A stretch of 58,223 nucleotides of DNA from Desulfobacterales bacterium (GTDB lineage: Bacteria > Desulfobacterota > Desulfobacteria > Desulfobacterales > RPRI01): positions 1 to 58,223 of the forward strand of contig JAGVOC010000287.1 in assembly GCA_020052975.1 (NCBI GenBank). The letters run 5' to 3'. This document shows positions 1-58,223 of this stretch, in pieces; the stretch's first letter is position 1; each line of letters starts with the position of its first letter. Made by a program: the position numbers and the translations under genes. The notes beneath the pieces are model-generated. The model did not search any database and had not been told where the DNA came from. It saw only the letters and a program-made list of their open reading frames with translations.

Positions 1-234
1 GACAACGATATCAAAAAGAATTTTCTCGGCATTTTCCGGAATAACACAGGAATTGGACGCATCGAAGGCCAAATCCGTAAAGCCCTTGATAAGTTTCTTA
101 TGTTCCTTGTCGCTGAAAGGCACCTGGATAGCCTTTTTCCCGTCGATCATTTTAACTTGGTCGGCCAACTGAACGCCTTCAATTTTTTTAAATTTTTCAT
201 CATCCAAAAAAATATTGATATTATAATCCGCCAT
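1..234 (-). CDS. Unknown protein, N-terminal part only
   Basis: This reading frame runs leftward out of the window, so only its first 78 codons are present. It starts at an ATG (234) preceded at good spacing by a strong AGGAGGT ribosome site at about 241-247. The visible peptide begins MADYNINIFLDDEKFKKIEG and is hydrophilic and rich in Lys and Asp, with no signal peptide or membrane segment. I do not recognise the family. The strong ribosome site and open frame to the edge make a real gene likely; its function cannot be given. Confidence 0.6.
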   Translation of the reverse strand, partial: MADYNINIFLDDEKFKKIEGVQLADQVKMIDGKKAIQVPFSDKEHKKLIKGFTDLAFDASNSCVIPENAEKILFDIVV

Positions 235-397
235 ACAAACACCTCCTGTTAAAATAGCTGTTTTTCATGCATAAGCCTATAATAATTATTATTCCTATCC
301 TATGTTTATTTTCTCTCTGTTCAAAACCACCGGATACTATCTATCAAAATACGTGACTCCTATATTATGTTGAAGTTTTATTGTCAAGAAACTTATA

Positions 398-424
398 TTG
401 AAGCTCCCCCCCAGGCAGCTGGGA
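398..424 (+). repeat. GAAGCTCCCC-type short repeat, degenerate copy
   Basis: The stretch TTGAAGCTCCCC followed by CAGGCAGCTGGGAA is a degraded copy of a short GC-rich palindromic unit that recurs at 8596-8627, 8672-8694 and, inverted, at 17207-17235. The rest of the gap between 235 and 397 is AT-rich and shows nothing else that I can name. Confidence 0.5.
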
Positions 425-435
425 AAGCGCTCGCT

Positions 436-556
436 GTTTCGGTTCAATATTCGATCTCCGATATTCGATATTCGATCCCCGATCCCTCACCCCTCCCGCC
501 TCTCACCTTTTATGCTTCTCGCCTTACGCCTCATGCCTCTCGCCTCTCCTCATGCC
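436..556. repeat. Low-complexity word repeats (ATTCGAT and GCCTCTCGCCT types)
   Basis: This stretch consists of tandem-like variants of short words (ATTCGATCTCCGATATTCGAT, then CCTCTCGCC/CTTACGCCTCATGCC). The same vocabulary, in either orientation, recurs at 31902-32044, 35782-35935 and 52415-52512. It fills the gap downstream of the activase gene and contains no credible gene. Confidence 0.6.
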
Positions 557-3500
557 TTAATGCCTCATCATCGCTGAGTGAAGCCTTTTGGCCTGCAGGC
601 AGAATGCGTCCAGTTTTGCTGTTATCAGTTGAGGAAAAGGAGACCCATCGCTTTCAATTGCAAGAAAAGGAAGACTGTCAACATCCGAAAGAATATTTTT
701 AAGCCGCCGGTTATTATGTTTTGCCGCAAGTTTGTCCTCGCGGTTCATGATCTCGCTCAAAATCGCTTCAGAAAGCCTGTTGGGCATGCATCCAAAAGGG
801 CCGATTGCAATTACTCCGCAGGCATGGGCAGCTATTTCAGAGATAGAGCTTCCGACAGTCAAAACTGCCTCTCCCGTTAGATTTGGCGATATGTAAGGCA
901 TGGCGGTCTTAATAATTGATTTTGCATTCACAGGCTCAGCATGCACAAGCCCAGATTGTGACAATATTTTCTTTATGCTTTTTTCATATTTTCTCATATA
1001 ACTCTTTTTAATAACATAAGAGAGTCTTTCCAGGGGGCCCATTTCCGAATCAACAAGACCTTTATCAACCAGATAATCGCAATAATAGAGCCACTCCGCA
1101 ATCGGAGAGCAGACAGTTGCAAATCCCATATCAGCCAGTCTTTCTGTAATATGCTGTCTTGATATCGAATCCCTCCGGACAAATATCTCACCAACAAGCG
1201 ATATCCTTGGAACTTCGTCCGGCGGAAGTTTCATCGGAAGCGCTTTAAATTTTTCAGCGCTCTCTTTTATCTTCTTTCCGAAACTACTGAAGTCTCCTTT
1301 CTCCAGTTCACGGAGAATCAAACGCCATTCTTTTTCAAAAAGATCCAGAGCGGAATCACGATCAAGGGCATTTGCCAAAATCATTGAACGTATATCTTCC
1401 ATCACATCCGATACGACAACACTCCACCAACCTCTTCTGTGAAAATTGTTTCCCATTCCTCCGTATGAATTCTCGGAAGTAAGGGACAGCATGGCAACAT
1501 CTGGGATCCCGAGCCTTGCAATAAGATCTTCCATAAAAATATGATACTGGCCGAACCTGCAAGGACCGGAAGAAGTCGGCATGAAATAAATCAGAACATC
1601 TCCCCTTGATTTTCCGTTATTTATGTGATTAAGAAGCGTCCCGGTAGTCAGTATCAGAGGCAGACACTCCTTACAGGACGTATTGGCGCGTCCAAGCTTC
1701 AGAACTGCTTTGTCGGCAGGAGGATGAGCCACAACATTAAAGCCGTTTGCCCGGAATACAGCAGCAAACGATTCTGAGGCTAACCGGCCCATTGAAGGCA
1801 GCAGCAGCGTAACGCTGGGATCAGTAACTGGAAGAGTCCTGCCGGATGAAGTGGTTACCTTTGCAACTCCATTATCAAGAGCCACTCTTGCCGGTATAAA
1901 TTTTTTCGTCCTGCTCACAATCTTTTTTTCGGATATCAGATGCCTGTAAGAATTTATAATATCGATGAAGGCTTCAATTCTTGTTTCTAAACCGGCATCT
2001 GCAGTATGGTTATCGAGCTCAAGGGTTAATGACGGCTTTTTCCCCATGATATCTCTGAAGTAGCCCAGGAGAAAAGAATCGGGACCACAGGAGAAGTTGG
2101 TTATAAAGGTTCCGAACAGCTGGGGGTGGCGTTCAACTATCTTTCCGGCTTTAAGCAACAACTGGCCCATACCCCAGTACATATGTCGTTTGCTTTCTTC
2201 ATTATCGAAATCAAGAAAATCAAACGGCAGGACCCTTATGCCTCTTGAGGCAAATTTACGGGGTATCCCCATATGAGCTTCTTCAACAAATCCATTGTAA
2301 GGTCTTGCAAAAATGACCACAGCAAATTTATCAGGATCTTTTTCCAGCTCGGTTATTGCTTCTCTGCCTAGCAGCTTCATCTCTTCAACACATCTCTTTT
2401 GTGCTTCAATCGCCTTAATAAATGCCTTTTCAGCCGGTTTTCTTGCAGATCCCATAGATACAGCTGTCTCGATCAGAGGTTCTTTCGCGGATTCTATGCC
2501 TTTTGTAAGATCAAGGAGCGGCATCAGGATTTTTGTGCCCTTTTTCTTAATTTCCGCAATCTTTTTTCTGAAAGCAGTTTGAAGATAAAATATTTCTCCC
2601 TGTACAAGCGGACAGACCTGGGAACTCAGATATCCATTTGTAGCCGGCACTGCCTTAAAATGAGGCAGAAAAATGAATTCGGGAGCATCATCGCCGGAAA
2701 TAAGAGACCAGAAAAATCCATGAGCCTGCTCAACAGGATAACAAAAGGCGGCCCCTTTCTGATCAATTCCTTCCTGTGAAAGAACTTCGGGCATTACAGT
2801 TTCAAACCCAAGTTCACCAAAAAAATTGGAATATAAGGGATAGTATGTATTTACGAGGAAACTTTTGTTTATGCCAATCCGGCCTTTTGGTTTTATTTTT
2901 GTTCTCTTGTTCAATAAAGGATGGTATTTTTCAAAAACAAGCTTCTGGCGGGTATTTACTGAATCAAGCTTATCAGCATCGCTTTCGATGTTGTGACGAA
3001 GGTTATAATAACGGTTACATGCCCCCCCGAACGGATATTTTTTATTTTCAAGCTCGATTACTGCGATATTACAGCGGCGGTCGCAATCATTTTTTACTCC
3101 CCTGCATATAAATGACTTCCCATATTTGACTTCACGGCCTGCAAGGGCTTTTAGATCAAAAAGTTTTCTTGCCAATAAACCTGTTTCGATTCTTTTTTTG
3201 ACCTCAAGAGCAGCCCCGAATGCCCCCATAAGCCCCGGCTCGGGAGGAACAACAATAGGTTTGCCAACCAAAGCTGCCATGGCAAGAGGAACAGCATTAT
3301 TGTAACATACTCCTCCCTGCATGAATATTTTCTCTCCTACCGGCCTGTTACCCTTAACCCTGTTTGAATAATTCATGCAGATTGAATAAGCAAGGCCGGC
3401 AACAATGTCTTCGTGCTTCATCCCTTCATGTATGGCATTTTTTATATCCGAAGAAATAAATGCAGCGCACTGATCATTGAAGTTCGGAGGCAATTCCCCC

Positions 3501-4948
3501 TCTAATGCAACTTCGGCTATATCTTCCATTTTTATTCCAAGCGTCTCATATGCCGATTCTTCGAGGAAGGAACCTGTGCCTGCTGAACAGGCTTCATTCA
3601 TGGCATAATCAGAAGGAACTGAATTTGTAATATATGTATATTTTGCGTCCTGCCCGCCTATTTCAAATATTGTATCAACCTTCGGATCAAAATAGACTGC
3701 TGCTGCAGCATGGGCGATGATTTCGTTTATTATACCGTCTGTAAGCGCGTGAAGACCCGCAATCTGGCGGCCTGAACCACACACACCCAGTCCTTCTATG
3801 GTTATACCTGAAAGCAACGCCTTATTTTCCAAAGCTTTCATTATAAATTCATAACACTTTCTTGAAGCACCTACCGGATCACCATTTGTCCTGAGATAAA
3901 CCGATTCAAGGATTGCATTATCCCTGTTCCTCAGAAGAACAGCCTTTGTGGTCGTCGAACCGACATCAAGGCCAAGTGTGCATATATCACCGGCTTCAAC
4001 ATCTCCTTTTGAAATGCCCTTGAATTCCACCATATCTTTAAATTCTTTTAAGGGGTAAAGCGTTTCAAAAGAATGAGCCTCATTTTTAAACAATAACTCA
4101 GTGCCGGGAAAAGAGAGCGTCTCATGTTCAAGAGCCCATAAGGCAGCACCAAGAGCTTCAAAATAAGGGGCTTCTCTTGGAATGATCAAGCCCGGGATTT
4201 CTCTCTGCAAATAATCAATCATCATCTTGTTTTGGGTAGTTCCCCCGGTGATCATAATATTTTCTCTTTTCACCTTTTTTAAAAGCTCCAGGATCTTGTT
4301 TGCCATCATTTTGCAAAGTCCTGAAGCCACCTTTGATTTGGGGACTCCCTTGTTGGTAGCATGGGTGCAATCCGATTTGCAGAAAACTGAACAGCGGCCT
4401 GAAACATTATGCGGTTCTTCCGCTGCTGCCCAGGTGGCCGCCTCTTCAATTGAAACATTCATTCTCCGGAGCTGCTGGAGAAAAAACTCGCCTGTTCCGG
4501 ACGCGCACTTGTTTCCGGTCAGGACATTCGATATTCTTCCGTCATGGTTTAATACATAAACCATGAATGTTTCTCCGCCTGCAGAAACAATGGCCGGGGA
4601 GAAAATGTCCGGGGGTTTGACAAACCCGTATGCATATTCAACCGCCTCCGGTTCGGGGATGGCCGATAAATTTAATAGTTTATGGAATCTGCGGCCGGTT
4701 GAGGCTATCCTGTCAAAAGAATTCCCAAGCTGTTCAAATGCAGAAAGGAGGGTGCGTCGCGGATCACCTTCATGAGGAAGAGTTAAAAAGCCGGTAATAC
4801 GGGGGTTGACAGGCAGATCGGTTACTTCCGGACCGGTGCGCAGCTCCGCTTCAAGCTGAACAGCGGAAATAGTTGAAGCGCCGAGGCAGAGCCCGAGAGA
4901 TCTGATCTTCTCGTTGCGGTATTTCTCCCTGCCGTACTGAATATCCAT
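557..4948 (-). CDS. Acyl-CoA dehydratase activase-like protein, two activase domains plus DUF2229/HgdB-like region
   Basis: This very large (1463 aa) soluble protein belongs to the BadF/BadG/HgdC activase superfamily. An ASKHA ATPase domain occupies about residues 15-285, with CASGTG near 148 and a Cys-rich CSVFCKSDC. A second occupies about 325-610, with DVGSTTTK near 328, CSAGTG near 454 and QCAAF near 494. CxxGTG and the later Cys are where HgdC-type activases hold their bridging 4Fe-4S cluster. The C-terminal ~800 residues resemble DUF2229 and HgdB-like dehydratase subunits. Activases couple ATP hydrolysis to low-potential electron transfer to 2-hydroxyacyl-CoA dehydratases or benzoyl-CoA reductases; the role of this stand-alone fusion is not known to me. 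I chose ATG 4948 because the 30 codons before it lie in a dispersed repeat and GGGGTGA precedes it. Confidence 0.85.
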   Translation of the reverse strand: MDIQYGREKYRNEKIRSLGLCLGASTISAVQLEAELRTGPEVTDLPVNPRITGFLTLPHEGDPRRTLLSAFEQLGNSFDRIASTGRRFHKLLNLSAIPEPEAVEYAYGFVKPPDIFSPAIVSAGGETFMVYVLNHDGRISNVLTGNKCASGTGEFFLQQLRRMNVSIEEAATWAAAEEPHNVSGRCSVFCKSDCTHATNKGVPKSKVASGLCKMMANKILELLKKVKRENIMITGGTTQNKMMIDYLQREIPGLIIPREAPYFEALGAALWALEHETLSFPGTELLFKNEAHSFETLYPLKEFKDMVEFKGISKGDVEAGDICTLGLDVGSTTTKAVLLRNRDNAILESVYLRTNGDPVGASRKCYEFIMKALENKALLSGITIEGLGVCGSGRQIAGLHALTDGIINEIIAHAAAAVYFDPKVDTIFEIGGQDAKYTYITNSVPSDYAMNEACSAGTGSFLEESAYETLGIKMEDIAEVALEGELPPNFNDQCAAFISSDIKNAIHEGMKHEDIVAGLAYSICMNYSNRVKGNRPVGEKIFMQGGVCYNNAVPLAMAALVGKPIVVPPEPGLMGAFGAALEVKKRIETGLLARKLFDLKALAGREVKYGKSFICRGVKNDCDRRCNIAVIELENKKYPFGGACNRYYNLRHNIESDADKLDSVNTRQKLVFEKYHPLLNKRTKIKPKGRIGINKSFLVNTYYPLYSNFFGELGFETVMPEVLSQEGIDQKGAAFCYPVEQAHGFFWSLISGDDAPEFIFLPHFKAVPATNGYLSSQVCPLVQGEIFYLQTAFRKKIAEIKKKGTKILMPLLDLTKGIESAKEPLIETAVSMGSARKPAEKAFIKAIEAQKRCVEEMKLLGREAITELEKDPDKFAVVIFARPYNGFVEEAHMGIPRKFASRGIRVLPFDFLDFDNEESKRHMYWGMGQLLLKAGKIVERHPQLFGTFITNFSCGPDSFLLGYFRDIMGKKPSLTLELDNHTADAGLETRIEAFIDIINSYRHLISEKKIVSRTKKFIPARVALDNGVAKVTTSSGRTLPVTDPSVTLLLPSMGRLASESFAAVFRANGFNVVAHPPADKAVLKLGRANTSCKECLPLILTTGTLLNHINNGKSRGDVLIYFMPTSSGPCRFGQYHIFMEDLIARLGIPDVAMLSLTSENSYGGMGNNFHRRGWWSVVVSDVMEDIRSMILANALDRDSALDLFEKEWRLILRELEKGDFSSFGKKIKESAEKFKALPMKLPPDEVPRISLVGEIFVRRDSISRQHITERLADMGFATVCSPIAEWLYYCDYLVDKGLVDSEMGPLERLSYVIKKSYMRKYEKSIKKILSQSGLVHAEPVNAKSIIKTAMPYISPNLTGEAVLTVGSSISEIAAHACGVIAIGPFGCMPNRLSEAILSEIMNREDKLAAKHNNRRLKNILSDVDSLPFLAIESDGSPFPQLITAKLDAFCLQAKRLHSAMMRH

Positions 4949-4961
4949 ACCGGTCACCCCA

Positions 4962-5103
4962 GACGGCCTCGTAAAAAGCTCATTATGCAAGGCGCGCGAA
5001 TCTTGGAGGAATGAAGCGTACTTATTGGTACGCTGCAATGACGAAAGATGAAGCGTCCGCCTCAGGCGGACCGCGGCGGACAGAATAATTTTTTACAAAG
5101 CCG
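4962..5103. repeat. Dispersed GTAAAAAGTC-family repeat, inverted copy
   Basis: This 140-bp unit starts GACGGCCTCGTAAAAAG and ends TTTTTTACAAAGCCGCC, so its ends are imperfect inverted repeats. Its inside, with GCGTACTTATTGGTACGC and a CCGCGGCGGAC palindrome, matches the reverse complement of 58118-58223 over at least 100 bp with few differences. It separates the aminotransferase stop from the activase start and supplies a spurious 5' extension of the activase frame. Confidence 0.8.
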
Positions 5104-5110
5104 CCAACCT

Positions 5111-6421
5111 TCAGCTTTTCAGATCAGTTGCGCCCTGCAGAACTATATCAAAAAGCTCCTGTATATCATTCTCTTCGAGACAGGAAAAAGCAACCCTGAG
5201 GTCCCGTTTTCCCACGGAAATAAGCCCTACACCATACTTGTCGAGAAGGTGGAGCCTGAGCGTTTCGGCATCCAGATTTTTGAGCCTTATGCACATAAAA
5301 TAGCCGGAATTAAAAGGATAAACATCCCAGGCCTTTTTGTATTTGGGATCCGAAAGAACTTCTTTTACCTTGATTGCCCTCTTCTTTAATATCTCGAATT
5401 TTTCCTTTTTTTCATCCGGATAGTTTTTATCCTTCATCGATTTTAAAACAATGGACTGACTCAAGTGTGAAGCATTTGAAATATTTCCCCTGATGCATCC
5501 GGCAGTCTTTTTCTCGAGAGCATCATAAACAGGAGCATGGTCTCCATCAATTTTACACCCATATGTAATAAAACCCACCCTTAATCCCCAGACAAAGTTT
5601 TCCTTCGTGGCTCCATCAACCTTGATTCCGAGCAAATTGGAAGACCTGTCACAAAGCCGGGTGAAAACTGATTCTTTTAAAGTTTCTTCATCGTAAAAGA
5701 GCCCGAAATATGAATCGTCACAGATAGTTATAACATTTGTTCCTTTTGAGGCAACATTAGAAAGAATATCTGCAATGCCCTCGCCTTCCTTTTTTGTTAC
5801 AGTATAGCCTGTAGGATTATTGGGAAAATTAAGAAGAACTATTATTTTTTCACTCTTCTTAGCCTCGGTATTTATGATTTGTTCAAACGCTTCAAGATTA
5901 TAACCGCCTTTTTCAGTAAAAATCGGGTACTGGCTGATCCTTGCCCCTTTTCTGACATTTAAGATCATGTTGTAGTTTCCCCACATCATGTCAGGCAGAA
6001 TTACAACATCACCTGGATCAGCCCACAGATCGGCAACCATGCTGACCGCGTGAGTGATGCCGCAGGTAACAACAGGCAAGCTGATTCTTTTCCCGGCAAG
6101 GGAAGGATTTTTTTCATAAATGGAATTCTGCCAGGCTTTCCTTAATTCCGGAATTCCGAAGGAAGGGGCATAGGTTAAAGCCTCTTCAGCCTGAAGGCCA
6201 TTCAGCATGGACATCACGGAAGAAAAATGCATTGTCTTGCCGTTTTCTGTTGCAATTCCGATTGTTGCATTCAGCTTATGTGCTTTTTGTTTTGCCTCGG
6301 CGCTCTGACTCAAAATGCCTTTAGGGAAAAAAAGATTTTTCCCGATGGCCGATAACATATTAAGCAGATTTGGATTTTCTATTTCAATCGCCTTGTTTAA
6401 CTGTTCTGCAATAGGATTCAT
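5111..6421 (-). CDS. PLP-dependent aminotransferase, class I/II
   Basis: This 436-aa protein has the fold type I aminotransferase pattern: NFPNNPTG near residues 198-205, DDSYFG near 235-240 (Asp that pairs with the pyridine nitrogen), and GATKE with the probable Schiff-base lysine at 273. A late LRVAFS supplies the carboxylate-binding Arg. There is no signal peptide, so it is cytoplasmic. The length is slightly above the usual ~400, and the substrate cannot be told from the sequence. It reads toward the large activase gene, with a 140-bp repeat between them, so co-transcription is possible but uncertain. The start ATG 6421 is preceded by a GAGG at a rather long distance. Confidence 0.85.
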   Translation of the reverse strand: MNPIAEQLNKAIEIENPNLLNMLSAIGKNLFFPKGILSQSAEAKQKAHKLNATIGIATENGKTMHFSSVMSMLNGLQAEEALTYAPSFGIPELRKAWQNSIYEKNPSLAGKRISLPVVTCGITHAVSMVADLWADPGDVVILPDMMWGNYNMILNVRKGARISQYPIFTEKGGYNLEAFEQIINTEAKKSEKIIVLLNFPNNPTGYTVTKKEGEGIADILSNVASKGTNVITICDDSYFGLFYDEETLKESVFTRLCDRSSNLLGIKVDGATKENFVWGLRVGFITYGCKIDGDHAPVYDALEKKTAGCIRGNISNASHLSQSIVLKSMKDKNYPDEKKEKFEILKKRAIKVKEVLSDPKYKKAWDVYPFNSGYFMCIRLKNLDAETLRLHLLDKYGVGLISVGKRDLRVAFSCLEENDIQELFDIVLQGATDLKS

Positions 6422-6461
6422 AAGTTCAACTGCCTCGCAATGCTGTTGTTAAGAGTTACAT

Positions 6462-6995
6462 TCATGGCTTTTTTATTCTGGTCAGCCCCTTCCGATGCTT
6501 TTTGAAGTCGAATTTGATGATTTCATTTCTGACCTCTTCATTCATGCCCACAAATTTTGTGCCTATGGTGAAGCTGTCAGGTTTATCTGGTGTCGATTCA
6601 ACGCGGACAACCTCCCCATACAAATGAAGGATTTTTGCCGGATATGCCTGAAGCACCATCCTGATTTTGAGAATATCTCCGATGTCGAATTGCTCTTTTA
6701 CTATCAGGCTCATGCCTCCGCCGCTGATATTGAGCGGTTCCACCCACATTGAGTCGGCCCATTCGCTCCTGGGGAAGGTAAAGCTGATAAGATAATCGAG
6801 TTTCGTATTGAGCATATTGAGCCAGAGATTAAGATGTTCATCCTCCACCGGGGGGGGCAGCCAGTCTTCAATGACAATACCGCCTAAAGATAACCGGCAA
6901 TTCAGGTCTTCGCCTTCCTGGCGGGAAAGACGATGGACCTGAAATGGCATCAATGTGCTTGCGCGGGGATGAGACCTTTTGTCCTTATTTTTCAT
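6462..6995 (-). CDS. PilZ-domain protein
   Basis: This 177-aa cytoplasmic protein shows the two halves of a c-di-GMP-binding PilZ signature: KRSHPR close to the N-terminus and NISGGGMSL at about residue 95, matching [D/N]xSxxG. It follows the PilT gene directly. The longer frame opens inside pilT at 7055, but ATG 6995 has a perfect AGGAGGT ribosome site seven bases upstream, so I use it. PilZ proteins usually report c-di-GMP to motility or surface machinery. The position suggests control of pilus retraction, which is inference. Confidence 0.8.
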   Translation of the reverse strand: MKNKDKRSHPRASTLMPFQVHRLSRQEGEDLNCRLSLGGIVIEDWLPPPVEDEHLNLWLNMLNTKLDYLISFTFPRSEWADSMWVEPLNISGGGMSLIVKEQFDIGDILKIRMVLQAYPAKILHLYGEVVRVESTPDKPDSFTIGTKFVGMNEEVRNEIIKFDFKKHRKGLTRIKKP

Positions 6996-7029
6996 TACTA
7001 AACCTCCTGCATTTTCGGCTTTTTCGCAG

Positions 7030-8232
7030 TTACTGTAGAGAGGCATCGTCGTCAATATTCAGAATATGCTCTGTTTCCTCATCGCTGTATCCGGACCTTA
7101 TAAGGATGGGCTGTGACTCCAGCCTGGATAACGGTTTCTTCAAGGAAATCACGTCGGGCAAGTCGTCCGTGAGCGGCGACTGATAATAAATATCCTGCGA
7201 CACTTCAGCGGAAGGGCGGAAGGTCTGTGCGTAGGGGATGTAATTACCGCGGGTATTCAGATAGTCGCTCAGGTAACGCTCGGCCGTGAACATACCTTCG
7301 TTTTTCCCGATCTGTACGGCGCTGTTGAGCTGATTCAGCTTGTTCTCGCGTATGAGATTCTTGATGGACTGGGTTCCCCTGACAATGGTCAGCAGAGGAA
7401 CGCGATAACCGAATTTTTTCAGATGGACAAGCTCCTGAATGATGATCCAGTTCAGGGTAGATGCAATCTGATAGCGGATCTCGTTTTGGGCCTCCAGAGG
7501 GACGGCATTGCACAGGCGGTATATGGCCTCTTCCGGGCTGGACGCATGCAGCGTCGCAATCACCAGATGTCCTGACTCTGCAGCATGGAGGGTGAGCTGC
7601 ATCGTCTTCATTTCCCTCAATTCGCCCACAACGATGACATCGGGATTTTCCCGCAGCACATCGAGGAGCCCCTGTTCAAAGGAAGGCATATGAGGGCCGA
7701 GCTCACGCTGCTGGATAAAGGATTTACGGGATTGAAACCTGTACTCGATTGGATTTTCGAGTGTGATAATATGTGCCTGATTAGAGCTGTTGATATCGTT
7801 GATAATGGCGGCAATGGTCGTTGTCTTACCGACTCCTGTAGCCCCGCACGTCAGAACAAGGCCGGATGTCATTTTTGCAATTTCATGTAGAGAGGGGTGT
7901 AGATTGAGTTCATCGATCGTCGGTATATGGCCCGGAAGGATACGAATCGCAAAGCTTATTCCACGCGCCGTAGTAAAAATGTTGATTCTGAGACGGGCAT
8001 TGCTGAGGGACATGGCATAATCGACAGACTTTCTCTGCTGGAGGGCTGCCAGTTGTCTGGGGTTGAGAATCTTTCTGACAAGGTCATCGACCTCCCTGTG
8101 TGTCCACGTCGATGCGGTGTGAAAATGAATGGCACCGTTCTTTCGTGACACGATCGGATGCCCGCCTGTAATATAGATATCAGACATCGATTCCTTGACG
8201 GCGCCGCTTATGACATTTTCGAACCGTTTCAT
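7030..8232 (-). CDS. pilT: Type IV pilus retraction ATPase, PilT family
   Basis: This 400-aa hexameric ATPase of the GspE/PilT family powers pilus disassembly at the inner membrane. Seen are Walker A GATGVGKTT near residue 130, Asp box and Walker B (NPDVIVVGELRE) near 200, the His box TLHASS, and a C-terminal SIKNLIRE matching the AIRNLIRE retraction motif of PilT. It lacks the N-terminal MshEN domain of extension ATPases. The start ATG 8232 (MKRFEN) follows a GGGGGAGA site; the longer frame to 8283 has no such site. It precedes the PilZ gene and is separated from the main pilus operon by three opposite-strand genes. PilU is an alternative name. Confidence 0.88.
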   Translation of the reverse strand: MKRFENVISGAVKESMSDIYITGGHPIVSRKNGAIHFHTASTWTHREVDDLVRKILNPRQLAALQQRKSVDYAMSLSNARLRINIFTTARGISFAIRILPGHIPTIDELNLHPSLHEIAKMTSGLVLTCGATGVGKTTTIAAIINDINSSNQAHIITLENPIEYRFQSRKSFIQQRELGPHMPSFEQGLLDVLRENPDVIVVGELREMKTMQLTLHAAESGHLVIATLHASSPEEAIYRLCNAVPLEAQNEIRYQIASTLNWIIIQELVHLKKFGYRVPLLTIVRGTQSIKNLIRENKLNQLNSAVQIGKNEGMFTAERYLSDYLNTRGNYIPYAQTFRPSAEVSQDIYYQSPLTDDLPDVISLKKPLSRLESQPILIRSGYSDEETEHILNIDDDASLQ

Positions 8233-8419
8233 TACATCTCCCCCCATGTTGTTCATTCCCGATCCAAGAGCTTTGAAAAACATTCAGATCGCCATTGCCG
8301 GAAAAGCTAACCTGCTTAATGTGAACAATATTGAAAAAGATTGCCGCGGAACAATACGCTTCGCAATAACCCAAAGTGTAAGTTGATTATACTTAATACC
8401 GGAAAAATGCAACCAATAT

Positions 8420-8700
8420 TGATGGACTCGTAAAAAGTCCATCAACAGGCCGAGGGCGATTAAGCCCCGGCCTGGGGTGAGGGTGGAACCGCTTGAATTT
8501 ACTTCAAGCGGAGGGAGAGGGGAAGCCCTTTCCCGCCAAGTAAAAAGTCATTCTGTCCGCCGCGGCGGATTGAGCGTCATCTTTCGATTTAAAGATTGAA
8601 GCTCCCCGCAGCAAGCTGCTGGGAATCTTCGACCGTAAGGACTTTTTATCTTTTTTTGATTCGCTCGCTCGCCCCGCAACAAGCCGCGGGGAATACGCTT
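8420..8700. repeat. Composite of dispersed repeats between pilT and the glycosyltransferase
   Basis: The gap 8233-8820 has no gene. From 8420 it begins TGATGGACTCGTAAAAAGTC and runs nearly identical to 23804-23940 for about 125 bases, including the hairpin CCGCTTGAA/TTCAAGCGG. It continues into the ATTCTGTCCGCCGCGGCGGA module shared with 58138-58160. Two GAAGCTCCCCGCAGC-type units follow at 8596-8627 and 8672-8694. The stretches 8233-8419 and 8701-8820 show no clear signal beyond AT-rich sequence that could hold divergent promoters. Confidence 0.8.
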
Positions 8701-8820
8701 GCTATTGCGGTTCACACAAAAAAAACAGACCGGGCCTATTGACTTAGTTAGCACCTTCGATTAGTAATAAAACCTTAATAACTTAAGAAGTTCAAATATC
8801 TATAATCAAAAAGGTTAATA

Positions 8821-9768
8821 ATGAGCCCGGCAATAACCGCTGTCGTTGTCCCTGCTTATAAAGTAATCGAACAGATTGGGGATGTGGTTTCATCAATTCA
8901 TAAACTTGATTCTGTTAATCACATTATCGTCGTAGATGACAAGTGCCCTTATTTCTCAGGAAAAGAGGCCGAAAAATTGAACCTCGAGAAATTGATTGTG
9001 ATTTATCACGATAAGAACAAAGGAGTCGGAGGATCGGTTATCACAGGGTATATTAAAGCCATGGAATTGAATTGTGACATCATAATCAAGATAGATGGAG
9101 ACGGCCAGATGGAGTCTCGGTATATACAGGACTTCATCGAACCGCTGGTCAAAGGTGATGCAGATTATACCAAGGGTAACCGCTTCAAAAACTTGCAGGC
9201 ATTAAAAGCTATGCCCGGAATAAGATTATTGGGAAACAGTGTCCTGTCGTTTTTGGTAAAAGCGGCATCCGGATACTGGAACATCATGGATCCTACCAAT
9301 GGCTACACGGCAATTCACAGGCGCGTCCTGGAAAAAATAAATTTTAATAAAATTGAGAATAGATATTTCTTCGAATCAGATATGCTTATTAACTTAAACA
9401 TCGTCAATGCCGTTGTAAAAGATATTGATATCCCCCCCAAATATGGTCAGGAAAAGAGCTCTATCCGTATAATGCAGGTGTTATTTCAATTTCCTTTCAA
9501 GCTTTTCAAGGGCCTGTCAAAAAGGATCTTCTTAAAATACTTCATTTACGATTTCAATATGGCATCCGTCTATATATTGATCGGACTGCCTGTTTTCGTT
9601 ATCAGTGTCGTTTTTGGCATTGTAGAATGGATAGATTCCATTGTTTCGGGTATAAGCAAGTCTGCCGGAACAATAATGCTTGCGGCTTTGCCCATAATTG
9701 TTTCCTTCCAAATGTTAATCCAGGCTGTACAAATTGACATCAATTCGGTTCCGCATAAAGATCGGTAA
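8821..9768 (+). CDS. Family 2 glycosyltransferase, polyprenyl-phosphate glycosyltransferase type
   Basis: The first ~225 residues form a GT-A domain like dolichol-phosphate mannose synthase: AVVVPAYK, VVDDKCP, the metal-binding DGDGQM and later DPTNGYTAI. The C-terminus carries two hydrophobic helices (about 242-265 and 280-300), the usual anchor of enzymes that load a sugar from a nucleotide donor onto polyprenyl phosphate at the inner face of the membrane. Product identity is unknown. It stands first in a rightward trio, three bases from the radical SAM gene, and faces away from the pilus genes on the left. I infer that it makes a lipid-linked sugar donor for the membrane protein encoded third in the trio. 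Confidence 0.82.
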   Translation: MSPAITAVVVPAYKVIEQIGDVVSSIHKLDSVNHIIVVDDKCPYFSGKEAEKLNLEKLIVIYHDKNKGVGGSVITGYIKAMELNCDIIIKIDGDGQMESRYIQDFIEPLVKGDADYTKGNRFKNLQALKAMPGIRLLGNSVLSFLVKAASGYWNIMDPTNGYTAIHRRVLEKINFNKIENRYFFESDMLINLNIVNAVVKDIDIPPKYGQEKSSIRIMQVLFQFPFKLFKGLSKRIFLKYFIYDFNMASVYILIGLPVFVISVVFGIVEWIDSIVSGISKSAGTIMLAALPIIVSFQMLIQAVQIDINSVPHKDR

Positions 9769-9771
9769 ATC

Positions 9772-11196
9772 ATGGCAAAAGTAATTTTATTATCGCCGCC
9801 CTATGTTGATTTATACGGCAAATTAAATAAAGCTGCGGGGAGATACTTCCCGCTGGGTCTGGGGTATATAGCTTCTTTCCTGCGCAAATACGGTTCTCAC
9901 AGCGTTCAGATTTATGAGCCGGAAGCACAATCCTTAAGCTATACCGATCTTGAAAAAATAATCAGCGACAACGCACCGGATATAGTAGGTTTGACCTGTT
10001 CTACTCCTAACTTCTTCAGGGCAATCAGGCTCGCCCGGGCAGTTAAAAATAATTCTGACGCAAAGATTATTATTGGTGGTGTTCATGCTTCAGCGCTTCC
10101 GGAATTCATAGCTGAAAAATATCCGGAATTAATAGATTGTGTTGTTATAGGGGAAGGCGAAATAACCATGCTGGAACTGGTCAGAGCCTATGAAAATAAT
10201 GAGAGCATTGAAGGAATCAGGGGAATTGTATACAGAAACGGAAATAAAACAATTCGCACTGGAACCAGGCCATTTATCGATGAACTCGATTCCATTCCAT
10301 TTCCTGCAAGAGATTTAATTCCGCAAAAGCTTTTTATACCAAATCTGCATAATGCAAGGCATAGAAACTGCTCAACTTTATTAACAAGCAGAGGTTGCCC
10401 CTTCAATTGCAGCTTCTGTGCCTCAAGAATAGTCTCCGGAAGGAATTACAGAATACATTCCGCCGAATATGTTCTCGAAGAAATGCAGATGCTTAAAACA
10501 GATTTCCATGCCAGACAGCTCCTTATTACAGATGATACATTTACTATCAATCATGAACGCCTGGAGAAAATCTGCAGGGGAATGATAGATAAAAAACTTG
10601 ACCTTGAATGGTTCTGCTTTTCCCAGGTCAATTCTGTGAACCGGGAGATGCTTTCGATTATGAAAAAAGCGGGATGTTATAATATAGGATTCGGAATCGA
10701 GTCGGGAAACGAGGATATCCTGAGAAAAATGGGGAAACCGATAAAGCCGGAGAAAGCGCTGGAAGCAGTTAGGTTGGCAAATGAGACCGGCATGAAAACC
10801 CAGGCATTTTACATTTTTGGGACACCTGGCGAGACAAAGCAGCAGATGGAAGAGACGATTCAATTTGCAAAAAAAGTCGGAGCCACGTTAGCTTTCTTCA
10901 ATATGCTCGTACCCTATCCGGGAACTAAAGACTTTCACCATTTTTTTTCAAGGACACCTTTGGAAAAAATTGAATGGGAAAAATTTGTAGCTGTTGGTGA
11001 ACAGTGCATATTGACGAATGCCGATGTGTCACAAAAAGAAATGGAAGAATTGATAGCGACGGCTAATCTGGAATATTATATGAACCCGCGCAGAATAGCA
11101 AATATACTGTTTCATATCAGGACGTTTTATGAATTTTCCAATTATGTCAAGGGTGGAATAAGCTTATTCAAGCAGATTCTGAAATGGTTTAAATAA
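9772..11196 (+). CDS. B12-binding-domain radical SAM protein
   Basis: This 474-aa enzyme has an N-terminal Rossmann-like domain of the cobalamin-binding type (residues ~1-140, starting MAKVILLSPPYVDLYGK) and a radical SAM core with CPFNCSFC (Cys 209, 213, 216) that binds the SAM-cleaving 4Fe-4S cluster. The classical DxHxxG cobalamin-His motif is not visible, as is usual for this class. Substrates in the family range from lipids and hopanoids to sugars and antibiotics, so none can be assigned. ATG 9772 follows the glycosyltransferase stop by four bases, and the next gene begins 19 bases downstream, so the three are probably one operon. Confidence 0.85.
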   Translation: MAKVILLSPPYVDLYGKLNKAAGRYFPLGLGYIASFLRKYGSHSVQIYEPEAQSLSYTDLEKIISDNAPDIVGLTCSTPNFFRAIRLARAVKNNSDAKIIIGGVHASALPEFIAEKYPELIDCVVIGEGEITMLELVRAYENNESIEGIRGIVYRNGNKTIRTGTRPFIDELDSIPFPARDLIPQKLFIPNLHNARHRNCSTLLTSRGCPFNCSFCASRIVSGRNYRIHSAEYVLEEMQMLKTDFHARQLLITDDTFTINHERLEKICRGMIDKKLDLEWFCFSQVNSVNREMLSIMKKAGCYNIGFGIESGNEDILRKMGKPIKPEKALEAVRLANETGMKTQAFYIFGTPGETKQQMEETIQFAKKVGATLAFFNMLVPYPGTKDFHHFFSRTPLEKIEWEKFVAVGEQCILTNADVSQKEMEELIATANLEYYMNPRRIANILFHIRTFYEFSNYVKGGISLFKQILKWFK

Positions 11197-11215
11197 ATAA
11201 TGGCTGCATTGAAAA

Positions 11216-13294
11216 ATGATAAACAAACTTAACTCTTTTGATCTGAATCTCAAATGGCAATTTCCTAATTTAAGAAATTACACATTTGCATTCGTCTCTC
11301 TTTTTGTATTTCTGCTTATTATCTATGGAAACAGTTTCAACTGCGAATGGCAGTTCGATGATATTCCGAATATCGTCGAAAATGTAAATGTCCATCTCAA
11401 GAGTCTTTTCTGGACGGATATAAAGAAATCTTTCCACATCACTCCTGCTCAAGGGTTGCCAAGACCTGTTGCTTATCTCAGCTTTGGTTTGAATTATTAT
11501 TCCGGCGGTCTCAATGTTTTCGGGTACCACGTGGTAAATTTCATCATACATTACTTGGCGGCTCTGTTTTTGTTTCTCTTTATATTCAACACATTAAATC
11601 TGCCGCTCCTTAAAGAGAAATACCGTCATATTGCTTATCCCGTCACGCTTCTGGCTGTAACTCTGTGGGCCACCAATCCCGTCCAGGTAAACGCCGTTAC
11701 CTACATTGTTCAAAGAATGACCAGCCTGTCCGGAATGGCTTACATAATGAGCATGTATTTTTATCTGAAAGGCAGAACGTCGGACAATCACTCTCGGAGC
11801 ATCCTTTTTTTCATGCTGTGCGTCCTGTCTGCCCTTATATCCTTTGGTTCCAAGGAAAATGCCGCAATGCTGCCGGTCAGTTTATTCCTGTACGATTTAT
11901 TTCTGATTCAGGGCATCAGCCGGCAGACTCTCTGGAAAAACCTGATCATATTTATTTTCCCCCTCTCTTTATTAATTACGTTAAGTGCGGTATTTCTTAA
12001 TTATTCCCGCATGATCTTCCTGAATTACAGCCAATGGACTTTTACACTCCAGGAAAGATTGTTAACTGAACCGAGGGTAATATTGTATTATATTTCACTC
12101 TTACTTTACCCGGTCAGTTCACGTTTAACCATAGATCATGATATTGCTATCTCCCGATCCCTGTTCGACCCATGGAGTACCCTGATCGCCATTCTCATCA
12201 TCTTATCCCTTATTGGCTATGCTGCATATACTTCAAGAAAGAGCCCCCTTATAGCCTACTGTATCATCTTTTTTTTCCTGAACCACCTTATCGAGGGATC
12301 GTTCATTGCTTTGGACCTTATCTTTGAACATAGAAATTACCTGCCTTCCATGCTTTTGTTTGTTCCCGCAGCCATTTTACTTATCAATGTTCTCGATTAT
12401 TTTGCTTACAGGAAATCGGTTCAGTTTATCATGGCATCAGGAATGATTTTCGTTATTGCGGCACAGGCCCACACTGTTTCCATCCGCAACGATATTTTCA
12501 GGTATGATAAGCTTTTATGGGAAGACAATGTGCGTAAAACACCTAACCTCAGCCGTCCTCACGGCGCTCTGGGCAAAATATATTTTGATGAAGGCAATTA
12601 TGGCGCGGGAGTCATTGAAAATTATAAGGCCTTACAGTTGTTGCGTTATCCCAATTATATGCAGCCTGCCCTGTATAACTGCAATCTGGGCAATTATTTC
12701 CTTGTCATTAAGAATAATGAGGATAAGGCATTGTTTCATTATAAGCAGGCGCTGAAATTGCTGCCCCACATGTCGGTTGCGCATTACGGCGTAGCCATGG
12801 TGATGTTAAGAAAAGGATCATTAAGTCAGGCTTATGAAAACATTCAGCAGGCAATTTTATATAAACCGAATTACGCCTTCTTCCATAATACGCTTGCCAT
12901 GATTCATCTTAAGAGAGGTAATTATGACGAGGCAATAAATGAAGCTGATAAGTCGATCGGCTTGTCAGAATATTATTTCAATCCTTCCCTGGCCGTCAAG
13001 GCCGAAGCTTTCAGGCTCAAAGGCAACCCGGGTGGTTCCATTATCTACTGGGAGAAATTCCTTAGCCATGATCCCGGCAACTTAAGCGCGCACCTTGCTC
13101 TTCTCGAACTGTACGATTTAAAAGGCAAGAAAAAAAAGCTCCTCCCGATTATCGGCGCTCTTCTTTTCCTGAAAGGCAAAAAAAGTTTGGCTGCCATGAT
13201 AGATGAAATGGCGGCTAAAAAAGATCTGGTATATACGCCTAAAAAAGAGGTCCTTCTTCCAATTATTGAAAAGAGTTTAAAAGAGGCATCGTAA
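11216..13294 (+). CDS. Polytopic membrane protein with C-terminal TPRs, GT-C/TMTC-like
   Basis: This 692-aa protein has about eleven hydrophobic segments in residues 20-430 and TPR-like helical repeats from ~440 to 670 (for example the units beginning ALYNCNLGNYF and AHYGVAMVMLRKG). After the first helix comes CEWQFDDIPNIVENVNVH; an acidic pair in the first external loop is where GT-C fold protein O-glycosyltransferases, including the TMTC family, place a catalytic residue. The combination of polytopic domain plus TPRs fits such enzymes, which transfer sugar from a polyprenyl carrier to proteins outside the membrane. Transferase activity is inference. Third gene of the trio. Confidence 0.7.
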   Translation: MINKLNSFDLNLKWQFPNLRNYTFAFVSLFVFLLIIYGNSFNCEWQFDDIPNIVENVNVHLKSLFWTDIKKSFHITPAQGLPRPVAYLSFGLNYYSGGLNVFGYHVVNFIIHYLAALFLFLFIFNTLNLPLLKEKYRHIAYPVTLLAVTLWATNPVQVNAVTYIVQRMTSLSGMAYIMSMYFYLKGRTSDNHSRSILFFMLCVLSALISFGSKENAAMLPVSLFLYDLFLIQGISRQTLWKNLIIFIFPLSLLITLSAVFLNYSRMIFLNYSQWTFTLQERLLTEPRVILYYISLLLYPVSSRLTIDHDIAISRSLFDPWSTLIAILIILSLIGYAAYTSRKSPLIAYCIIFFFLNHLIEGSFIALDLIFEHRNYLPSMLLFVPAAILLINVLDYFAYRKSVQFIMASGMIFVIAAQAHTVSIRNDIFRYDKLLWEDNVRKTPNLSRPHGALGKIYFDEGNYGAGVIENYKALQLLRYPNYMQPALYNCNLGNYFLVIKNNEDKALFHYKQALKLLPHMSVAHYGVAMVMLRKGSLSQAYENIQQAILYKPNYAFFHNTLAMIHLKRGNYDEAINEADKSIGLSEYYFNPSLAVKAEAFRLKGNPGGSIIYWEKFLSHDPGNLSAHLALLELYDLKGKKKKLLPIIGALLFLKGKKSLAAMIDEMAAKKDLVYTPKKEVLLPIIEKSLKEAS

Positions 13295-13299
13295 GACCT

Positions 13300-13369
13300 G
13301 AGATCTTTGCATAACATCCGAAATGAAGCCATATCCTGACATGGCGAATGTGAGTTATGCAAAGCTCTC
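13300..13369. repeat. Inverted repeat of the CTTTGCATAA family
   Basis: Arms at 13300-13315 (GAGATCTTTGCATAAC) and 13354-13369 pair at 15 of 16 positions around a 38-base centre. The same end word occurs at 14016-14030 and at both ends of the element at 49803-50000. It follows the GT-C-like gene by six bases and could also act as a transcript 3' end, although no T-run follows. The remainder of the gap to 13540 holds a fragment of the GTAAAAAGTC repeat. Confidence 0.65.
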
Positions 13370-13440
13370 AAATAGAAATGAACCGGGAGAAATCCAACAC
13401 CTATTTTCCCCGGTTCTGTTTCAGCAGATAAGAACACTTA

Positions 13441-13460
13441 ATGGACTCGTAAAAAGCCGG
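13441..13460. repeat. GTAAAAAGTC-family end fragment
   Basis: The words TGGACTCGTAAAAAGCC match one end of the dispersed repeat seen whole at 23804-23959. The body is not recognisable here, so this is a solitary end or a decayed copy lying between convergent genes. Confidence 0.5.
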
Positions 13461-13539
13461 ACGTCGGAAATCGGATAAATTCCGGTTTATACCATAGTAA
13501 ATTTTATCCGCTTAATGACCTTTAGGTTCTTAATGCCCG

Positions 13540-13920
13540 CTATGTGGTCGGCAGGACCCAGAACCCGGTGGCAGTAGTTATGGCAACAGTCTGTACCGTT
13601 CTCACGGAAATAAGAATTCCCGTTGCTGTTTGAGTGAATGCCACGCCGAAATCGGGACCGACATCCGTACTCATTGATGCAGCAATGGCAGTTGCAGTAG
13701 GCTGAGCTCCCGAACCTTCCAGCAGTTTTTTTGCATACATTGAACTTGCCCTGCCCTTTATCTCAGCTATTGCTCCTGATGCTGCTTTAACTCTTGCGCT
13801 GTCCTGCATATCCAAATATTTCGGTATGGCAACTGCGGCAAGGATACCAAGGATTACCAGGACAGCAATAATCTCAATTAGGGTAAAACCTCGCTGATTT
13901 CTCAATGCATTTTTCAACAT
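13540..13920 (-). CDS. Type IV pilin, MshA-like
   Basis: This 126-aa prepilin has a short leader MLKNALRNQRG cleaved before FTLIEIIAVLVILGILAAVA, with Glu+5 present, followed by AIPKYLDMQ typical of pilins and pseudopilins. The mature part is short, free of Cys and rich in Thr and Ala near the end, so it has no disulfide loop. ATG 13920 is seven bases after a perfect GGAGGT; earlier GTG/ATG codons overlap that site. It lies downstream of PilC in the same direction but 320 bases away, so it may have its own promoter. It is the likely major subunit of this pilus; the Thr-rich tail could be glycosylated by the neighbouring trio (inference). Confidence 0.88.
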   Translation of the reverse strand: MLKNALRNQRGFTLIEIIAVLVILGILAAVAIPKYLDMQDSARVKAASGAIAEIKGRASSMYAKKLLEGSGAQPTATAIAASMSTDVGPDFGVAFTQTATGILISVRTVQTVAITTATGFWVLPTT

Positions 13921-14240
13921 TTCCATCACCTCCTGATATATTTATTTATTCCAAAATGTTATAATCCCGGATCAGCTTGCCGACATTCCCTGAAATAATC
14001 AGGCATCACCGCTTTGAGACCTTTGCATGACACCCCGTTAAAGGCCTCTCCTTTGTTCTATAAACTTCAGGAGTTTTTATCTCAACTGATCCATAATTGC
14101 AACAAATATTTGCAATACTATAACATATATTCTGCTTTTCTCACGATTTAGTGTCCATCTGGAAACAAATTCCGGATAAGCTCAAAAAATCCCGCGGATT
14201 GACGCCAATATCGCTCAAAAAGACCACTTCCGGATGGAAA
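13921..14240. other. Intergenic stretch between pilC and pilin
   Basis: The gap carries the pilin ribosome site at about 13928-13935, an isolated repeat end word GAGACCTTTGCATGA at 14016-14030, and AT-rich sequence around 13935-13965 where a pilin promoter reading leftward could sit. No convincing gene or sigma-54 motif was found. A rightward frame opening at 14151 runs antisense through pilC and is rejected. Confidence 0.5.
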
Positions 14241-15464
14241 CTACTTGACCATTTTGGTCAAATCCCACATAGGCAGGAAAATGGCCATAGCAAAGAAACC
14301 GACGACGGCTGCCAGCCCCACCATCAAAACAGGCCCGATGGCATCCGCCAGGCTCTTGACCGAATAATTGACCTCCTCATCGTAATGGGCCGCAACCTGA
14401 CGAAGCATATCCTCAATATTTCCCGACTCCTCGCCAATGGCCACCATGTCCACGACCATCGGGGAGAAGTATTTAGCCGCACCCAGAGGTCCGGAAATCC
14501 CCTGTCCTTCCTGGATCCGCTCGCGGACCCGGTCGAACTCATGGGAGATCGCCGCGTTGCCGATCGTCCCGGAGATGATCTCCATCGTCTGCATCACGGG
14601 GATGCCGCTCGCCTGCAGGATGGCAAAAATACTGGCGAAACGGGACATTGCCGCCTTCTGGAACAGGGGACCGAAGAGAGGGAGTTTAAGTAAAAACGCA
14701 TCCCGTGCGTAAAGTCCGGCGGCCGTTTTGAAGTAAGCCCTCAAAACAACTATCAATAGAAACACGCCTCCGATCAGGATGAACCAGTAATTGGAAATGG
14801 CCTGATAGAGAAACATCGCGATCTTCGTGGGCAGAGGCAAAACCATCCCTGATTTCGCGAATATGCCTGCGAATTTGGGGATGACGAAAGTCAGGAGGAC
14901 GAAAAAAGCGATGCCGAGGGCAGCCAGCACCATAATCGGATACTGTAGAGCGGACTTGATGTCCGACTTTATCTTGGCCTCATGTTCAATGATGTCGATC
15001 AGACGCTCCAAAATGTCGGGAACGGTCCCGCTGATTTCACCCGCATTGATCATGCTGAGGTACAGGGGTGGAAAAATTGACGGGTGTTTCTGCATCGCCC
15101 CGTAGAGCGTAGCGCCCGACTTGATATCCTGACCGATGGCTGTTATGACCTTCTTCAGCGTCTTGTTCTGGGTCTGGTGTTCCAGTACCTGCAGCAGTCT
15201 CAGGATGGGTATGCCCGCCTGCATCATCGAACGGAACTGCTTGGTAAAGAGGATCAGATCGGCAGTTTTCACACTGGCCATGCTCTCCTGGATTCTGGCA
15301 AGAAAGGTGCTGCCGCTTCCCGTCTGAACAACCTCCGTGACCTTCGATGGAATGTATCCCCTCGACAGTATGATGTTTTCAGCCATCTCCACCGTGTCAG
15401 CCTCGACCGTACCCGTGACGCTCATTCCGTTTTCGTTTATCGCCTGATAGGAAAAATTCGGCAT
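14241..15464 (-). CDS. pilC: Type IV pilus inner-membrane platform protein, PilC/MshG/GspF family
   Basis: This 407-aa integral membrane protein of the GspF family has two duplicated GspF cytoplasmic domains (about 70-195 and 270-395) and three membrane helices, near 172-195, 220-245 and 380-400. Typical segments are FTKQFRSMMQAGIPI and the second-repeat FASIFAILQASGIPV. It forms the platform on which extension and retraction ATPases turn during pilin polymerisation. Length is normal for PilC. It starts five bases after the pilB stop, as in other pilus operons. Confidence 0.92.
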   Translation of the reverse strand: MPNFSYQAINENGMSVTGTVEADTVEMAENIILSRGYIPSKVTEVVQTGSGSTFLARIQESMASVKTADLILFTKQFRSMMQAGIPILRLLQVLEHQTQNKTLKKVITAIGQDIKSGATLYGAMQKHPSIFPPLYLSMINAGEISGTVPDILERLIDIIEHEAKIKSDIKSALQYPIMVLAALGIAFFVLLTFVIPKFAGIFAKSGMVLPLPTKIAMFLYQAISNYWFILIGGVFLLIVVLRAYFKTAAGLYARDAFLLKLPLFGPLFQKAAMSRFASIFAILQASGIPVMQTMEIISGTIGNAAISHEFDRVRERIQEGQGISGPLGAAKYFSPMVVDMVAIGEESGNIEDMLRQVAAHYDEEVNYSVKSLADAIGPVLMVGLAAVVGFFAMAIFLPMWDLTKMVK

Positions 15465-15468
15465 GCTG

Positions 15469-17172
15469 TTACACCATGACCGCCGAGGCGGCTTCCTCTA
15501 GCGTCGTAATCCCCTGAAGGACTTTGCTGGTGACATCATCCTTAAGGGTCCGGAGCTTCCCCTCGGCAATTGCCGCCCGCGTGATATCCTGCGCCGATTT
15601 TCGCTTCAGAACCAGTTCCTGGACCAACTCATCGTTGACTAGAACTTCAAAGATGCCCGTCCGTCCTTTGTAGCCGGTATTCGTACACTGATAGCACCCT
15701 TTCCCGCGCTGGAAATTGGCATTTTCCACCTTATCCAGCCCCCAGGCTTCCAGGGCAGCCTCCTTTGGCATGTAGGATTCCTTGCAGTAGGGGCAGACGG
15801 TCCGCACGAGGCGCTGGGCAAAAGAGACCAGAAGCGCCGAGGCAACGAGGAAAGGCTCGACTCCCATATCGATAAAACGGGTTATCGCCCCGGCAGCATC
15901 GTTCGTGTGGAGGGTGCTCAAAAGGCGATGCCCTGTTTGAGCGGCCTGGATCGCGATCTCCGCTGTTTCGGAATCGCGGATCTCGCCCACCATGATAATG
16001 TCCGGATCCTGGCGAAGGACTGCCCTGAGGCCGCTCGCAAATGTCATTCCCGCCTTCCGGTTGAGCTGAATCTGGCGAATGTTCGCGATCCGGTATTCCA
16101 CCGGATCCTCCAGTGTGATGATGTTCGTATCTTCCTGGTTGAGTTCGTTCAGTATGGAGTAGAGGCTTGTGCTCTTTCCGCTGCCCGTGGGGCCGGTGCT
16201 CAGGATCATGCCGTAAGCTTTGCGGACCATGGTATCGATCTTGTCACGGTCTGTTTTTATCATCCCGAGCCGGTCGAGGGAATAGACTCCAGAGCTCATG
16301 TCGAGAAGCCGCATAACGACATTTTCTCCGTAGATCGTCGGCATGGTGGAAACGCGTACGTTAATCTCCCGTTTTTCCATCTTCAGGGTGAAACGTCCAT
16401 CCTGAGGAATCCTGGAAACGGTTATGTCCATGTTGGCCAGGATCTTAATCCTTGCAATGATTGGCAATACAAGGGATTTGGGAGGGGAAGGCACCCCGTG
16501 GAGCTTCCCGTCCATCCGGAAGCGGAGCTGAACGCTGTTCTGCTGGGGGCTGATATGTACGTCGCTCGCCCCCTCACGGACTGCCTGGGCGAAGATGGAA
16601 TTCACCAGACGGATCACCGGAGCCTCACCAGCCATGTCCTGCAGTGATGCAACCTGAATCTCTTCTTCGGAAACCACATCCGGAGCCTTCTCAACCTCAG
16701 CCTCGATGTCCATGCTTTCCATGACTCCGCTCATGCCCGACTGCATCCCGTAGAGGCCGCTGATCAACTGGTTAATTTCCCGTTCAGTGCAAACGACCGG
16801 CCCCACTTCGGAGTTGGTGGAAACCTCTATTGTGTCAAGAGCGCTTATGTCAAGCGGGTCCGTCATTGCAACGATCAGGAGACGTCCCTTTTTTTGAAGC
16901 GGTACGATTTGGAGCTTCTGGGCCGTCTCGACCGGAATCAGCCGAGCAAGATTCATGTCGATAGAATAGCTGTCGGGATGGTATTTCTCAATCTTGAGCT
17001 GCTTACTCAGCATATCCACGATCTGGCCCTCGTTGAGCATCCCCTGCCGGCTGATATACTGCCCCAGTTTCAGACCGGCCTTCTTGTGATCCGAGAGGGC
17101 CTGCTTGAGCTGCTCTTTAGTTATGAGATTGCTCTCGACGAGCATTTCTCCTAGTCTTTTTTTGACGATCAT
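15469..17172 (-). CDS. pilB: Type IV pilus extension ATPase, PilB/MshE family
   Basis: This 567-aa ATPase has an N-terminal MshEN-type domain: RLGEMLVESNLITKEQL is followed by a second LGQYISRQGMLNEGQI unit, the pattern that binds c-di-GMP in MshE. The core has Walker A GPTGSGKST at 327-334, Walker B PDIIMVGEIRD, and a tetracysteine zinc site CPYC...CYQC near 460-490, usual in extension but not retraction ATPases. It drives pilin assembly on the PilC platform at the inner membrane. ATG 17172 follows a GAGGGGTG site. It lies between the ExeA-type ATPase and pilC, the order seen in MSHA loci. Confidence 0.93.
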   Translation of the reverse strand: MIVKKRLGEMLVESNLITKEQLKQALSDHKKAGLKLGQYISRQGMLNEGQIVDMLSKQLKIEKYHPDSYSIDMNLARLIPVETAQKLQIVPLQKKGRLLIVAMTDPLDISALDTIEVSTNSEVGPVVCTEREINQLISGLYGMQSGMSGVMESMDIEAEVEKAPDVVSEEEIQVASLQDMAGEAPVIRLVNSIFAQAVREGASDVHISPQQNSVQLRFRMDGKLHGVPSPPKSLVLPIIARIKILANMDITVSRIPQDGRFTLKMEKREINVRVSTMPTIYGENVVMRLLDMSSGVYSLDRLGMIKTDRDKIDTMVRKAYGMILSTGPTGSGKSTSLYSILNELNQEDTNIITLEDPVEYRIANIRQIQLNRKAGMTFASGLRAVLRQDPDIIMVGEIRDSETAEIAIQAAQTGHRLLSTLHTNDAAGAITRFIDMGVEPFLVASALLVSFAQRLVRTVCPYCKESYMPKEAALEAWGLDKVENANFQRGKGCYQCTNTGYKGRTGIFEVLVNDELVQELVLKRKSAQDITRAAIAEGKLRTLKDDVTSKVLQGITTLEEAASAVMV

Positions 17173-17206
17173 ATGTTACACCCCTCATATCTCCATGGGC
17201 TTGTCG

Positions 17207-17235
17207 AACCGCAGCTTGCTGCGGGGAGCTTCAAT
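17207..17235 (-). repeat. GAAGCTCCCCGCAGC-type palindromic unit
   Basis: CCGCAGCTTGCTGCGG is a perfect palindrome, followed by GGAGCTTCAAT. Read on the minus strand it is the same unit as at 8596-8627. It lies in the 65-base gap between the ExeA-type ATPase stop and the pilB start, and so would be transcribed inside the pilus operon. Confidence 0.65.
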
Positions 17236-17237
17236 GT

Positions 17238-18791
17238 TCAGTCTGCAAAATAGATGGCATCCTTCGTCCGGTTATTAATGATTCCCGCTCCGGATAACAA
17301 ATCTGCGGACAGTTTCCGCAGAGCATCTTTCGCCTCTCTCTCGCTGGGAAAACCGCCCTTCAGAACTATCAGGAATGACAGGCCATCCTGACTGTTCCAC
17401 GATGGTACCAGACGGATGTCCGGCTGATCCGCGGGATAGTCCTTTAATAGTTTATACGCCTCATTAAGGTCCGTCTTTTGTGCGATCTGCACCCATATTT
17501 TCCCGGGCGCCAGAGGACTGGTTTTTGCCTGTATGGCAGGAAAGCAGATCGTCTCCCCGGCCCTTACCCAGTCCATGTTTCTGATATGGGGGTTCGCCCT
17601 GATCATCGCCTGAAAGCGGCCAGTTTCGATGCTTCCGTAAATCTCCTGCAACAGGCCAAACACGGTTCCTCCCTGGCGAATCTTCAGACACCCGAGATTG
17701 CCGGGGAACGCCGGAGGTGTTGCGTTTACTGTGCGGATCAACCCCTCTTGTCCGGACTGAAGCGGTACTGTCGTCATGCCCGGCTTGGCCGCAACAGTCA
17801 TATTCTCACGCGTTTCCGGTTGTTTGGCGGTTGGTTTCAATACGTATGCAGGCTTTGTGCCGTTCAATACTCCGGGCATGAATGCCGCAAACGTAAGAAT
17901 CGCTAAAAACAGGCCCGTGAAAAGGCTCGCTGTCGCCCATCTTCCCGTCCGGATCGGTTCCGGCATCAGCCGCCTGGAGGCTGAACGAGCGAGAAACCAG
18001 CCTGCCCTGATCCGGTTTTGAATGATCAGCGTAAGCAATATCTGATGGCACAAGGTAATGATCTTGCGGGGATAGCCGCCGGTTGCCCTGTATACCGCCC
18101 ACAGTCCGGGGAGGGTAAAAATCTCCGGCATACCGGCCGGGCGGCTGGCCCGTGCCAGACGGAAGCGGATCATGGCTCTCATTTCCCGGAAATTCAGGGG
18201 CTTCAGAAGGTAATATTGATTGATCCGGTCGGCAAAATTCGCGTGAGTTTTCAGGATCTGCCCGAATTCGTTCTGGGCGAAGATTACTATCTGGAGAAGC
18301 TTGGATTCGTTCGTTTCGTAGTTGAGAAACTCGCGGAGGATCTCCAGACAGAATTCGGGGAGTTTCTGTCCCTCATCGATGATCAACACAACCGTTTTCT
18401 TTTCGTCCACCCCTTTGCAGAAGAGATTGTTTTTAATACTTTCCTTGAGTTGCCATTCGCTGTCTGCCACTCCTACGGCAAGACCGAAAGCGATTGCGAC
18501 GGTGGCCAGAAATTCGCGGGGGGCACTGAACGAGGGATCGAGAAGCAGGTGCGTTACCACCTCGTTCCGGTCTTCTTCAGATTCAGCAAACCGGAGGATC
18601 AGCTGCCGGCAGAGCGTGGTCTTTCCGGTTCCCACCTCCCCCATGACTACGTTAAGACCCCGGCGCAACCGGATTGACAGCTCCAGTTGCTGGAGACAGG
18701 CCAAGTGTCCCGTAGACTGGAAAAAAAATCCCGGCTCCGGCGAATTGGAGAAAGGCTCCTTGTTCAGATTGAGGATCTTGAAATAATCCAT
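17238..18791 (-). CDS. ExeA/MshM-type AAA ATPase with LysM-like and SPOR-like C-terminus
   Basis: Residues ~1-270 are an ExeA-family AAA ATPase: NKEPFSNSPEPGFFF, Walker A GEVGTGKTT near 52-60, and Walker B VVLIIDEGQKL. A single helix at about 290-312 crosses the inner membrane. Beyond it, about 360-420 reads like a LysM domain (LGCLKIRQGGTVFGLLQEIY through AGETICFPAI) and the last ~80 residues like a SPOR fold. ExeA and MshM help secretins pass and assemble in peptidoglycan; both added domains would bind wall glycan outside the membrane. ATG 18791 follows GGGGAG. The domain combination is unusual, and the LysM call rests on pattern only. Confidence 0.8.
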   Translation of the reverse strand: MDYFKILNLNKEPFSNSPEPGFFFQSTGHLACLQQLELSIRLRRGLNVVMGEVGTGKTTLCRQLILRFAESEEDRNEVVTHLLLDPSFSAPREFLATVAIAFGLAVGVADSEWQLKESIKNNLFCKGVDEKKTVVLIIDEGQKLPEFCLEILREFLNYETNESKLLQIVIFAQNEFGQILKTHANFADRINQYYLLKPLNFREMRAMIRFRLARASRPAGMPEIFTLPGLWAVYRATGGYPRKIITLCHQILLTLIIQNRIRAGWFLARSASRRLMPEPIRTGRWATASLFTGLFLAILTFAAFMPGVLNGTKPAYVLKPTAKQPETRENMTVAAKPGMTTVPLQSGQEGLIRTVNATPPAFPGNLGCLKIRQGGTVFGLLQEIYGSIETGRFQAMIRANPHIRNMDWVRAGETICFPAIQAKTSPLAPGKIWVQIAQKTDLNEAYKLLKDYPADQPDIRLVPSWNSQDGLSFLIVLKGGFPSEREAKDALRKLSADLLSGAGIINNRTKDAIYFAD

Positions 18792-18853
18792 TTAATCACT
18801 CCCCAAAGCACTTCACTCCTGTGAAAGCGGGAGTCCAGAAATAGTTGAAAAGA

Positions 18854-18919
18854 TCCGCCGCGGCGGACTTCCGCGGGAATTACGGAAAAGAGAAATTCGG
18901 ACTTTTTACGAGTCCGTCA
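18854..18919. repeat. GTAAAAAGTC-family repeat, partial copy
   Basis: The palindrome TCCGCCGCGGCGGA (18854-18867) and the end word GGACTTTTTACGAGTCCGTCA (18899-18919) are two modules of the dispersed repeat. They lie in the gap between the secretin stop and the ExeA-type start, inside the pilus operon. Confidence 0.6.
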
Positions 18920-18926
18920 GCTTAGT

Positions 18927-18990
18927 CACACTGATACAATGATGGTTCTTCTCCCAATTCACTGGAACCCTTGACCCCTTGAATCCTAAT
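18927..18990. repeat. CTTGACCCCTTGAATCC word-repeat stretch
   Basis: This stretch carries the words CACTGGAACCCTTGACCCC and TTGAATCC, the same vocabulary as 35874-35910 and 52480-52510. It sits just after the secretin stop codon on the minus strand. Confidence 0.45.
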
Positions 18991-18994
18991 AAAA

Positions 18995-20593
18995 TTATTT
19001 CGCTGCTGGCGTTGCCTGTGATGCCGCTGAGGTCTGGAACGGCTGCAGGATCCTCGGGGTGATGAAGAGGAGCACCTCCTCCATCGATTCACCTTTCCCC
19101 TCACCCTTGAAAAGCCAGCCCAGGACAGGAATCTCCTTCAGCCATGGAATGCCGCTGTTGCCGCCCGAGGCTCTTTGCTTCGTCAGACCCGAGATTACGA
19201 TGGTCTCACCGTCCCTTACAATCAGAGAGGTCTCCGTCTGCTTCTTGATGATGAAGGGGTTCCCCTGGACGGTCCGTGAAGTGTCAACCTCGTCCTTCTT
19301 CACGAGGATTTTCATCGAGAGGTTCAGCCCATCGATGACATGAGGAGTGATCTCGAGGCGAAGAACGGCATCCTCGAACTTGACCTCCTGATTGCCGTCC
19401 TTGTCAATTGACACGTAGGGAACCTTCTCCCCGTTTTCCGTGAAGGCCTTCTGGTTATCCAGGGTGGTGATGGATGGGCTGGAGAGAATGTTCAGCTTGC
19501 CGTCCTTCTGGAGGGCGTTCAGCTGGACGTCAAGGATGTTGCCGCCGATGCTGCCGAACATAAGGCCTAGCGAACCCGCTCCCCCGGCGACGTTCATGAC
19601 ATTGCCTGCCACGGGGAAGTTTACGCCGAAGCCCTGGCCGCTGATGCCCTTGGCGCCGTATGTCGGTGAATAAGTACCGGACATGGCACTCCCCGGCGCG
19701 GTGGCTGTGCCTCCCGAGCCGCCCGGCGTTACCCAGAGGTTATGCCGCCCGACAGTAGAGTTGTACATCCCCCCCCACTGGATCCCAAGGTTACGGGCCG
19801 TGTCTTTCGACGTCTCCACGATGTTGGCCCTGATCTGGATCTGGGGTGTCGGTTTGTCTATCTTTTCGATGATCGGCATCATCTCAATCAGGTCGTCCCT
19901 TATTGCCGAAATAATCAGTGAATTGCTGTGTTCGTCAACGCGGACCGAACCGCGGGGTTTGTCTTCCTTGCTTCTGGTCAGGAAGGATTCGAGGTTTTCC
20001 TTGAGATCCCTGGGCTTCGCATAGTCAATCGGGACAACCACGGTAATGAGAGGTTCGACCCACTTTATCCCCAGCTCCTGGGTCTTCCGCTTCAGATCCA
20101 TCTCCATATCCTCCAGAGTCATGACCCGGATGATGTCGCCTTCCCAGGTGTAGGTAAGCCCCTGTGTGCGCAGGATGCCGTTGAAAATCTGGTTCCATGG
20201 GACGCCGCTGAAATCTATGGTCATTTCCCCTTTGATCTCACTCTTGACAAGGATGCTCTGACCAGCAATCTGGGCCAGGGCGCGCAGAACAGTCTTGACG
20301 TCCGCCTGGCGCAACTTCAGGTTGACCGGCTGCGTCGGGAGTTTCCTGCTGGGAGTTACCGCCAGTTGCCCCCCGGTTTCTCCGGTTCCCTTGAGGAGCT
20401 CCTGCAGAATGACCGCGCTCCGTTCTCGGGGAGCGGGGGAATGGCCTGTGGCCGTTTCCGCCATCATGGACCATTTATCGAAAAGGGGGTCCTTTTTAAC
20501 GGTCTCGTTGCCGGCACAGCCAAAGAGCAGCATGGTGGACAGCAGCATGCCCGTCAGGCCTCCCCACGGACATTTAGAGTTGATGTGATCCAT
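18995..20593 (-). CDS. Outer-membrane secretin, MshL/PilQ family
   Basis: This 532-aa protein starts with a signal peptide ending LLFGC, a lipobox, so a lipoprotein is likely. A STN/AMIN-like N-domain (LRQADVKTVLRALAQIAGQS) and N1 domain follow. The C-terminal ~270 residues form the secretin domain, recognisable by ITPHVIDG, LTKQRASGGNSGIPWLKE and VLGWLFKG near the end. It forms the outer-membrane pore of the pilus. A Gly-rich loop at about 290-340 is long and has low complexity. Length and order fit MshL better than longer PilQ proteins. ATG 20593 follows a GGGAGG site. Confidence 0.9.
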   Translation of the reverse strand: MDHINSKCPWGGLTGMLLSTMLLFGCAGNETVKKDPLFDKWSMMAETATGHSPAPRERSAVILQELLKGTGETGGQLAVTPSRKLPTQPVNLKLRQADVKTVLRALAQIAGQSILVKSEIKGEMTIDFSGVPWNQIFNGILRTQGLTYTWEGDIIRVMTLEDMEMDLKRKTQELGIKWVEPLITVVVPIDYAKPRDLKENLESFLTRSKEDKPRGSVRVDEHSNSLIISAIRDDLIEMMPIIEKIDKPTPQIQIRANIVETSKDTARNLGIQWGGMYNSTVGRHNLWVTPGGSGGTATAPGSAMSGTYSPTYGAKGISGQGFGVNFPVAGNVMNVAGGAGSLGLMFGSIGGNILDVQLNALQKDGKLNILSSPSITTLDNQKAFTENGEKVPYVSIDKDGNQEVKFEDAVLRLEITPHVIDGLNLSMKILVKKDEVDTSRTVQGNPFIIKKQTETSLIVRDGETIVISGLTKQRASGGNSGIPWLKEIPVLGWLFKGEGKGESMEEVLLFITPRILQPFQTSAASQATPAAK

Positions 20594-20605
20594 CGGCGCC
20601 TCCCT

Positions 20606-21115
20606 TTATTCCTGCAGGGGCACATTTACTGTTGCCCCGATTTCACGGTTTTCGATCAAGATTCTTGACGGAGAAACGCTCTTCAGCATGTATCCCTTGA
20701 CGTCGAGAACCTCGCCTTCATTATATTCTATGCCATTGATGATAGCCATCCGCTTCCTGCCTACTTCAAGGTAACCGCTATAGATGAATTCGATCTTCGG
20801 AACAGCCGACTCATCCTCCCTGGCCTTTACGGTTTTGGACTCGGTCCATGCTTTGAAGGCCTTACCGTCCAGAAAAGGATCCTTTGCCCATTCTTTTTCA
20901 GCCCGGCTGAAAATGATTGTGCCGAGATTCTTCGCCGTCCCCTTTTCCAGACTCCCTGCCAGTTCTGTCACGAATGTATTCAGTTCCGCTGTCTTTTCGA
21001 CCATATCAATCCCGGAATTCTTCTTTTTTGGGGACAGGAAATCAAAGACGGCGTAAAGTATTACAATCGCCACAACCCCCATAATGATCATTTCTCGCTT
21101 ACCCAGTTTAACCAT
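20606..21115 (-). CDS. Pilus assembly protein, PilP/MshK-like
   Basis: This 169-aa protein has one N-terminal membrane helix (about 9-27), a coil-like linker and a C-terminal beta domain (YSGYLEVGRKRMAIINGIEY, then GEVLDVKGYMLKSVS) of the type in PilP, GspC and MshK. Such proteins link the inner-membrane PilN-PilO pair to the secretin. It lies between the PilO-like gene and the secretin, where this role is expected. Sequence conservation in the family is low, so identity rests on size, topology and place. Confidence 0.75.
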   Translation of the reverse strand: MVKLGKREMIIMGVVAIVILYAVFDFLSPKKKNSGIDMVEKTAELNTFVTELAGSLEKGTAKNLGTIIFSRAEKEWAKDPFLDGKAFKAWTESKTVKAREDESAVPKIEFIYSGYLEVGRKRMAIINGIEYNEGEVLDVKGYMLKSVSPSRILIENREIGATVNVPLQE

Positions 21116-21130
21116 ATCAAACCTGCCTGC

Positions 21131-21670
21131 TCATTCTACGGCCACCCAGATCTTCAGACTGAATTCCTTGGTGTCCGGTTTCTGCCGAATAGAAATCTCT
21201 TCGATATGCTGCACGTAAGGGACACTTCCGAGATTGATTAGAAATTTCCGGAGGTTTACAAAATCTCCCTGGAGGACGGCGCTCACCGACAGGAACTGGG
21301 CGTCGCCAGTCAGGTCGTTCAGATTCGGGATCGCTGACACAAGAGACATTCCGCTCATCCTTGCTGTTGTGCGTAAAGCCATAGGAAGAGTATCAATCAT
21401 GGCTATCGCCAGCTTGCCCTTCGCCGGAAGAGGCAGTACCTCCGAGTCCTTCTGCTCGATCTTGCCCTGCATGGATTGATAGAACGGAGCCAGTGTCCGC
21501 TGTTCTTCGATCCGGAATTTGATGTCCGCAGTCTGTGTGACCAGTTTCCCCATCTTCATGCCGGACGGGACAATCCCGCCAAATATGAAGAGAAGGATAC
21601 CGGTCAGGCATAGTATAATATAGACGATGCTATCCCGCGGAATTTTGATGCCCAGATTCGGCTCAGCCAT
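21131..21670 (-). CDS. Pilus alignment protein, PilO/MshJ-like
   Basis: This 179-aa protein has an N-terminal membrane helix (about 15-36), a coiled-coil stretch (40-75) and a ferredoxin-like C-terminal domain with LQGDFVNLRKFLINLGSVPY, which is typical of PilO and MshJ. It would pair with the PilN part of the upstream fusion protein in the periplasm. Its ATG overlaps the end of the PilM-PilN gene by eight bases, so translation is likely coupled. Confidence 0.82.
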   Translation of the reverse strand: MAEPNLGIKIPRDSIVYIILCLTGILLFIFGGIVPSGMKMGKLVTQTADIKFRIEEQRTLAPFYQSMQGKIEQKDSEVLPLPAKGKLAIAMIDTLPMALRTTARMSGMSLVSAIPNLNDLTGDAQFLSVSAVLQGDFVNLRKFLINLGSVPYVQHIEEISIRQKPDTKEFSLKIWVAVE

Positions 21671-23528
21671 GAACCTTCTCCTCCACTTTCAGATTCAGTA
21701 TAAAATGGAGCGCCTCGCCCTTGAGATAGGACTCCATGTTATTCTTCTGGATGGTCACCTGATGGAAGAGGGGCGAAGCCTCCAGGGCCATCATATAACC
21801 GGCGAGGGATGTCTCGAATATCTGCCGTTCACCCATGATGAGTCCCTCCACCGTGATCTCCTCAACAGGCGCCTTCGGGCTCTCTCCGGATGTCTTAGCC
21901 GTATCCCTTCTCGGTACGGAGCCGAGGTTCACCTTCAGATCGAGAAAGCGGATATTCGCCGGCGTCAGGGTAGAGAGTTCGCTTATCACGACCATGCCGA
22001 GATACCGGTCGGCATAAACCTTGGAGAGCTCCCGCCGCTGGCTGACCTTGGCCGCCGCTTTCAGGAGCCGGTCCCGATCGACGGGCGAACCAAGCTGTGC
22101 AAGCTCCATTTCGAGTCCGGCAATCACCGCCTTTCTCTGGCCGATCACACGGTTCTGGTAAAAGAAGACTCCGGAGCAGATGAGAACAACGGCCAGGAAG
22201 GCCGCGAAGACAGCTCTGTTGATCCGTTTTACACTCGCATCCCGCTCCTTCTCCTTGTAAGTAAAGATCAGGTTCGGCGTCTCTTCTTTGTTCGAAAGGG
22301 CGAGACCCAGGGCCGGCCCGAAGGCGATGCGTTCCGAGACGCAGTTTGAATCGTCCACGTCCGGGCAGGCCGGGATCGAATCCTGCACGCTCAGCGGATC
22401 CAGCACCTCGCTGGCAATTCCGAGCTGAGCTCCGACATAGTCGATCATGGGCTGGTAGATGTTCATGGCGCAGGAAACGAAAATTCTGGCGATGCGGTCA
22501 CCGGACATCTCAGTGGCATAATATTTGAAGGTCCTGTCAGCCTGACTTACCAGCCGCTCCAGCGCCGGCTGAATCATCTCAAAGACTTCATCTTTTCGGA
22601 GACCGAAACCGGCGTCCGTCTCCTCCAGTGGCGGCAAATCCGGACTGAGGCTGTTAAGGATCTTACGACCCTGTTCCGTAGTCAGTGCTTCAAGCTTCAG
22701 CTCATTGAACGTTTCCGTCAGAGACTCCACCATGCTGTTCAGCCCCGCCCTTATGCCACGGGTCATGACGAGGTTTTTTCCGGAGTAGATATCGATGCGG
22801 GAATGATCGTTCCCGATGAACATATTGACGATGGTGCCTTCCTGAGCAGGAATCCACTCGGTCCTGAAAATGTTCTGTACGGAAAACGGGACGATGGAAA
22901 TCCCTGCGAGGGGCCAGCCTATTTTAGAAAAAAGGGTTTTGAGATCTTCGATCTCCCGGCGGGGGGCTGTGTATACCATCGCTGACAGCTTGGGAATGCC
23001 CTGCTCTATAACCTCGCCCTGGAGTTCGAAATCGAAGACCGTCTCCTTTTCGTCGAAGGGATTCTCCTTCCTTGCGGTCCAGTAGATCGCGTTATCGATC
23101 TGCTTCTTTACGACTTTGGGGATTCGGATATGGCGCACTTCAACCAGGGCGGCGGACATCATGACCCACAGGTCAGACTCTTGAGGGGATACGCAGATCG
23201 ATGACAGCGACGATTTCAGGAAGGCAGCGAATTCCGGTGAATCCCTAGACGTTTTCGGAGGGAGTGCATAGCGCCTCCGGTCGGTGATTTGCCTGGTTCC
23301 CCCGGAGATTTCTGCAGTCCGGACCAGACGAATATAGTCGTGGCCTATATCGATGCCGACTGCGGACGTTTTTTTAAGCGAAATCAGGGATAGTGAAGGA
23401 ACCTTGAAAAATCGTGTCTTTGGTGGCATGGGTTCGGCGTGGACCGCCGGTGAAGGCGCGCCCTCCTCTTTGCTGCGTATAACCTTCAGAAGCTTTTCCG
23501 TTGATGTGATATCGTTGAGTCGAACCAC
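21663..23528 (-). CDS. Fused PilM-PilN pilus assembly protein
   Basis: This 621-aa protein joins two usually separate parts. Residues ~45-420 are an actin-like PilM ATPase domain (AVGIDIGHDYIRLVR, PKVVKKQIDNAIYW, MFIGNDHSRIDIYSG). At about 432-455 a membrane helix (FAAFLAVVLICSGVFFY) begins a PilN-like part with coiled coil and a periplasmic ferredoxin-like domain. PilM normally binds the cytoplasmic tail of PilN, so the fusion hard-wires that contact, like GspL of type II secretion. The GTG at 23528 has an AGGAG seven bases upstream. It is first in the leftward pilus operon. Confidence 0.85.
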   Translation of the reverse strand: MVRLNDITSTEKLLKVIRSKEEGAPSPAVHAEPMPPKTRFFKVPSLSLISLKKTSAVGIDIGHDYIRLVRTAEISGGTRQITDRRRYALPPKTSRDSPEFAAFLKSSLSSICVSPQESDLWVMMSAALVEVRHIRIPKVVKKQIDNAIYWTARKENPFDEKETVFDFELQGEVIEQGIPKLSAMVYTAPRREIEDLKTLFSKIGWPLAGISIVPFSVQNIFRTEWIPAQEGTIVNMFIGNDHSRIDIYSGKNLVMTRGIRAGLNSMVESLTETFNELKLEALTTEQGRKILNSLSPDLPPLEETDAGFGLRKDEVFEMIQPALERLVSQADRTFKYYATEMSGDRIARIFVSCAMNIYQPMIDYVGAQLGIASEVLDPLSVQDSIPACPDVDDSNCVSERIAFGPALGLALSNKEETPNLIFTYKEKERDASVKRINRAVFAAFLAVVLICSGVFFYQNRVIGQRKAVIAGLEMELAQLGSPVDRDRLLKAAAKVSQRRELSKVYADRYLGMVVISELSTLTPANIRFLDLKVNLGSVPRRDTAKTSGESPKAPVEEITVEGLIMGERQIFETSLAGYMMALEASPLFHQVTIQKNNMESYLKGEALHFILNLKVEEKVHG

Positions 23529-23803
23529 TTCAGAACTCCTGTCCGTTTGTTGATCCTTTGGCCGTCAATTTAACTAAAGACCGCACGCCCTTAATCACCG
23601 GGCTCATTCTGCAACATCGCGGGGAACCGCAACAATAATCTTACTTTATCCTTTTTCCCGTCTATCAGAGCACCGGTATATTGTCAATGGTTTTAGGTGT
23701 AATCTCTGATAGTTTAGAAGAATAACACCGTTATACCATACCGCGGCATCAGTAATGCATTATCTTTAATATATCATATGTGGCTAAAAAATTTAGCCAC
23801 CTT

Positions 23804-23959
23804 TGATGGACTCGTAAGAAGTCCATCAACAGGCCGAGGGCGGTTAAGCCCGGCCTGGGGTGAGGGTGGAACCGCTTGAATTTACTTCAAGCGGCGGGAA
23901 AGGGGAAGCCTTTTCCCGCCAAGTAAAAAGTCAGTTTCTGACTTTTTACGAAGCCGTCA
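23804..23959. repeat. Complete GTAAAAAGTC-family repeat with inverted ends
   Basis: The left end TGATGGACTCGTAAGAAGTC and the reverse complement of the right end TGACGGCTTCGTAAAAAGTC agree at 16 of 20 positions. Inside are the hairpin CCGCTTGAA/TTCAAGCGG and a GGCCGAGG...CGGCCT pair. About 125 bases are almost identical to 8420-8545. The structure is MITE-like; it has no coding capacity, and I see no clear target-site duplication. Confidence 0.8.
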
Positions 23960-24189
23960 ACTTTGATACCTTCATGGTTTTAATCCGCTTCAGGCGAACC
24001 GCCTTTGCGGCTTTTAACGAGGTCGTTAAACAAAATTTGCTCCATCACAACAGCTTCAGACATACAGATTTTCTCAAACTGCCTTAATCAAATTATTCTC
24101 CACTATACTCCACAAAAATATTGTTGTTTATATTCGTTTTAAGGCTTATAAATTATTATAAAAATAATTGCAAGTATTTTATTTTTTTC

Positions 24190-24222
24190 TTGACACACAC
24201 ATTAAATTGTATCATTTATATA
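24190..24222 (+). promoter_or_regulatory. Candidate mraZ promoter
   Basis: A perfect -35 hexamer TTGACA at 24190-24195 is followed by an AT-rich run with weak -10 candidates (CATTTA at 17-base spacing, TATATA at 21). It ends just before the MraZ boxes, a placement in which bound MraZ would block early elongation. The -10 choice is uncertain. Confidence 0.5.
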
Positions 24223-24225
24223 TAA

Positions 24226-24272
24226 AAAGTGGCTCAAAGTGGTTATATTTGGATAATAGTGAATAAAAATGG
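24226..24272 (+). promoter_or_regulatory. MraZ operator: five 10-bp-phased boxes
   Basis: AAAGTGG at 24226-24232 and 24236-24242 is followed in strict 10-base register by TATTTGG (24246), ATAGTGA (24256) and AAAATGG (24266). Direct repeats with a GTG/TGG core and 10-base period upstream of mraZ are the known MraZ-binding arrangement in other bacteria. The array ends seven bases before the mraZ ATG and predicts autoregulation of the dcw cluster. Confidence 0.8.
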
Positions 24273-24278
24273 TGAAAC

Positions 24279-24725
24279 ATGTTTAGAGGAACATCTTTTC
24301 ATACGATAGATTCTAAAGGTCGCATAATAATTCCTGCGAGATTCCGGGATATAATTAAAAACGGGGATCAGGACGGAGTTGTTGTGTCAAGAATGGACGG
24401 GACTCTTTACGCATATCCTTTTGAAGAATGGAGAAAGATAGAAAATAAGATTCTCTCTCTTGCCGAAAAAAGTGACAGTATGCGCCGCTTCAGGCGAATA
24501 TTTATTGGAGGAGCATTTGAATGCTCCTGCGATAAACAGGACAGGATCCTGGTTCCGCCGGCCTTAAGACAGTATGCAGAGCTCGAAAAAGATATCGTAC
24601 TTGTCGGAGCCCTTGATCATTTTGAAATCTGGTCCCTTGAAAAATGGAATAAGGAACTGGAAGAAATGGAAAATGACAACAAAAAGGAGGATGTAAGAAA
24701 CGAAATTGCGAAATTAGGAATCTGA
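24279..24725 (+). CDS. mraZ: Transcriptional regulator MraZ
   Basis: This 148-aa DNA-binding protein has two SpoVT-AbrB folds: MFRGTSFHTIDSKGRIIIPA at the start and GGAFECSCDKQDRILVPPAL in the second half. MraZ forms a ring-shaped oligomer that binds repeats in front of its own gene and represses the division and wall cluster. The five boxes directly upstream fit this. A GGTGA site lies just before ATG 24279. It is followed after three bases by rsmH, as in most dcw clusters. Confidence 0.96.
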   Translation: MFRGTSFHTIDSKGRIIIPARFRDIIKNGDQDGVVVSRMDGTLYAYPFEEWRKIENKILSLAEKSDSMRRFRRIFIGGAFECSCDKQDRILVPPALRQYAELEKDIVLVGALDHFEIWSLEKWNKELEEMENDNKKEDVRNEIAKLGI

Positions 24726-24728
24726 TAT

Positions 24729-25670
24729 ATGCAGACTTATCATGTCCCAGTCATGACAAAAGAGGTTTTATATTATCTTGACTGCAAGCCGGGAAAGATC
24801 TTCGCGGATTGCACCCTCGGAGGTTCCGGCCATGCAAAGGCCATTTGTGAAAAAATCAAGCCTGATGGTCTGCTGATAGGGATTGATCAGGATAAGGATG
24901 CAATTGAAAATGCAAAGAATGTTTTAAGGCCTTATCTGCCAAACGTCCGCCTGTTTAAAGGCAATTTCGTTCGCCTGTCCGAGTTCCTTTCAGAATCAAA
25001 TATCTCAAAACTTGACGGCATATTGCTTGATCTGGGTCTTTCTCTCCATCAGATTGAATCAAGCGGCAGAGGTTTTAGTTTCAGAAGAGAGGAACCTCTC
25101 GACATGCGAATGGATACCGAATCCGATACAACGGCAGAAGATCTGGTTAACGAATTGGATGAAACAAGCCTTGAAAAGCTTTTTAAGGATTACGGGGAAG
25201 AACGCTGGGCAAGAAATATTGCGCGCAATATTGCAAAAGCAAGGAAAACGGCGCGTATAGGAACAAGCGCGCACCTTTCAGAAATCGTTTGTTCTTCAAT
25301 ACCGAGAAAAGCGCAGAGTAAGCAAAAAATCCATCCTGCGACACGGGTCTTCATGGCTCTCAGAATCGCTGTTAACAGGGAACTCGAAAAGCTTTCTTTA
25401 TTTATGGATAGGGCTGCTGAACTTCTGAATCCGGGGGGGCGTATCTGCATTCTCACATTTCATTCCCTTGAGGACAGAATAGTAAAACAGAAGATCAGGA
25501 ATTTTGAGAAAGGGTGCATTTGTCCCCCTGGTTTTCCCATGTGCGTATGCAATAAAACAAAAATATTGCGAGCACTGAACAAAAAAGCTCTCCGCCCGGG
25601 TCAGGAAGAGATTTTTTTAAACCCGATGGCCCGGAGTACAAAGTTGCGGGCAGCAGAAAAATTACAGTAG
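24729..25670 (+). CDS. rsmH: 16S rRNA m4C1402 methyltransferase RsmH (MraW)
   Basis: This 313-aa SAM-dependent enzyme methylates N4 of C1402 in 16S rRNA. It begins MQTYHVPVMTKEVLYYL with the family's HxPV/HVPVM motif, then DCTLGGSGHA (SAM site), DGILLDLGLS, GFSFR and FHSLEDRIVK. A Cys cluster CICPPGFPMCVC near the C-terminus is common in the family. Length is normal. It lies between mraZ and ftsL with gaps of three and four bases. Confidence 0.96.
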   Translation: MQTYHVPVMTKEVLYYLDCKPGKIFADCTLGGSGHAKAICEKIKPDGLLIGIDQDKDAIENAKNVLRPYLPNVRLFKGNFVRLSEFLSESNISKLDGILLDLGLSLHQIESSGRGFSFRREEPLDMRMDTESDTTAEDLVNELDETSLEKLFKDYGEERWARNIARNIAKARKTARIGTSAHLSEIVCSSIPRKAQSKQKIHPATRVFMALRIAVNRELEKLSLFMDRAAELLNPGGRICILTFHSLEDRIVKQKIRNFEKGCICPPGFPMCVCNKTKILRALNKKALRPGQEEIFLNPMARSTKLRAAEKLQ

Positions 25671-25674
25671 AGAC

Positions 25675-25980
25675 ATGCATAATACAAAAAAAAAATCCCG
25701 GAATAAAAGAACAGGCCTGAAGTTGGCTGCAATATGGTCAATTATTGCAATTCTCTTCATAACAGAACTTTTTTTATATACATGGTGCAGGGTTCAATGC
25801 GTTAAAACCGGATACGAGATATCGAAAGAGACCGATAAACGGTTAAAGCTTTCATCATTGCAGAATAATCTCAAGGTCGAAATCGCGCATCTTAAATCAC
25901 CGCAAAGAATAGCTAAAATTGCGACCATGCAGCTCGGTCTCATAATACCAACTCCTGAAAAGATGATTATAATTCCATGA
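25675..25980 (+). CDS. ftsL: Cell division protein FtsL
   Basis: This is a small bitopic protein of 101 aa: a basic N-terminus, one membrane helix at about 19-37, then a periplasmic coiled coil (LKLSSLQNNLKVEIAHLKSP) ending with RIAKIATMQLGL, as in FtsL and FtsB. It would join FtsQ and an FtsB partner encoded elsewhere to activate the FtsW-FtsI synthase. Identity rests on topology and place. Codons 4-7 contain ten A residues in a row, a possible slippage site. Its stop overlaps the ftsI start. Confidence 0.85.
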   Translation: MHNTKKKSRNKRTGLKLAAIWSIIAILFITELFLYTWCRVQCVKTGYEISKETDKRLKLSSLQNNLKVEIAHLKSPQRIAKIATMQLGLIIPTPEKMIIIP

Positions 25981-27713
25981 GAGCCGTTGAAACAAAATAT
26001 ATAAAATTTCGGATAACAATAGTCGGCTTTGTTTTTACCGCCCTCCTTTCCGCTATTGGGGCAAAAGCCGGATACCTGCAAATCTACCAGAGTTCATGGC
26101 TTTCCAAAAAAGCTTCTGCCCAGTACGAAAGGCCATTTAAAGAACTTGGGAAACGCGGAACCATTTATGATGCAAACCTGCGCGAAATGGCCGTTTCAAT
26201 CAATGCGACATCAATTGCAGTCTATCCGCATAAAATTCAGGATACAGCGGCAACCGCAAAGATGCTTGCAAACTCGCTGAATATAGATTCCAAAATCCTT
26301 CAGAGAAGGCTGCTGGCAAAGAAACCCTTCATATGGGTAAAACGGCAGGCTACACCTAAGGAAGTCAATGCTGTAAAAAGCCTGAACCTTGACGGTGTCG
26401 GTTTCCTGTCTGAAACCAGCAGATTCTATCCGCAGAAAACGCTTGCAGCACAAACAATAGGCTTTACCGGGTTGGACGGAAAAGGACTTGAAGGCATTGA
26501 ATTTTATTATGACAACCAGTTAAAAGGTTCCGACTTTGAATATGTTGTTTTAAAGGATGCTCTCGGGCAGGGTTTTAATTCTGAAAAAACAACGACAGAT
26601 TACAGCGGAAAGAATATCGTCCTTACTATTGACCAGACAATCCAGTACATAACAGAAAAAGCATTAAAAGAAGCTGTCGATGAAAACTATGCAAAATCCG
26701 GTATAGCGGTAGTAATGTCACCCAAAACCGGCGCAATACTCTCAATAGCCCAGTATCCGTCACTGAACCCGAATTCTTATGAAAAATTCGACAGGAATCT
26801 ATGGAGAAACAGAGCAATAACAGATCCTTTCGAGCCGGGTTCAACAATGAAAATTTTTACTGCTGCCGCAGCACTTGAATATGGCAACTGCTCCGAAAAC
26901 ACAACTTTTTTCTGCGAAAACGGGGAATATAGAATCGGAAAACATGTAATCCATGATACCCACCCTTACGGATGGTTGACTCTTAAGGAAGTTGTAAAGT
27001 TATCCAGCAATATTGGAGCATTCAAAGTCGTAAATAAAACAGGTCCTGAATCTCTTTACAGAACCCTGAAAGATTTTGGATTTGGTGAAAAAACAGGCAT
27101 CAACTGCCCGGGTGAAACATCCGGCACCGTTACTCCGTACAAAAACTGGCGCGCAATTGATGTTGGAGCCATATCCTTCGGACAGGGAATTTCCGCTTCT
27201 CCCCTTCAGATTATCTCGGCTGTTTCGGCAATAGCCAATGACGGGATTCTCATGAAGCCGTACATAGTTCAGGCCATAATGGATCAAAAAGGCCTTGCTG
27301 TCAGCCGGTTCGACCCGATCCCTGTACGCCAGGCTGTTTCGTCCACGACCGCCAATAAATTAAAAGATATATTAATGTCGGTAACAGAGAAGGACGGAAC
27401 AGGCTTTAATGCAGCGCTTGAAGGTTATACGGTGTGCGGTAAAACAGGAACTGCCCAAAAAACTGACGATACCGGACGTTACGCGAAAGGCAAATACATT
27501 TCATCCTTCGTCGGCTTTACTCCGGCTGAAAATCCGGAAGTTGCCATCCTCGTTATTTTAGATGAACCGACCAAAAGCCATTACGGAGGAATTGTATCTG
27601 CTCCGGCTTTCAAGAAAATAGCTCAGGAAACCCTGACGTATCTGAATATCCAGCCAAAAAACAGAGAGGCCGGCAAGTTAAGAGTTTCCCGGGAAAGCGG
27701 GTTATTAGGGTGA
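25977..27713 (+). CDS. ftsI: Septal peptidoglycan transpeptidase FtsI (PBP3)
   Basis: This 578-aa class B penicillin-binding protein has a membrane helix at about 12-32, a pedestal dimerisation domain, and a transpeptidase domain with the active-site SxxK in GSTMK, SSN, and KTGTA. It crosslinks septal peptidoglycan with FtsW. There are no PASTA repeats, as expected for a Gram-negative. ATG 25977 overlaps the ftsL stop by four bases (ATGA), and the gene's own end overlaps murE, so the block is translationally coupled. Confidence 0.95.
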   Translation: MRAVETKYIKFRITIVGFVFTALLSAIGAKAGYLQIYQSSWLSKKASAQYERPFKELGKRGTIYDANLREMAVSINATSIAVYPHKIQDTAATAKMLANSLNIDSKILQRRLLAKKPFIWVKRQATPKEVNAVKSLNLDGVGFLSETSRFYPQKTLAAQTIGFTGLDGKGLEGIEFYYDNQLKGSDFEYVVLKDALGQGFNSEKTTTDYSGKNIVLTIDQTIQYITEKALKEAVDENYAKSGIAVVMSPKTGAILSIAQYPSLNPNSYEKFDRNLWRNRAITDPFEPGSTMKIFTAAAALEYGNCSENTTFFCENGEYRIGKHVIHDTHPYGWLTLKEVVKLSSNIGAFKVVNKTGPESLYRTLKDFGFGEKTGINCPGETSGTVTPYKNWRAIDVGAISFGQGISASPLQIISAVSAIANDGILMKPYIVQAIMDQKGLAVSRFDPIPVRQAVSSTTANKLKDILMSVTEKDGTGFNAALEGYTVCGKTGTAQKTDDTGRYAKGKYISSFVGFTPAENPEVAILVILDEPTKSHYGGIVSAPAFKKIAQETLTYLNIQPKNREAGKLRVSRESGLLG

Positions 27714-29302
27714 AGCTGTCAGAACTTATAAAAGCTGTCCGTGCAACACAAACTGCCGGCAACGAAAAGATAACGGATCTGAAGATAAATTCCGGGACCC
27801 CTGATCCTGTACAGGATAACTCACCTTTTTTTTATGACCCCGAAATTGAATCTGTGCATTACAGAGCTCAGGATGTCAGGCCATCAGGCCTTTTTGTTGC
27901 TATTCCCGGCCATTCGGCAGACGGCCACGACTTTATTGACCAGGCAATAGCAAGGGGGGCTTCTGCTGTTGTTGTTCAAAAACCTGTAAATAGAGATTTT
28001 ATTGCAATTCAGGTTGAAAACACAAGGAAGGCTCTGGGGAAAATCGCCGCAAAGTTCTACGGCGACCCTTCCATGAAACTTGTAACAATCGGCATCACAG
28101 GAACAAACGGCAAGACGACCACTTCATATCTTATTGAAAGCATTCTTTCTTCAGCAGGCTTTAAAGTCGGCGTTATAGGAACAATCAACTATCGTTTCTC
28201 GGAAAAAACTTTTTCAAATCCTGTTACAACCCCCGAATCTCTGGATCTCCAGAGAATTCTTTCTGAAATGGTGAAAGTCGGCACAACCCATGTGGTTATG
28301 GAGGTTTCTTCCCATGCCATTGATCTTTGCAGGATAGAGAATTGTTTTTTCGACGCCGCCATTTTTACAAACCTAACCCATGATCATCTTGATTACCACG
28401 GAAACATGGAAACCTACTGGTCATGCAAGAAAAAATTATTTACTGACATACTTGCTTTTGGGCCTAAAAAGGAGAAAGCTTTTGCAGTAATAAACTGTGA
28501 TGACATAAGGGGTAAAGAACTTTCCGAAACTCTTTCAACAAAATGCATTAAAACAGGCTCAAGCCCTGCATATAATGTCCACACAATAAATTCCAGACTC
28601 AGTCCGGAAGGAATTGAAGCTGCAATTTCGACTCCCCTGGGAAGTTTTCATTTCAAATCGAACCTTGTTGGAAAGCATAATATTGAAAATATGTTGTGCG
28701 CAGCAGGTCTCGGTTCCGGACTCGCCATTTCGCCGGAAACGATAGCAAAAGGAATCGAATCGGTACGGGTTATTCCGGGACGGCTTGAACGAGTCGATAA
28801 TGCTTCGGGAAGATCGGTATATGTAGATTATGCCCATACTCCTGATGCCCTTAAAAATGTGCTCCTTTCTTTAAGACCCATAACAAAGGGAAGGCTTATA
28901 TGTATTTTCGGCTGCGGGGGTGACAGGGACAGAACAAAACGGCCTCTTATGGGTGAAATAGCCGCGAGTCTTTCAGATATTGCAGTCATTACATCCGATA
29001 ACCCCAGAACAGAAGATCCCCTCGATATCATAAAAGAGATAACAGACGGGGTTATGCGAATAAAAATCCATCAGTATAATCCGTCAGAACTGACGCATGA
29101 TTTTAATGGACGGGGATATGTCACAGAACCTGACCGGAAAAGAGCGATACAGCTCGGCATAAATGTCTCCCGGCCCGGAGATACAGTTCTGATCGCAGGA
29201 AAAGGTCATGAAAATTATCAGATAACAGGTGTAATTAAGATTCAGTTTGATGACAGACAGGAGGCAAAGCTTGCCCTTTCATCAATAAACTCTGCGGGTT
29301 GA
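27710..29302 (+). CDS. murE: UDP-MurNAc-L-Ala-D-Glu:meso-DAP ligase MurE
   Basis: This 530-aa cytoplasmic ligase adds the third residue of the stem peptide. It has the ATP loop GITGTNGKTTTSY, the carbamylated-lysine region, and SDNPRTEDP late in the sequence; DNPR is the signature for meso-diaminopimelate instead of lysine, so the wall is of the DAP type. Residues ~20-50 form an N-terminal insertion slightly longer than in E. coli. The start is GTG at 27710, overlapping the ftsI stop by four bases. The next gene, murF, follows after four bases. Confidence 0.95.
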   Translation: MKLSELIKAVRATQTAGNEKITDLKINSGTPDPVQDNSPFFYDPEIESVHYRAQDVRPSGLFVAIPGHSADGHDFIDQAIARGASAVVVQKPVNRDFIAIQVENTRKALGKIAAKFYGDPSMKLVTIGITGTNGKTTTSYLIESILSSAGFKVGVIGTINYRFSEKTFSNPVTTPESLDLQRILSEMVKVGTTHVVMEVSSHAIDLCRIENCFFDAAIFTNLTHDHLDYHGNMETYWSCKKKLFTDILAFGPKKEKAFAVINCDDIRGKELSETLSTKCIKTGSSPAYNVHTINSRLSPEGIEAAISTPLGSFHFKSNLVGKHNIENMLCAAGLGSGLAISPETIAKGIESVRVIPGRLERVDNASGRSVYVDYAHTPDALKNVLLSLRPITKGRLICIFGCGGDRDRTKRPLMGEIAASLSDIAVITSDNPRTEDPLDIIKEITDGVMRIKIHQYNPSELTHDFNGRGYVTEPDRKRAIQLGINVSRPGDTVLIAGKGHENYQITGVIKIQFDDRQEAKLALSSINSAG

Positions 29303-29306
29303 ATAT

Positions 29307-30740
29307 ATGAAACAACCAATTCCATGGACACAGGAAGAAATAATTAAAGCAACAGAAGGAGAGGTTCTTTCTGCAGGGAGCAATTTTTTATTCTCCGGTG
29401 TTTCCATCGATTCAAGAACGATATCCGCCCGCGAAATTTTTGTTGCAATCAGGGGCGATGCCCATGACGGGCACACTTTTGCCGAGGAGGTAATAAAGCT
29501 TGGAGTAAAAGGGCTCATTATTGACAGGCAGGAGGCGGTTAAGCTTCCATGTAAAGAATGGAAGAAAGCCGGCATTTTTTGTGTGGCCGTTGGAGATACC
29601 ATTGAAGCTCTTGGCTGCCTCGCATCATATAACAGGACAAGGGCGGGTGTTTCGGTTGTGGCAATTACAGGTTCAAATGGTAAAACAACAACCAGAGGAA
29701 TGACCGCAGAAGTTGTTTCACGCCGTTTTGAAACACTCTCAACAACCGGAAATTTGAACAATGAAATTGGCCTCCCCCTGACCCTTCTTAAGCTCAGTCT
29801 CAGCCATAAATGGGCGGTAGTCGAACTTGGGATGAACCATCCCGGTGAAATCGAACGGCTCGCACGAATCTCCAAACCGGACATCGGCATCATAACAAAT
29901 ATAGGCCCCGCTCATCTTGAAGGATTGAATTCTTTAGAAGGCGTGATGAATGCAAAGGGAGAACTTATTGACGGAATCAAACCTGACGGGACGGCCATTC
30001 TTAATGCAGATGACGAAATGGTCATGAATCTTGCCCGCAGGACATCAAAAAAAGTGCTCCTCTTCGGACTTTCAAGCAATGCATCGGTAAGGGCCTGCCT
30101 GGTTGAGGTTAAAAAATATGTCACTTCTTTTACCCTCTTGCTTCCGGAAGAAACCGTTGCCGTTGATCTCCCGGTATCCGGCGGATTCATGGTTCCAAAC
30201 GCCCTTGCAGCAGCATCGGTCGGATATCTTGCAGGGCTACCCGCATCAGAGATCAAGGCCGGACTTGAAAATGTTACTCCTGAAAAAGGCCGGATGAATA
30301 TTTTTACCCTGTCAAACGGAATCACCATTATTGATGACTCCTACAATGCAAATCCACGCTCAATGGAAGTCGCGATAAAAACCCTTTCAGAACTCAAAGT
30401 AAATAACAGAGGGGTTGTTATTGCAGGCGACATGCTTGAACTCGGAGAGCATTCAAAAAAAATGCATGAGAAGATAGGATCTCTTTGCGCAGAATCAGGC
30501 ATTGCGAGGCTTTATGCAATGGGACAATTTTCAGGGAATACCGCGGATGGAGCTGTTGGTAACGGTATGAGCCTTTATAACATCGTTACAGGATCCCATG
30601 ACGATATCCTGGAAGATATCACAGGATGGCTTGGTATAGGAGATTGGATACTTGTGAAAGGTTCAAGGGCAATGGGAATGGAAAAAATCGTTTTTAAACT
30701 GAAGGACTGGGCTAAAAGGCAAAGCGCCCAATTATTATGA
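29307..30740 (+). CDS. murF: UDP-MurNAc-tripeptide:D-Ala-D-Ala ligase MurF
   Basis: This 477-aa Mur ligase completes the UDP-MurNAc-pentapeptide. Seen are the N-terminal substrate domain with SGVSIDSRTI, the ATP loop AITGSNGKTTT, VVELGMNHPGEI, and DDSYNANPRSM in the C-terminal domain, all MurF hallmarks. It begins with ATG four bases after murE. The D-Ala-D-Ala it needs must come from a ligase encoded elsewhere, since no ddl lies in this cluster. Confidence 0.95.
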   Translation: MKQPIPWTQEEIIKATEGEVLSAGSNFLFSGVSIDSRTISAREIFVAIRGDAHDGHTFAEEVIKLGVKGLIIDRQEAVKLPCKEWKKAGIFCVAVGDTIEALGCLASYNRTRAGVSVVAITGSNGKTTTRGMTAEVVSRRFETLSTTGNLNNEIGLPLTLLKLSLSHKWAVVELGMNHPGEIERLARISKPDIGIITNIGPAHLEGLNSLEGVMNAKGELIDGIKPDGTAILNADDEMVMNLARRTSKKVLLFGLSSNASVRACLVEVKKYVTSFTLLLPEETVAVDLPVSGGFMVPNALAAASVGYLAGLPASEIKAGLENVTPEKGRMNIFTLSNGITIIDDSYNANPRSMEVAIKTLSELKVNNRGVVIAGDMLELGEHSKKMHEKIGSLCAESGIARLYAMGQFSGNTADGAVGNGMSLYNIVTGSHDDILEDITGWLGIGDWILVKGSRAMGMEKIVFKLKDWAKRQSAQLL

Positions 30741-30815
30741 GACAGATCCGGCAATCTCGCAGACATTCGCTCATAGCTTAATAAGAAATAAATAAAAACT
30801 TCAAAAGAGGAAAAT

Positions 30816-31895
30816 ATGCTTTATCATTTACTATATCCTCTGCACACAACATATACTGTTTTTAATGTATTCAGATACATTACTTTCAGAACAATATATG
30901 CAGTTCTCACAGCTTTTTTAATATGCTTTCTTATGGGGCCGTGGTTTATACGCAGACTCTCACAAATGCAGATAGGACAATACATAAGGGAAGATGGCCC
31001 CCAAGCTCACCACAAGAAAACAGGAACGCCCACAATGGGCGGAACGCTCATAATTATCTCAATTACCGTATCGACCTTACTCTGGTCTAATCTCACCAAT
31101 TATTACATATGGATACTGCTCATGGTTATCGTAGGGTTCGGCACCATTGGATTTGCCGATGATTATTTAAAACAGGTCAAAAAACAGAGCAAGGGTCTTA
31201 GCGCAAGGCAGAAAATTATCATGCAGTCCGGATTGGCACTTGTCGTTGGCGCGCTTATCTATTCCAGCCCTGATTTTTCAAGCACACTGACATTTCCCTT
31301 TTTCAAGAAATTTTCACCCGACCTGGGTTTGTTTTATATACTTTTCACCGCATTAGTTATCGTGGGAACTTCAAATGCGGTTAACCTTACCGATGGACTC
31401 GACGGTCTTGCCATAGGTCCGGCAATAATCGTAGCGGTAACCTATATGATCTTCGCGTATGTTACAGGCCATGTAAAAATTGCCGAGTATCTCCAGATAA
31501 ATTACGTGGCAGGCAGCGGTGAAATAACTGTATTTTGCGGAGCGCTTGTTGGAGCGGGGCTTGGATTTCTTTGGTTTAACGCCTATCCGGCACAGGTTTT
31601 CATGGGAGATGTCGGATCACTCTCTATAGGAGGTGTAATCGGAACAGTTGCCGTAATTACAAAGCAGGAATTTCTCCTTGTTATTGTCGGCGGGTTGTTT
31701 GTAATCGAGGCCCTTTCCGTTATCTTTCAGGTGGGTTTCTTCAAAATGACAAAAGGCCGCAGAATTTTGAGGATGGCGCCTCTTCACCACCATTTTGAAT
31801 TAAAAGGATGGCCGGAACCAAAGGTCATTGTCCGGTTCTGGATAATTTCAATCGCTCTTGCTCTTATTGCGCTAAGCACGCTCAAACTAAGGTAA
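30816..31895 (+). CDS. mraY: Phospho-MurNAc-pentapeptide transferase MraY
   Basis: This 359-aa polytopic enzyme makes lipid I by moving phospho-MurNAc-pentapeptide to undecaprenyl phosphate. It has about ten helices and the family motifs [31 protein letters not shown] and [12 protein letters not shown], which carry catalytic Asp and His residues. AGAGG lies just upstream of ATG 30816. A 75-base gap precedes it and a 150-base word-repeat gap follows. Confidence 0.96.
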
Positions 31896-31901
31896 AAACA
31901 G

Positions 31902-32044
31902 AGGATTCGAGGAGCCGAGGATCAGGGGTCAGGAAAGACGTGAGGCGAAAGAGAGTAAGAATATCGAATATAGAATACAGAATTCCGATGTGCGACATTC
32001 GAAATTCGAAGTACGAGTAATGCGTGAGGCGTAAGGCGTAAGGA
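31902..32044. repeat. Word-repeat stretch between mraY and murD
   Basis: Variants of ATTCGAGGAGCCGAGGATCA, GAATATCGAATATAGAATA, GACATTCGAAATTCGAAGTA and GTGAGGCGTAAGGCGTAAGG follow one another. The same words, some inverted, occur at 436-556, 35782-35935 and 52415-52512. The stretch lies inside the dcw operon and ends in the murD ribosome site (AAGGAA). Confidence 0.65.
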
Positions 32045-32048
32045 ACAA

Positions 32049-33452
32049 ATGGAAATATCCGGTGAAAAAACAGTTATAGTAGGTCTGGGAAAAACGGGAA
32101 TATCGACAGCCACTTTTTTAAAAAAAAGAGGCGCTCAGGTCACGGTCTCGGATTCTTCAAAAGATAAAAATCTTGATGATGCGGCAAAAAAGCTTCAGGC
32201 AATCGGGGTTAATGTTGAGCTTGGAATGCATGATTCTTCATCTTTCCAAAATGCCGATCTCATCGTTTTAAGCCCGGGTGTACCGCACACTATTGAGCCT
32301 GTCAGGATGGCTGTTGAGCGGGGCGTTCCTGTTATCGGAGAAATAGAGCTTGCATCAAGATTTATTAAAGAACCAATCGTTGCCATATCAGGAACAAACG
32401 GCAAAACAACTGTAACGACACTTGCCGGCAAAATGCTTGAAGAATCGGGATTAAATGTTTTTGTGGGCGGAAATATCGGAAATCCTCTGATAGATTATGT
32501 TGACAGCGAAAATAAAGCAGAAATTATAGTTGCCGAAATCAGCAGTTTTCAGCTCGATACCATCGACACCTTCAGGCCGGGGATAAGTGTTTTGCTGAAT
32601 ATATCTGAAGACCATTTAGACCGTTATGCTGATTTTAACACTTATGTAAAATCAAAGGGAAGGATCTTTGAAAACCAGGAAGGCGATGATATTTGTATTT
32701 TCAACGCATCGGATAAGTATATTCGTTCGATGGCCGGGAATATAAGGTGCAATAAAATCCCTTTTTCCGGTGAGAAACATTCAAAGGGACATAAAGAATA
32801 TGCAAAGATATTAAATGACCGCATAGACTTTAATATTGAGAAAAACTTAGCTGGTTCCGACCTCGCCTTTGCAGGAAATTTCTCATTATATTTCTCTGAA
32901 ATAGGTATTCCGGGAAGGCATAATATTGAGAATGTTGCAGCCGCAACTCTTGCTTCGCTTGCTGCAGGTGGAAACATGGCAGGAATCAGGTCGGCGCTGA
33001 AAAATTTCAAGGGCCTTCCACACAGGATCGAACATGTAGCTACAATTAACGGAACGGAATACTATGATGATTCAAAGGCAACAACGGTTGATTCGGTAGC
33101 AAAAGCCCTCGAAGTATTCAGCAAACCCGTAATACTGATAATGGGGGGACGTAATAAAGGAAGCGATTTCAGCCTTCTGAAAAATACCGTAATAAAACAC
33201 GTTAAAAAACTGATTGTTCTGGGAGAAGCAAGAGAGGAGATAACAGCCTCTCTTGGAAATATTGTTGAAACTGTTCCAGCTGAATCGATGGAAGATTCCG
33301 TTAAACTTGCATATGGCTCAGCAAGGCCCGGCGATGTTGTGCTTTTATCTCCGGCCTGTTCAAGTTTTGACATGTTTGCAAGCTATTCGCACAGGGGAGA
33401 AATCTTCTGCAGGAGCGTTGAAACACTGAAGAGAAACAATAATGAAACGTGA
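32049..33452 (+). CDS. murD: UDP-MurNAc-L-alanine:D-glutamate ligase MurD
   Basis: This 467-aa Mur ligase adds D-Glu. It has an N-terminal Rossmann-like domain (VIVGLGKTGISTATFL), SPGVP, the ATP loop AISGTNGKTTVT, ISSFQLDTI, LNISEDHLDRY, DDSKATT and the late LLSPACSSFDMF typical of MurD. ATG 32049 is preceded by AAGGAA at the end of a repeat stretch. Its 3' end overlaps ftsW by eleven bases. Confidence 0.95.
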   Translation: MEISGEKTVIVGLGKTGISTATFLKKRGAQVTVSDSSKDKNLDDAAKKLQAIGVNVELGMHDSSSFQNADLIVLSPGVPHTIEPVRMAVERGVPVIGEIELASRFIKEPIVAISGTNGKTTVTTLAGKMLEESGLNVFVGGNIGNPLIDYVDSENKAEIIVAEISSFQLDTIDTFRPGISVLLNISEDHLDRYADFNTYVKSKGRIFENQEGDDICIFNASDKYIRSMAGNIRCNKIPFSGEKHSKGHKEYAKILNDRIDFNIEKNLAGSDLAFAGNFSLYFSEIGIPGRHNIENVAAATLASLAAGGNMAGIRSALKNFKGLPHRIEHVATINGTEYYDDSKATTVDSVAKALEVFSKPVILIMGGRNKGSDFSLLKNTVIKHVKKLIVLGEAREEITASLGNIVETVPAESMEDSVKLAYGSARPGDVVLLSPACSSFDMFASYSHRGEIFCRSVETLKRNNNET

Positions 33453-34608
33453 CGGGCTTTCATATATATCGGCTGATGAATCTCCGGGCTATTACGATGT
33501 AAAGCTTATGTTCCCTGTTCTCATATTGGTGACGATAGGAATAATAATGGTTTACAGCGCAAGTTCCGTTCTTGCTTTCAAGAAATTCGGAACAGATTTT
33601 TATTTTCTGAAAAAGCAGGCTTTGTTCGCAATGACCGGTTTTATCGGGCTGGTCTGCGGAAGGCATTTTCCTTACAGGCATTTTAAGTCGTTGGCTTATC
33701 CAATTTTAATAATCGCAATAATTTTGCTTGGGGCAATATTCATCCCGGGCATTGGATATTCGGCAGGGGGTTCTGCCAGATGGCTCCGTTTTGGTGGATT
33801 TACAGTCCAGCCTTCTGAATTCGCCCGTCTTGCCATGATTATTTATCTTGCTTATTCTTTGGACAAAAAAAATGGGGAGCTTAAAAACTTTTATGTAGGC
33901 TTTCTGCCGCACGTTGTAGTGCTGGGAATATTAACAGCCCTTATATCTCTGCAGCCTGATTTTGGTTCTGTTGTAATACTGGGGGCTATGACATGGCTCA
34001 TGCTTTTCGTTGCAGGCGTGCGGATATTTCATCTTGTCCCGTCTTTGCTGCTGCTTGTACCAATAGGATATATTTACATGGTAAGCGCGGGATACAGGGC
34101 CAGACGGCTAATGAGTTTCTGGGATCCCTGGCAATACTCTGCAAACGAAGGATACCAGATAATCCATTCCTTAATGGCTTTCGGAACAGGGGGAATTTGG
34201 GGAACAGGCATAGGGCAAAGCTATCAGAAGCTTCATTACCTTCCTGAACCCCATACAGATTTTATATTTTCTGTTATCGGGGAAGAACTGGGGCTTCTTG
34301 GGGTCACAATCATTCTCTCCCTGTATGTGCTTATATTATGGAGAGGAGTCAGCATCGCAAAAAACGCAGACGATTCCTTCGGAACATTTCTGGCAACAGG
34401 AATTACATCCGCAATAGCTATTCAGGTTTGTACTAACATGGGTGTTGCCCTGGGACTATTGCCGACAAAGGGTCTTACACTCCCATTTTTAAGCTACGGA
34501 GGAACATCACTCCTGGTTAACATGGCGTCAATAGGAATACTCATGAACATAGGAGGAACCCGGTCGCATAAACAGCCATATGCCTACAGGCATCCGAGGA
34601 GAACATGA
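33442..34608 (+). CDS. ftsW: Septal peptidoglycan glycosyltransferase FtsW
   Basis: This 388-aa SEDS-family protein has about ten membrane helices. Characteristic stretches are MVYSASSVLAFKKFG, GSARWLRFGGFTVQPSEFA, a long periplasmic loop with EGYQIIHSLMAFGTGG and the catalytic region, then LPFLSYGGTSLLVNM. It polymerises glycan from lipid II at the septum with FtsI. ATG 33442 overlaps murD, and the stop overlaps the murG start, so these three genes are probably coupled. Confidence 0.95.
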   Translation: MKRDGLSYISADESPGYYDVKLMFPVLILVTIGIIMVYSASSVLAFKKFGTDFYFLKKQALFAMTGFIGLVCGRHFPYRHFKSLAYPILIIAIILLGAIFIPGIGYSAGGSARWLRFGGFTVQPSEFARLAMIIYLAYSLDKKNGELKNFYVGFLPHVVVLGILTALISLQPDFGSVVILGAMTWLMLFVAGVRIFHLVPSLLLLVPIGYIYMVSAGYRARRLMSFWDPWQYSANEGYQIIHSLMAFGTGGIWGTGIGQSYQKLHYLPEPHTDFIFSVIGEELGLLGVTIILSLYVLILWRGVSIAKNADDSFGTFLATGITSAIAIQVCTNMGVALGLLPTKGLTLPFLSYGGTSLLVNMASIGILMNIGGTRSHKQPYAYRHPRRT

Positions 34609-35780
34609 CAGGCAACCGGAAAAGCTCAAAGCATACTGCAAACACTGCACAGTCAATAACAGACGGCGCTGGCGGCAAAAGCTTGCGTGTTATCATTGCA
34701 GGAGGCGGTACCGGCGGTCATCTTTTCCCCGGAATTGCCATTGCACAGGCATTTACCGGAAAGGATCCCGGGAGCAAGATCCTTTTTGTCGGAGCAGGAA
34801 ATACTTTTGAAAAAACAACAGTCGAAAAGGCCGGCTTTAATCACAAAAGCATCTCGGCAGAAGGCATTAAAGGTCGTGGTTATCTGAAACAGTTAAGATC
34901 TGTTTTCAAAATACCAAAGGGCATGTTTGAGTCATTTAAAATAATACGGGATTTCAAACCGAATCTGGTTGTTGGGGTTGGAAGTTATTCTTCCGGGCCG
35001 CTTATTGTTATGGCCCGGCTTTTGCGCATCAGAATAGCGCTGCATGAGCAAAATATTATACCGGGTATAACAAACAGGATCCTGTCCCGATTTGCCGACC
35101 GCGTTTACGTTTCATTTGAAGAGACAAAAAAAAGGCTTTGCCCTCAAAAGGCGATTCTTGCCGGAAATCCCTTAAGAAGAGAAATTATCGATGCCGCCAA
35201 TAAAAATGTTCCTGCTGACTCATCAGATTGTAATGCGCCATTTACTGTTCTAGTGCTGGGAGGAAGCCAGGGAGCCCATAGAATAAACATGGCAGTCATC
35301 GAGACCCTGCCACTTCTCAAGAACAAGGGAAAATATTTCTTTGTGCACCAGGCAGGAGCTCAAGATGAACAATATGTCGCCGACTCCTATGAAAGATCAG
35401 GGATTTCATGCATGGTGAAACCGTTCTTTGAAGATATGGCAGAACGATACAGCGGGGCAAACCTGATAATCTGCAGGGCCGGCGCAACAACTGTTGCAGA
35501 AGTAACGGCTATGGGGCTGGGAGCAATTTTTATTCCCTATCCTTATGCCGCAGATGATCATCAGGCTTTAAATGCCCGCGCTCTTTCAGATTCGGGCGCA
35601 TCAGAAATGATCCTGGAAAAAGATTTAACGGCTGAAATTCTTTCTGGAAGAATAGAATATTTCTCTCGATATCCGGAAGAACTTAATAAAATGGCATTAT
35701 CTGCAAAAAAATTCGGCAGGCCGGATGCTGCAACAACTATAGTTAACGATTGTTACAAAATAGTAAATAGTGAGCGGTGA
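34605..35780 (+). CDS. murG: Lipid II-forming GlcNAc transferase MurG
   Basis: This 391-aa GT-B enzyme adds GlcNAc to lipid I at the inner face of the membrane. It shows the glycine loop GGGTGGHLFPG at 33-43, VVGVGSYSSGPL, HEQNIIPGITNR, VLGGSQGAHRIN and CRAGATTVAEV, all typical. Before the first strand there are about 26 extra polar residues rich in Ser, Lys and Thr; MurG usually begins a few residues before the loop. The ATG at 34605 overlaps the ftsW stop (ATGA), which supports it, though a start nearer the domain cannot be excluded. Confidence 0.95.
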   Translation: MTGNRKSSKHTANTAQSITDGAGGKSLRVIIAGGGTGGHLFPGIAIAQAFTGKDPGSKILFVGAGNTFEKTTVEKAGFNHKSISAEGIKGRGYLKQLRSVFKIPKGMFESFKIIRDFKPNLVVGVGSYSSGPLIVMARLLRIRIALHEQNIIPGITNRILSRFADRVYVSFEETKKRLCPQKAILAGNPLRREIIDAANKNVPADSSDCNAPFTVLVLGGSQGAHRINMAVIETLPLLKNKGKYFFVHQAGAQDEQYVADSYERSGISCMVKPFFEDMAERYSGANLIICRAGATTVAEVTAMGLGAIFIPYPYAADDHQALNARALSDSGASEMILEKDLTAEILSGRIEYFSRYPEELNKMALSAKKFGRPDAATTIVNDCYKIVNSER

Positions 35781-35781
35781 A

Positions 35782-35935
35782 TAGTGAATAGTCCGAAGGC
35801 TGAAGGCGTGATGGCCAGGGATTAGGGGTCAGTAGTCAGGGGACAAAAAAGGTGTAAGATGGTGGGTTTTTTCACTTGAACCCTCGAATCCTTGAACCCT
35901 TGAATCCTTTATTAACACTTAAAATTTAAAGCTTG
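35782..35935. repeat. Word-repeat stretch between murG and murC
   Basis: The words GTGAATAGTGAATAGTCCGA, ATTAGGGGTCAGTAGTCAGG and CTTGAACCCTCGAATCCTTG follow each other. The last set is shared with 18937-18980 and 52480-52510. No gene or terminator is visible, although it falls inside the dcw cluster. Confidence 0.6.
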
Positions 35936-35943
35936 ATTCAACC

Positions 35944-37341
35944 ATGTATCTAAAAAAATACCATATACATTTTGTCGGAATCGGCGGAATCGGCATGAGC
36001 GGTATAGCCGAACTCCTTCTCAATTTGGGCTATGAGGTTTCAGGTTCGGATTCAGCTTCAACCGATATAACCGATCGTCTGAAAAACCTTGGAGGCACCA
36101 TATTCAGGGGGCATAGAGGAGAGCAGATAGAGGGGGCAGACGTGGTCGTAACATCTTCTGCAATCGGCCCCGGCAACCCTGAAGTGGTTGCCGCATCTCA
36201 GGTTTCAATCCCAGTTATACCAAGAGCTGAAATGCTGGCTGAACTGATGCGTTTAAAATACAGTATCGCTGTTGCCGGGGCCCACGGAAAAACAACAACT
36301 ACTTCCATAATAGCATCTGTATTAGCAAAAGGAGATTTAGATCCGACAGTTGTTATCGGTGGCAAATTAAAGAGCATAGGCTCAAATGCCCTGCTTGGAC
36401 AGGGAAATTTCATTGTTGCCGAGGCTGATGAAAGCGATGGCTCTTTCCTTAAATACTCCCCTGCAATTGCTGTAGTCACCAACATAGACAAAGAGCACCT
36501 CGATTATTACAAGGATATCAATGCCATTAAAGAAGTTTTTCTCAGTTTTATAGACAGAATACCCTTTTACGGGCTTGCGGTTCTTTGCCTCGATAACGAG
36601 TCTGTTCAGGAGATAATCCCGAGAATAAAAAAACGCTACACCACTTATGGAATGAGCTCTCAGGCAGATTTTCAGGCTAAAAATGTTTTGATTGACGGTT
36701 TAACGAGCACTTATACGGTTTATCATCATGGAAAATCTTTGGGTGAAATAGCCCTGAATCTGCCCGGGATTCACAATGTATATAATTCTCTGGCGAGCAT
36801 TGCGGTTGGCCTTGAACTCGACATTCCCTTCGATGTCATCAAGAAAGCGCTCGAAACTTTGCAGGGTGTTCAGAGAAGACTTGAAATCAAAGGTGAAGCG
36901 AAGGGAATTCTCGTTGTTGATGATTATGGTCACCATCCTACAGAAATCAAGACCACATTGCAGGCTGCAAAGGAGAGCTGGCCGGAAAGACGCCTTGTCG
37001 TTATTTTTCAGCCGCACCGTTATACGAGGACAAAAGCCCTGTTTGATGATTTCACCCGCGCTTTTTATCAATCCGATTACCTTGTTATTCTCCCCATCTA
37101 TTCGGCAGGGGAAAACATAATAGAGGGGGTTGATTCGAAGATCCTGTGCGAAGAGATAGCAGCCCATGGTCATAAAGAAGTTTTTTTCATGGAGGGGCAC
37201 GAAAAAGCGGTTGCATTTCTTCTAAGAGAGTTAAAAGAAAATGACATATTGCTGACTCTCGGGGCCGGAGATGTCTGGAAAGCTGGGATGGGTGTTCTGG
37301 AATCTTTAAAAAAAGAAAAGATCAGGAAAAAGAAAAAATAG
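35944..37341 (+). CDS. murC: UDP-MurNAc:L-alanine ligase MurC
   Basis: This 465-aa first Mur ligase has the N-terminal UDP-binding fold [17 protein letters not shown], the ATP loop [45 protein letters not shown] and [13 protein letters not shown], a clear MurC set. No strong ribosome site is seen before ATG 35944, which follows a repeat stretch, so initiation may be weak. murB follows after one base. Confidence 0.96.
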
Positions 37342-37342
37342 A

Positions 37343-38293
37343 ATGTCTATCGATAAAGATTCAATAAACTGGCTGAATAATCTATTGGGAAGCAGCATAA
37401 AATTAGGCGAGCCCATGTCAATGCACACTTATTTCAGGGTTGGCGGTCCGGCTGATGCTTTTATATGCCCTGACAATGTTGAAAAACTGCGCGAAGTATT
37501 GTGCTGGGCAAGAGAAAAAAGAATTCCACTTACTGTTATAGGAGATGGTTCAAACCTTGTTGTAAGGGATAAAGGAATCCCCGGAATCGTTATAGTCCTG
37601 ACAAAATGTCTCAACGAAATTTCCCATTCCGGCAGAAACGGAGAATCCGTCCTGATTAAGGCCATGGCTGGTGTCAGAACACAAACTCTTTGCCTCTTTG
37701 CAATAGAAGAAGGGCTGTCGGGAATAAATTTTGCGCTCGGGATCCCCGGAACTGTTGGCGGAGCCATAATAATGAACGCCGGCACATCTTCAGGTTCCAT
37801 ATCGGATGTTCTGGATTCGGTGAATGTTATGCTCTCCTCTGGAACCATGTTGAGGATAAAACGGGAAGAACTCGATTTTTCATATAGAAAACTCTCCTGG
37901 GATAAAAATTTTACAAAGTCGCACCAGGGAGAACCCATAATAATTGACGGCTGCTTCAGGCTCTTTCAGTCGGATCCGGTTGAACTGAAAAATGAGGCTA
38001 GAGCTATTTTAAAAAAAAGAAGGGATAACCAGCCAACCGGAACGGCAAGCGCGGGATGTTTTTTTAAGAATCCGCCTTCAGGTAAAACAGCCGGCCAGCT
38101 TATTGAGATGGCCGGGCTTAAAGGAACGCGAATAGGTGGCGCAGAAGTTTCGGTAAGGCACGCCAATTTCATAGTAAACACAGGCACTGCGTCTGCTTCC
38201 GACATACTCGGACTTATGCAATTAATACAGGAAACGGTATTAAAAATATTTAATATCTACCTTGAACCAGAGGTTAAAATTGTTGGAGTTTAA
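37343..38293 (+). CDS. murB: UDP-N-acetylenolpyruvoylglucosamine reductase MurB
   Basis: This 316-aa FAD enzyme reduces UDP-GlcNAc-enolpyruvate to UDP-MurNAc with NADPH. It has MHTYFRVGGPADA, IGDGSNLVVRD, GIPGTVGGAIIMNAG (FAD site), the catalytic Ser in ASAGCFFKNP, and the late HANFIVN. The short type II-like form lacks the extra Tyr loop of E. coli MurB. It begins just after murC, and its last bases overlap the proposed ftsQ start. Confidence 0.95.
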   Translation: MSIDKDSINWLNNLLGSSIKLGEPMSMHTYFRVGGPADAFICPDNVEKLREVLCWAREKRIPLTVIGDGSNLVVRDKGIPGIVIVLTKCLNEISHSGRNGESVLIKAMAGVRTQTLCLFAIEEGLSGINFALGIPGTVGGAIIMNAGTSSGSISDVLDSVNVMLSSGTMLRIKREELDFSYRKLSWDKNFTKSHQGEPIIIDGCFRLFQSDPVELKNEARAILKKRRDNQPTGTASAGCFFKNPPSGKTAGQLIEMAGLKGTRIGGAEVSVRHANFIVNTGTASASDILGLMQLIQETVLKIFNIYLEPEVKIVGV

Positions 38294-39137
38294 ACAAACA
38301 AAGAAAAAGCATTACAGAAACAGGCATTATAGAAAAAAGGGCGTCGGAATCAAGGAGCGCATCATCTTCTATCTGAAGATAATGCTTGCGCTTACAGTCA
38401 TGCCTGCTATCAGCCTGATCTGTATATTCGGGTACGACTGCCTCACCCAATGTGAATATTTCAGAGCAAAAACTATTGCTGTTGAAGGAAATCAGATTCT
38501 GTCCGAAGAGGAAGTAATTAAAGAGACTCTTATAAAACCCGGAGATAATATCCTCTCGGTAAATCTCTCAAAGGTAAGAAAACAGCTTATGGCAAATAGA
38601 TGGATAGCTGAAGCCGAAGTGATCAGAAAAATTCCTTCCGGCATCATTGTGAGAATAAAGGAGCACAAACCTCTTGCTGTCCTTGATCTTGGAAAAGAGT
38701 TTTTACTCAATGAACATGGGGAAGTTTTTAAAGAAAAAACAACAACAGACACAGAGAGCCTTCCCTTGGTAAAAGGTCTTAAATTTTCCGATTTAAGTTT
38801 AAGTGGTGCAAAAAGAAGCCCGTCTTTTAATGCAGTAATGACTGTACTGAAACTTGGCCAGAAGCCCGAAAGCATTCTTCCCAATAGTTCGATTACCCTG
38901 ATAAATGTGGACAGGGAAATTGGGCTTACGGTTTTTGCTTTCGATAAAACCATCAAGCTCGGATACAATAATTATCTCGATAAGTATGAAAGGCTGGAAA
39001 AAGTCTTTTACCATGTAAAAAATGGCCGGGACTTCTCTGATTTTGAAACTGTCGATCTTAATAACCTGAGCCGCATAGTTATTTGCCCTGCAGCCACTCC
39101 CGCTGAAGAGCCCAAAGAATATAAGAAGGAGATATAA
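38280..39137 (+). CDS. ftsQ: Cell division protein FtsQ
   Basis: This is a bitopic division protein: a very basic cytoplasmic tail (KKKHYRNRHYRKKG), one membrane helix, and a periplasmic POTRA domain (FRAKTIAVEGNQILSEEEVI, then VIRKIPSGIIVRIKEHKPLA) followed by a beta domain. FtsQ recruits FtsL/FtsB and links them to the divisome. The frame is open from a TTG at 38262, but AGAGG at 38269-38273 suits the TTG at 38280 (or 38283) better. It overlaps murB and is followed after one base by ftsA. Confidence 0.9.
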   Translation: MLEFKQTKKKHYRNRHYRKKGVGIKERIIFYLKIMLALTVMPAISLICIFGYDCLTQCEYFRAKTIAVEGNQILSEEEVIKETLIKPGDNILSVNLSKVRKQLMANRWIAEAEVIRKIPSGIIVRIKEHKPLAVLDLGKEFLLNEHGEVFKEKTTTDTESLPLVKGLKFSDLSLSGAKRSPSFNAVMTVLKLGQKPESILPNSSITLINVDREIGLTVFAFDKTIKLGYNNYLDKYERLEKVFYHVKNGRDFSDFETVDLNNLSRIVICPAATPAEEPKEYKKEI

Positions 39138-39138
39138 A

Positions 39139-40365
39139 ATGCCGGTACGGGAGAACATCATTGTCGGTCTTGACATCGGAACAACAAAAATCTGTGCGGT
39201 GGTTGGTGAATTGGCCGATAATTCTATAAACATAATCGGGATTGGCACCCATCCTTCGATAGGACTCAGGAAAGGGGTTGTTGTTAATATTGAATCTACT
39301 GTCGATTCCATTAAAAAGGCGGTTGAAGAAGCGGAACTTATGGCAGGATGCGAAATTTCTTCCGTCTATGCCGGAATCGCAGGAGGCCATATTACCGGAT
39401 TCAACAGCCGCGGTATTGTTGCCATCAAAGGCCCGGAGATAACCCAACAGGATGTGGAACGTGTTATTGATGCCGCCAGAGCAGTAGCAATACCAATGGA
39501 CCGTGAAGTAATACATGTGCTTCCTCAGGAATATATGGTCGACGAGCAGGCCGGGATACAGAATCCCGTAGGCATGTCTGGGGTAAGGCTTGAAGCAAAA
39601 ATTCATATTGTAACAGGTGCCGTAACATCCGCTCACAACATAGTAAAATGCGCAAACCGTTCAGGTCTTGACGTGTGCGACATAGTGCTTGAGGCCCTTG
39701 CTTCGGGAGAAGCAGTGTTGACCGAAGAAGAAAAGGAGCTTGGCACAGCGCTTCTTGATCTTGGAGGAGGTACAACGGATCTTGCAGTTTTTTCAGGGAA
39801 AAACATAAAACACACTTTTGTTCTTGCTCTCGGAGGGAATAATCTTACCAATGACATCGCGGTCGGATTACGTGCCCCGCTTCAAGAAGCAGAAAAAATC
39901 AAAATAAAATACGGGGGCTGTGTCGCAAGGAATATACATAGCGATGAAATGATTGAAGTCCCTGGAATGGGAGGGCGCACACCGAGGAAACTCCCTCGCC
40001 AGATACTGGGTGAAATTCTTGAGCCCCGTATGGAAGAGATTTTCACGCTTATTAACAGAGAAATTTACAGGGCCGGACAGGAAAACTCAATACCTTCGGG
40101 TGTTGTTCTTACAGGAGGCTCCGCACTGTTAACAGACGTGACTGAAATAGCAGAATCAGTTTTTAATCTTCCAACCCGTCTTGGAAAACCTATGGGAATA
40201 GGCGGCCTTGTTGACGTGGTTAACAACCCTATGTACGCAACAGGGGTTGGCCTTGTTTTATACGGAGCAAAAAACCAAACCCAGAAGAAATTTCGAATTC
40301 GTGACGGAAACATATTCAACAGAGTTATGAACAGAATGAAAAAATGGTTTAATGATGTCATTTAA
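39139..40365 (+). CDS. ftsA: Cell division protein FtsA
   Basis: This 408-aa actin-like protein tethers FtsZ to the membrane. It has VGLDIGTTKICAVVGE (phosphate 1), the family's 1C subdomain (SIGLRKGVVVNIE), LLDLGGGTTDLAVF and VLTGGSALL, and ends in an amphipathic helix (NRVMNRMKKWFNDVI) that serves as the membrane anchor. A strong AAGGAGA precedes ATG 39139. ftsZ follows 58 bases downstream. Confidence 0.96.
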   Translation: MPVRENIIVGLDIGTTKICAVVGELADNSINIIGIGTHPSIGLRKGVVVNIESTVDSIKKAVEEAELMAGCEISSVYAGIAGGHITGFNSRGIVAIKGPEITQQDVERVIDAARAVAIPMDREVIHVLPQEYMVDEQAGIQNPVGMSGVRLEAKIHIVTGAVTSAHNIVKCANRSGLDVCDIVLEALASGEAVLTEEEKELGTALLDLGGGTTDLAVFSGKNIKHTFVLALGGNNLTNDIAVGLRAPLQEAEKIKIKYGGCVARNIHSDEMIEVPGMGGRTPRKLPRQILGEILEPRMEEIFTLINREIYRAGQENSIPSGVVLTGGSALLTDVTEIAESVFNLPTRLGKPMGIGGLVDVVNNPMYATGVGLVLYGAKNQTQKKFRIRDGNIFNRVMNRMKKWFNDVI

Positions 40366-40423
40366 AATACTTATTCAATTTGGTTTCAGCAACATTTCAT
40401 TTATTTCATGGGGGGGGTGAAAT

Positions 40424-41611
40424 ATGTTTACCATTGTAGAAAATGAAAACCAGGCAAGAATTAAGGTTATCGGTGTCGGTGGTGCTGGAGGAAATGCTAT
40501 TAACAACATGATTTCCTCGAACCTGGCAGGTGTCAAGTTCATTACAGCAAATACCGATGTCCAGGCTCTTGAAAAATCAATGGCTCCGGTCAAAATTCAA
40601 ATCGGCGAAAAACTTACCCAGGGACTTGGAGCAGGCGCTATGCCTCAAATTGGCCGGGACGCCGCGTTTGAGACTGAAGAAATAATCAGGAAATCCCTTG
40701 AAGGCAGCCATATGGTCTTTATAACCGCTGGTTTCGGTGGAGGAACCGGAACGGGGGCTGCTCCTGTCATAGCCAAAATTTGCAAGGAGATGGGAGCACT
40801 TACTGTGGCGGTGATTACAAAGCCATTCTCATTTGAGGGTAAAAAACGCATGAAGCAGGCCGAAGAGGGAATAAATGAACTCAAAAAATTCGCAGATACG
40901 GTAATTACTATTCCTAATGACAGGATGAGAGGGCTTGCTTCAAAAAATGCCAAAATGATAGAGATGTTCAGAAAGGCGGATGAAGTTCTGCTTCATTCCG
41001 TAAAAGGCATAACAGACCTTATCATGATGCCCGGCCTTGTTAACCTCGATTTTGCCGACGTAAAGACCACGATGTCCAAGGCTGGCTTGGCAATTATGGG
41101 TATTGGTGTGGGAAGCGGTGATAACAGAGCAGTTGAAGCAGCTGAACGTGCCATATCACATCCGTTGCTTGAAGACATTTCAATCAAGGGTGCAAAAGGC
41201 GTGTTAATGAACATCACATGCGGCAGCGATCTCACCATGGAAGAAATGGCTGAAGCTTCAGATCGGATTTTCAGTGAAGTCGGAGAAGATGCTGATATAA
41301 TATGGGGCACAGCTGTTGATGACAGCCTCGGCGATGAGTTGAGGGTAACAGTTATTGCGACAGGCATAGGCTCTCCCCAGGCAGAAAGCAAAAACGAAGC
41401 AAAAGAGGAAAAATTTCAGGCAAGAGGAAAAGTCCGGAGTCTTACAATAGAAGATATGAAGACGGCTGCCAACTATGACGTTCCTACTTTCATCCGCCAG
41501 AAAGAAGCTGCCGGTGAATCAGGAGGCGCAACATACAGAGGTTATAAAGGGTTGGTTATTGACAACAACGATCTTGATGTCCCGACATTTTTAAGGAAAA
41601 AAGCGGATTAG
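40424..41611 (+). CDS. ftsZ: Cell division GTPase FtsZ
   Basis: This 395-aa tubulin homologue has VIGVGGAGGNAINNM, the signature GGGTGTG at 105-111, the T7 loop NLDFADVKTTM, and a conserved C-terminal peptide LDVPTFLRKKAD that binds FtsA. A second PTF segment (YDVPTFIRQKE) about 25 residues earlier partly duplicates this tail. GGGGGGGTGA precedes ATG 40424. It is the last division gene of the cluster. Confidence 0.97.
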   Translation: MFTIVENENQARIKVIGVGGAGGNAINNMISSNLAGVKFITANTDVQALEKSMAPVKIQIGEKLTQGLGAGAMPQIGRDAAFETEEIIRKSLEGSHMVFITAGFGGGTGTGAAPVIAKICKEMGALTVAVITKPFSFEGKKRMKQAEEGINELKKFADTVITIPNDRMRGLASKNAKMIEMFRKADEVLLHSVKGITDLIMMPGLVNLDFADVKTTMSKAGLAIMGIGVGSGDNRAVEAAERAISHPLLEDISIKGAKGVLMNITCGSDLTMEEMAEASDRIFSEVGEDADIIWGTAVDDSLGDELRVTVIATGIGSPQAESKNEAKEEKFQARGKVRSLTIEDMKTAANYDVPTFIRQKEAAGESGGATYRGYKGLVIDNNDLDVPTFLRKKAD

Positions 41612-41657
41612 ACATTCAGAAGAATTGAAACTCCTTGCCGCAGGCAACAGTTTATTT

Positions 41658-43364
41658 ATGCCCTGGAGAAAAGACAAAAAACCGAGGGATTTTTCAAGAT
41701 CCGAGACAGGGGCTGTCCGTAAACAATGGAGAGGACACATCAGGGTAGCTCTTGTCTATCCCAATACTTATGAAGTTGGGATGTCAAATCTCGGTTTTCA
41801 GACGGTTTATGACATTTTAAACGGGCTTGATCATCTTTTGTGTGAAAGGGCTTTTCTCCCTGAAAGCAATACAGACCCGATAAAAACAATTGAAACATCA
41901 AGACGGCTGGCCGATTTTGACATAATCGCGTTTTCAGTATCTTTTGAAAACGATTTTTCAAACATTCTTTCGATTCTCGAAAGAGCAGGACTCCCCCTTA
42001 AAGCCATTGAAAGAGGAACCCCCCACCCTCTTATTATGGCAGGGGGAGTTGCCTGCTTTATAAACCCGGAACCTGTTTCCCAGTATATCGACTGTTTCAT
42101 AATGGGCGAAGCAGAAGGAACTATTGAAAGTTTCTTCGCCTACTTTGAGCCTGGAACAGAAAAAAGTGAGGTTCTCCAAAAAATCGCAAAGCATGTGCCA
42201 GGCACATATGTCCCGGCACTTTATGAAACGTCCTATAACAAAGATGGAACCCTTCACTCTTTTTATCCCATTATAGATGTGCCGGAAAAAATCAAACGGA
42301 TTTATTGTGAAGATATTTCCCTAAAACGTACCTGCAGCAAAATCATATCCGAAGCGACAACCTTTGACAGGACTTTTTTAATCGAAGTATCGAGGGGATG
42401 TCCTCATGGCTGCAGATTTTGCAGCGCAGGTTACATTTACAGGCCTCCAAGATTCAGAGATATTTCGTCCCTGATAAAGTGCCTTGATCATGGAATCGCC
42501 GAAACAAACAAAATAGGATTTATCGGTGCTGCGGTTTCCGATTTTCCTGATATTGCAGAACTTTGTAACACGGCTCAGAAAAAGGGCGCTAAAATATCTT
42601 TCAGTTCCCTTAGAGCTGACGCTCTTTCCAAAGAGCTTGTCGCCGCTCTTAAAAAAGGCGGGGTTAAGACAGCAACTATAGCTCCCGATGCCGGTTCACA
42701 GCGCATGCGCGACGTTATCAATAAGGGAATAAACGAGGACCAAATCTTAGCCGCCGCGGAAACTATAGTTGAAGGAGGTATTCCGAACATTAAACTATAC
42801 TTTATGATCGGGCTTCCCTCTGAAACCATGGATGATGTTGAAGCGATATCAACCCTTTGCAGGCAAATAAAGAAAAGTTTTCTTGCTTCAAGCAGAAAGA
42901 AAAAACGCATAGGACAAATTACGGTAAGCGTCAACCCGTTTGTCCCAAAACCCTTCACTCCTTTTCAGTGGGTTGCGATGGATGGATTACCTTCCCTGAA
43001 AAACAAGATTTTACACATTAAAGACGGTCTGAAAAAGGAAGCAAATGTCAGGATAGATGCAGAATCTCCGAAAAGAAGCTATATCCAGGCCCTGATTTCA
43101 AGAGGTGACCGCAGAGTAGCGGAAATTTTATCACTTGCAAATTCAAACGGAGGAAATTGGACTAAAGCATTTAAGTCATGGCCCTTGAATTCCGACTTTT
43201 ATGTTTACAGGGAAAGGCCTTTTGATGAAATACTCCCATGGGATTTTATAGATCATGGGATTAAAAAATCTTTTTTCATAAAAGAATACAAAAAAGCCCT
43301 GTTGCAAAAAGTATCCCCGCCCTGCCCCATGAATTCATGCAGAAAATGCGGTGTTTGTAAATAA
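41658..43364 (+). CDS. B12-binding-like radical SAM protein, TIGR03960 type
   Basis: This ~568-aa radical SAM protein has an N-terminal cobalamin-binding-like domain starting RVALVYPNTYEVGMSNLGFQ, the cluster motif CPHGCRFCSAG, a core continuing with APDAGSQRMRDVINKG, and a Cys-rich end (CPMNSCRKCGVCK). It resembles the TIGR03960 family, whose reaction is not established as far as I know. The frame is open from TTG 41625 without a clear ribosome site; I use ATG 41658 (MPWRKD), also weakly supported. It follows ftsZ closely and precedes the cytochrome-Rnf operon. Confidence 0.82.
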   Translation: MPWRKDKKPRDFSRSETGAVRKQWRGHIRVALVYPNTYEVGMSNLGFQTVYDILNGLDHLLCERAFLPESNTDPIKTIETSRRLADFDIIAFSVSFENDFSNILSILERAGLPLKAIERGTPHPLIMAGGVACFINPEPVSQYIDCFIMGEAEGTIESFFAYFEPGTEKSEVLQKIAKHVPGTYVPALYETSYNKDGTLHSFYPIIDVPEKIKRIYCEDISLKRTCSKIISEATTFDRTFLIEVSRGCPHGCRFCSAGYIYRPPRFRDISSLIKCLDHGIAETNKIGFIGAAVSDFPDIAELCNTAQKKGAKISFSSLRADALSKELVAALKKGGVKTATIAPDAGSQRMRDVINKGINEDQILAAAETIVEGGIPNIKLYFMIGLPSETMDDVEAISTLCRQIKKSFLASSRKKKRIGQITVSVNPFVPKPFTPFQWVAMDGLPSLKNKILHIKDGLKKEANVRIDAESPKRSYIQALISRGDRRVAEILSLANSNGGNWTKAFKSWPLNSDFYVYRERPFDEILPWDFIDHGIKKSFFIKEYKKALLQKVSPPCPMNSCRKCGVCK

Positions 43365-43406
43365 AAAAGATTTAAAGCTATTTTTTAATGTGCTAGTGGA
43401 AATATG

Positions 43407-43430
43407 CTCAATAATTGAGAGTTGTTTTTT
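43407..43430 (+). terminator. Weak hairpin plus T-run before the cytochrome gene
   Basis: CTCAATAATTGAG (five-base stem, three-base loop) is followed by AGTTGTTTTTT. The stem is short and AT-rich, so termination would be partial at best. It would separate the radical SAM transcript from the cytochrome-Rnf operon. Confidence 0.35.
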
Positions 43431-43460
43431 CTGATATATCTCGGAAGGATATTAATAAAA

Positions 43461-43907
43461 ATGCTTTTAAATAAGGAACTTAGACTGGCTTTTTATCTGG
43501 CTGTTGTTCTGTTTATTGTTGGTACTGTTTGTTATGCAGCCTTTCCGGCCAAAACACATGTGCAGCCGGTTAGGATCATGTTCAAAACTCTTGCCGGAAA
43601 AGTTCTTTTCGATCATAAAGCACATACTTCAGAAAAAGGCTATGCCCTTTCTTGTGGAGACTGCCACCATCATCCTGAAGGAGATGATGCTTCTGCCAGT
43701 GCCTGCGGTGAATGCCACATCAATTCAGAAGATAACGCACCAGCTCCAAAAAAATGCCTTGAATGCCACGATTCCGGAGATTTTGAAGGCGTTGATTTGA
43801 CAAAAAGAACCGATGCATTTCACCAGCAGTGCGACAGCTGTCATGAAAAAGCTGATGCCGGTCCCAAGGAAAAAGAGAAAAGATGTAACTGGTGTCATAT
43901 TATGTAA
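43461..43907 (+). CDS. Five-haem c-type cytochrome, cytochrome c3/c7-like
   Basis: This 148-aa protein has an N-terminal hydrophobic helix (about 9-30) serving as signal or anchor, then five CxxCH haem sites: CGDCH, CGECH, CLECH, CDSCH and CNWCH. The first is preceded by FDHKAHTSEKG, the usual cytochrome c3/c7 context with a distal His. It would lie in the periplasm, probably membrane-bound. ATG 43461 follows GGAAGGA; the longer TTG frame has no site. It is the first gene of the rnf operon; multihaem cytochromes occur at this place in other sulfate reducers and in Methanosarcina, where they exchange electrons with Rnf. Confidence 0.9.
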   Translation: MLLNKELRLAFYLAVVLFIVGTVCYAAFPAKTHVQPVRIMFKTLAGKVLFDHKAHTSEKGYALSCGDCHHHPEGDDASASACGECHINSEDNAPAPKKCLECHDSGDFEGVDLTKRTDAFHQQCDSCHEKADAGPKEKEKRCNWCHIM

Positions 43908-43977
43908 GCCGGAAACCAGACTTCCATGCTGTCATGAATCCGAGTGCGCAATTGCGTTAATAAAAGGTAATAAATAC

Positions 43978-45255
43978 ATGAAAAAACGACCATTCATATG
44001 CCTCAGCGAACCACATCTGGAATATGACGTTATCGAACCAGGCTGCGAACTGAAAGTCATTCCCATTCCGCAAAAAGCAGTTCTTTTTTCCGGTAAGGCC
44101 TATGACAAAAAAGGTTCTCCTTTATTTAAAGAAGGCGACAGGGTAAAAACAGGGCAAAAATTGATTCTTTATGCCGACTCGGAAGAGTATATTATTTCTA
44201 CAGTTACAGGCACTATATCTTCTGTTTCTCCATATGCCGGAGATTTTGGGAAATCCTGCACATCTGTTCAGATTGACGTTTCTGAAGATGAGACTGATGA
44301 TGCTTTCGGAAAGGCATCTGCGGACCAGAGCATTGAAACCGTCAGGAACTATCTTTCATCCCTGCCGGGCAACTTGCCCATAAAATCATTATTAGATCCA
44401 GGCAATAAAATTGACACAATAGTTATTACCGGCGTTGATTCTGATTTACTGGTAGTAACCAGTCAGTATATTGTTAACTCAAAAATGGAACATATAATAA
44501 AAGGTATAAAAATATTAAAATCGATCCCTGGTATTAACAATATAGTACTTGCGGTAAGAAGAGACTCGCTTCAGGGGTATGGCAATATCGGAGCAGAAGT
44601 AAAAAATATCAGCACAAGATATCCATCAGCTTTTCGGCAGCTTGTTATAAAAGAATCTCTCGACAGGATAGTTCCGGCAGGAAAAAAGCCTGAAGATATA
44701 GGAGTCTGTGTTATTAATGCAGAAGCGGTTGCATCTATAGGAATTGCCTTCTTGCATAACACTATTCCAACAGATAAAATTCTCACATTAATAAACAAGG
44801 ACGGCGCCAAAAAACTCGTTTCAGCAAGAATGGGAACTCCTATAGGCGATATTCTTAAAGCCTTCAACATTACTTTAAATCATGGGGACCGCTTGATCCT
44901 CGGAGGGCCGATGGTCGGTTCTCCCGTATATTCAGAGGATTATCCGGTTTTGCCTGATACTGATGCAATAATGGTTCAGGATAAAAATTACATACAGCCG
45001 GTTTCAGATTATCCATGCATAAACTGCGGTGACTGTATAAGAATATGCCCGGCTAATATTCCTGTAAATATGCTTATAAGATACCTTGAAGCAAAAATGT
45101 ACCGGCAGGCCGCAGAGGAATATGATCTTTATTCCTGCATAGAATGCGGACTTTGCAGTTATGTCTGCGTATCAAGGATGCCAATATCACAATATATCAG
45201 GCTTGCCAAATACGAACTTGCCGGAATTAACACAGCGGAGGCGGCGAATGCCTAA
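43978..45255 (+). CDS. rnfC: RnfC-like subunit lacking the NADH/FMN motifs
   Basis: This 425-aa cytoplasmic subunit keeps the RnfC architecture: a barrel-sandwich start, a middle domain, an SLBB-like part (LGTPIG equivalent MGTPIGDIL, LGGPMVG) and two ferredoxin-like Cys sets (347, 350, 353, 357 and 387, 390, 393, 397; the second ends CV, not CP). The region that in canonical RnfC reads GLGGAGFPT...ECEPY is here SLPGNLPIKS...DSDLLVV at about 128-160, and the downstream YPSGG(A/E)KQ is YPSAFRQ. NADH and FMN binding are therefore doubtful. ATG 43978 has AAAGGT upstream; the frame before it overlaps the cytochrome gene. Confidence 0.88.
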   Translation: MKKRPFICLSEPHLEYDVIEPGCELKVIPIPQKAVLFSGKAYDKKGSPLFKEGDRVKTGQKLILYADSEEYIISTVTGTISSVSPYAGDFGKSCTSVQIDVSEDETDDAFGKASADQSIETVRNYLSSLPGNLPIKSLLDPGNKIDTIVITGVDSDLLVVTSQYIVNSKMEHIIKGIKILKSIPGINNIVLAVRRDSLQGYGNIGAEVKNISTRYPSAFRQLVIKESLDRIVPAGKKPEDIGVCVINAEAVASIGIAFLHNTIPTDKILTLINKDGAKKLVSARMGTPIGDILKAFNITLNHGDRLILGGPMVGSPVYSEDYPVLPDTDAIMVQDKNYIQPVSDYPCINCGDCIRICPANIPVNMLIRYLEAKMYRQAAEEYDLYSCIECGLCSYVCVSRMPISQYIRLAKYELAGINTAEAANA

Positions 45256-46216
45256 TCAGAAAAAATTAATTGTTTCTCATGCACCTTTCTGCCATGACGG
45301 GAGTAAAATTTCAACCCGTAGTAATAACATTATGCTTGCGGCGCTTCCTGCCGTTCTCCATGGTTGCTATTTATACGGGTTACCTGCTGTCGGGGTTGTT
45401 GCTCTTTCCATTTCAACTGCAATAATCTGGGAATACCTGATAAACCTCTTGACCAAACGGCCGGCAACAATCGGAGATGGAAATGCAGCAGTAATCGGCA
45501 TGATGGTGGCAATGCTTTTTCCTGCAACAACCCCATGGTGGGCGGTTATTACAGGAACATTTGTTGCCATTGTTGTCGGAAAGCAGATATATGGAGGGAT
45601 TGGCGGAAACCCCTTCAATCCTGCTCTGATCGGGATTGCTATCCTGATGCTCTCATGGAAAAATATCTTTGATATAGATTATGCTTTATTAAATTATGAA
45701 TTTAATTTTGCCGCAGCATACCCGCTTGCCGCTCTGAAACATTACGGTGTATCCTCTGTTGACTCATTCAATCTTGCAGGCCTTTTGATGGGAAACCAGA
45801 CCGGCAGCATAGGCTCGGCATTCGGGCTTGCCCTTGCCTTCGGCGGATTATATCTCATCATCAGGGGGTTTATACGGTGGGAAATATCCTTTTCGTTTCT
45901 TGCCGCCCTTTTAATCACCTCTCTGATTTTTCAACTTTATGATAACGGCAAATATGCCGGTCCTTTATTCCATCTGTTAACAGGTAATACCCTTTTGGGA
46001 GCTTTTTTTCTTGCTACCGAAGATTCTTCATCCCCTGTCAACTTTATTCCCATGATTATATACGGAGCCGGCACGGGATTGATGGTTATGCTTATAAGAA
46101 ATATTGGTGGTCATGCTGATGGAGTGGTTTTTGCGATTCTTCTCATGAATCTCGCGAATCCGCTCATAGACAAGATAAGGCCAAAAGCCATGGGAAAGGT
46201 CAACAGCCATGCGTGA
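45248..46216 (+). CDS. rnfD: RnfD-like membrane subunit, FMN-Thr position replaced by Tyr
   Basis: This 322-aa NqrB/RnfD-family protein has about nine or ten membrane helices. It aligns well by eye with known RnfD: IMLAALPAV, GDGNAAVIGMMVAM, GKQIYGGIGGNPFNPALIG, LLTGNTLLGAFFLATE and GGHADGVVFAILLMN. The flavin-acceptor segment, (S/T)xATPL in relatives, reads AAAYPL with Tyr 158 where the FMN-bound Thr is expected. The ATG overlaps the rnfC stop by eight bases after a GGAGG. It otherwise looks intact in length and topology. Confidence 0.9.
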   Translation: MPNQKKLIVSHAPFCHDGSKISTRSNNIMLAALPAVLHGCYLYGLPAVGVVALSISTAIIWEYLINLLTKRPATIGDGNAAVIGMMVAMLFPATTPWWAVITGTFVAIVVGKQIYGGIGGNPFNPALIGIAILMLSWKNIFDIDYALLNYEFNFAAAYPLAALKHYGVSSVDSFNLAGLLMGNQTGSIGSAFGLALAFGGLYLIIRGFIRWEISFSFLAALLITSLIFQLYDNGKYAGPLFHLLTGNTLLGAFFLATEDSSSPVNFIPMIIYGAGTGLMVMLIRNIGGHADGVVFAILLMNLANPLIDKIRPKAMGKVNSHA

Positions 46217-46799
46217 AATGCTTAAAATGATAATAGTTCTGACCGCCTTATGCTCTTTTTCGGGCGGACTCCTTGCTGCACTCCGAAATGAAACTATGGA
46301 AAAGATTGAAAACCAGCAGCTTGAGTTTGTCAAAGGGCCGGCAATTCGCGAGATTTTAAAAGGATCAGCGAATGATCCGATTGCCGACCGTTTCAAAATC
46401 AAAGTCGGGGAAACCGAAAAAAGTTTCTTTGTGGGAAAATTCGACGGAAAAGCAGAAACCGTCGTCTTTGAATCCACAGGCAAGGGTTTTGGCGGAGACA
46501 TTGGCCTTATGCTTGGAGTTAATGTTGCAGACGACAAGATCGTAGGCATAGGCGTCACCACTCATAGTGAAACACCTGGAATTGGCTCAAGAGCCAAGAC
46601 AGACCCTCGTTTTGCAGCTCAATTCAAAGGACTTCCCCTTACCGGAGGTTTCAAGGTCAGAAAGGAGGGGGGGCAGGTCGATGCTATTTCAGGTGCTACT
46701 GTTACCTCAAAGGGTGTCGCAGTTGCTGTTACTGAAGCTGCAAAAATTTACACAAGTCTAAAACCACAGCTTGCAGAAAAATTGAGGGGATTCAAATAG
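46209..46799 (+). CDS. rnfG: Electron transport complex subunit RnfG, covalent FMN type
   Basis: This 196-aa protein has one N-terminal membrane helix (about 5-24) and a periplasmic FMN-binding domain. DAISGATVTS at 158-167 matches the flavinylation motif DxxSGAT, with Thr 164 as probable FMN acceptor. HSETPGIGS is also typical. An ApbE flavin transferase is needed but none is encoded in this window. The ATG overlaps the rnfD stop by eight bases. It is placed to exchange electrons with the five-haem cytochrome (inference). Confidence 0.93.
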   Translation: MREMLKMIIVLTALCSFSGGLLAALRNETMEKIENQQLEFVKGPAIREILKGSANDPIADRFKIKVGETEKSFFVGKFDGKAETVVFESTGKGFGGDIGLMLGVNVADDKIVGIGVTTHSETPGIGSRAKTDPRFAAQFKGLPLTGGFKVRKEGGQVDAISGATVTSKGVAVAVTEAAKIYTSLKPQLAEKLRGFK

Positions 46800-46809
46800 G
46801 GAGAAACAG

Positions 46810-47403
46810 ATGGCAAAGTCCGTAACTCAGGAATTTACAAAAGGATTGTGGACTGAAATTCCACCATTCCGGCTTGTGCTCGGCTTATGCCCGACACTTG
46901 CAGTTACAAAATCAGTTGAGAATGCAATTGGAATGGGCGTTGCCGTTATTTTCGTTCTAGTCGGCTCCAACGTGCTGGTTGCTATGCTGCGGAAAATTAT
47001 CCCTTCAAAGGTAAGGATTGCATGCTTCATCATTGTTGTTGCGACTTTTGTTACGGTTGTAGAACTCCTCATGCAGGCCTACACTTACCCGCTTTTTCTG
47101 AAACTGGGAATATTCATACCACTCATCGTTGTTAACTGCATTCCTCTCGGCCGCGCAGAAGCGTTTGCATACAAGAATGGAATCATACCTTCATTTGCAG
47201 ATGGTCTTGGCCTTGGAATAGGCTATGCGATGTCTTTAACGGTTCTTGCCGCTATCCGAGAGGTTTTCGGAAGCGGAACGTTTTATGGAAACCAGGTTTT
47301 CGGCCCTTCTTTTCAACCTTTTAATTTCATGGTGGAAGCGCCAGGTGCATTCGTGTGCCTCGGGCTCTTGCTTTGCGTAATGAATTTCATTGGCAAAAAA
47401 TAG
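46810..47403 (+). CDS. rnfE: Electron transport complex subunit RnfE
   Basis: This 197-aa membrane protein of the NqrDE/RnfAE family has six helices. It keeps the paired inverted-repeat cysteines, Cys 27 in LVLGLCPTLAVT and Cys 110 in LIVVNCIPLGRAEAFA, which with those of RnfA hold a 2Fe-2S cluster inside the membrane. GFGLGYxxx equivalent is GLGLGIGYAMSLT. It starts ten bases after rnfG and ends eight bases before rnfA. Confidence 0.95.
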   Translation: MAKSVTQEFTKGLWTEIPPFRLVLGLCPTLAVTKSVENAIGMGVAVIFVLVGSNVLVAMLRKIIPSKVRIACFIIVVATFVTVVELLMQAYTYPLFLKLGIFIPLIVVNCIPLGRAEAFAYKNGIIPSFADGLGLGIGYAMSLTVLAAIREVFGSGTFYGNQVFGPSFQPFNFMVEAPGAFVCLGLLLCVMNFIGKK

Positions 47404-47411
47404 GAGACATT

Positions 47412-47987
47412 ATGGGTGACTATGTTCTGCTTGTCATAAGCTGTGTACTTATAAACAATATATTGCTCATGCAATACCTCGGAAACTGTCCGTTCCTTGG
47501 AACGTCAAAGAAAATGGAGACGGCTGTCGGAATGGCAATGGCTGTTGTTTTTGTTCTCGTCCTGGCCGGAGCCATCACCTGGCTGACCGAGATGCTTGTT
47601 TTAAGAAAATTCGGGCTTGAGTACTTAAGGACAATGTCTTTCATACTTGTTATTGCTGCCCTTGTTCAGTTCGTGGAAATGTTTTTAAAGAAAAGTATCC
47701 CTGCCCTTTATGCAGGACTTGGCATCTTTCTTCCCCTTATTACAACAAACTGTGCGGTTCTGGGTGTTTGCCTGATAAATATCAAGGAAGAATATACCTT
47801 CATCGAATGTCTTGTATCTTCTTTCGGCTATTCTTCCGGATTCGGCCTTGCGCTGATACTTTTTGCAGGAGTACGTGAACGGATACTGCTTGCAAGGGTT
47901 CCAAAACCGCTTCAGGATACATCAATAGGGCTCGTGACTGCAGGGCTTCTTTCCCTTGCATTTTTTGCTTTCAAAGGCATGGCCTGA
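47412..47987 (+). CDS. rnfA: Electron transport complex subunit RnfA
   Basis: This 191-aa partner of RnfE has the same six-helix fold. Cys 26 (YLGNCPFLG) and Cys 114 (TTNCAVLGV) are conserved and complete the intramembrane 2Fe-2S site. ATG 47412 follows TAGGAGA; an earlier start in the frame overlaps rnfE and is unlikely. In most bacteria rnfB follows rnfA, but here the opposite-strand RluD-like gene ends eleven bases later and no rnfB is present. Confidence 0.95.
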   Translation: MGDYVLLVISCVLINNILLMQYLGNCPFLGTSKKMETAVGMAMAVVFVLVLAGAITWLTEMLVLRKFGLEYLRTMSFILVIAALVQFVEMFLKKSIPALYAGLGIFLPLITTNCAVLGVCLINIKEEYTFIECLVSSFGYSSGFGLALILFAGVRERILLARVPKPLQDTSIGLVTAGLLSLAFFAFKGMA

Positions 47988-47997
47988 TTACAGGTTC

Positions 47998-49011
47998 TTA
48001 GTATATGGTTTGTGGTTTTTTTTGACTTTTGCCTTCCGCCTTCTGCCTGTTTATCGCTTTCAGTGAATCTATAAGTTCTGCCATGTCATTAGGGATAGGT
48101 GCTTCAAACTCCATTGTCTTCTTTGTGGAAGGATGGCAGAATTTTATGCGCCAGGCATGAAGCATCTGCCTTTTAACCGATTTTAAGAGCTCGTGTTTCT
48201 CTTTATTATTTGTATCGGGCGCTTTAATCCTGCTGTGCCCATAGACCTGATCTCCTACAACCGGGTGTTTTATTGCAGAGCAGTGAACCCTTATCTGATG
48301 TGTCCGGCCTGTTTTTAAATCTATGCTTATAAGAGAAACGCCACCTAAACGCTCTACGACTTTCCAGTACGTTTCAGCAATTCTTGGTTTGCGGGTTACA
48401 ACAGACATTTTTTTTCTGTCTGCAGTATGTCTTCCGATCGGAAGCACAATCGAACCGGAATCCAGTTCCATACTCCCATGAACAAGAGCCACATATTTTT
48501 TTTTGATTTTTCTTTCCTTGAATTGAAAAGAGAGAAAAGCGTGTGCGGAATCGTTTTTCGCGGCTACAAGGACTCCCGATGTGTCTTTGTCCAACCTGTG
48601 AACAATCCCAGGCCTCATTTCACCGCCGATTCCGGCAAGGTCGTGGCAATGAAACAAAAGGGCATTGACAATGGTACCTGAATAATGGCCCGGAGCAGGA
48701 TGAACAACAATACCAGGTGGCTTGTTAATGACTATGATATCTGAATCCTGATAAAGGATATCGATTTCGATAGGTTCAGGAGCGTAGCAAACCGGATCAG
48801 GGTCTGGAATTGTCCCAAATATTTTATCGCCAAGCCTTACCCTGTATCCGGGTTTTTTCAGATTATGCTGAACCAATATATTGCCTTTCTGGATCAGAGA
48901 AGCAGCAAGGGATCTGGAACAGGAAGGGAGAAATGAAGAGACAACTACATCAAGACGTTTTCCGGAATCGGATTTGTCCACGCAAATGGTAAAGTCTTTC
49001 CTGCCGGGCAT
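47998..49011 (-). CDS. RluD-family rRNA/tRNA pseudouridine synthase
   Basis: This 337-aa enzyme has an N-terminal S4 RNA-binding domain (about 15-75) and an RluA-family catalytic domain with HRLDKDTSG, whose Asp is the nucleophile, and KTGRTHQIRVH later. This type modifies 23S rRNA (RluD: U1911, U1915 and U1917 in E. coli) or tRNA; I favour RluD by the S4 domain and length but cannot exclude a paralogue. It converges on rnfA and stands six bases downstream of the carD-like gene. Confidence 0.9.
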   Translation of the reverse strand: MPGRKDFTICVDKSDSGKRLDVVVSSFLPSCSRSLAASLIQKGNILVQHNLKKPGYRVRLGDKIFGTIPDPDPVCYAPEPIEIDILYQDSDIIVINKPPGIVVHPAPGHYSGTIVNALLFHCHDLAGIGGEMRPGIVHRLDKDTSGVLVAAKNDSAHAFLSFQFKERKIKKKYVALVHGSMELDSGSIVLPIGRHTADRKKMSVVTRKPRIAETYWKVVERLGGVSLISIDLKTGRTHQIRVHCSAIKHPVVGDQVYGHSRIKAPDTNNKEKHELLKSVKRQMLHAWRIKFCHPSTKKTMEFEAPIPNDMAELIDSLKAINRQKAEGKSQKKPQTIY

Positions 49012-49017
49012 ATTTAT

Positions 49018-49578
49018 TTAAGTGCTTTGGCTTTCCTGGACAAATAAAGATTCGATTTCAGAAAATATTTTAGCCTCGGTTGTATTTCTTGCTGTTGAAA
49101 GTTCTTTGACTAAAAGAGTTTGGGCTGTGTCGAAAAGTTTTCTTTCTCCAAAGGAGAGATCTTTTGTAAGTTTTAAAAGATAAAGGTCCCTGAAAACTTC
49201 TGCAACATCATACAGTGAACCGGTCTTGATTTTATCCATATAATCCCTGTATCGCCGGTTCCATGTCTGACTGTCAACAGAATTTACTTTCTTGCTTTTC
49301 ATAAACTCATAAATCTTGGAAACTTCCCTTTCACTGATAACGTCCCTTAACCCAACCGATTCAACGTTCCATGTCGGAATCATGATAACCATGCCGTTTT
49401 CAAGAACCTTGATTATATAAAATTCATGCTTTTCGCCGTTTACTGTCTTGTTTTCTATTGCTTCGATCCGGCCAACTCCGTGAGCCGGATACACGGCGAG
49501 ATCACCTACACGGAATTCACGCACTTCTTTCCTGATTACCTGTACCTTAACCTGTTTACCGTTTAGTTTTGCACTCAT
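49018..49578 (-). CDS. CarD/CdnL family transcription regulator
   Basis: This 186-aa protein has an N-terminal Tudor-like RNA polymerase interaction domain (FRVGDLAVYPAHGVGRIEAIE, about 20-75) and a helical C-terminal domain with a conserved Trp in SQTWNRRYRDYMDKI. CarD-like proteins bind the RNA polymerase beta subunit and stabilise open complexes, often at rRNA promoters. About 18 extra residues precede the domain. Probably co-transcribed with the RluD-like gene. Confidence 0.93.
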   Translation of the reverse strand: MSAKLNGKQVKVQVIRKEVREFRVGDLAVYPAHGVGRIEAIENKTVNGEKHEFYIIKVLENGMVIMIPTWNVESVGLRDVISEREVSKIYEFMKSKKVNSVDSQTWNRRYRDYMDKIKTGSLYDVAEVFRDLYLLKLTKDLSFGERKLFDTAQTLLVKELSTARNTTEAKIFSEIESLFVQESQST

Positions 49579-49694
49579 ATTTTTTTATTGCCGATACTCC
49601 ATCATCCAAAGATTATTAAAAAGATAATAAGTCCCTTTATCATTTACATCAATTTAAGTATGTCTAACACACTTTTCACGAACAAGCAAATAAA

Positions 49695-49728
49695 AAAGGA
49701 TTGGCGTCACTGGACACGCCAATCCTTT
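49695..49728 (-). terminator. Rho-independent terminator of the prs-rplY-pth operon
   Basis: AAAGGATTGGCGT and ACGCCAATCCTTT pair perfectly over 13 bases around an 8-base loop. On the minus strand TTTTTTATTTG follows, a good T-run. On the plus strand the tail TTATTATTATT is weaker, so it may be partly bidirectional. It lies 328 bases beyond the pth stop because a repeat element intervenes. Confidence 0.85.
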
Positions 49729-49802
49729 ATTATTATTGAGCTTAAGAACAGCGGGCTGCATAAGCAAAGGTATAATAAACAACGCCACGACTTTTTAATA
49801 TC

Positions 49803-50000
49803 TTAGAGACCTTTGAAGAATATCCGATTTTGCTCAAGTTCAAGGAAGGCGAGAATTTTAACCGCAGGAATACATCGAAGTATTTTGAGGATAGCGCTAT
49901 CGCTTCACTTTGTGCCGAAATTTGACCCTGACGCAGGCACGTTAGTGAAGCTTCAGCGCTAATCGGGCAAAAGGGGGTATTATGCAAAGGTTTCTCTTAA
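49803..50000. mobile_element. 198-bp MITE-like element of the CTTTGCATAA family
   Basis: The left end TTAGAGACCTTTGAAGAATA and the reverse complement of the right end TTAAGAGAAACCTTTGCATA are similar terminal inverted repeats. Inside are short palindromes such as GATAGCGCTATC. There is no transposase. Related end words occur at 13300-13369 and 14016-14030. It lies between pth and its terminator. Mobility is inferred from structure alone. Confidence 0.65.
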
Positions 50001-50055
50001 TCATCGGTTTAACAGCTTGTACTGCAGAACCGATTGCATATACATCTTCTGATTA

Positions 50056-50652
50056 CTAACTTTCAGTTATGTTCTTGTTTTCGTTAAACCTGTTCATTCC
50101 TTCTGTAATTCCATTACAAAGGATCTTAACAACGGCATCCCGGGCCCTTTTGATAATCTGGTCAAGCACATCCTTTTCATTATTACTGAATCTTCCAAGA
50201 ACATAGTCTGAAGTGCTACTCCCGGTTTCGGAACGCCCGACACCCATGCGAAGCCTTGGAATATATTCGCCGCCAAAGGCATCTATTATTGATTTCATAC
50301 CTTTGTGACCGCCAGACCCACCTTTCTCATTTATTTTTAATCTTCCAAAGGCAAGATCTATATCATCATAAATGATCAGCATGTTCTCGCATAATATTTT
50401 GTAATAACTGGATAAGTTTTGAATAGGAGGACCGCTCCGGTTCATAAAAGCCATCGGTTTTACCAGAATAACCTCAATGCCTTCAATTGCACCGCGCCCA
50501 TATGAAGCATCGAACTTCTTTTTCTCAACCGGAATCGAAAACTCACCTGAAAGAGCATCTACTACCATAAACCCGATATTATGACGGGTCTGAGCATAGA
50601 CATCACCCGGATTTCCTAATCCGGCAACAAGCCGGATATTTTTTTCTGACAT
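50056..50652 (-). CDS. pth: Peptidyl-tRNA hydrolase
   Basis: This 198-aa enzyme releases tRNA from prematurely ended peptidyl-tRNA. It has AGLGNPGDVYAQTRHNIGF with the catalytic His near 24, KPMAFMNRSG, IYDDIDLAFG with the conserved Asp, and GGSGGHKGM. Length is normal. It follows rplY by 27 bases and ends the leftward prs operon. The transcript probably runs through the repeat element to the hairpin at 49695. Confidence 0.96.
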   Translation of the reverse strand: MSEKNIRLVAGLGNPGDVYAQTRHNIGFMVVDALSGEFSIPVEKKKFDASYGRGAIEGIEVILVKPMAFMNRSGPPIQNLSSYYKILCENMLIIYDDIDLAFGRLKINEKGGSGGHKGMKSIIDAFGGEYIPRLRMGVGRSETGSSTSDYVLGRFSNNEKDVLDQIIKRARDAVVKILCNGITEGMNRFNENKNITES

Positions 50653-50679
50653 AGAATTATTATTTTTCCGGCTAGTTCA

Positions 50680-51348
50680 TCATTCCTTTTCGCCGGCTTT
50701 CGCTTCTTCCTTGGCCGGGACGGCTTCTTCCTCAACCTCTTCTTCCGAAACCTTTTCTTCGACCTTTGTTGCAAGGACCGTAACTACCGTATAATTCACA
50801 TCAGCGGGGATTTCAACACCTTCAGGAAGCGCTATGTCACGGACATGGACAGCATCGCCGACGTTAAGTTCTGTTATATCAATCTCGATTGACTTCGGTA
50901 TTCCCAGAGGCAGACATAATACTTCGATTTCCCTGCTTATTACCTGGAGCATACCGCCAAAATCAACCCCTTTTGCAATCCCTCGAGTCACGACAGGAAC
51001 TTTTACCTTAATTTTTCTATCCATAGCAATTTCATAGAAATCAACGTGCAAATATTTCCGTGAAACAGGATGGATTTGCAATTCCTTGATCATAGCGGTT
51101 CGGGTAGATACCCCTCCGTTTTGAATCTCAAGGCTTAAAATAGCCTGCCCGACATTTGTCTTTTTTAATATATTCTCCAGATCCTTAACGGAAACCGAAA
51201 GTAAAACAGACTCCTTTCCAGGGCCATATATAACGGCCGGGACTTCTCCTTCCCTTCGCAATACTCTGGCCGGGCTGTTGCCGACAGATTTTCTTACTTT
51301 TGCTTTAAGCTGTATTGACTCCAAGAGTTTTTCCTCCTTGATATACAT
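50680..51348 (-). CDS. rplY: 50S ribosomal protein L25, general stress protein Ctc form
   Basis: This 222-aa protein is the long, two-domain form of L25: an N-terminal 5S rRNA-binding barrel (residues ~1-100) and a C-terminal TL5/CTC beta domain to about 195, then an acidic Glu/Ala/Lys tail (EEVEEEAVPAKEEAKAGEKE). It lies between prs and pth, a conserved arrangement. The frame starts at 51348; a later start at the LESIQLKAKV stretch could be real, because L25 usually begins there. Confidence 0.94.
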   Translation of the reverse strand: MYIKEEKLLESIQLKAKVRKSVGNSPARVLRREGEVPAVIYGPGKESVLLSVSVKDLENILKKTNVGQAILSLEIQNGGVSTRTAMIKELQIHPVSRKYLHVDFYEIAMDRKIKVKVPVVTRGIAKGVDFGGMLQVISREIEVLCLPLGIPKSIEIDITELNVGDAVHVRDIALPEGVEIPADVNYTVVTVLATKVEEKVSEEEVEEEAVPAKEEAKAGEKE

Positions 51349-51356
51349 ATTATGAT

Positions 51357-52304
51357 TTATACAAACAGAGAAGTCACCGAATCGCCTCTGTAGCTGCGGA
51401 TTATTGCCTCCCCGACCAGTTTCGATATTGATAATACCTTGAATTTATCACATTGAGATGCTTCTTTACTTAAAGGTATTGTATCAGTAACAACCATGCT
51501 CTTTAAAGCCGAATCTTTAATTCTCTGTATTGCCGCACCGGACAAAACCGGATGAGAGCAGCATGCATGAACCTCTTTTGCACCATTTTCAACAAGAGCA
51601 CCCGATGCCTCCGTGAGAGTGCCTGCCGTATCAACCATATCATCAACTATTACAGCAATCTTTCCTCGGACATCACCTATGACTGACATCGCCTTTGCCT
51701 TGTTGGGACCCTCCCTGCGCTTATCAATTATAGCCAGATCACAGTTTAAACGTTTAGCATAAGCCCTTGCGCGCTCTGCGCCCCCTGCATCCGGAGAAAT
51801 TATCACAAGATTATCCCTGAAACTCGTCATGATATAGTCAATCAGAACAGGGGCAGCAAACAAATTATCAACGGGAATATTAAAAAATCCCTGAATCTGT
51901 CCCGCATGCAAATCCATTGTAATAACCCTGTTTGTTCCGGCAATAGTTAGAAGGTCTGCTACCAGTTTTGCGCTTATAGGAACACGGGGTGCCACTTTCT
52001 TATCCTGCCGGGAATAGCCGTAATAAGGTATAACTGCGGTTATTCTTCTTGTTGAAGCGCGTTTGAAAGCATCAATCATAAGCAGCAACTCAACAAGGTT
52101 GTCATTTACGGGAGAACAAGTTGATTGTATTATAAAAACATCCTTTGACCTGACGTTCTCATTTATTTCAATCTGTATCTCACCATCGCTGAAAGTCTTG
52201 ACCTTGGCTCCTCCCAGCGGCATTTGAAGATAACTACAGATTTTACTTGATAGCCCGGGATTTGAGTTTCCCGAAAAAATCACATAATCACTCATTTTAT
52301 CCAC
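51357..52304 (-). CDS. prs: Ribose-phosphate pyrophosphokinase
   Basis: This 315-aa enzyme makes PRPP from ribose 5-phosphate and ATP for nucleotide, His and Trp synthesis. Seen are [17 protein letters not shown], the ATP flexible-loop region, [18 protein letters not shown] and the PRPP site [11 protein letters not shown]. Length matches class I enzymes. It lies between tRNA-Gln and rplY, all leftward. ATG 52304 is open at once from the frame; the first residues MDKMSDY offer a second start two codons later. Confidence 0.96.
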
Positions 52305-52331
52305 GCATATTTGTTTGTTTGATCCTAATCC

Positions 52332-52406
52332 TGGTTGGGGCGGGAGGATTCGAACCTCCGGATGCAGGAACCAAAATCCTGTGTCTTACCGCTTGACGAC
52401 GCCCCA
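52332..52406 (-). tRNA. tRNA-Gln (anticodon TTG)
   Basis: On the minus strand the sequence starts TGGGGCGTCGTCAAG and folds into a cloverleaf: acceptor TGGGGCG/CGCCCCA, anticodon stem CAGGA/TCCTG around loop TTTTGGT (anticodon TTG), T arm GGAGG-TTCGAAT-CCTCC, discriminator A and an encoded CCA end. It sits between ispE and prs. Confidence 0.97.
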
Positions 52407-52414
52407 GTGTCAGG

Positions 52415-52512
52415 TATTAAAATAACAAAATTCGAATTTCGTACTTCGATGTCCGGTGTCCGATATTCTGCCACTTGAACCTTCGACCCCTCGAATCCTT
52501 GACCCCTTTTTC
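52415..52512. repeat. Word-repeat stretch between ispE and tRNA-Gln
   Basis: The words AAATTCGAATTTCGTACTTC, GATGTCCGGTGTCCGATATT and CCCCTCGAATCCTTGACCCC follow one another. They match, partly inverted, the stretches at 31902-32044 and 35782-35935. No gene lies here. Confidence 0.6.
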
Positions 52513-53346
52513 TTAACATATTATATCAGCAAGAAAAACCCGCCACTTGCAATTCATTGAAAGGGCATTATTTGCTCTTATGGCGCTGTCATAATCAGGG
52601 AAAAGGCCGAATACAGACGACCCGCTTCCCGACATAAGAGCCCCTTCCGCCCCCTTTTTTAATAAAGCCTCTTTAACTTCATTAATTTCAGGGTGCCTTG
52701 AAGCAGTGACGGATTCAAGATCATTGCAAAGAAGCTCTGGATCAAATTCCCGTTCAAAGGGGCTATTTTTAAGTTTTTTTTTACAATTTGTCAATCTCAA
52801 ATTCAGATTATTATATATATCTTTAGTTGAAACACCAAATCCGGGGTATATAATAAGGATCTTATAGGGTATTTTCATAGGATATTCTTCCAACTTGTCT
52901 CCTATCCCTGTCGCCAGTGCAGGTTTTTTAAATAAAAAAAATGGAACATCAGCGCCAATTTCAAGCCCCATTTTCATAATTTCACTTAAAGGAAATGGAT
53001 TGCCAAAAAAGTTGTTTAATCCCGATAAAACAGCCGCAGCATTGCTGCTTCCACCTCCAAGCCCTGCCCCTGCTGGTATTTTTTTATCAATATATATTCT
53101 AACCCCTTCTTTTTTATCGAGTTTTTTTAAAAAAAGATCTGCAGCCCTGTAAGCATGGTTCTTCTCATCAGATGGAATTTCAGGATCGGTACAAGAGACG
53201 GATATATTTTGATAGCCCATATCAATTGACAATATATCATAGAGAGTTACGCAACACATCAGAGTCAAAAGCTCATGGTAGCCATCCGGCCTTTTTCCCG
53301 AAACGTGCAGAAACAGGTTTATCTTTGCGGGTGATTGTATTTCCAA
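52513..53346 (-). CDS. ispE: 4-diphosphocytidyl-2-C-methyl-D-erythritol kinase
   Basis: This 277-aa GHMP kinase of the non-mevalonate isoprenoid pathway has SPAKINLFLHVSGKRPDGYHE at the start, the ATP loop PAGAGLGGGSSNAAAVL, and GALMSGSGSSVFGLF near the end. The start is a TTG at 53346, supported by AAGGGA upstream and by the family's N-terminus. ispE, tRNA-Gln and prs read in the same direction. Confidence 0.95.
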   Translation of the reverse strand: MEIQSPAKINLFLHVSGKRPDGYHELLTLMCCVTLYDILSIDMGYQNISVSCTDPEIPSDEKNHAYRAADLFLKKLDKKEGVRIYIDKKIPAGAGLGGGSSNAAAVLSGLNNFFGNPFPLSEIMKMGLEIGADVPFFLFKKPALATGIGDKLEEYPMKIPYKILIIYPGFGVSTKDIYNNLNLRLTNCKKKLKNSPFEREFDPELLCNDLESVTASRHPEINEVKEALLKKGAEGALMSGSGSSVFGLFPDYDSAIRANNALSMNCKWRVFLADIIC

Positions 53347-53365
53347 ATAATATCCCTTTATATAA

Positions 53366-53447
53366 GAATACAGGAGTCAGAATACAGAATACAGAAGAAA
53401 AACAATACCATGGTTATTCTGGATCCTGACTCCAGGCTCCTGTATTC
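53366..53447. repeat. Inverted repeat upstream of ispE
   Basis: GAATACAGGAG at 53366-53376 pairs perfectly with CTCCTGTATTC at 53437-53447. The inner part repeats CAGAATACAGAATACAGA and CCTGACTCCAGG. It lies between the protease stop and the ispE start on the minus strand and belongs to the same class of word-like repeats as the other stretches. Confidence 0.6.
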
Positions 53448-53514
53448 TCATGCTTCGTTGTGCCAGCTTCGGGTATGGGTGTTAGTAACAAAGAAAGAGC
53501 AAGGTTATAGTTAC

Positions 53515-55038
53515 TCATTTTGTAAGCTTTGCTATTACAAATCCGACCTTGTCTCTCCATATAAATATTTTAATGGACTCGCCTTTTTTGATTTTGCCGA
53601 GCGCTTCTGTATAATCTTTCACAGATTTTACAGGCTGGCGGTTTATCTCTTTTATAACATCCCCCTGAGTTATTCCGGCATCGGCAGCCTCCCCATCAGG
53701 ATCGACATCTACTACAATAATACCTTCGGTTTCAGTAATATTGAAACGGCGGATCATCTCCTGTGTTATATTCGCAACCCGGATTCCTATTTCATCCGAA
53801 CGCCCCTTAATAGAATCCTTGGCGGAAGCTATTTTCTCGTCCATCCTCTTTGCTATTTCAACATTGAATGTTTTTTCCCTGCCGTCTCTTAACGCTTTAA
53901 TTTTGGCAACATCTCCCACTCCAATACCTGCAACTATTTTCAAAAGAGACCTGCTCGATTCAACTTTTTCTCCATTAATTTCAGTGATAATATCCTTTGG
54001 CTTTATCCCGGCTTTATCGGCAGGATCGCCTTCTATAACATCTGAAACAAGAACGCCCTTTCCATCTTTAATTCCTAAATACTCGGCAAGGTCAGTCGGA
54101 ACGTCCTGAATTGTAACACCAAGCCATCCTCTTGTAACATCACCATGTTTTTTCAGCTGGTCAACAACTCCTTTACCGAGGTTTATTGGGATCGCAAATC
54201 CAATTCCCTGTCCTCCGGCAATTATTATTGTATTTATTCCAACGACCTCACCGTTCATGTTTACGAGAGGACCGCCACTGTTTCCGGGGTTTATTGAAGC
54301 ATCGGTCTGTATAAAATCGTCATAAGGGCCTGAACCTATCACCCGCCCTTTAGCACTTACAATGCCGGCTGTTATTGTCTGTTCCAACCCAAAAGGGCTG
54401 CCTATTGCAAGTACCCACTGGCCGACTTTCAAGGCATCCGAATCGCCTATTCTGGCAACAGGAAGGTTATTTCCCGAATTTATTTTAATAAGGGCGAGAT
54501 CTGTCTTTTCATCACGACCCACAACTACCGCGTCAAATTCTTTCTGGTCTTTTAATATAACCTTTATCTTGTCAGCGTTTTCTACAACATGATTATTCGT
54601 TACAATGTAACCATCTTTTTCAATTATGAATCCTGAACCAAGGCTTCGCTGTTTAAATTGTCTTTGCGGGTCCTGGTTGAAAAATTTATTGAAAAAATCG
54701 CCCATTGGATCATCCTCTCCGAATGGTCCTTTATTGAAATTGCGGAAAACGTTGCCGGATTTCGTAGTTTTAACAGTTCGGATATTTACAACAGCGGGGC
54801 CCACCATTTCGGCGAGTGCGCTAAAGCTTTCAGGTACAAACCGTGTTGCTTCGAATGTTTTTGTTTCGGTAACTAAAGCTTTTGAGCTTTCCTTGACTTT
54901 GTTTGTGTCACTTTTTTTTGTCTTGTCGTCGGAAACAGAATTGAAGCATGAAACTGCAATTATAGCCGTTGCAATGAATATAACAACAAAAACGGCTTTG
55001 CGACGTAAAATCAAATTAACGAATTTATTTATCCACAT
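53515..55038 (-). CDS. Do/DegP-family periplasmic serine protease
   Basis: This 507-aa protein has a membrane-spanning signal (about 10-30, ending AVSC, a marginal lipobox). The trypsin-like domain holds the catalytic His in TNNHVVENAD, Asp in EKTDLALIKI and Ser in NPGNSGGPL. Two PDZ domains follow, about residues 300-390 and 410-500. Such DegP/DegQ/MucD proteins degrade or refold damaged envelope proteins. Between signal and protease is a Lys/Thr-rich linker and KTTKSGNVF. ATG 55038 follows AAGGAGAGA; the ORF five codons longer lacks this. It follows the DUF1844 gene by 11 bases. Confidence 0.94.
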   Translation of the reverse strand: MWINKFVNLILRRKAVFVVIFIATAIIAVSCFNSVSDDKTKKSDTNKVKESSKALVTETKTFEATRFVPESFSALAEMVGPAVVNIRTVKTTKSGNVFRNFNKGPFGEDDPMGDFFNKFFNQDPQRQFKQRSLGSGFIIEKDGYIVTNNHVVENADKIKVILKDQKEFDAVVVGRDEKTDLALIKINSGNNLPVARIGDSDALKVGQWVLAIGSPFGLEQTITAGIVSAKGRVIGSGPYDDFIQTDASINPGNSGGPLVNMNGEVVGINTIIIAGGQGIGFAIPINLGKGVVDQLKKHGDVTRGWLGVTIQDVPTDLAEYLGIKDGKGVLVSDVIEGDPADKAGIKPKDIITEINGEKVESSRSLLKIVAGIGVGDVAKIKALRDGREKTFNVEIAKRMDEKIASAKDSIKGRSDEIGIRVANITQEMIRRFNITETEGIIVVDVDPDGEAADAGITQGDVIKEINRQPVKSVKDYTEALGKIKKGESIKIFIWRDKVGFVIAKLTK

Positions 55039-55049
55039 ATATCTCTCCT

Positions 55050-55469
55050 TCACTTCTTTTCCTTCACATATATTATTCTTAAATCATAAAGAATATTTTT
55101 TAGCATGACATCTTCATCTTTTGACAAATTTCCGCGTGTTTTTTCTTCAAGCAGACACAAGATATCAATAGTCTGTTTGGCCAGAGTAAGATTTTTCTCT
55201 TTATTACCTGTAGCAGGATTTTCAAGAACACCGAGGTTAAAGAGTGCAGATGCGTTCAGAGACATAATAAAGGTTGGAAAATTTATTTCCGGAAAACAGG
55301 CTTCTGCCTCCTTATCACCCGGAGCGTAATCTTTTTTTGGCTCTTTTGCCTCTGGTTCATCCATTTTCTCTTTCTTTACTTTATCTTCCGCTTTTTCGGT
55401 TTTATCCAGATTCTCTTGAGAAAAAATTCTCCGGTCTTTTATTATAAAATCTTTTTTTTCTTCCGGCAT
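55050..55469 (-). CDS. DUF1844 family protein
   Basis: This 139-aa soluble protein has a charged Lys/Glu-rich first half (about 1-60) and a DUF1844-like helical C-terminal part: NFPTFIMSLNASALFNLGVL and LAKQTIDILCLLEEKT. The function of the family is not known to me; it is frequent in Deltaproteobacteria-like and Planctomycetes genomes near housekeeping genes. A strong AGGAG precedes the ATG at 55469. It lies between serA and the protease gene, probably in one transcript. Confidence 0.85.
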   Translation of the reverse strand: MPEEKKDFIIKDRRIFSQENLDKTEKAEDKVKKEKMDEPEAKEPKKDYAPGDKEAEACFPEINFPTFIMSLNASALFNLGVLENPATGNKEKNLTLAKQTIDILCLLEEKTRGNLSKDEDVMLKNILYDLRIIYVKEKK

Positions 55470-55512
55470 ATTGATTCTCCTTTATATGTAGCAGTTAGTT
55501 TCCATCCGGCCG

Positions 55513-57093
55513 TCATAGCTCAAGAGGTATAACGCTTTTTACCATAGGAAGCGCTCTCAATTCCTCAAGAACAGGTTCCGGTATCGGCGAATCAGTCTTA
55601 AGCAAAATAATATTTCTTGCGCCCTCTTCTTCCTGCCCGACCTGCATCCTGCCGATATTGATATTGTTTTTGCCAAGAGTGGTTCCGATGCTCCCGATTG
55701 CACCAGGTTTATCAAGATTGTTAATAAGGGCAAGATGTCCGCTTGGATGCATCTCGAGCCTGAAGTTATTTATTCTGATAATTCTTTGATCCTTTTTCCC
55801 GAAAATCGTCCCGGCAACAGTAGTTGTCTTATCAGCAGTAATACCCTTAACAGTAATAAGATTTATAAAATCTTCGGATTCCGCGCTTGCAGTCTCTGTT
55901 ACTTTTATTCCTCTTTCCTTTGCGATGAAATTGGCGTTAACAAAATTCACGTCATCCTTTACAATATGTACAAGGAGGCCTCTTAATAAAGCTGTTGAAA
56001 CAGGCGACATATCGAGTCCTTCGAAATCACCCGTGTACTCGATTACAATCTCTTTGATGGGACCGGTTGAAAGCTGAGTCAGAAGGCTGCCCATTTTGTC
56101 GGCAAGCGATAAAAAAGGGCCGATTTTTTTCAAAAGTTCGCCGGTAACCGAAGGGACATTGACAGCATTGACAATGGTACCATTCTTTAAATATTCAATA
56201 ATCTGGCTGGCAACCGCAGTTGCGACATTAGCCTGTGCTTCCTGGGTTGAAGCTCCGAGATGGGGCGTACAAATTACCTTGTCCAGCTCAAAGAGAGGAG
56301 ACTTTCCCGGCGGCTCTTTCTCAAAAACATCAAGAGCGGCCCCTGCGACTTTACCCGATTTTAAGGCATCATACAGATCGGCCTCATTAACAATTCCGCC
56401 GCGGGCGCAGTTGATTATCATGACGCCTTTTTTCATCTTGTCAAAAGCATCTTTGTTAAGTAAGCCAATAGTATCTTTTAGTTTTGGTACATGGACTGAA
56501 ATGTAATCGGATCTCCGGTATAATTCATCGAGTTTAACGCCGGAATATCCTGCTTTTTCTATTCGCTCGGGAGTTACATAAGGATCGTAGATAATAACCT
56601 GCATCTTAAGGCCGCGCGCACGGTCAGCTACTATCGAACCAATCTTCCCGAAACCGATAATTCCCACAACTTTGTTATACAGCTCACGCCCTTCAAGGTT
56701 TTTCTTTTCCCACTTGCCTGCCTTAAGGGAAGCCGTTCCCCATGGAATATTTCTTGTCAGAGACATCATCATGGCAATAGCATGCTCGGCGGTTGTGATG
56801 ACATTTCCTCCCGGAGTATTCATGACAATCACTCCATGCTTGGTAGCTGCCGGAATATCAACATTATCAAGGCCTATTCCGGCGCGCCCGATAATCTTAA
56901 GACGCTTTGCGGCATCCAGAAGATCCGAAGTCACCTTTGTGGAACTTCTTATTACAAGAGCATCGTACTCCCCGATAATGCTTTTCTGCTCTTCAGGAGA
57001 TAACCCGGTTTTAACATCAACTTCAATTCCATCTTCCTGCTGAAACATCTGAACACCGCTCGAATCCAGACTATCACTGACAAGTACTCTCAT
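55513..57093 (-). CDS. serA: D-3-phosphoglycerate dehydrogenase
   Basis: This 526-aa enzyme catalyses the first step of serine synthesis. It has GRAGIGLDNVDIPAATKHG, the NAD loop GFGKIGSIVADRARG, NCARGGIVNEADL, and the catalytic His in TPHLGASTQEAQ. An intervening ASB domain (about 320-450) and a C-terminal ACT domain (about 455-526) make it the long form, which in other species is controlled by serine. ATG 57093 follows AGGGGAAA. The 170-base gap upstream shows no clear signal. Confidence 0.94.
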   Translation of the reverse strand: MRVLVSDSLDSSGVQMFQQEDGIEVDVKTGLSPEEQKSIIGEYDALVIRSSTKVTSDLLDAAKRLKIIGRAGIGLDNVDIPAATKHGVIVMNTPGGNVITTAEHAIAMMMSLTRNIPWGTASLKAGKWEKKNLEGRELYNKVVGIIGFGKIGSIVADRARGLKMQVIIYDPYVTPERIEKAGYSGVKLDELYRRSDYISVHVPKLKDTIGLLNKDAFDKMKKGVMIINCARGGIVNEADLYDALKSGKVAGAALDVFEKEPPGKSPLFELDKVICTPHLGASTQEAQANVATAVASQIIEYLKNGTIVNAVNVPSVTGELLKKIGPFLSLADKMGSLLTQLSTGPIKEIVIEYTGDFEGLDMSPVSTALLRGLLVHIVKDDVNFVNANFIAKERGIKVTETASAESEDFINLITVKGITADKTTTVAGTIFGKKDQRIIRINNFRLEMHPSGHLALINNLDKPGAIGSIGTTLGKNNINIGRMQVGQEEEGARNIILLKTDSPIPEPVLEELRALPMVKSVIPLEL

Positions 57094-57264
57094 GATTTTC
57101 CCCTATCAATTTTATAAAAAGATAATGAACTGAGATTTAACAAATATTTGCGATTCTGGTAGCAATTTATTTTTATGGTGCAATATAAGATAGCGGGTTA
57201 AGATTGTCAAACCATCAAACGGAGTGCCTCTGCTTCTTTGCGCATATGCTCCTTTGCTTCTGCA

Positions 57265-58083
57265 TCATAAGATCCCTGATTTTTTCAGGAATGTATTAAT
57301 ATCTTCCCAGAAAAGAACCGGATCAGGAGGGCAATCATTGTGCCCGCAATCATAGGCAACCATTGTAGCTTTTCGTGCTGCTTTCGAAAGGGCAACTCCA
57401 TGACTGAATGGTATGATTTCATCGTTCTTGCCATGGATAACAAGTACCGGCCCCTCATATGAGGCAATTACCTTAAGATTGTCAAACGGATCACGCATCA
57501 ATAAACCCGGAACAAAATATTTTGATGAAAAAGACCGGATGCTTGTAAATGCTGACATCAGTATAATCGCAGCCGGAGGACGTTTTTCGGCAAGAGCGCA
57601 AACGGCTCCGCCTCCAATAGAACGCCCGACAAAAATAACCCTGGAGGAATCTACACCCTTTTTTGCAATAAGAAAATCATATGCACAAACAAATGCATCC
57701 GAAATGCTGCGCTGAGACGGAGCCCCTTCCGAACGTCCATACCCCGGATATTCAACAAGCAGCACGCCCACGCCAAGTTTAGTAAAAGCCCTTAATTCAT
57801 CCGGCCAGAAATCTATCAATTCCCCGTTACCATGGGCAAATATAACCGCAGGCGCCGGATTGCCTGCTGACAATGAAACAGGCGGCATAAACCAGATCTC
57901 AATTTTTCCCGAATCAGTTTCAATAAAACTTTTTTCAATGCCTGAAATTTTTTGTGTTTGCAACGAAGGGGTTTCTATCATAAAGCGCGGGAAAAGGACA
58001 TGCCTCTGCATGAAAAAAAGAAAACCGCAGTACGCGGAATATAATAAAAAAACCGCTGCCGCCAATTTTAAAAACATATGCAC
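57265..58083 (-). CDS. Alpha/beta hydrolase, Bem46/ABHD13-like
   Basis: This 272-aa protein has an N-terminal hydrophobic helix (about 4-24) that anchors or exports it. The hydrolase fold shows VIFAHGNGE (oxyanion loop), VEYPGYGRSEG, the nucleophile Ser in VGRSIGGGA, Asp in IHGKNDEIIPF and His in CGHNDCP, a full triad. Bem46-like proteins are membrane-bound serine hydrolases of unclear substrate. The gene stands alone, between serA and a dispersed repeat. Confidence 0.85.
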   Translation of the reverse strand: MHMFLKLAAAVFLLYSAYCGFLFFMQRHVLFPRFMIETPSLQTQKISGIEKSFIETDSGKIEIWFMPPVSLSAGNPAPAVIFAHGNGELIDFWPDELRAFTKLGVGVLLVEYPGYGRSEGAPSQRSISDAFVCAYDFLIAKKGVDSSRVIFVGRSIGGGAVCALAEKRPPAAIILMSAFTSIRSFSSKYFVPGLLMRDPFDNLKVIASYEGPVLVIHGKNDEIIPFSHGVALSKAARKATMVAYDCGHNDCPPDPVLFWEDINTFLKKSGIL

Positions 58084-58114
58084 CAGAGAATCCCTTTATC
58101 GTTTCGCTTAATTT

Positions 58115-58223
58115 TGACGGCTTTGTAAAAAGTCATTCTGTCCGCCGCGGCGGACGCTTCATCTTTCGTCATTGCAGCGTACCAAGAAGTACGCTTCATT
58201 CCTCAAGATTCGCGCGCCTTGCA
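58115..58223. repeat. GTAAAAAGTC-family repeat, cut by the window end
   Basis: TTGACGGCTTTGTAAAAAGTC opens the element, followed by the TCCGCCGCGGCGGA palindrome and GCAGCGTACCAAGAAGTACGC. At least 100 bases match the reverse complement of 4995-5103. The other end lies outside the window. Confidence 0.8.

Follow-up and report, generated by a model that had tools for sequence, protein, structure and literature searches.

The operon lies in a 58,223-nucleotide stretch of DNA from a Desulfobacterales bacterium (GenBank assembly GCA_020052975.1, contig JAGVOC010000287.1), called the window below, and consists of a multihaem cytochrome gene and five rnf genes read in the same direction, with a converging gene behind them:

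43461..43907 (+): cytochrome gene, start ATG, 148 aa, five CxxCH motifs, N-terminal hydrophobic segment (Pfam Cytochrome_C7)
43978..45255 (+): rnfC, 425 aa (TIGR01945, below cut-off; motif columns; Foldseek)
45248..46216 (+): rnfD, membrane subunit of 322 aa (TIGR01946 at 246.6 bits, exceeding the cut-off)
45719..45721 (+): codon of RnfD Tyr158 (alignments to RnfD from the PDB and to family members)
46209..46799 (+): rnfG, 196 aa, periplasmic FMN subunit, SGATVT present (NF045876 RnfG_DVU2794, 255.9 bits, cut-off 205)
46698..46700 (+): codon of RnfG Thr164, which belongs to the SGAT motif for FMN attachment (S/TGAT motif as in PMC4023990)
46810..47403 (+): rnfE, membrane subunit of 197 aa with Cys27 and Cys110 (TIGR01948 at 237.6 bits, exceeding the cut-off)
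47412..47987 (+): rnfA, membrane subunit of 191 aa with Cys26 and Cys114 (TIGR01943 at 245.4 bits, exceeding the cut-off)
47998..49011 (-): converging gene for an RluD-like pseudouridine synthase, which closes the operon and is outside the complex (Pfam PF00849 and S4; same neighbour in L001-L003)

Profile searches thus recovered subunits A, C, D, E and G of the canonical Rnf set, and for all five the Rnf models outscored the Nqr models, so the operon does not belong to Na+-NQR, for which NqrA-F would be the best matches. A preliminary description of this DNA had given the order, strand and tight spacing of cytochrome-rnfCDGEA and the five haems of the cytochrome correctly; it also placed an opposite-strand pseudouridine synthase after rnfA, which holds, but the gap is 10 bp rather than eleven bases. 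The order ftsZ, radical SAM gene, cytochrome-rnfCDGEA, rluD was also found in three relatives on separate MAG contigs (L001, L002 and L003). Because this neighbourhood, including the converging gene after rnfA, recurs in all three, the order is real, and an assembly error that deleted rnfB downstream of rnfA was rejected as having next to no probability. The five window ORFs are 88-96% identical to their counterparts in L001-L003. Searched against a plasmid collection, RnfC gave only distant matches (at most 31.7% identity among the best 20 of 29 records).

The cytochrome matched Pfam Cytochrome_C7 with 30.1 bits (cut-off 24.8), while its best NCBIfam match, TmcA, reached 39 bits and stayed under the cut-off of 114; both searches used 43458-43907, one codon longer than the ATG ORF. 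The protein is probably located in the periplasm.

The residues for one arm of electron transfer are retained, as the preliminary description had noted. RnfG carries SGATVT, and S/TGAT is described as the FMN site in PMC4023990. GAT was present in RnfG at 74 of 76 loci, the other two (L036 and L067) running off their contigs; these counts were made separately from the alignment, in which the FMN-Thr column corresponds to the later of the two Thr in SGATVT. The Cys pairs C27/C110 of RnfE and C26/C114 of RnfA were found in 71/71 and 64/64 aligned sequences, respectively, with sequences shorter than 80% of the window protein left out of these alignments and of the RnfD alignment of 78 sequences below. 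In these features the window proteins agree with canonical Rnf.

The usual picture of Rnf in sulfate reducers is that of a ferredoxin:NAD oxidoreductase, from which the two remaining subunits depart. RnfC keeps the barrel-sandwich domain, the Rossmann-like domain and the two 4Fe-4S motifs with their eight invariant Cys, but the motif columns show that the GxGGAxFPT loop and the ECEP motif of the FMN/NADH site are gone. Its TIGR01945 score is 205.2 bits, under the cut-off of 245.95, and a weak Complex1_51K match of 46.4 bits persists. The top Foldseek matches of the modelled protein were the RnfC chains 8ahx, 8rbm, 8rbq, 9eri and 7zc6, the model having low confidence in the Fe-S region and being used for the fold only. 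In RnfD, AAYPLA replaces SGATPL, so that Tyr158 stands where canonical RnfD has the FMN-linked Thr; among 78 aligned sequences this column held Y in 70, F in 5, A in 2 and D in 1. Desulfovibrionaceae-type RnfD resembles that of the window in this respect, with the FMN-Thr motif in 0/120 of the proteins listed. As their alignment gapped the Thr column, the motif count and the residue before PL were used instead, the latter being Asp in 120/120 listed. The alterations in RnfC and RnfD had been pointed out before, and we agree that ferredoxin:NAD oxidoreduction along the textbook path is unlikely.

Both losses were then placed in a survey of the phylum. Loss of the RnfC motifs and of the RnfD Thr co-occurs in one clade, comprising 104 of 131 tips with a local support of 0.907 (tips with fewer than four genes left out). 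A multihaem cytochrome gene lies upstream at 98/109 altered loci versus 0/27 others (0/23 canonical and 0/4 intermediate), and at the remaining 11/109 altered loci the stretch immediately before rnfC contains no multihaem ORF. L006 and L169 are the same operon counted twice, and counting it once changes 109 to 108 and 98 to 97. Three loci (L181, L186 and L187) are scored as lacking the RnfD motif yet have Thr in the column, and the counts leave out L007, L032, L078, L207 and L211, where RnfC and RnfD are not both long enough. Loss of the RnfD FMN-Thr in this clade is apparently new, going by searches of the open-access literature.

No rnfB-like frame was found in the window when a profile of 12 RnfB N-termini was run against all six frames; the best score was 13.8 bits, in the rnfC frame, in agreement with the earlier statement that rnfB is absent there. 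In other genomes RnfB was sought with BLAST and profiles, since an early regular expression had missed several RnfBs, and matches below 60 bits were left out. Three sister genomes (G001, G002 and G003) each carry two fusions of the RnfB-GltD type (TIGR01944; 692-694 aa), consisting of an RnfB Fe-S domain and a GltD-like FAD/NAD(P) domain, on contigs other than that of the operon, and the fourth sister, G004, has a contig-edge fragment of one fusion (last 150 residues, 93% identical). Judging from the predicted proteins, the relatives encode RnfB in trans as an RnfB Fe-S/GltD-like fusion, and the same is probably true of the window's own species.

One fusion, fus2, is of the NADPH type. It is 91-93% identical in G002 and G003, is orthologous in the tree to the RnfB adjoining the operon in 44/80 related loci, and shares 65-70% identity over 687-697 aa with the operon-borne fusions of the 14 loci whose best query it was. 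The other, fus1, is a paralog beside NuoE/NuoF genes, and the NADP motif of its GltD-like part is degraded. At L174, a NuoF gene whose product is 76% identical to that of the fus1 cluster stands directly upstream of cyt-rnfCDGEA-fus1. No rnfC above the TIGR01945 cut-off was found in G001-G004, so no other Rnf core, and no second, canonical rnf operon, was found there as owner of the fusions. A second RnfA/E-like pair in G002-G004 sits in an Nqr operon (NqrA and NqrF-like domains checked in the G003 copy, the G002 and G004 copies assigned by likeness).

The preliminary description had proposed a complex without RnfB that serves an unknown cytoplasmic partner. The window itself lacks rnfB, as do the surroundings of the operon at 7/109 altered loci with good flanks, and RnfB was not found in the genome of one of these seven, L175 (G192). 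At the other six (L003, L056, L166, L172, L178 and L179), RnfB or a fusion is encoded elsewhere in the genome, at L166 no more than some 6 kb upstream, on the opposite strand. The claim was too strong: true absence of RnfB was rejected for the relatives on account of the full fusions in G001-G003 and the fragment in G004, and for the window it is very unlikely. The description had itself named an rnfB elsewhere in the genome as contrary evidence, and all four sister genomes supply it. A decaying, non-functional remnant that lost rnfB would account for the loss of two cofactor sites together with the adjacent rnfB. It is still less probable, given the identity and conserved order shared with L001-L003, the intact RnfA/E Cys and RnfG SGAT, and the detection of Rnf2 proteins reported for Desulfococcus multivorans (PMC5109826).

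That type had in fact been published. The Tol2-type Rnf of Desulfobacula toluolica corresponds to 'Rnf2' in D. multivorans and the Desulfobacteraceae, of whose core genome it is counted a part (PMC5109826, PMC11887813). Its hallmarks are a large NAD-binding RnfB of about 700 aa and an RnfC without the NADH-binding domain, and for D. multivorans rnf2 a cytochrome gene in the cluster is stated as well (PMC5109826). The window locus has the cytochrome gene within its cluster and, by the definition of PMC5109826, an RnfC without the NADH-binding domain (motifs lost), and in the sister genomes an RnfB of that size, NAD-binding sites included, is encoded in trans (the NAD-binding domains being read in homologs). 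The window system is most likely the published Tol2-type Rnf/Rnf2, a complex type that is known but little understood in sulfate-reducing bacteria. In contrast to the published Rnf2, rnfB is not linked to the window's operon, three relatives each have two distinct RnfB fusions, and the passages describing Rnf2 in PMC5109826 and PMC11887813 do not include the loss of the RnfD FMN-Thr. The set rnfCDGEA plus a cytochrome c gene is also described for Desulfotignum phosphitoxidans, in an account whose Rnf passages do not discuss a missing RnfB (PMC4046663). Desulfovibrio alaskensis rnfCDGEABF with dhcA has the cytochrome first and the same C-D-G-E-A order (PMC4215793, PMC4841214), but differs in its adjacent RnfB, its decahaem cytochrome and the rnfF (most similar to apbE) within the operon. 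At L165, one locus of this type, RnfB is unfused, unlike the fusions of the sisters.

With the RnfA/E and RnfG arm retaining its cofactor residues and the return arm (RnfD Thr, RnfC FMN/NADH motif) lost at the level of sequence, the absence of both flavin sites in that arm suggests that electrons pass the membrane to the cytochrome, which would be a step of the electron path, and not through the textbook Rnf reaction. Our preferred reading, which we consider probable, is that the operon supplies the cytochrome and the membrane core for an Rnf2 complex that obtains RnfB from a separate locus and runs RnfB to RnfA/E to RnfG to cytochrome c, with the return arm disabled. Donated by NAD(P)H and/or ferredoxin, electrons would enter at the RnfB module, pass the iron-sulfur site of RnfA/E and reach the flavin of RnfG at the periplasmic face. 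This flavin would exchange them with the operon cytochrome c, or the reverse direction might apply. Ion movement may be coupled to this flow, and RnfC could act as a scaffold or Fe-S relay instead of an NAD site. ApbE was found in 10/10 genomes searched, and together with the fus1-NuoF link at L174 it fits this model. Precedents exist: the Rnf of Methanosarcina acetivorans does not react with NAD(P), and a step from RnfG to cytochrome c was proposed for it, though it is archaeal, uses methanophenazine as acceptor and has a proposed RnfB to RnfC path (PMC4023990), and one-way outward electron flow was proposed for Nqr/Rnf-like complexes that lack the flavin site of NqrB/RnfD (PMC11334425).

A closed circuit is the main alternative, possible though on balance unlikely, in which electrons return via RnfD (with a non-covalent flavin or riboflavin) and the RnfC Fe-S centres to some cytoplasmic acceptor or the NuoE/NuoF module, the cytochrome being accessory and RnfB still a trans-encoded fusion. 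Several observations bear on it and count against our model. RnfC retains its fold and the eight Cys of its two 4Fe-4S motifs, suggesting that electrons still pass RnfC, and flavin may bind RnfD non-covalently. In D. alaskensis, dhcA mattered for fitness in only one experiment, on pyruvate fermentation, which speaks against an essential cytochrome, while rnf was important (PMC4215793) and the proton motive force was lower in an rnfA mutant (PMC4841214); the altered RnfD site occurs in the Desulfovibrionaceae type as well. In D. multivorans, five Rnf2 subunits were seen in every condition and the cytochrome in lactate-adapted cells only, and the same paper states that RnfC has to work with a different acceptor or donor, one that awaits identification (PMC5109826). 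In the literature Rnf2 is interpreted as a sodium pump joining the NADH and ferredoxin pools (PMC11887813), and the 11 altered loci without an upstream multihaem ORF point the same way. Against the closed circuit, the RnfD attachment motif is gone across the whole clade, and the two flavin-site losses coincide with gain of the operon cytochrome.

If RnfD lacks covalent flavin and RnfC lacks the NADH site clade-wide, Desulfovibrionaceae-type RnfD included, models of energy conservation need revision, and electron exchange of cytoplasmic NAD(P)H and ferredoxin with the periplasmic cytochrome c pool becomes a directly testable question. An rnfB-less operon on one contig should not be called incomplete.

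Detachment of rnfB might allow a single core to work with two input modules, fus2 and fus1. Tentatively, and with less than even confidence, we propose that Rnf with an associated cytochrome in Desulfobacterota works as a one-way electron conduit across the membrane, with RnfG passing electrons to periplasmic cytochrome c, and not as a ferredoxin:NAD pump with a return arm. Both flavin sites of that arm would have disappeared a single time, in a common ancestor, and in the window's lineage the core would draw on two interchangeable RnfB modules encoded elsewhere, NADPH entering via the GltD-like domain and NADH via NuoE/NuoF. The surroundings of fus1 resemble the electron-bifurcating transhydrogenase StnABC in their NuoE- and NuoF-like neighbours and GltD-like fold (StnA, StnB and the GltD part of StnC; PMC10482914), but in fus1 the GltD-like part, with its degraded NADP motif, is joined to RnfB rather than to a NuoG-like domain.

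The operon in the window comprises the following features.

43461-43907, + strand: small c-type cytochrome gene with five CxxCH motifs
After the cytochrome gene, + strand: rnfC, rnfD, rnfG, rnfE and rnfA in that order, genes overlapping or closely spaced
Starting 10 bp beyond rnfA, opposite strand (converging): pseudouridine-synthase gene

Gene and family calls bore out the gene order, the tight spacing and the opposite-strand pseudouridine synthase of the preliminary description; its gap of eleven bases after rnfA was right in closeness but measured 10 bp. RnfD, RnfG, RnfE and RnfA exceeded their NCBIfam Rnf cut-offs, and RnfC fell below its own (205 bits vs 246). RnfB was indeed absent from the window, where a 12-sequence RnfB profile reached at best 13.8 bits, within the rnfC frame; the absence is true of the window only. 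Elsewhere in the window, a 1493-aa ORF (557-5038, minus strand) looks like what we take to be a two-part CoA-dehydratase activator.

Alignments also agreed with the described changes in RnfC and RnfD. Compared with solved Rnf structures and a canonical Desulfonema RnfC, neither the GxGGAxFPT loop nor the ECEP motif is present in the window's RnfC, while the eight invariant cysteines of its two 4Fe-4S motifs are kept. Its fold is retained as well, as the five best Foldseek matches of a structure model (mean pLDDT 75.6; Fe-S region poor) were RnfC chains. In RnfD, Tyr158 replaces the flavin-linked Thr of canonical SGATPL/ATPLA, and in the window and 77 relatives this column holds Y (70), F (5), A (2) or D (1). 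The RnfG FMN-Thr motif is kept as described: GAT is present in 74 of 76 loci, and the remaining two are truncated by the contig end. ApbE, the flavin transferase, was found in 10/10 genomes searched.

We then call a locus altered when both the RnfC motifs and the RnfD FMN-Thr motif are lost, and canonical when both are kept. An RnfC-alignment scan of genome contigs confirmed 152 stretches, the best 80 of which were taken as loci. A search with the RnfG model NF045876 matched 83 of 197 Desulfobacterota genomes, and 60 of the listed places were fetched; with one canonical Desulfonema locus, the survey totalled 141 loci, 136 of them classifiable. Both motif sets were lost in 109 and kept in 23, only RnfC was altered in 4, and only RnfD in none. 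The first 80 loci are a biased sample, having been picked for similarity to the RnfC of the window; the other 59 divide into 32 with both lost, 23 with both kept, 4 with RnfC only and 0 with RnfD only altered. Immediately upstream of rnfC, a cytochrome with at least three haem motifs is encoded in 98/109 altered loci, 0/23 canonical loci and 0/4 loci with only RnfC altered. In a FastTree phylogeny of concatenated RnfCDGEA including canonical Rnf, all 104 altered tips of 131 formed one clade (local support 0.907), so the counts may reflect one evolutionary event rather than 104, and the window clustered with L001-L004 (support 1.0). Four loci (L203, L206, L210 and L217) have the order G-E-A-B-C-D, with the RnfC GGA.FP motif lost, the RnfD FMN-Thr kept and no cytochrome just upstream of rnfC.

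The arrangement with no adjacent rnfB recurs in related genomes. L001, L002 and L003, from sister genomes G001, G002 and G003, have the same neighbourhood as the window: cell-division gene(s), a radical-SAM gene, the cytochrome gene, rnfCDGEA, rluD and the genes beyond it. Up to the end of each contig, the proteins are about 80-99% identical to the window's. Because rnfA is followed by rluD in all three, as in the window, an assembly error that removed rnfB was ruled out. The L004 operon is 66-97% identical to the window's, and its contig stops after the operon. L001, L002 and L004 are MAG contigs labelled Proteobacteria, and L003 belongs to a MAG labelled Desulfobacteraceae.

The reading of an Rnf derivative that has no RnfB was contradicted by the sister genomes. 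When ten genomes were searched with TIGR01944, G001-G003 each yielded two RnfB-GltD fusions, on contigs other than that of the rnf operon; one of the six (G001:C237) falls below the family cut-off. The fourth sister genome, G004, carries the final 150 residues of fus2 (93% identity) at a contig edge.

fus1, RnfB-GltD fusion of G001-G003, 692 aa: L121, L123, L125
fus2, RnfB-GltD fusion of G001-G003, 694 aa: L122, L124, L126
fus1 cluster in these three window relatives: L121:3928-9395; L123:3100-8671; L125:6180-11782

In a BLAST and profile survey of the best 80 of the 152 stretches, 44 loci carry at the operon a protein whose length is 606-729 aa, in most cases 687-705; its gene directly follows rnfA in 35 and is a few kb upstream in 9. 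Domain scans of six such or related proteins gave one unfused RnfB (270 aa) and five fusions (one interrupted), in which an N-terminal RnfB (FeS PF04060 and Fer4; TIGR01944) is joined to a C-terminal GltD-like Fer4_20/Pyr_redox_2 oxidoreductase. At the 14 loci where fus2 was the best query, it is 65-70% identical to the operon-adjacent fusions over 687-697 aa, and in the N-terminal tree it sits inside the operon-linked fusion clade (56 tips, support 0.999), nearest to L058 (support 0.935). A second rnf operon was sought in G001-G004: no rnfC exceeded the family cut-off, the weak matches being to this operon's own type and to NqrA-like ends, and the only further RnfA/E-type genes, in G002-G004, belong to an Nqr operon. 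Since fus1 and fus2 lie away from the operon and no other Rnf core was found, rnfB is encoded elsewhere in the sisters, from which we infer the same for the window's own genome. The NqrA of the G003 Nqr operon (L127:9958-11298, minus strand) has a C-terminal 4Fe-4S dicluster domain match beside its NQRA domains.

RnfB position was classified for 109 altered loci, one of them counted twice. A fused RnfB lies downstream in 50 loci and at another place in the locus in 9. An unfused one lies downstream in 9 and is present in 10 more (7 elsewhere in the locus, 3 with rnfA cut off), and 2 loci have an interrupted RnfB. Among the 29 loci that show none, both flanks are good in 7, only the downstream one in 2, and the other 20 are too short for a decision. 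An RnfB-alignment search gave matches in 13 of 15 genomes. Five of the seven good-flank loci (L003, L056, L172, L178 and L179) are from genomes that encode RnfB or a fusion on a different contig, L166 has one about 6 kb upstream on the opposite strand, and for L175 (G192) the genome search found no RnfB. In the sister group of the window clade (L005, L006, L009, L011, L013-L016, L020), an unfused RnfB of 266-272 aa lies upstream of the cytochrome gene, on either strand, in 9/9 loci. No RnfB-GltD fusion was seen in the four genomes of that group searched (G005-G008); a complex of this kind would lack a recognised NAD(P) site. In L035:14041-16131 and L072:14217-16341 the RnfB fusion is broken into two or three frames, possibly by sequencing error. 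An odd recurrent break divides rnfE into two adjacent open frames in L184, L185 and L190, from three related genomes.

The two fusions might serve as two input modules. GxGPAG-like FAD and YRR....MPA motifs are retained in the fus2-type fusions listed, as they are in NfnB- and StnC-type proteins; the arginines of YRR....MPA presumably read the NADP 2'-phosphate. The fus1 type has GGG.EG-like motifs and lacks YRR....MPA (a degraded NADP motif). In G001-G003, fus1 lies in a conserved cluster of NuoE-like, DRTGG, NuoF-like, fus1 and RseC genes (Pfam check of the G001 copy). In L174, a NuoF 76% identical to that of the fus1 cluster stands directly upstream of cyt-rnfCDGEA-fus1; there the Rnf2-type core and NuoF module form one cluster (5611-14031, on to 18277), and a gene with a DRTGG domain lies still further upstream. 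The tie between fus1 and the Rnf core is one of gene neighbourhood only. Of five other stretches around fus1-type genes (L132, L243-L246), 4 have an RseC-like gene nearby. No NuoF was found around the fus1-type genes of these five (L243 having little upstream sequence) or in L171 and L173, where such genes follow rnfA, which weakens the two-module idea. Autotrophy of Clostridium ljungdahlii requires rseC, as it requires rnf (PMC9124969).

In the solved Rnf path, electrons pass from RnfB through the RnfA/E 2Fe-2S cluster, RnfG FMN, RnfD FMN and riboflavin and the RnfC clusters to NAD (PMC12174285). The first half keeps its residues here, the second has neither the attachment Thr nor the NADH site, and a multihaem cytochrome gene shares the operon. 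In the simplest reading, RnfG and periplasmic cytochrome c would exchange electrons, and NAD(P)H or ferredoxin would act at the RnfB end. An earlier hypothesis for Desulfovibrio likewise linked the cytochrome c pool to NAD(P)H/ferredoxin via Rnf (PMC4287179). Against cytochrome exchange, the operon cytochrome gene dhcA of D. alaskensis is largely dispensable (PMC4215793), where other periplasmic cytochromes might stand in, and the Rnf2 cytochrome of D. multivorans was detected in lactate cells only (PMC5109826). Also against it, Rnf2 has been interpreted in print as a sodium pump between the NADH and ferredoxin pools (PMC11887813).

Rnf2, the type of Desulfobacula toluolica Tol2, has an RnfB of about 700 aa with NAD-binding sites and an RnfC without the NADH domain; Desulfococcus multivorans has a second, Tol2-type rnf cluster with a cytochrome (PMC5109826), and Rnf2 belongs to the Desulfobacteraceae core genome (PMC11887813). 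The kind is known, and rnfB in trans is a new variation on it. In the open-access literature searched, we saw no text that mentions the RnfD change for this clade. That the cytochrome-associated Rnf clade has lost the two flavin sites of the return arm together (the RnfD attachment site and the RnfC FMN/NADH site) seems new. Desulfovibrionaceae have been placed under Rnf1 (PMC11887813); in L165, the sole Desulfovibrionaceae-type locus examined, RnfB is unfused and both RnfC and RnfD are altered, so that by these two sites the locus sides with Rnf2. Its RnfD retrieved 419 relatives, 120 of them listed (P0121-P0240), including three named Desulfovibrio, Desulfovibrionaceae or Bilophila. Among those listed, the [ST][GAS]AT[PV]L motif occurs in 0/120, and Asp precedes PL in 120/120.
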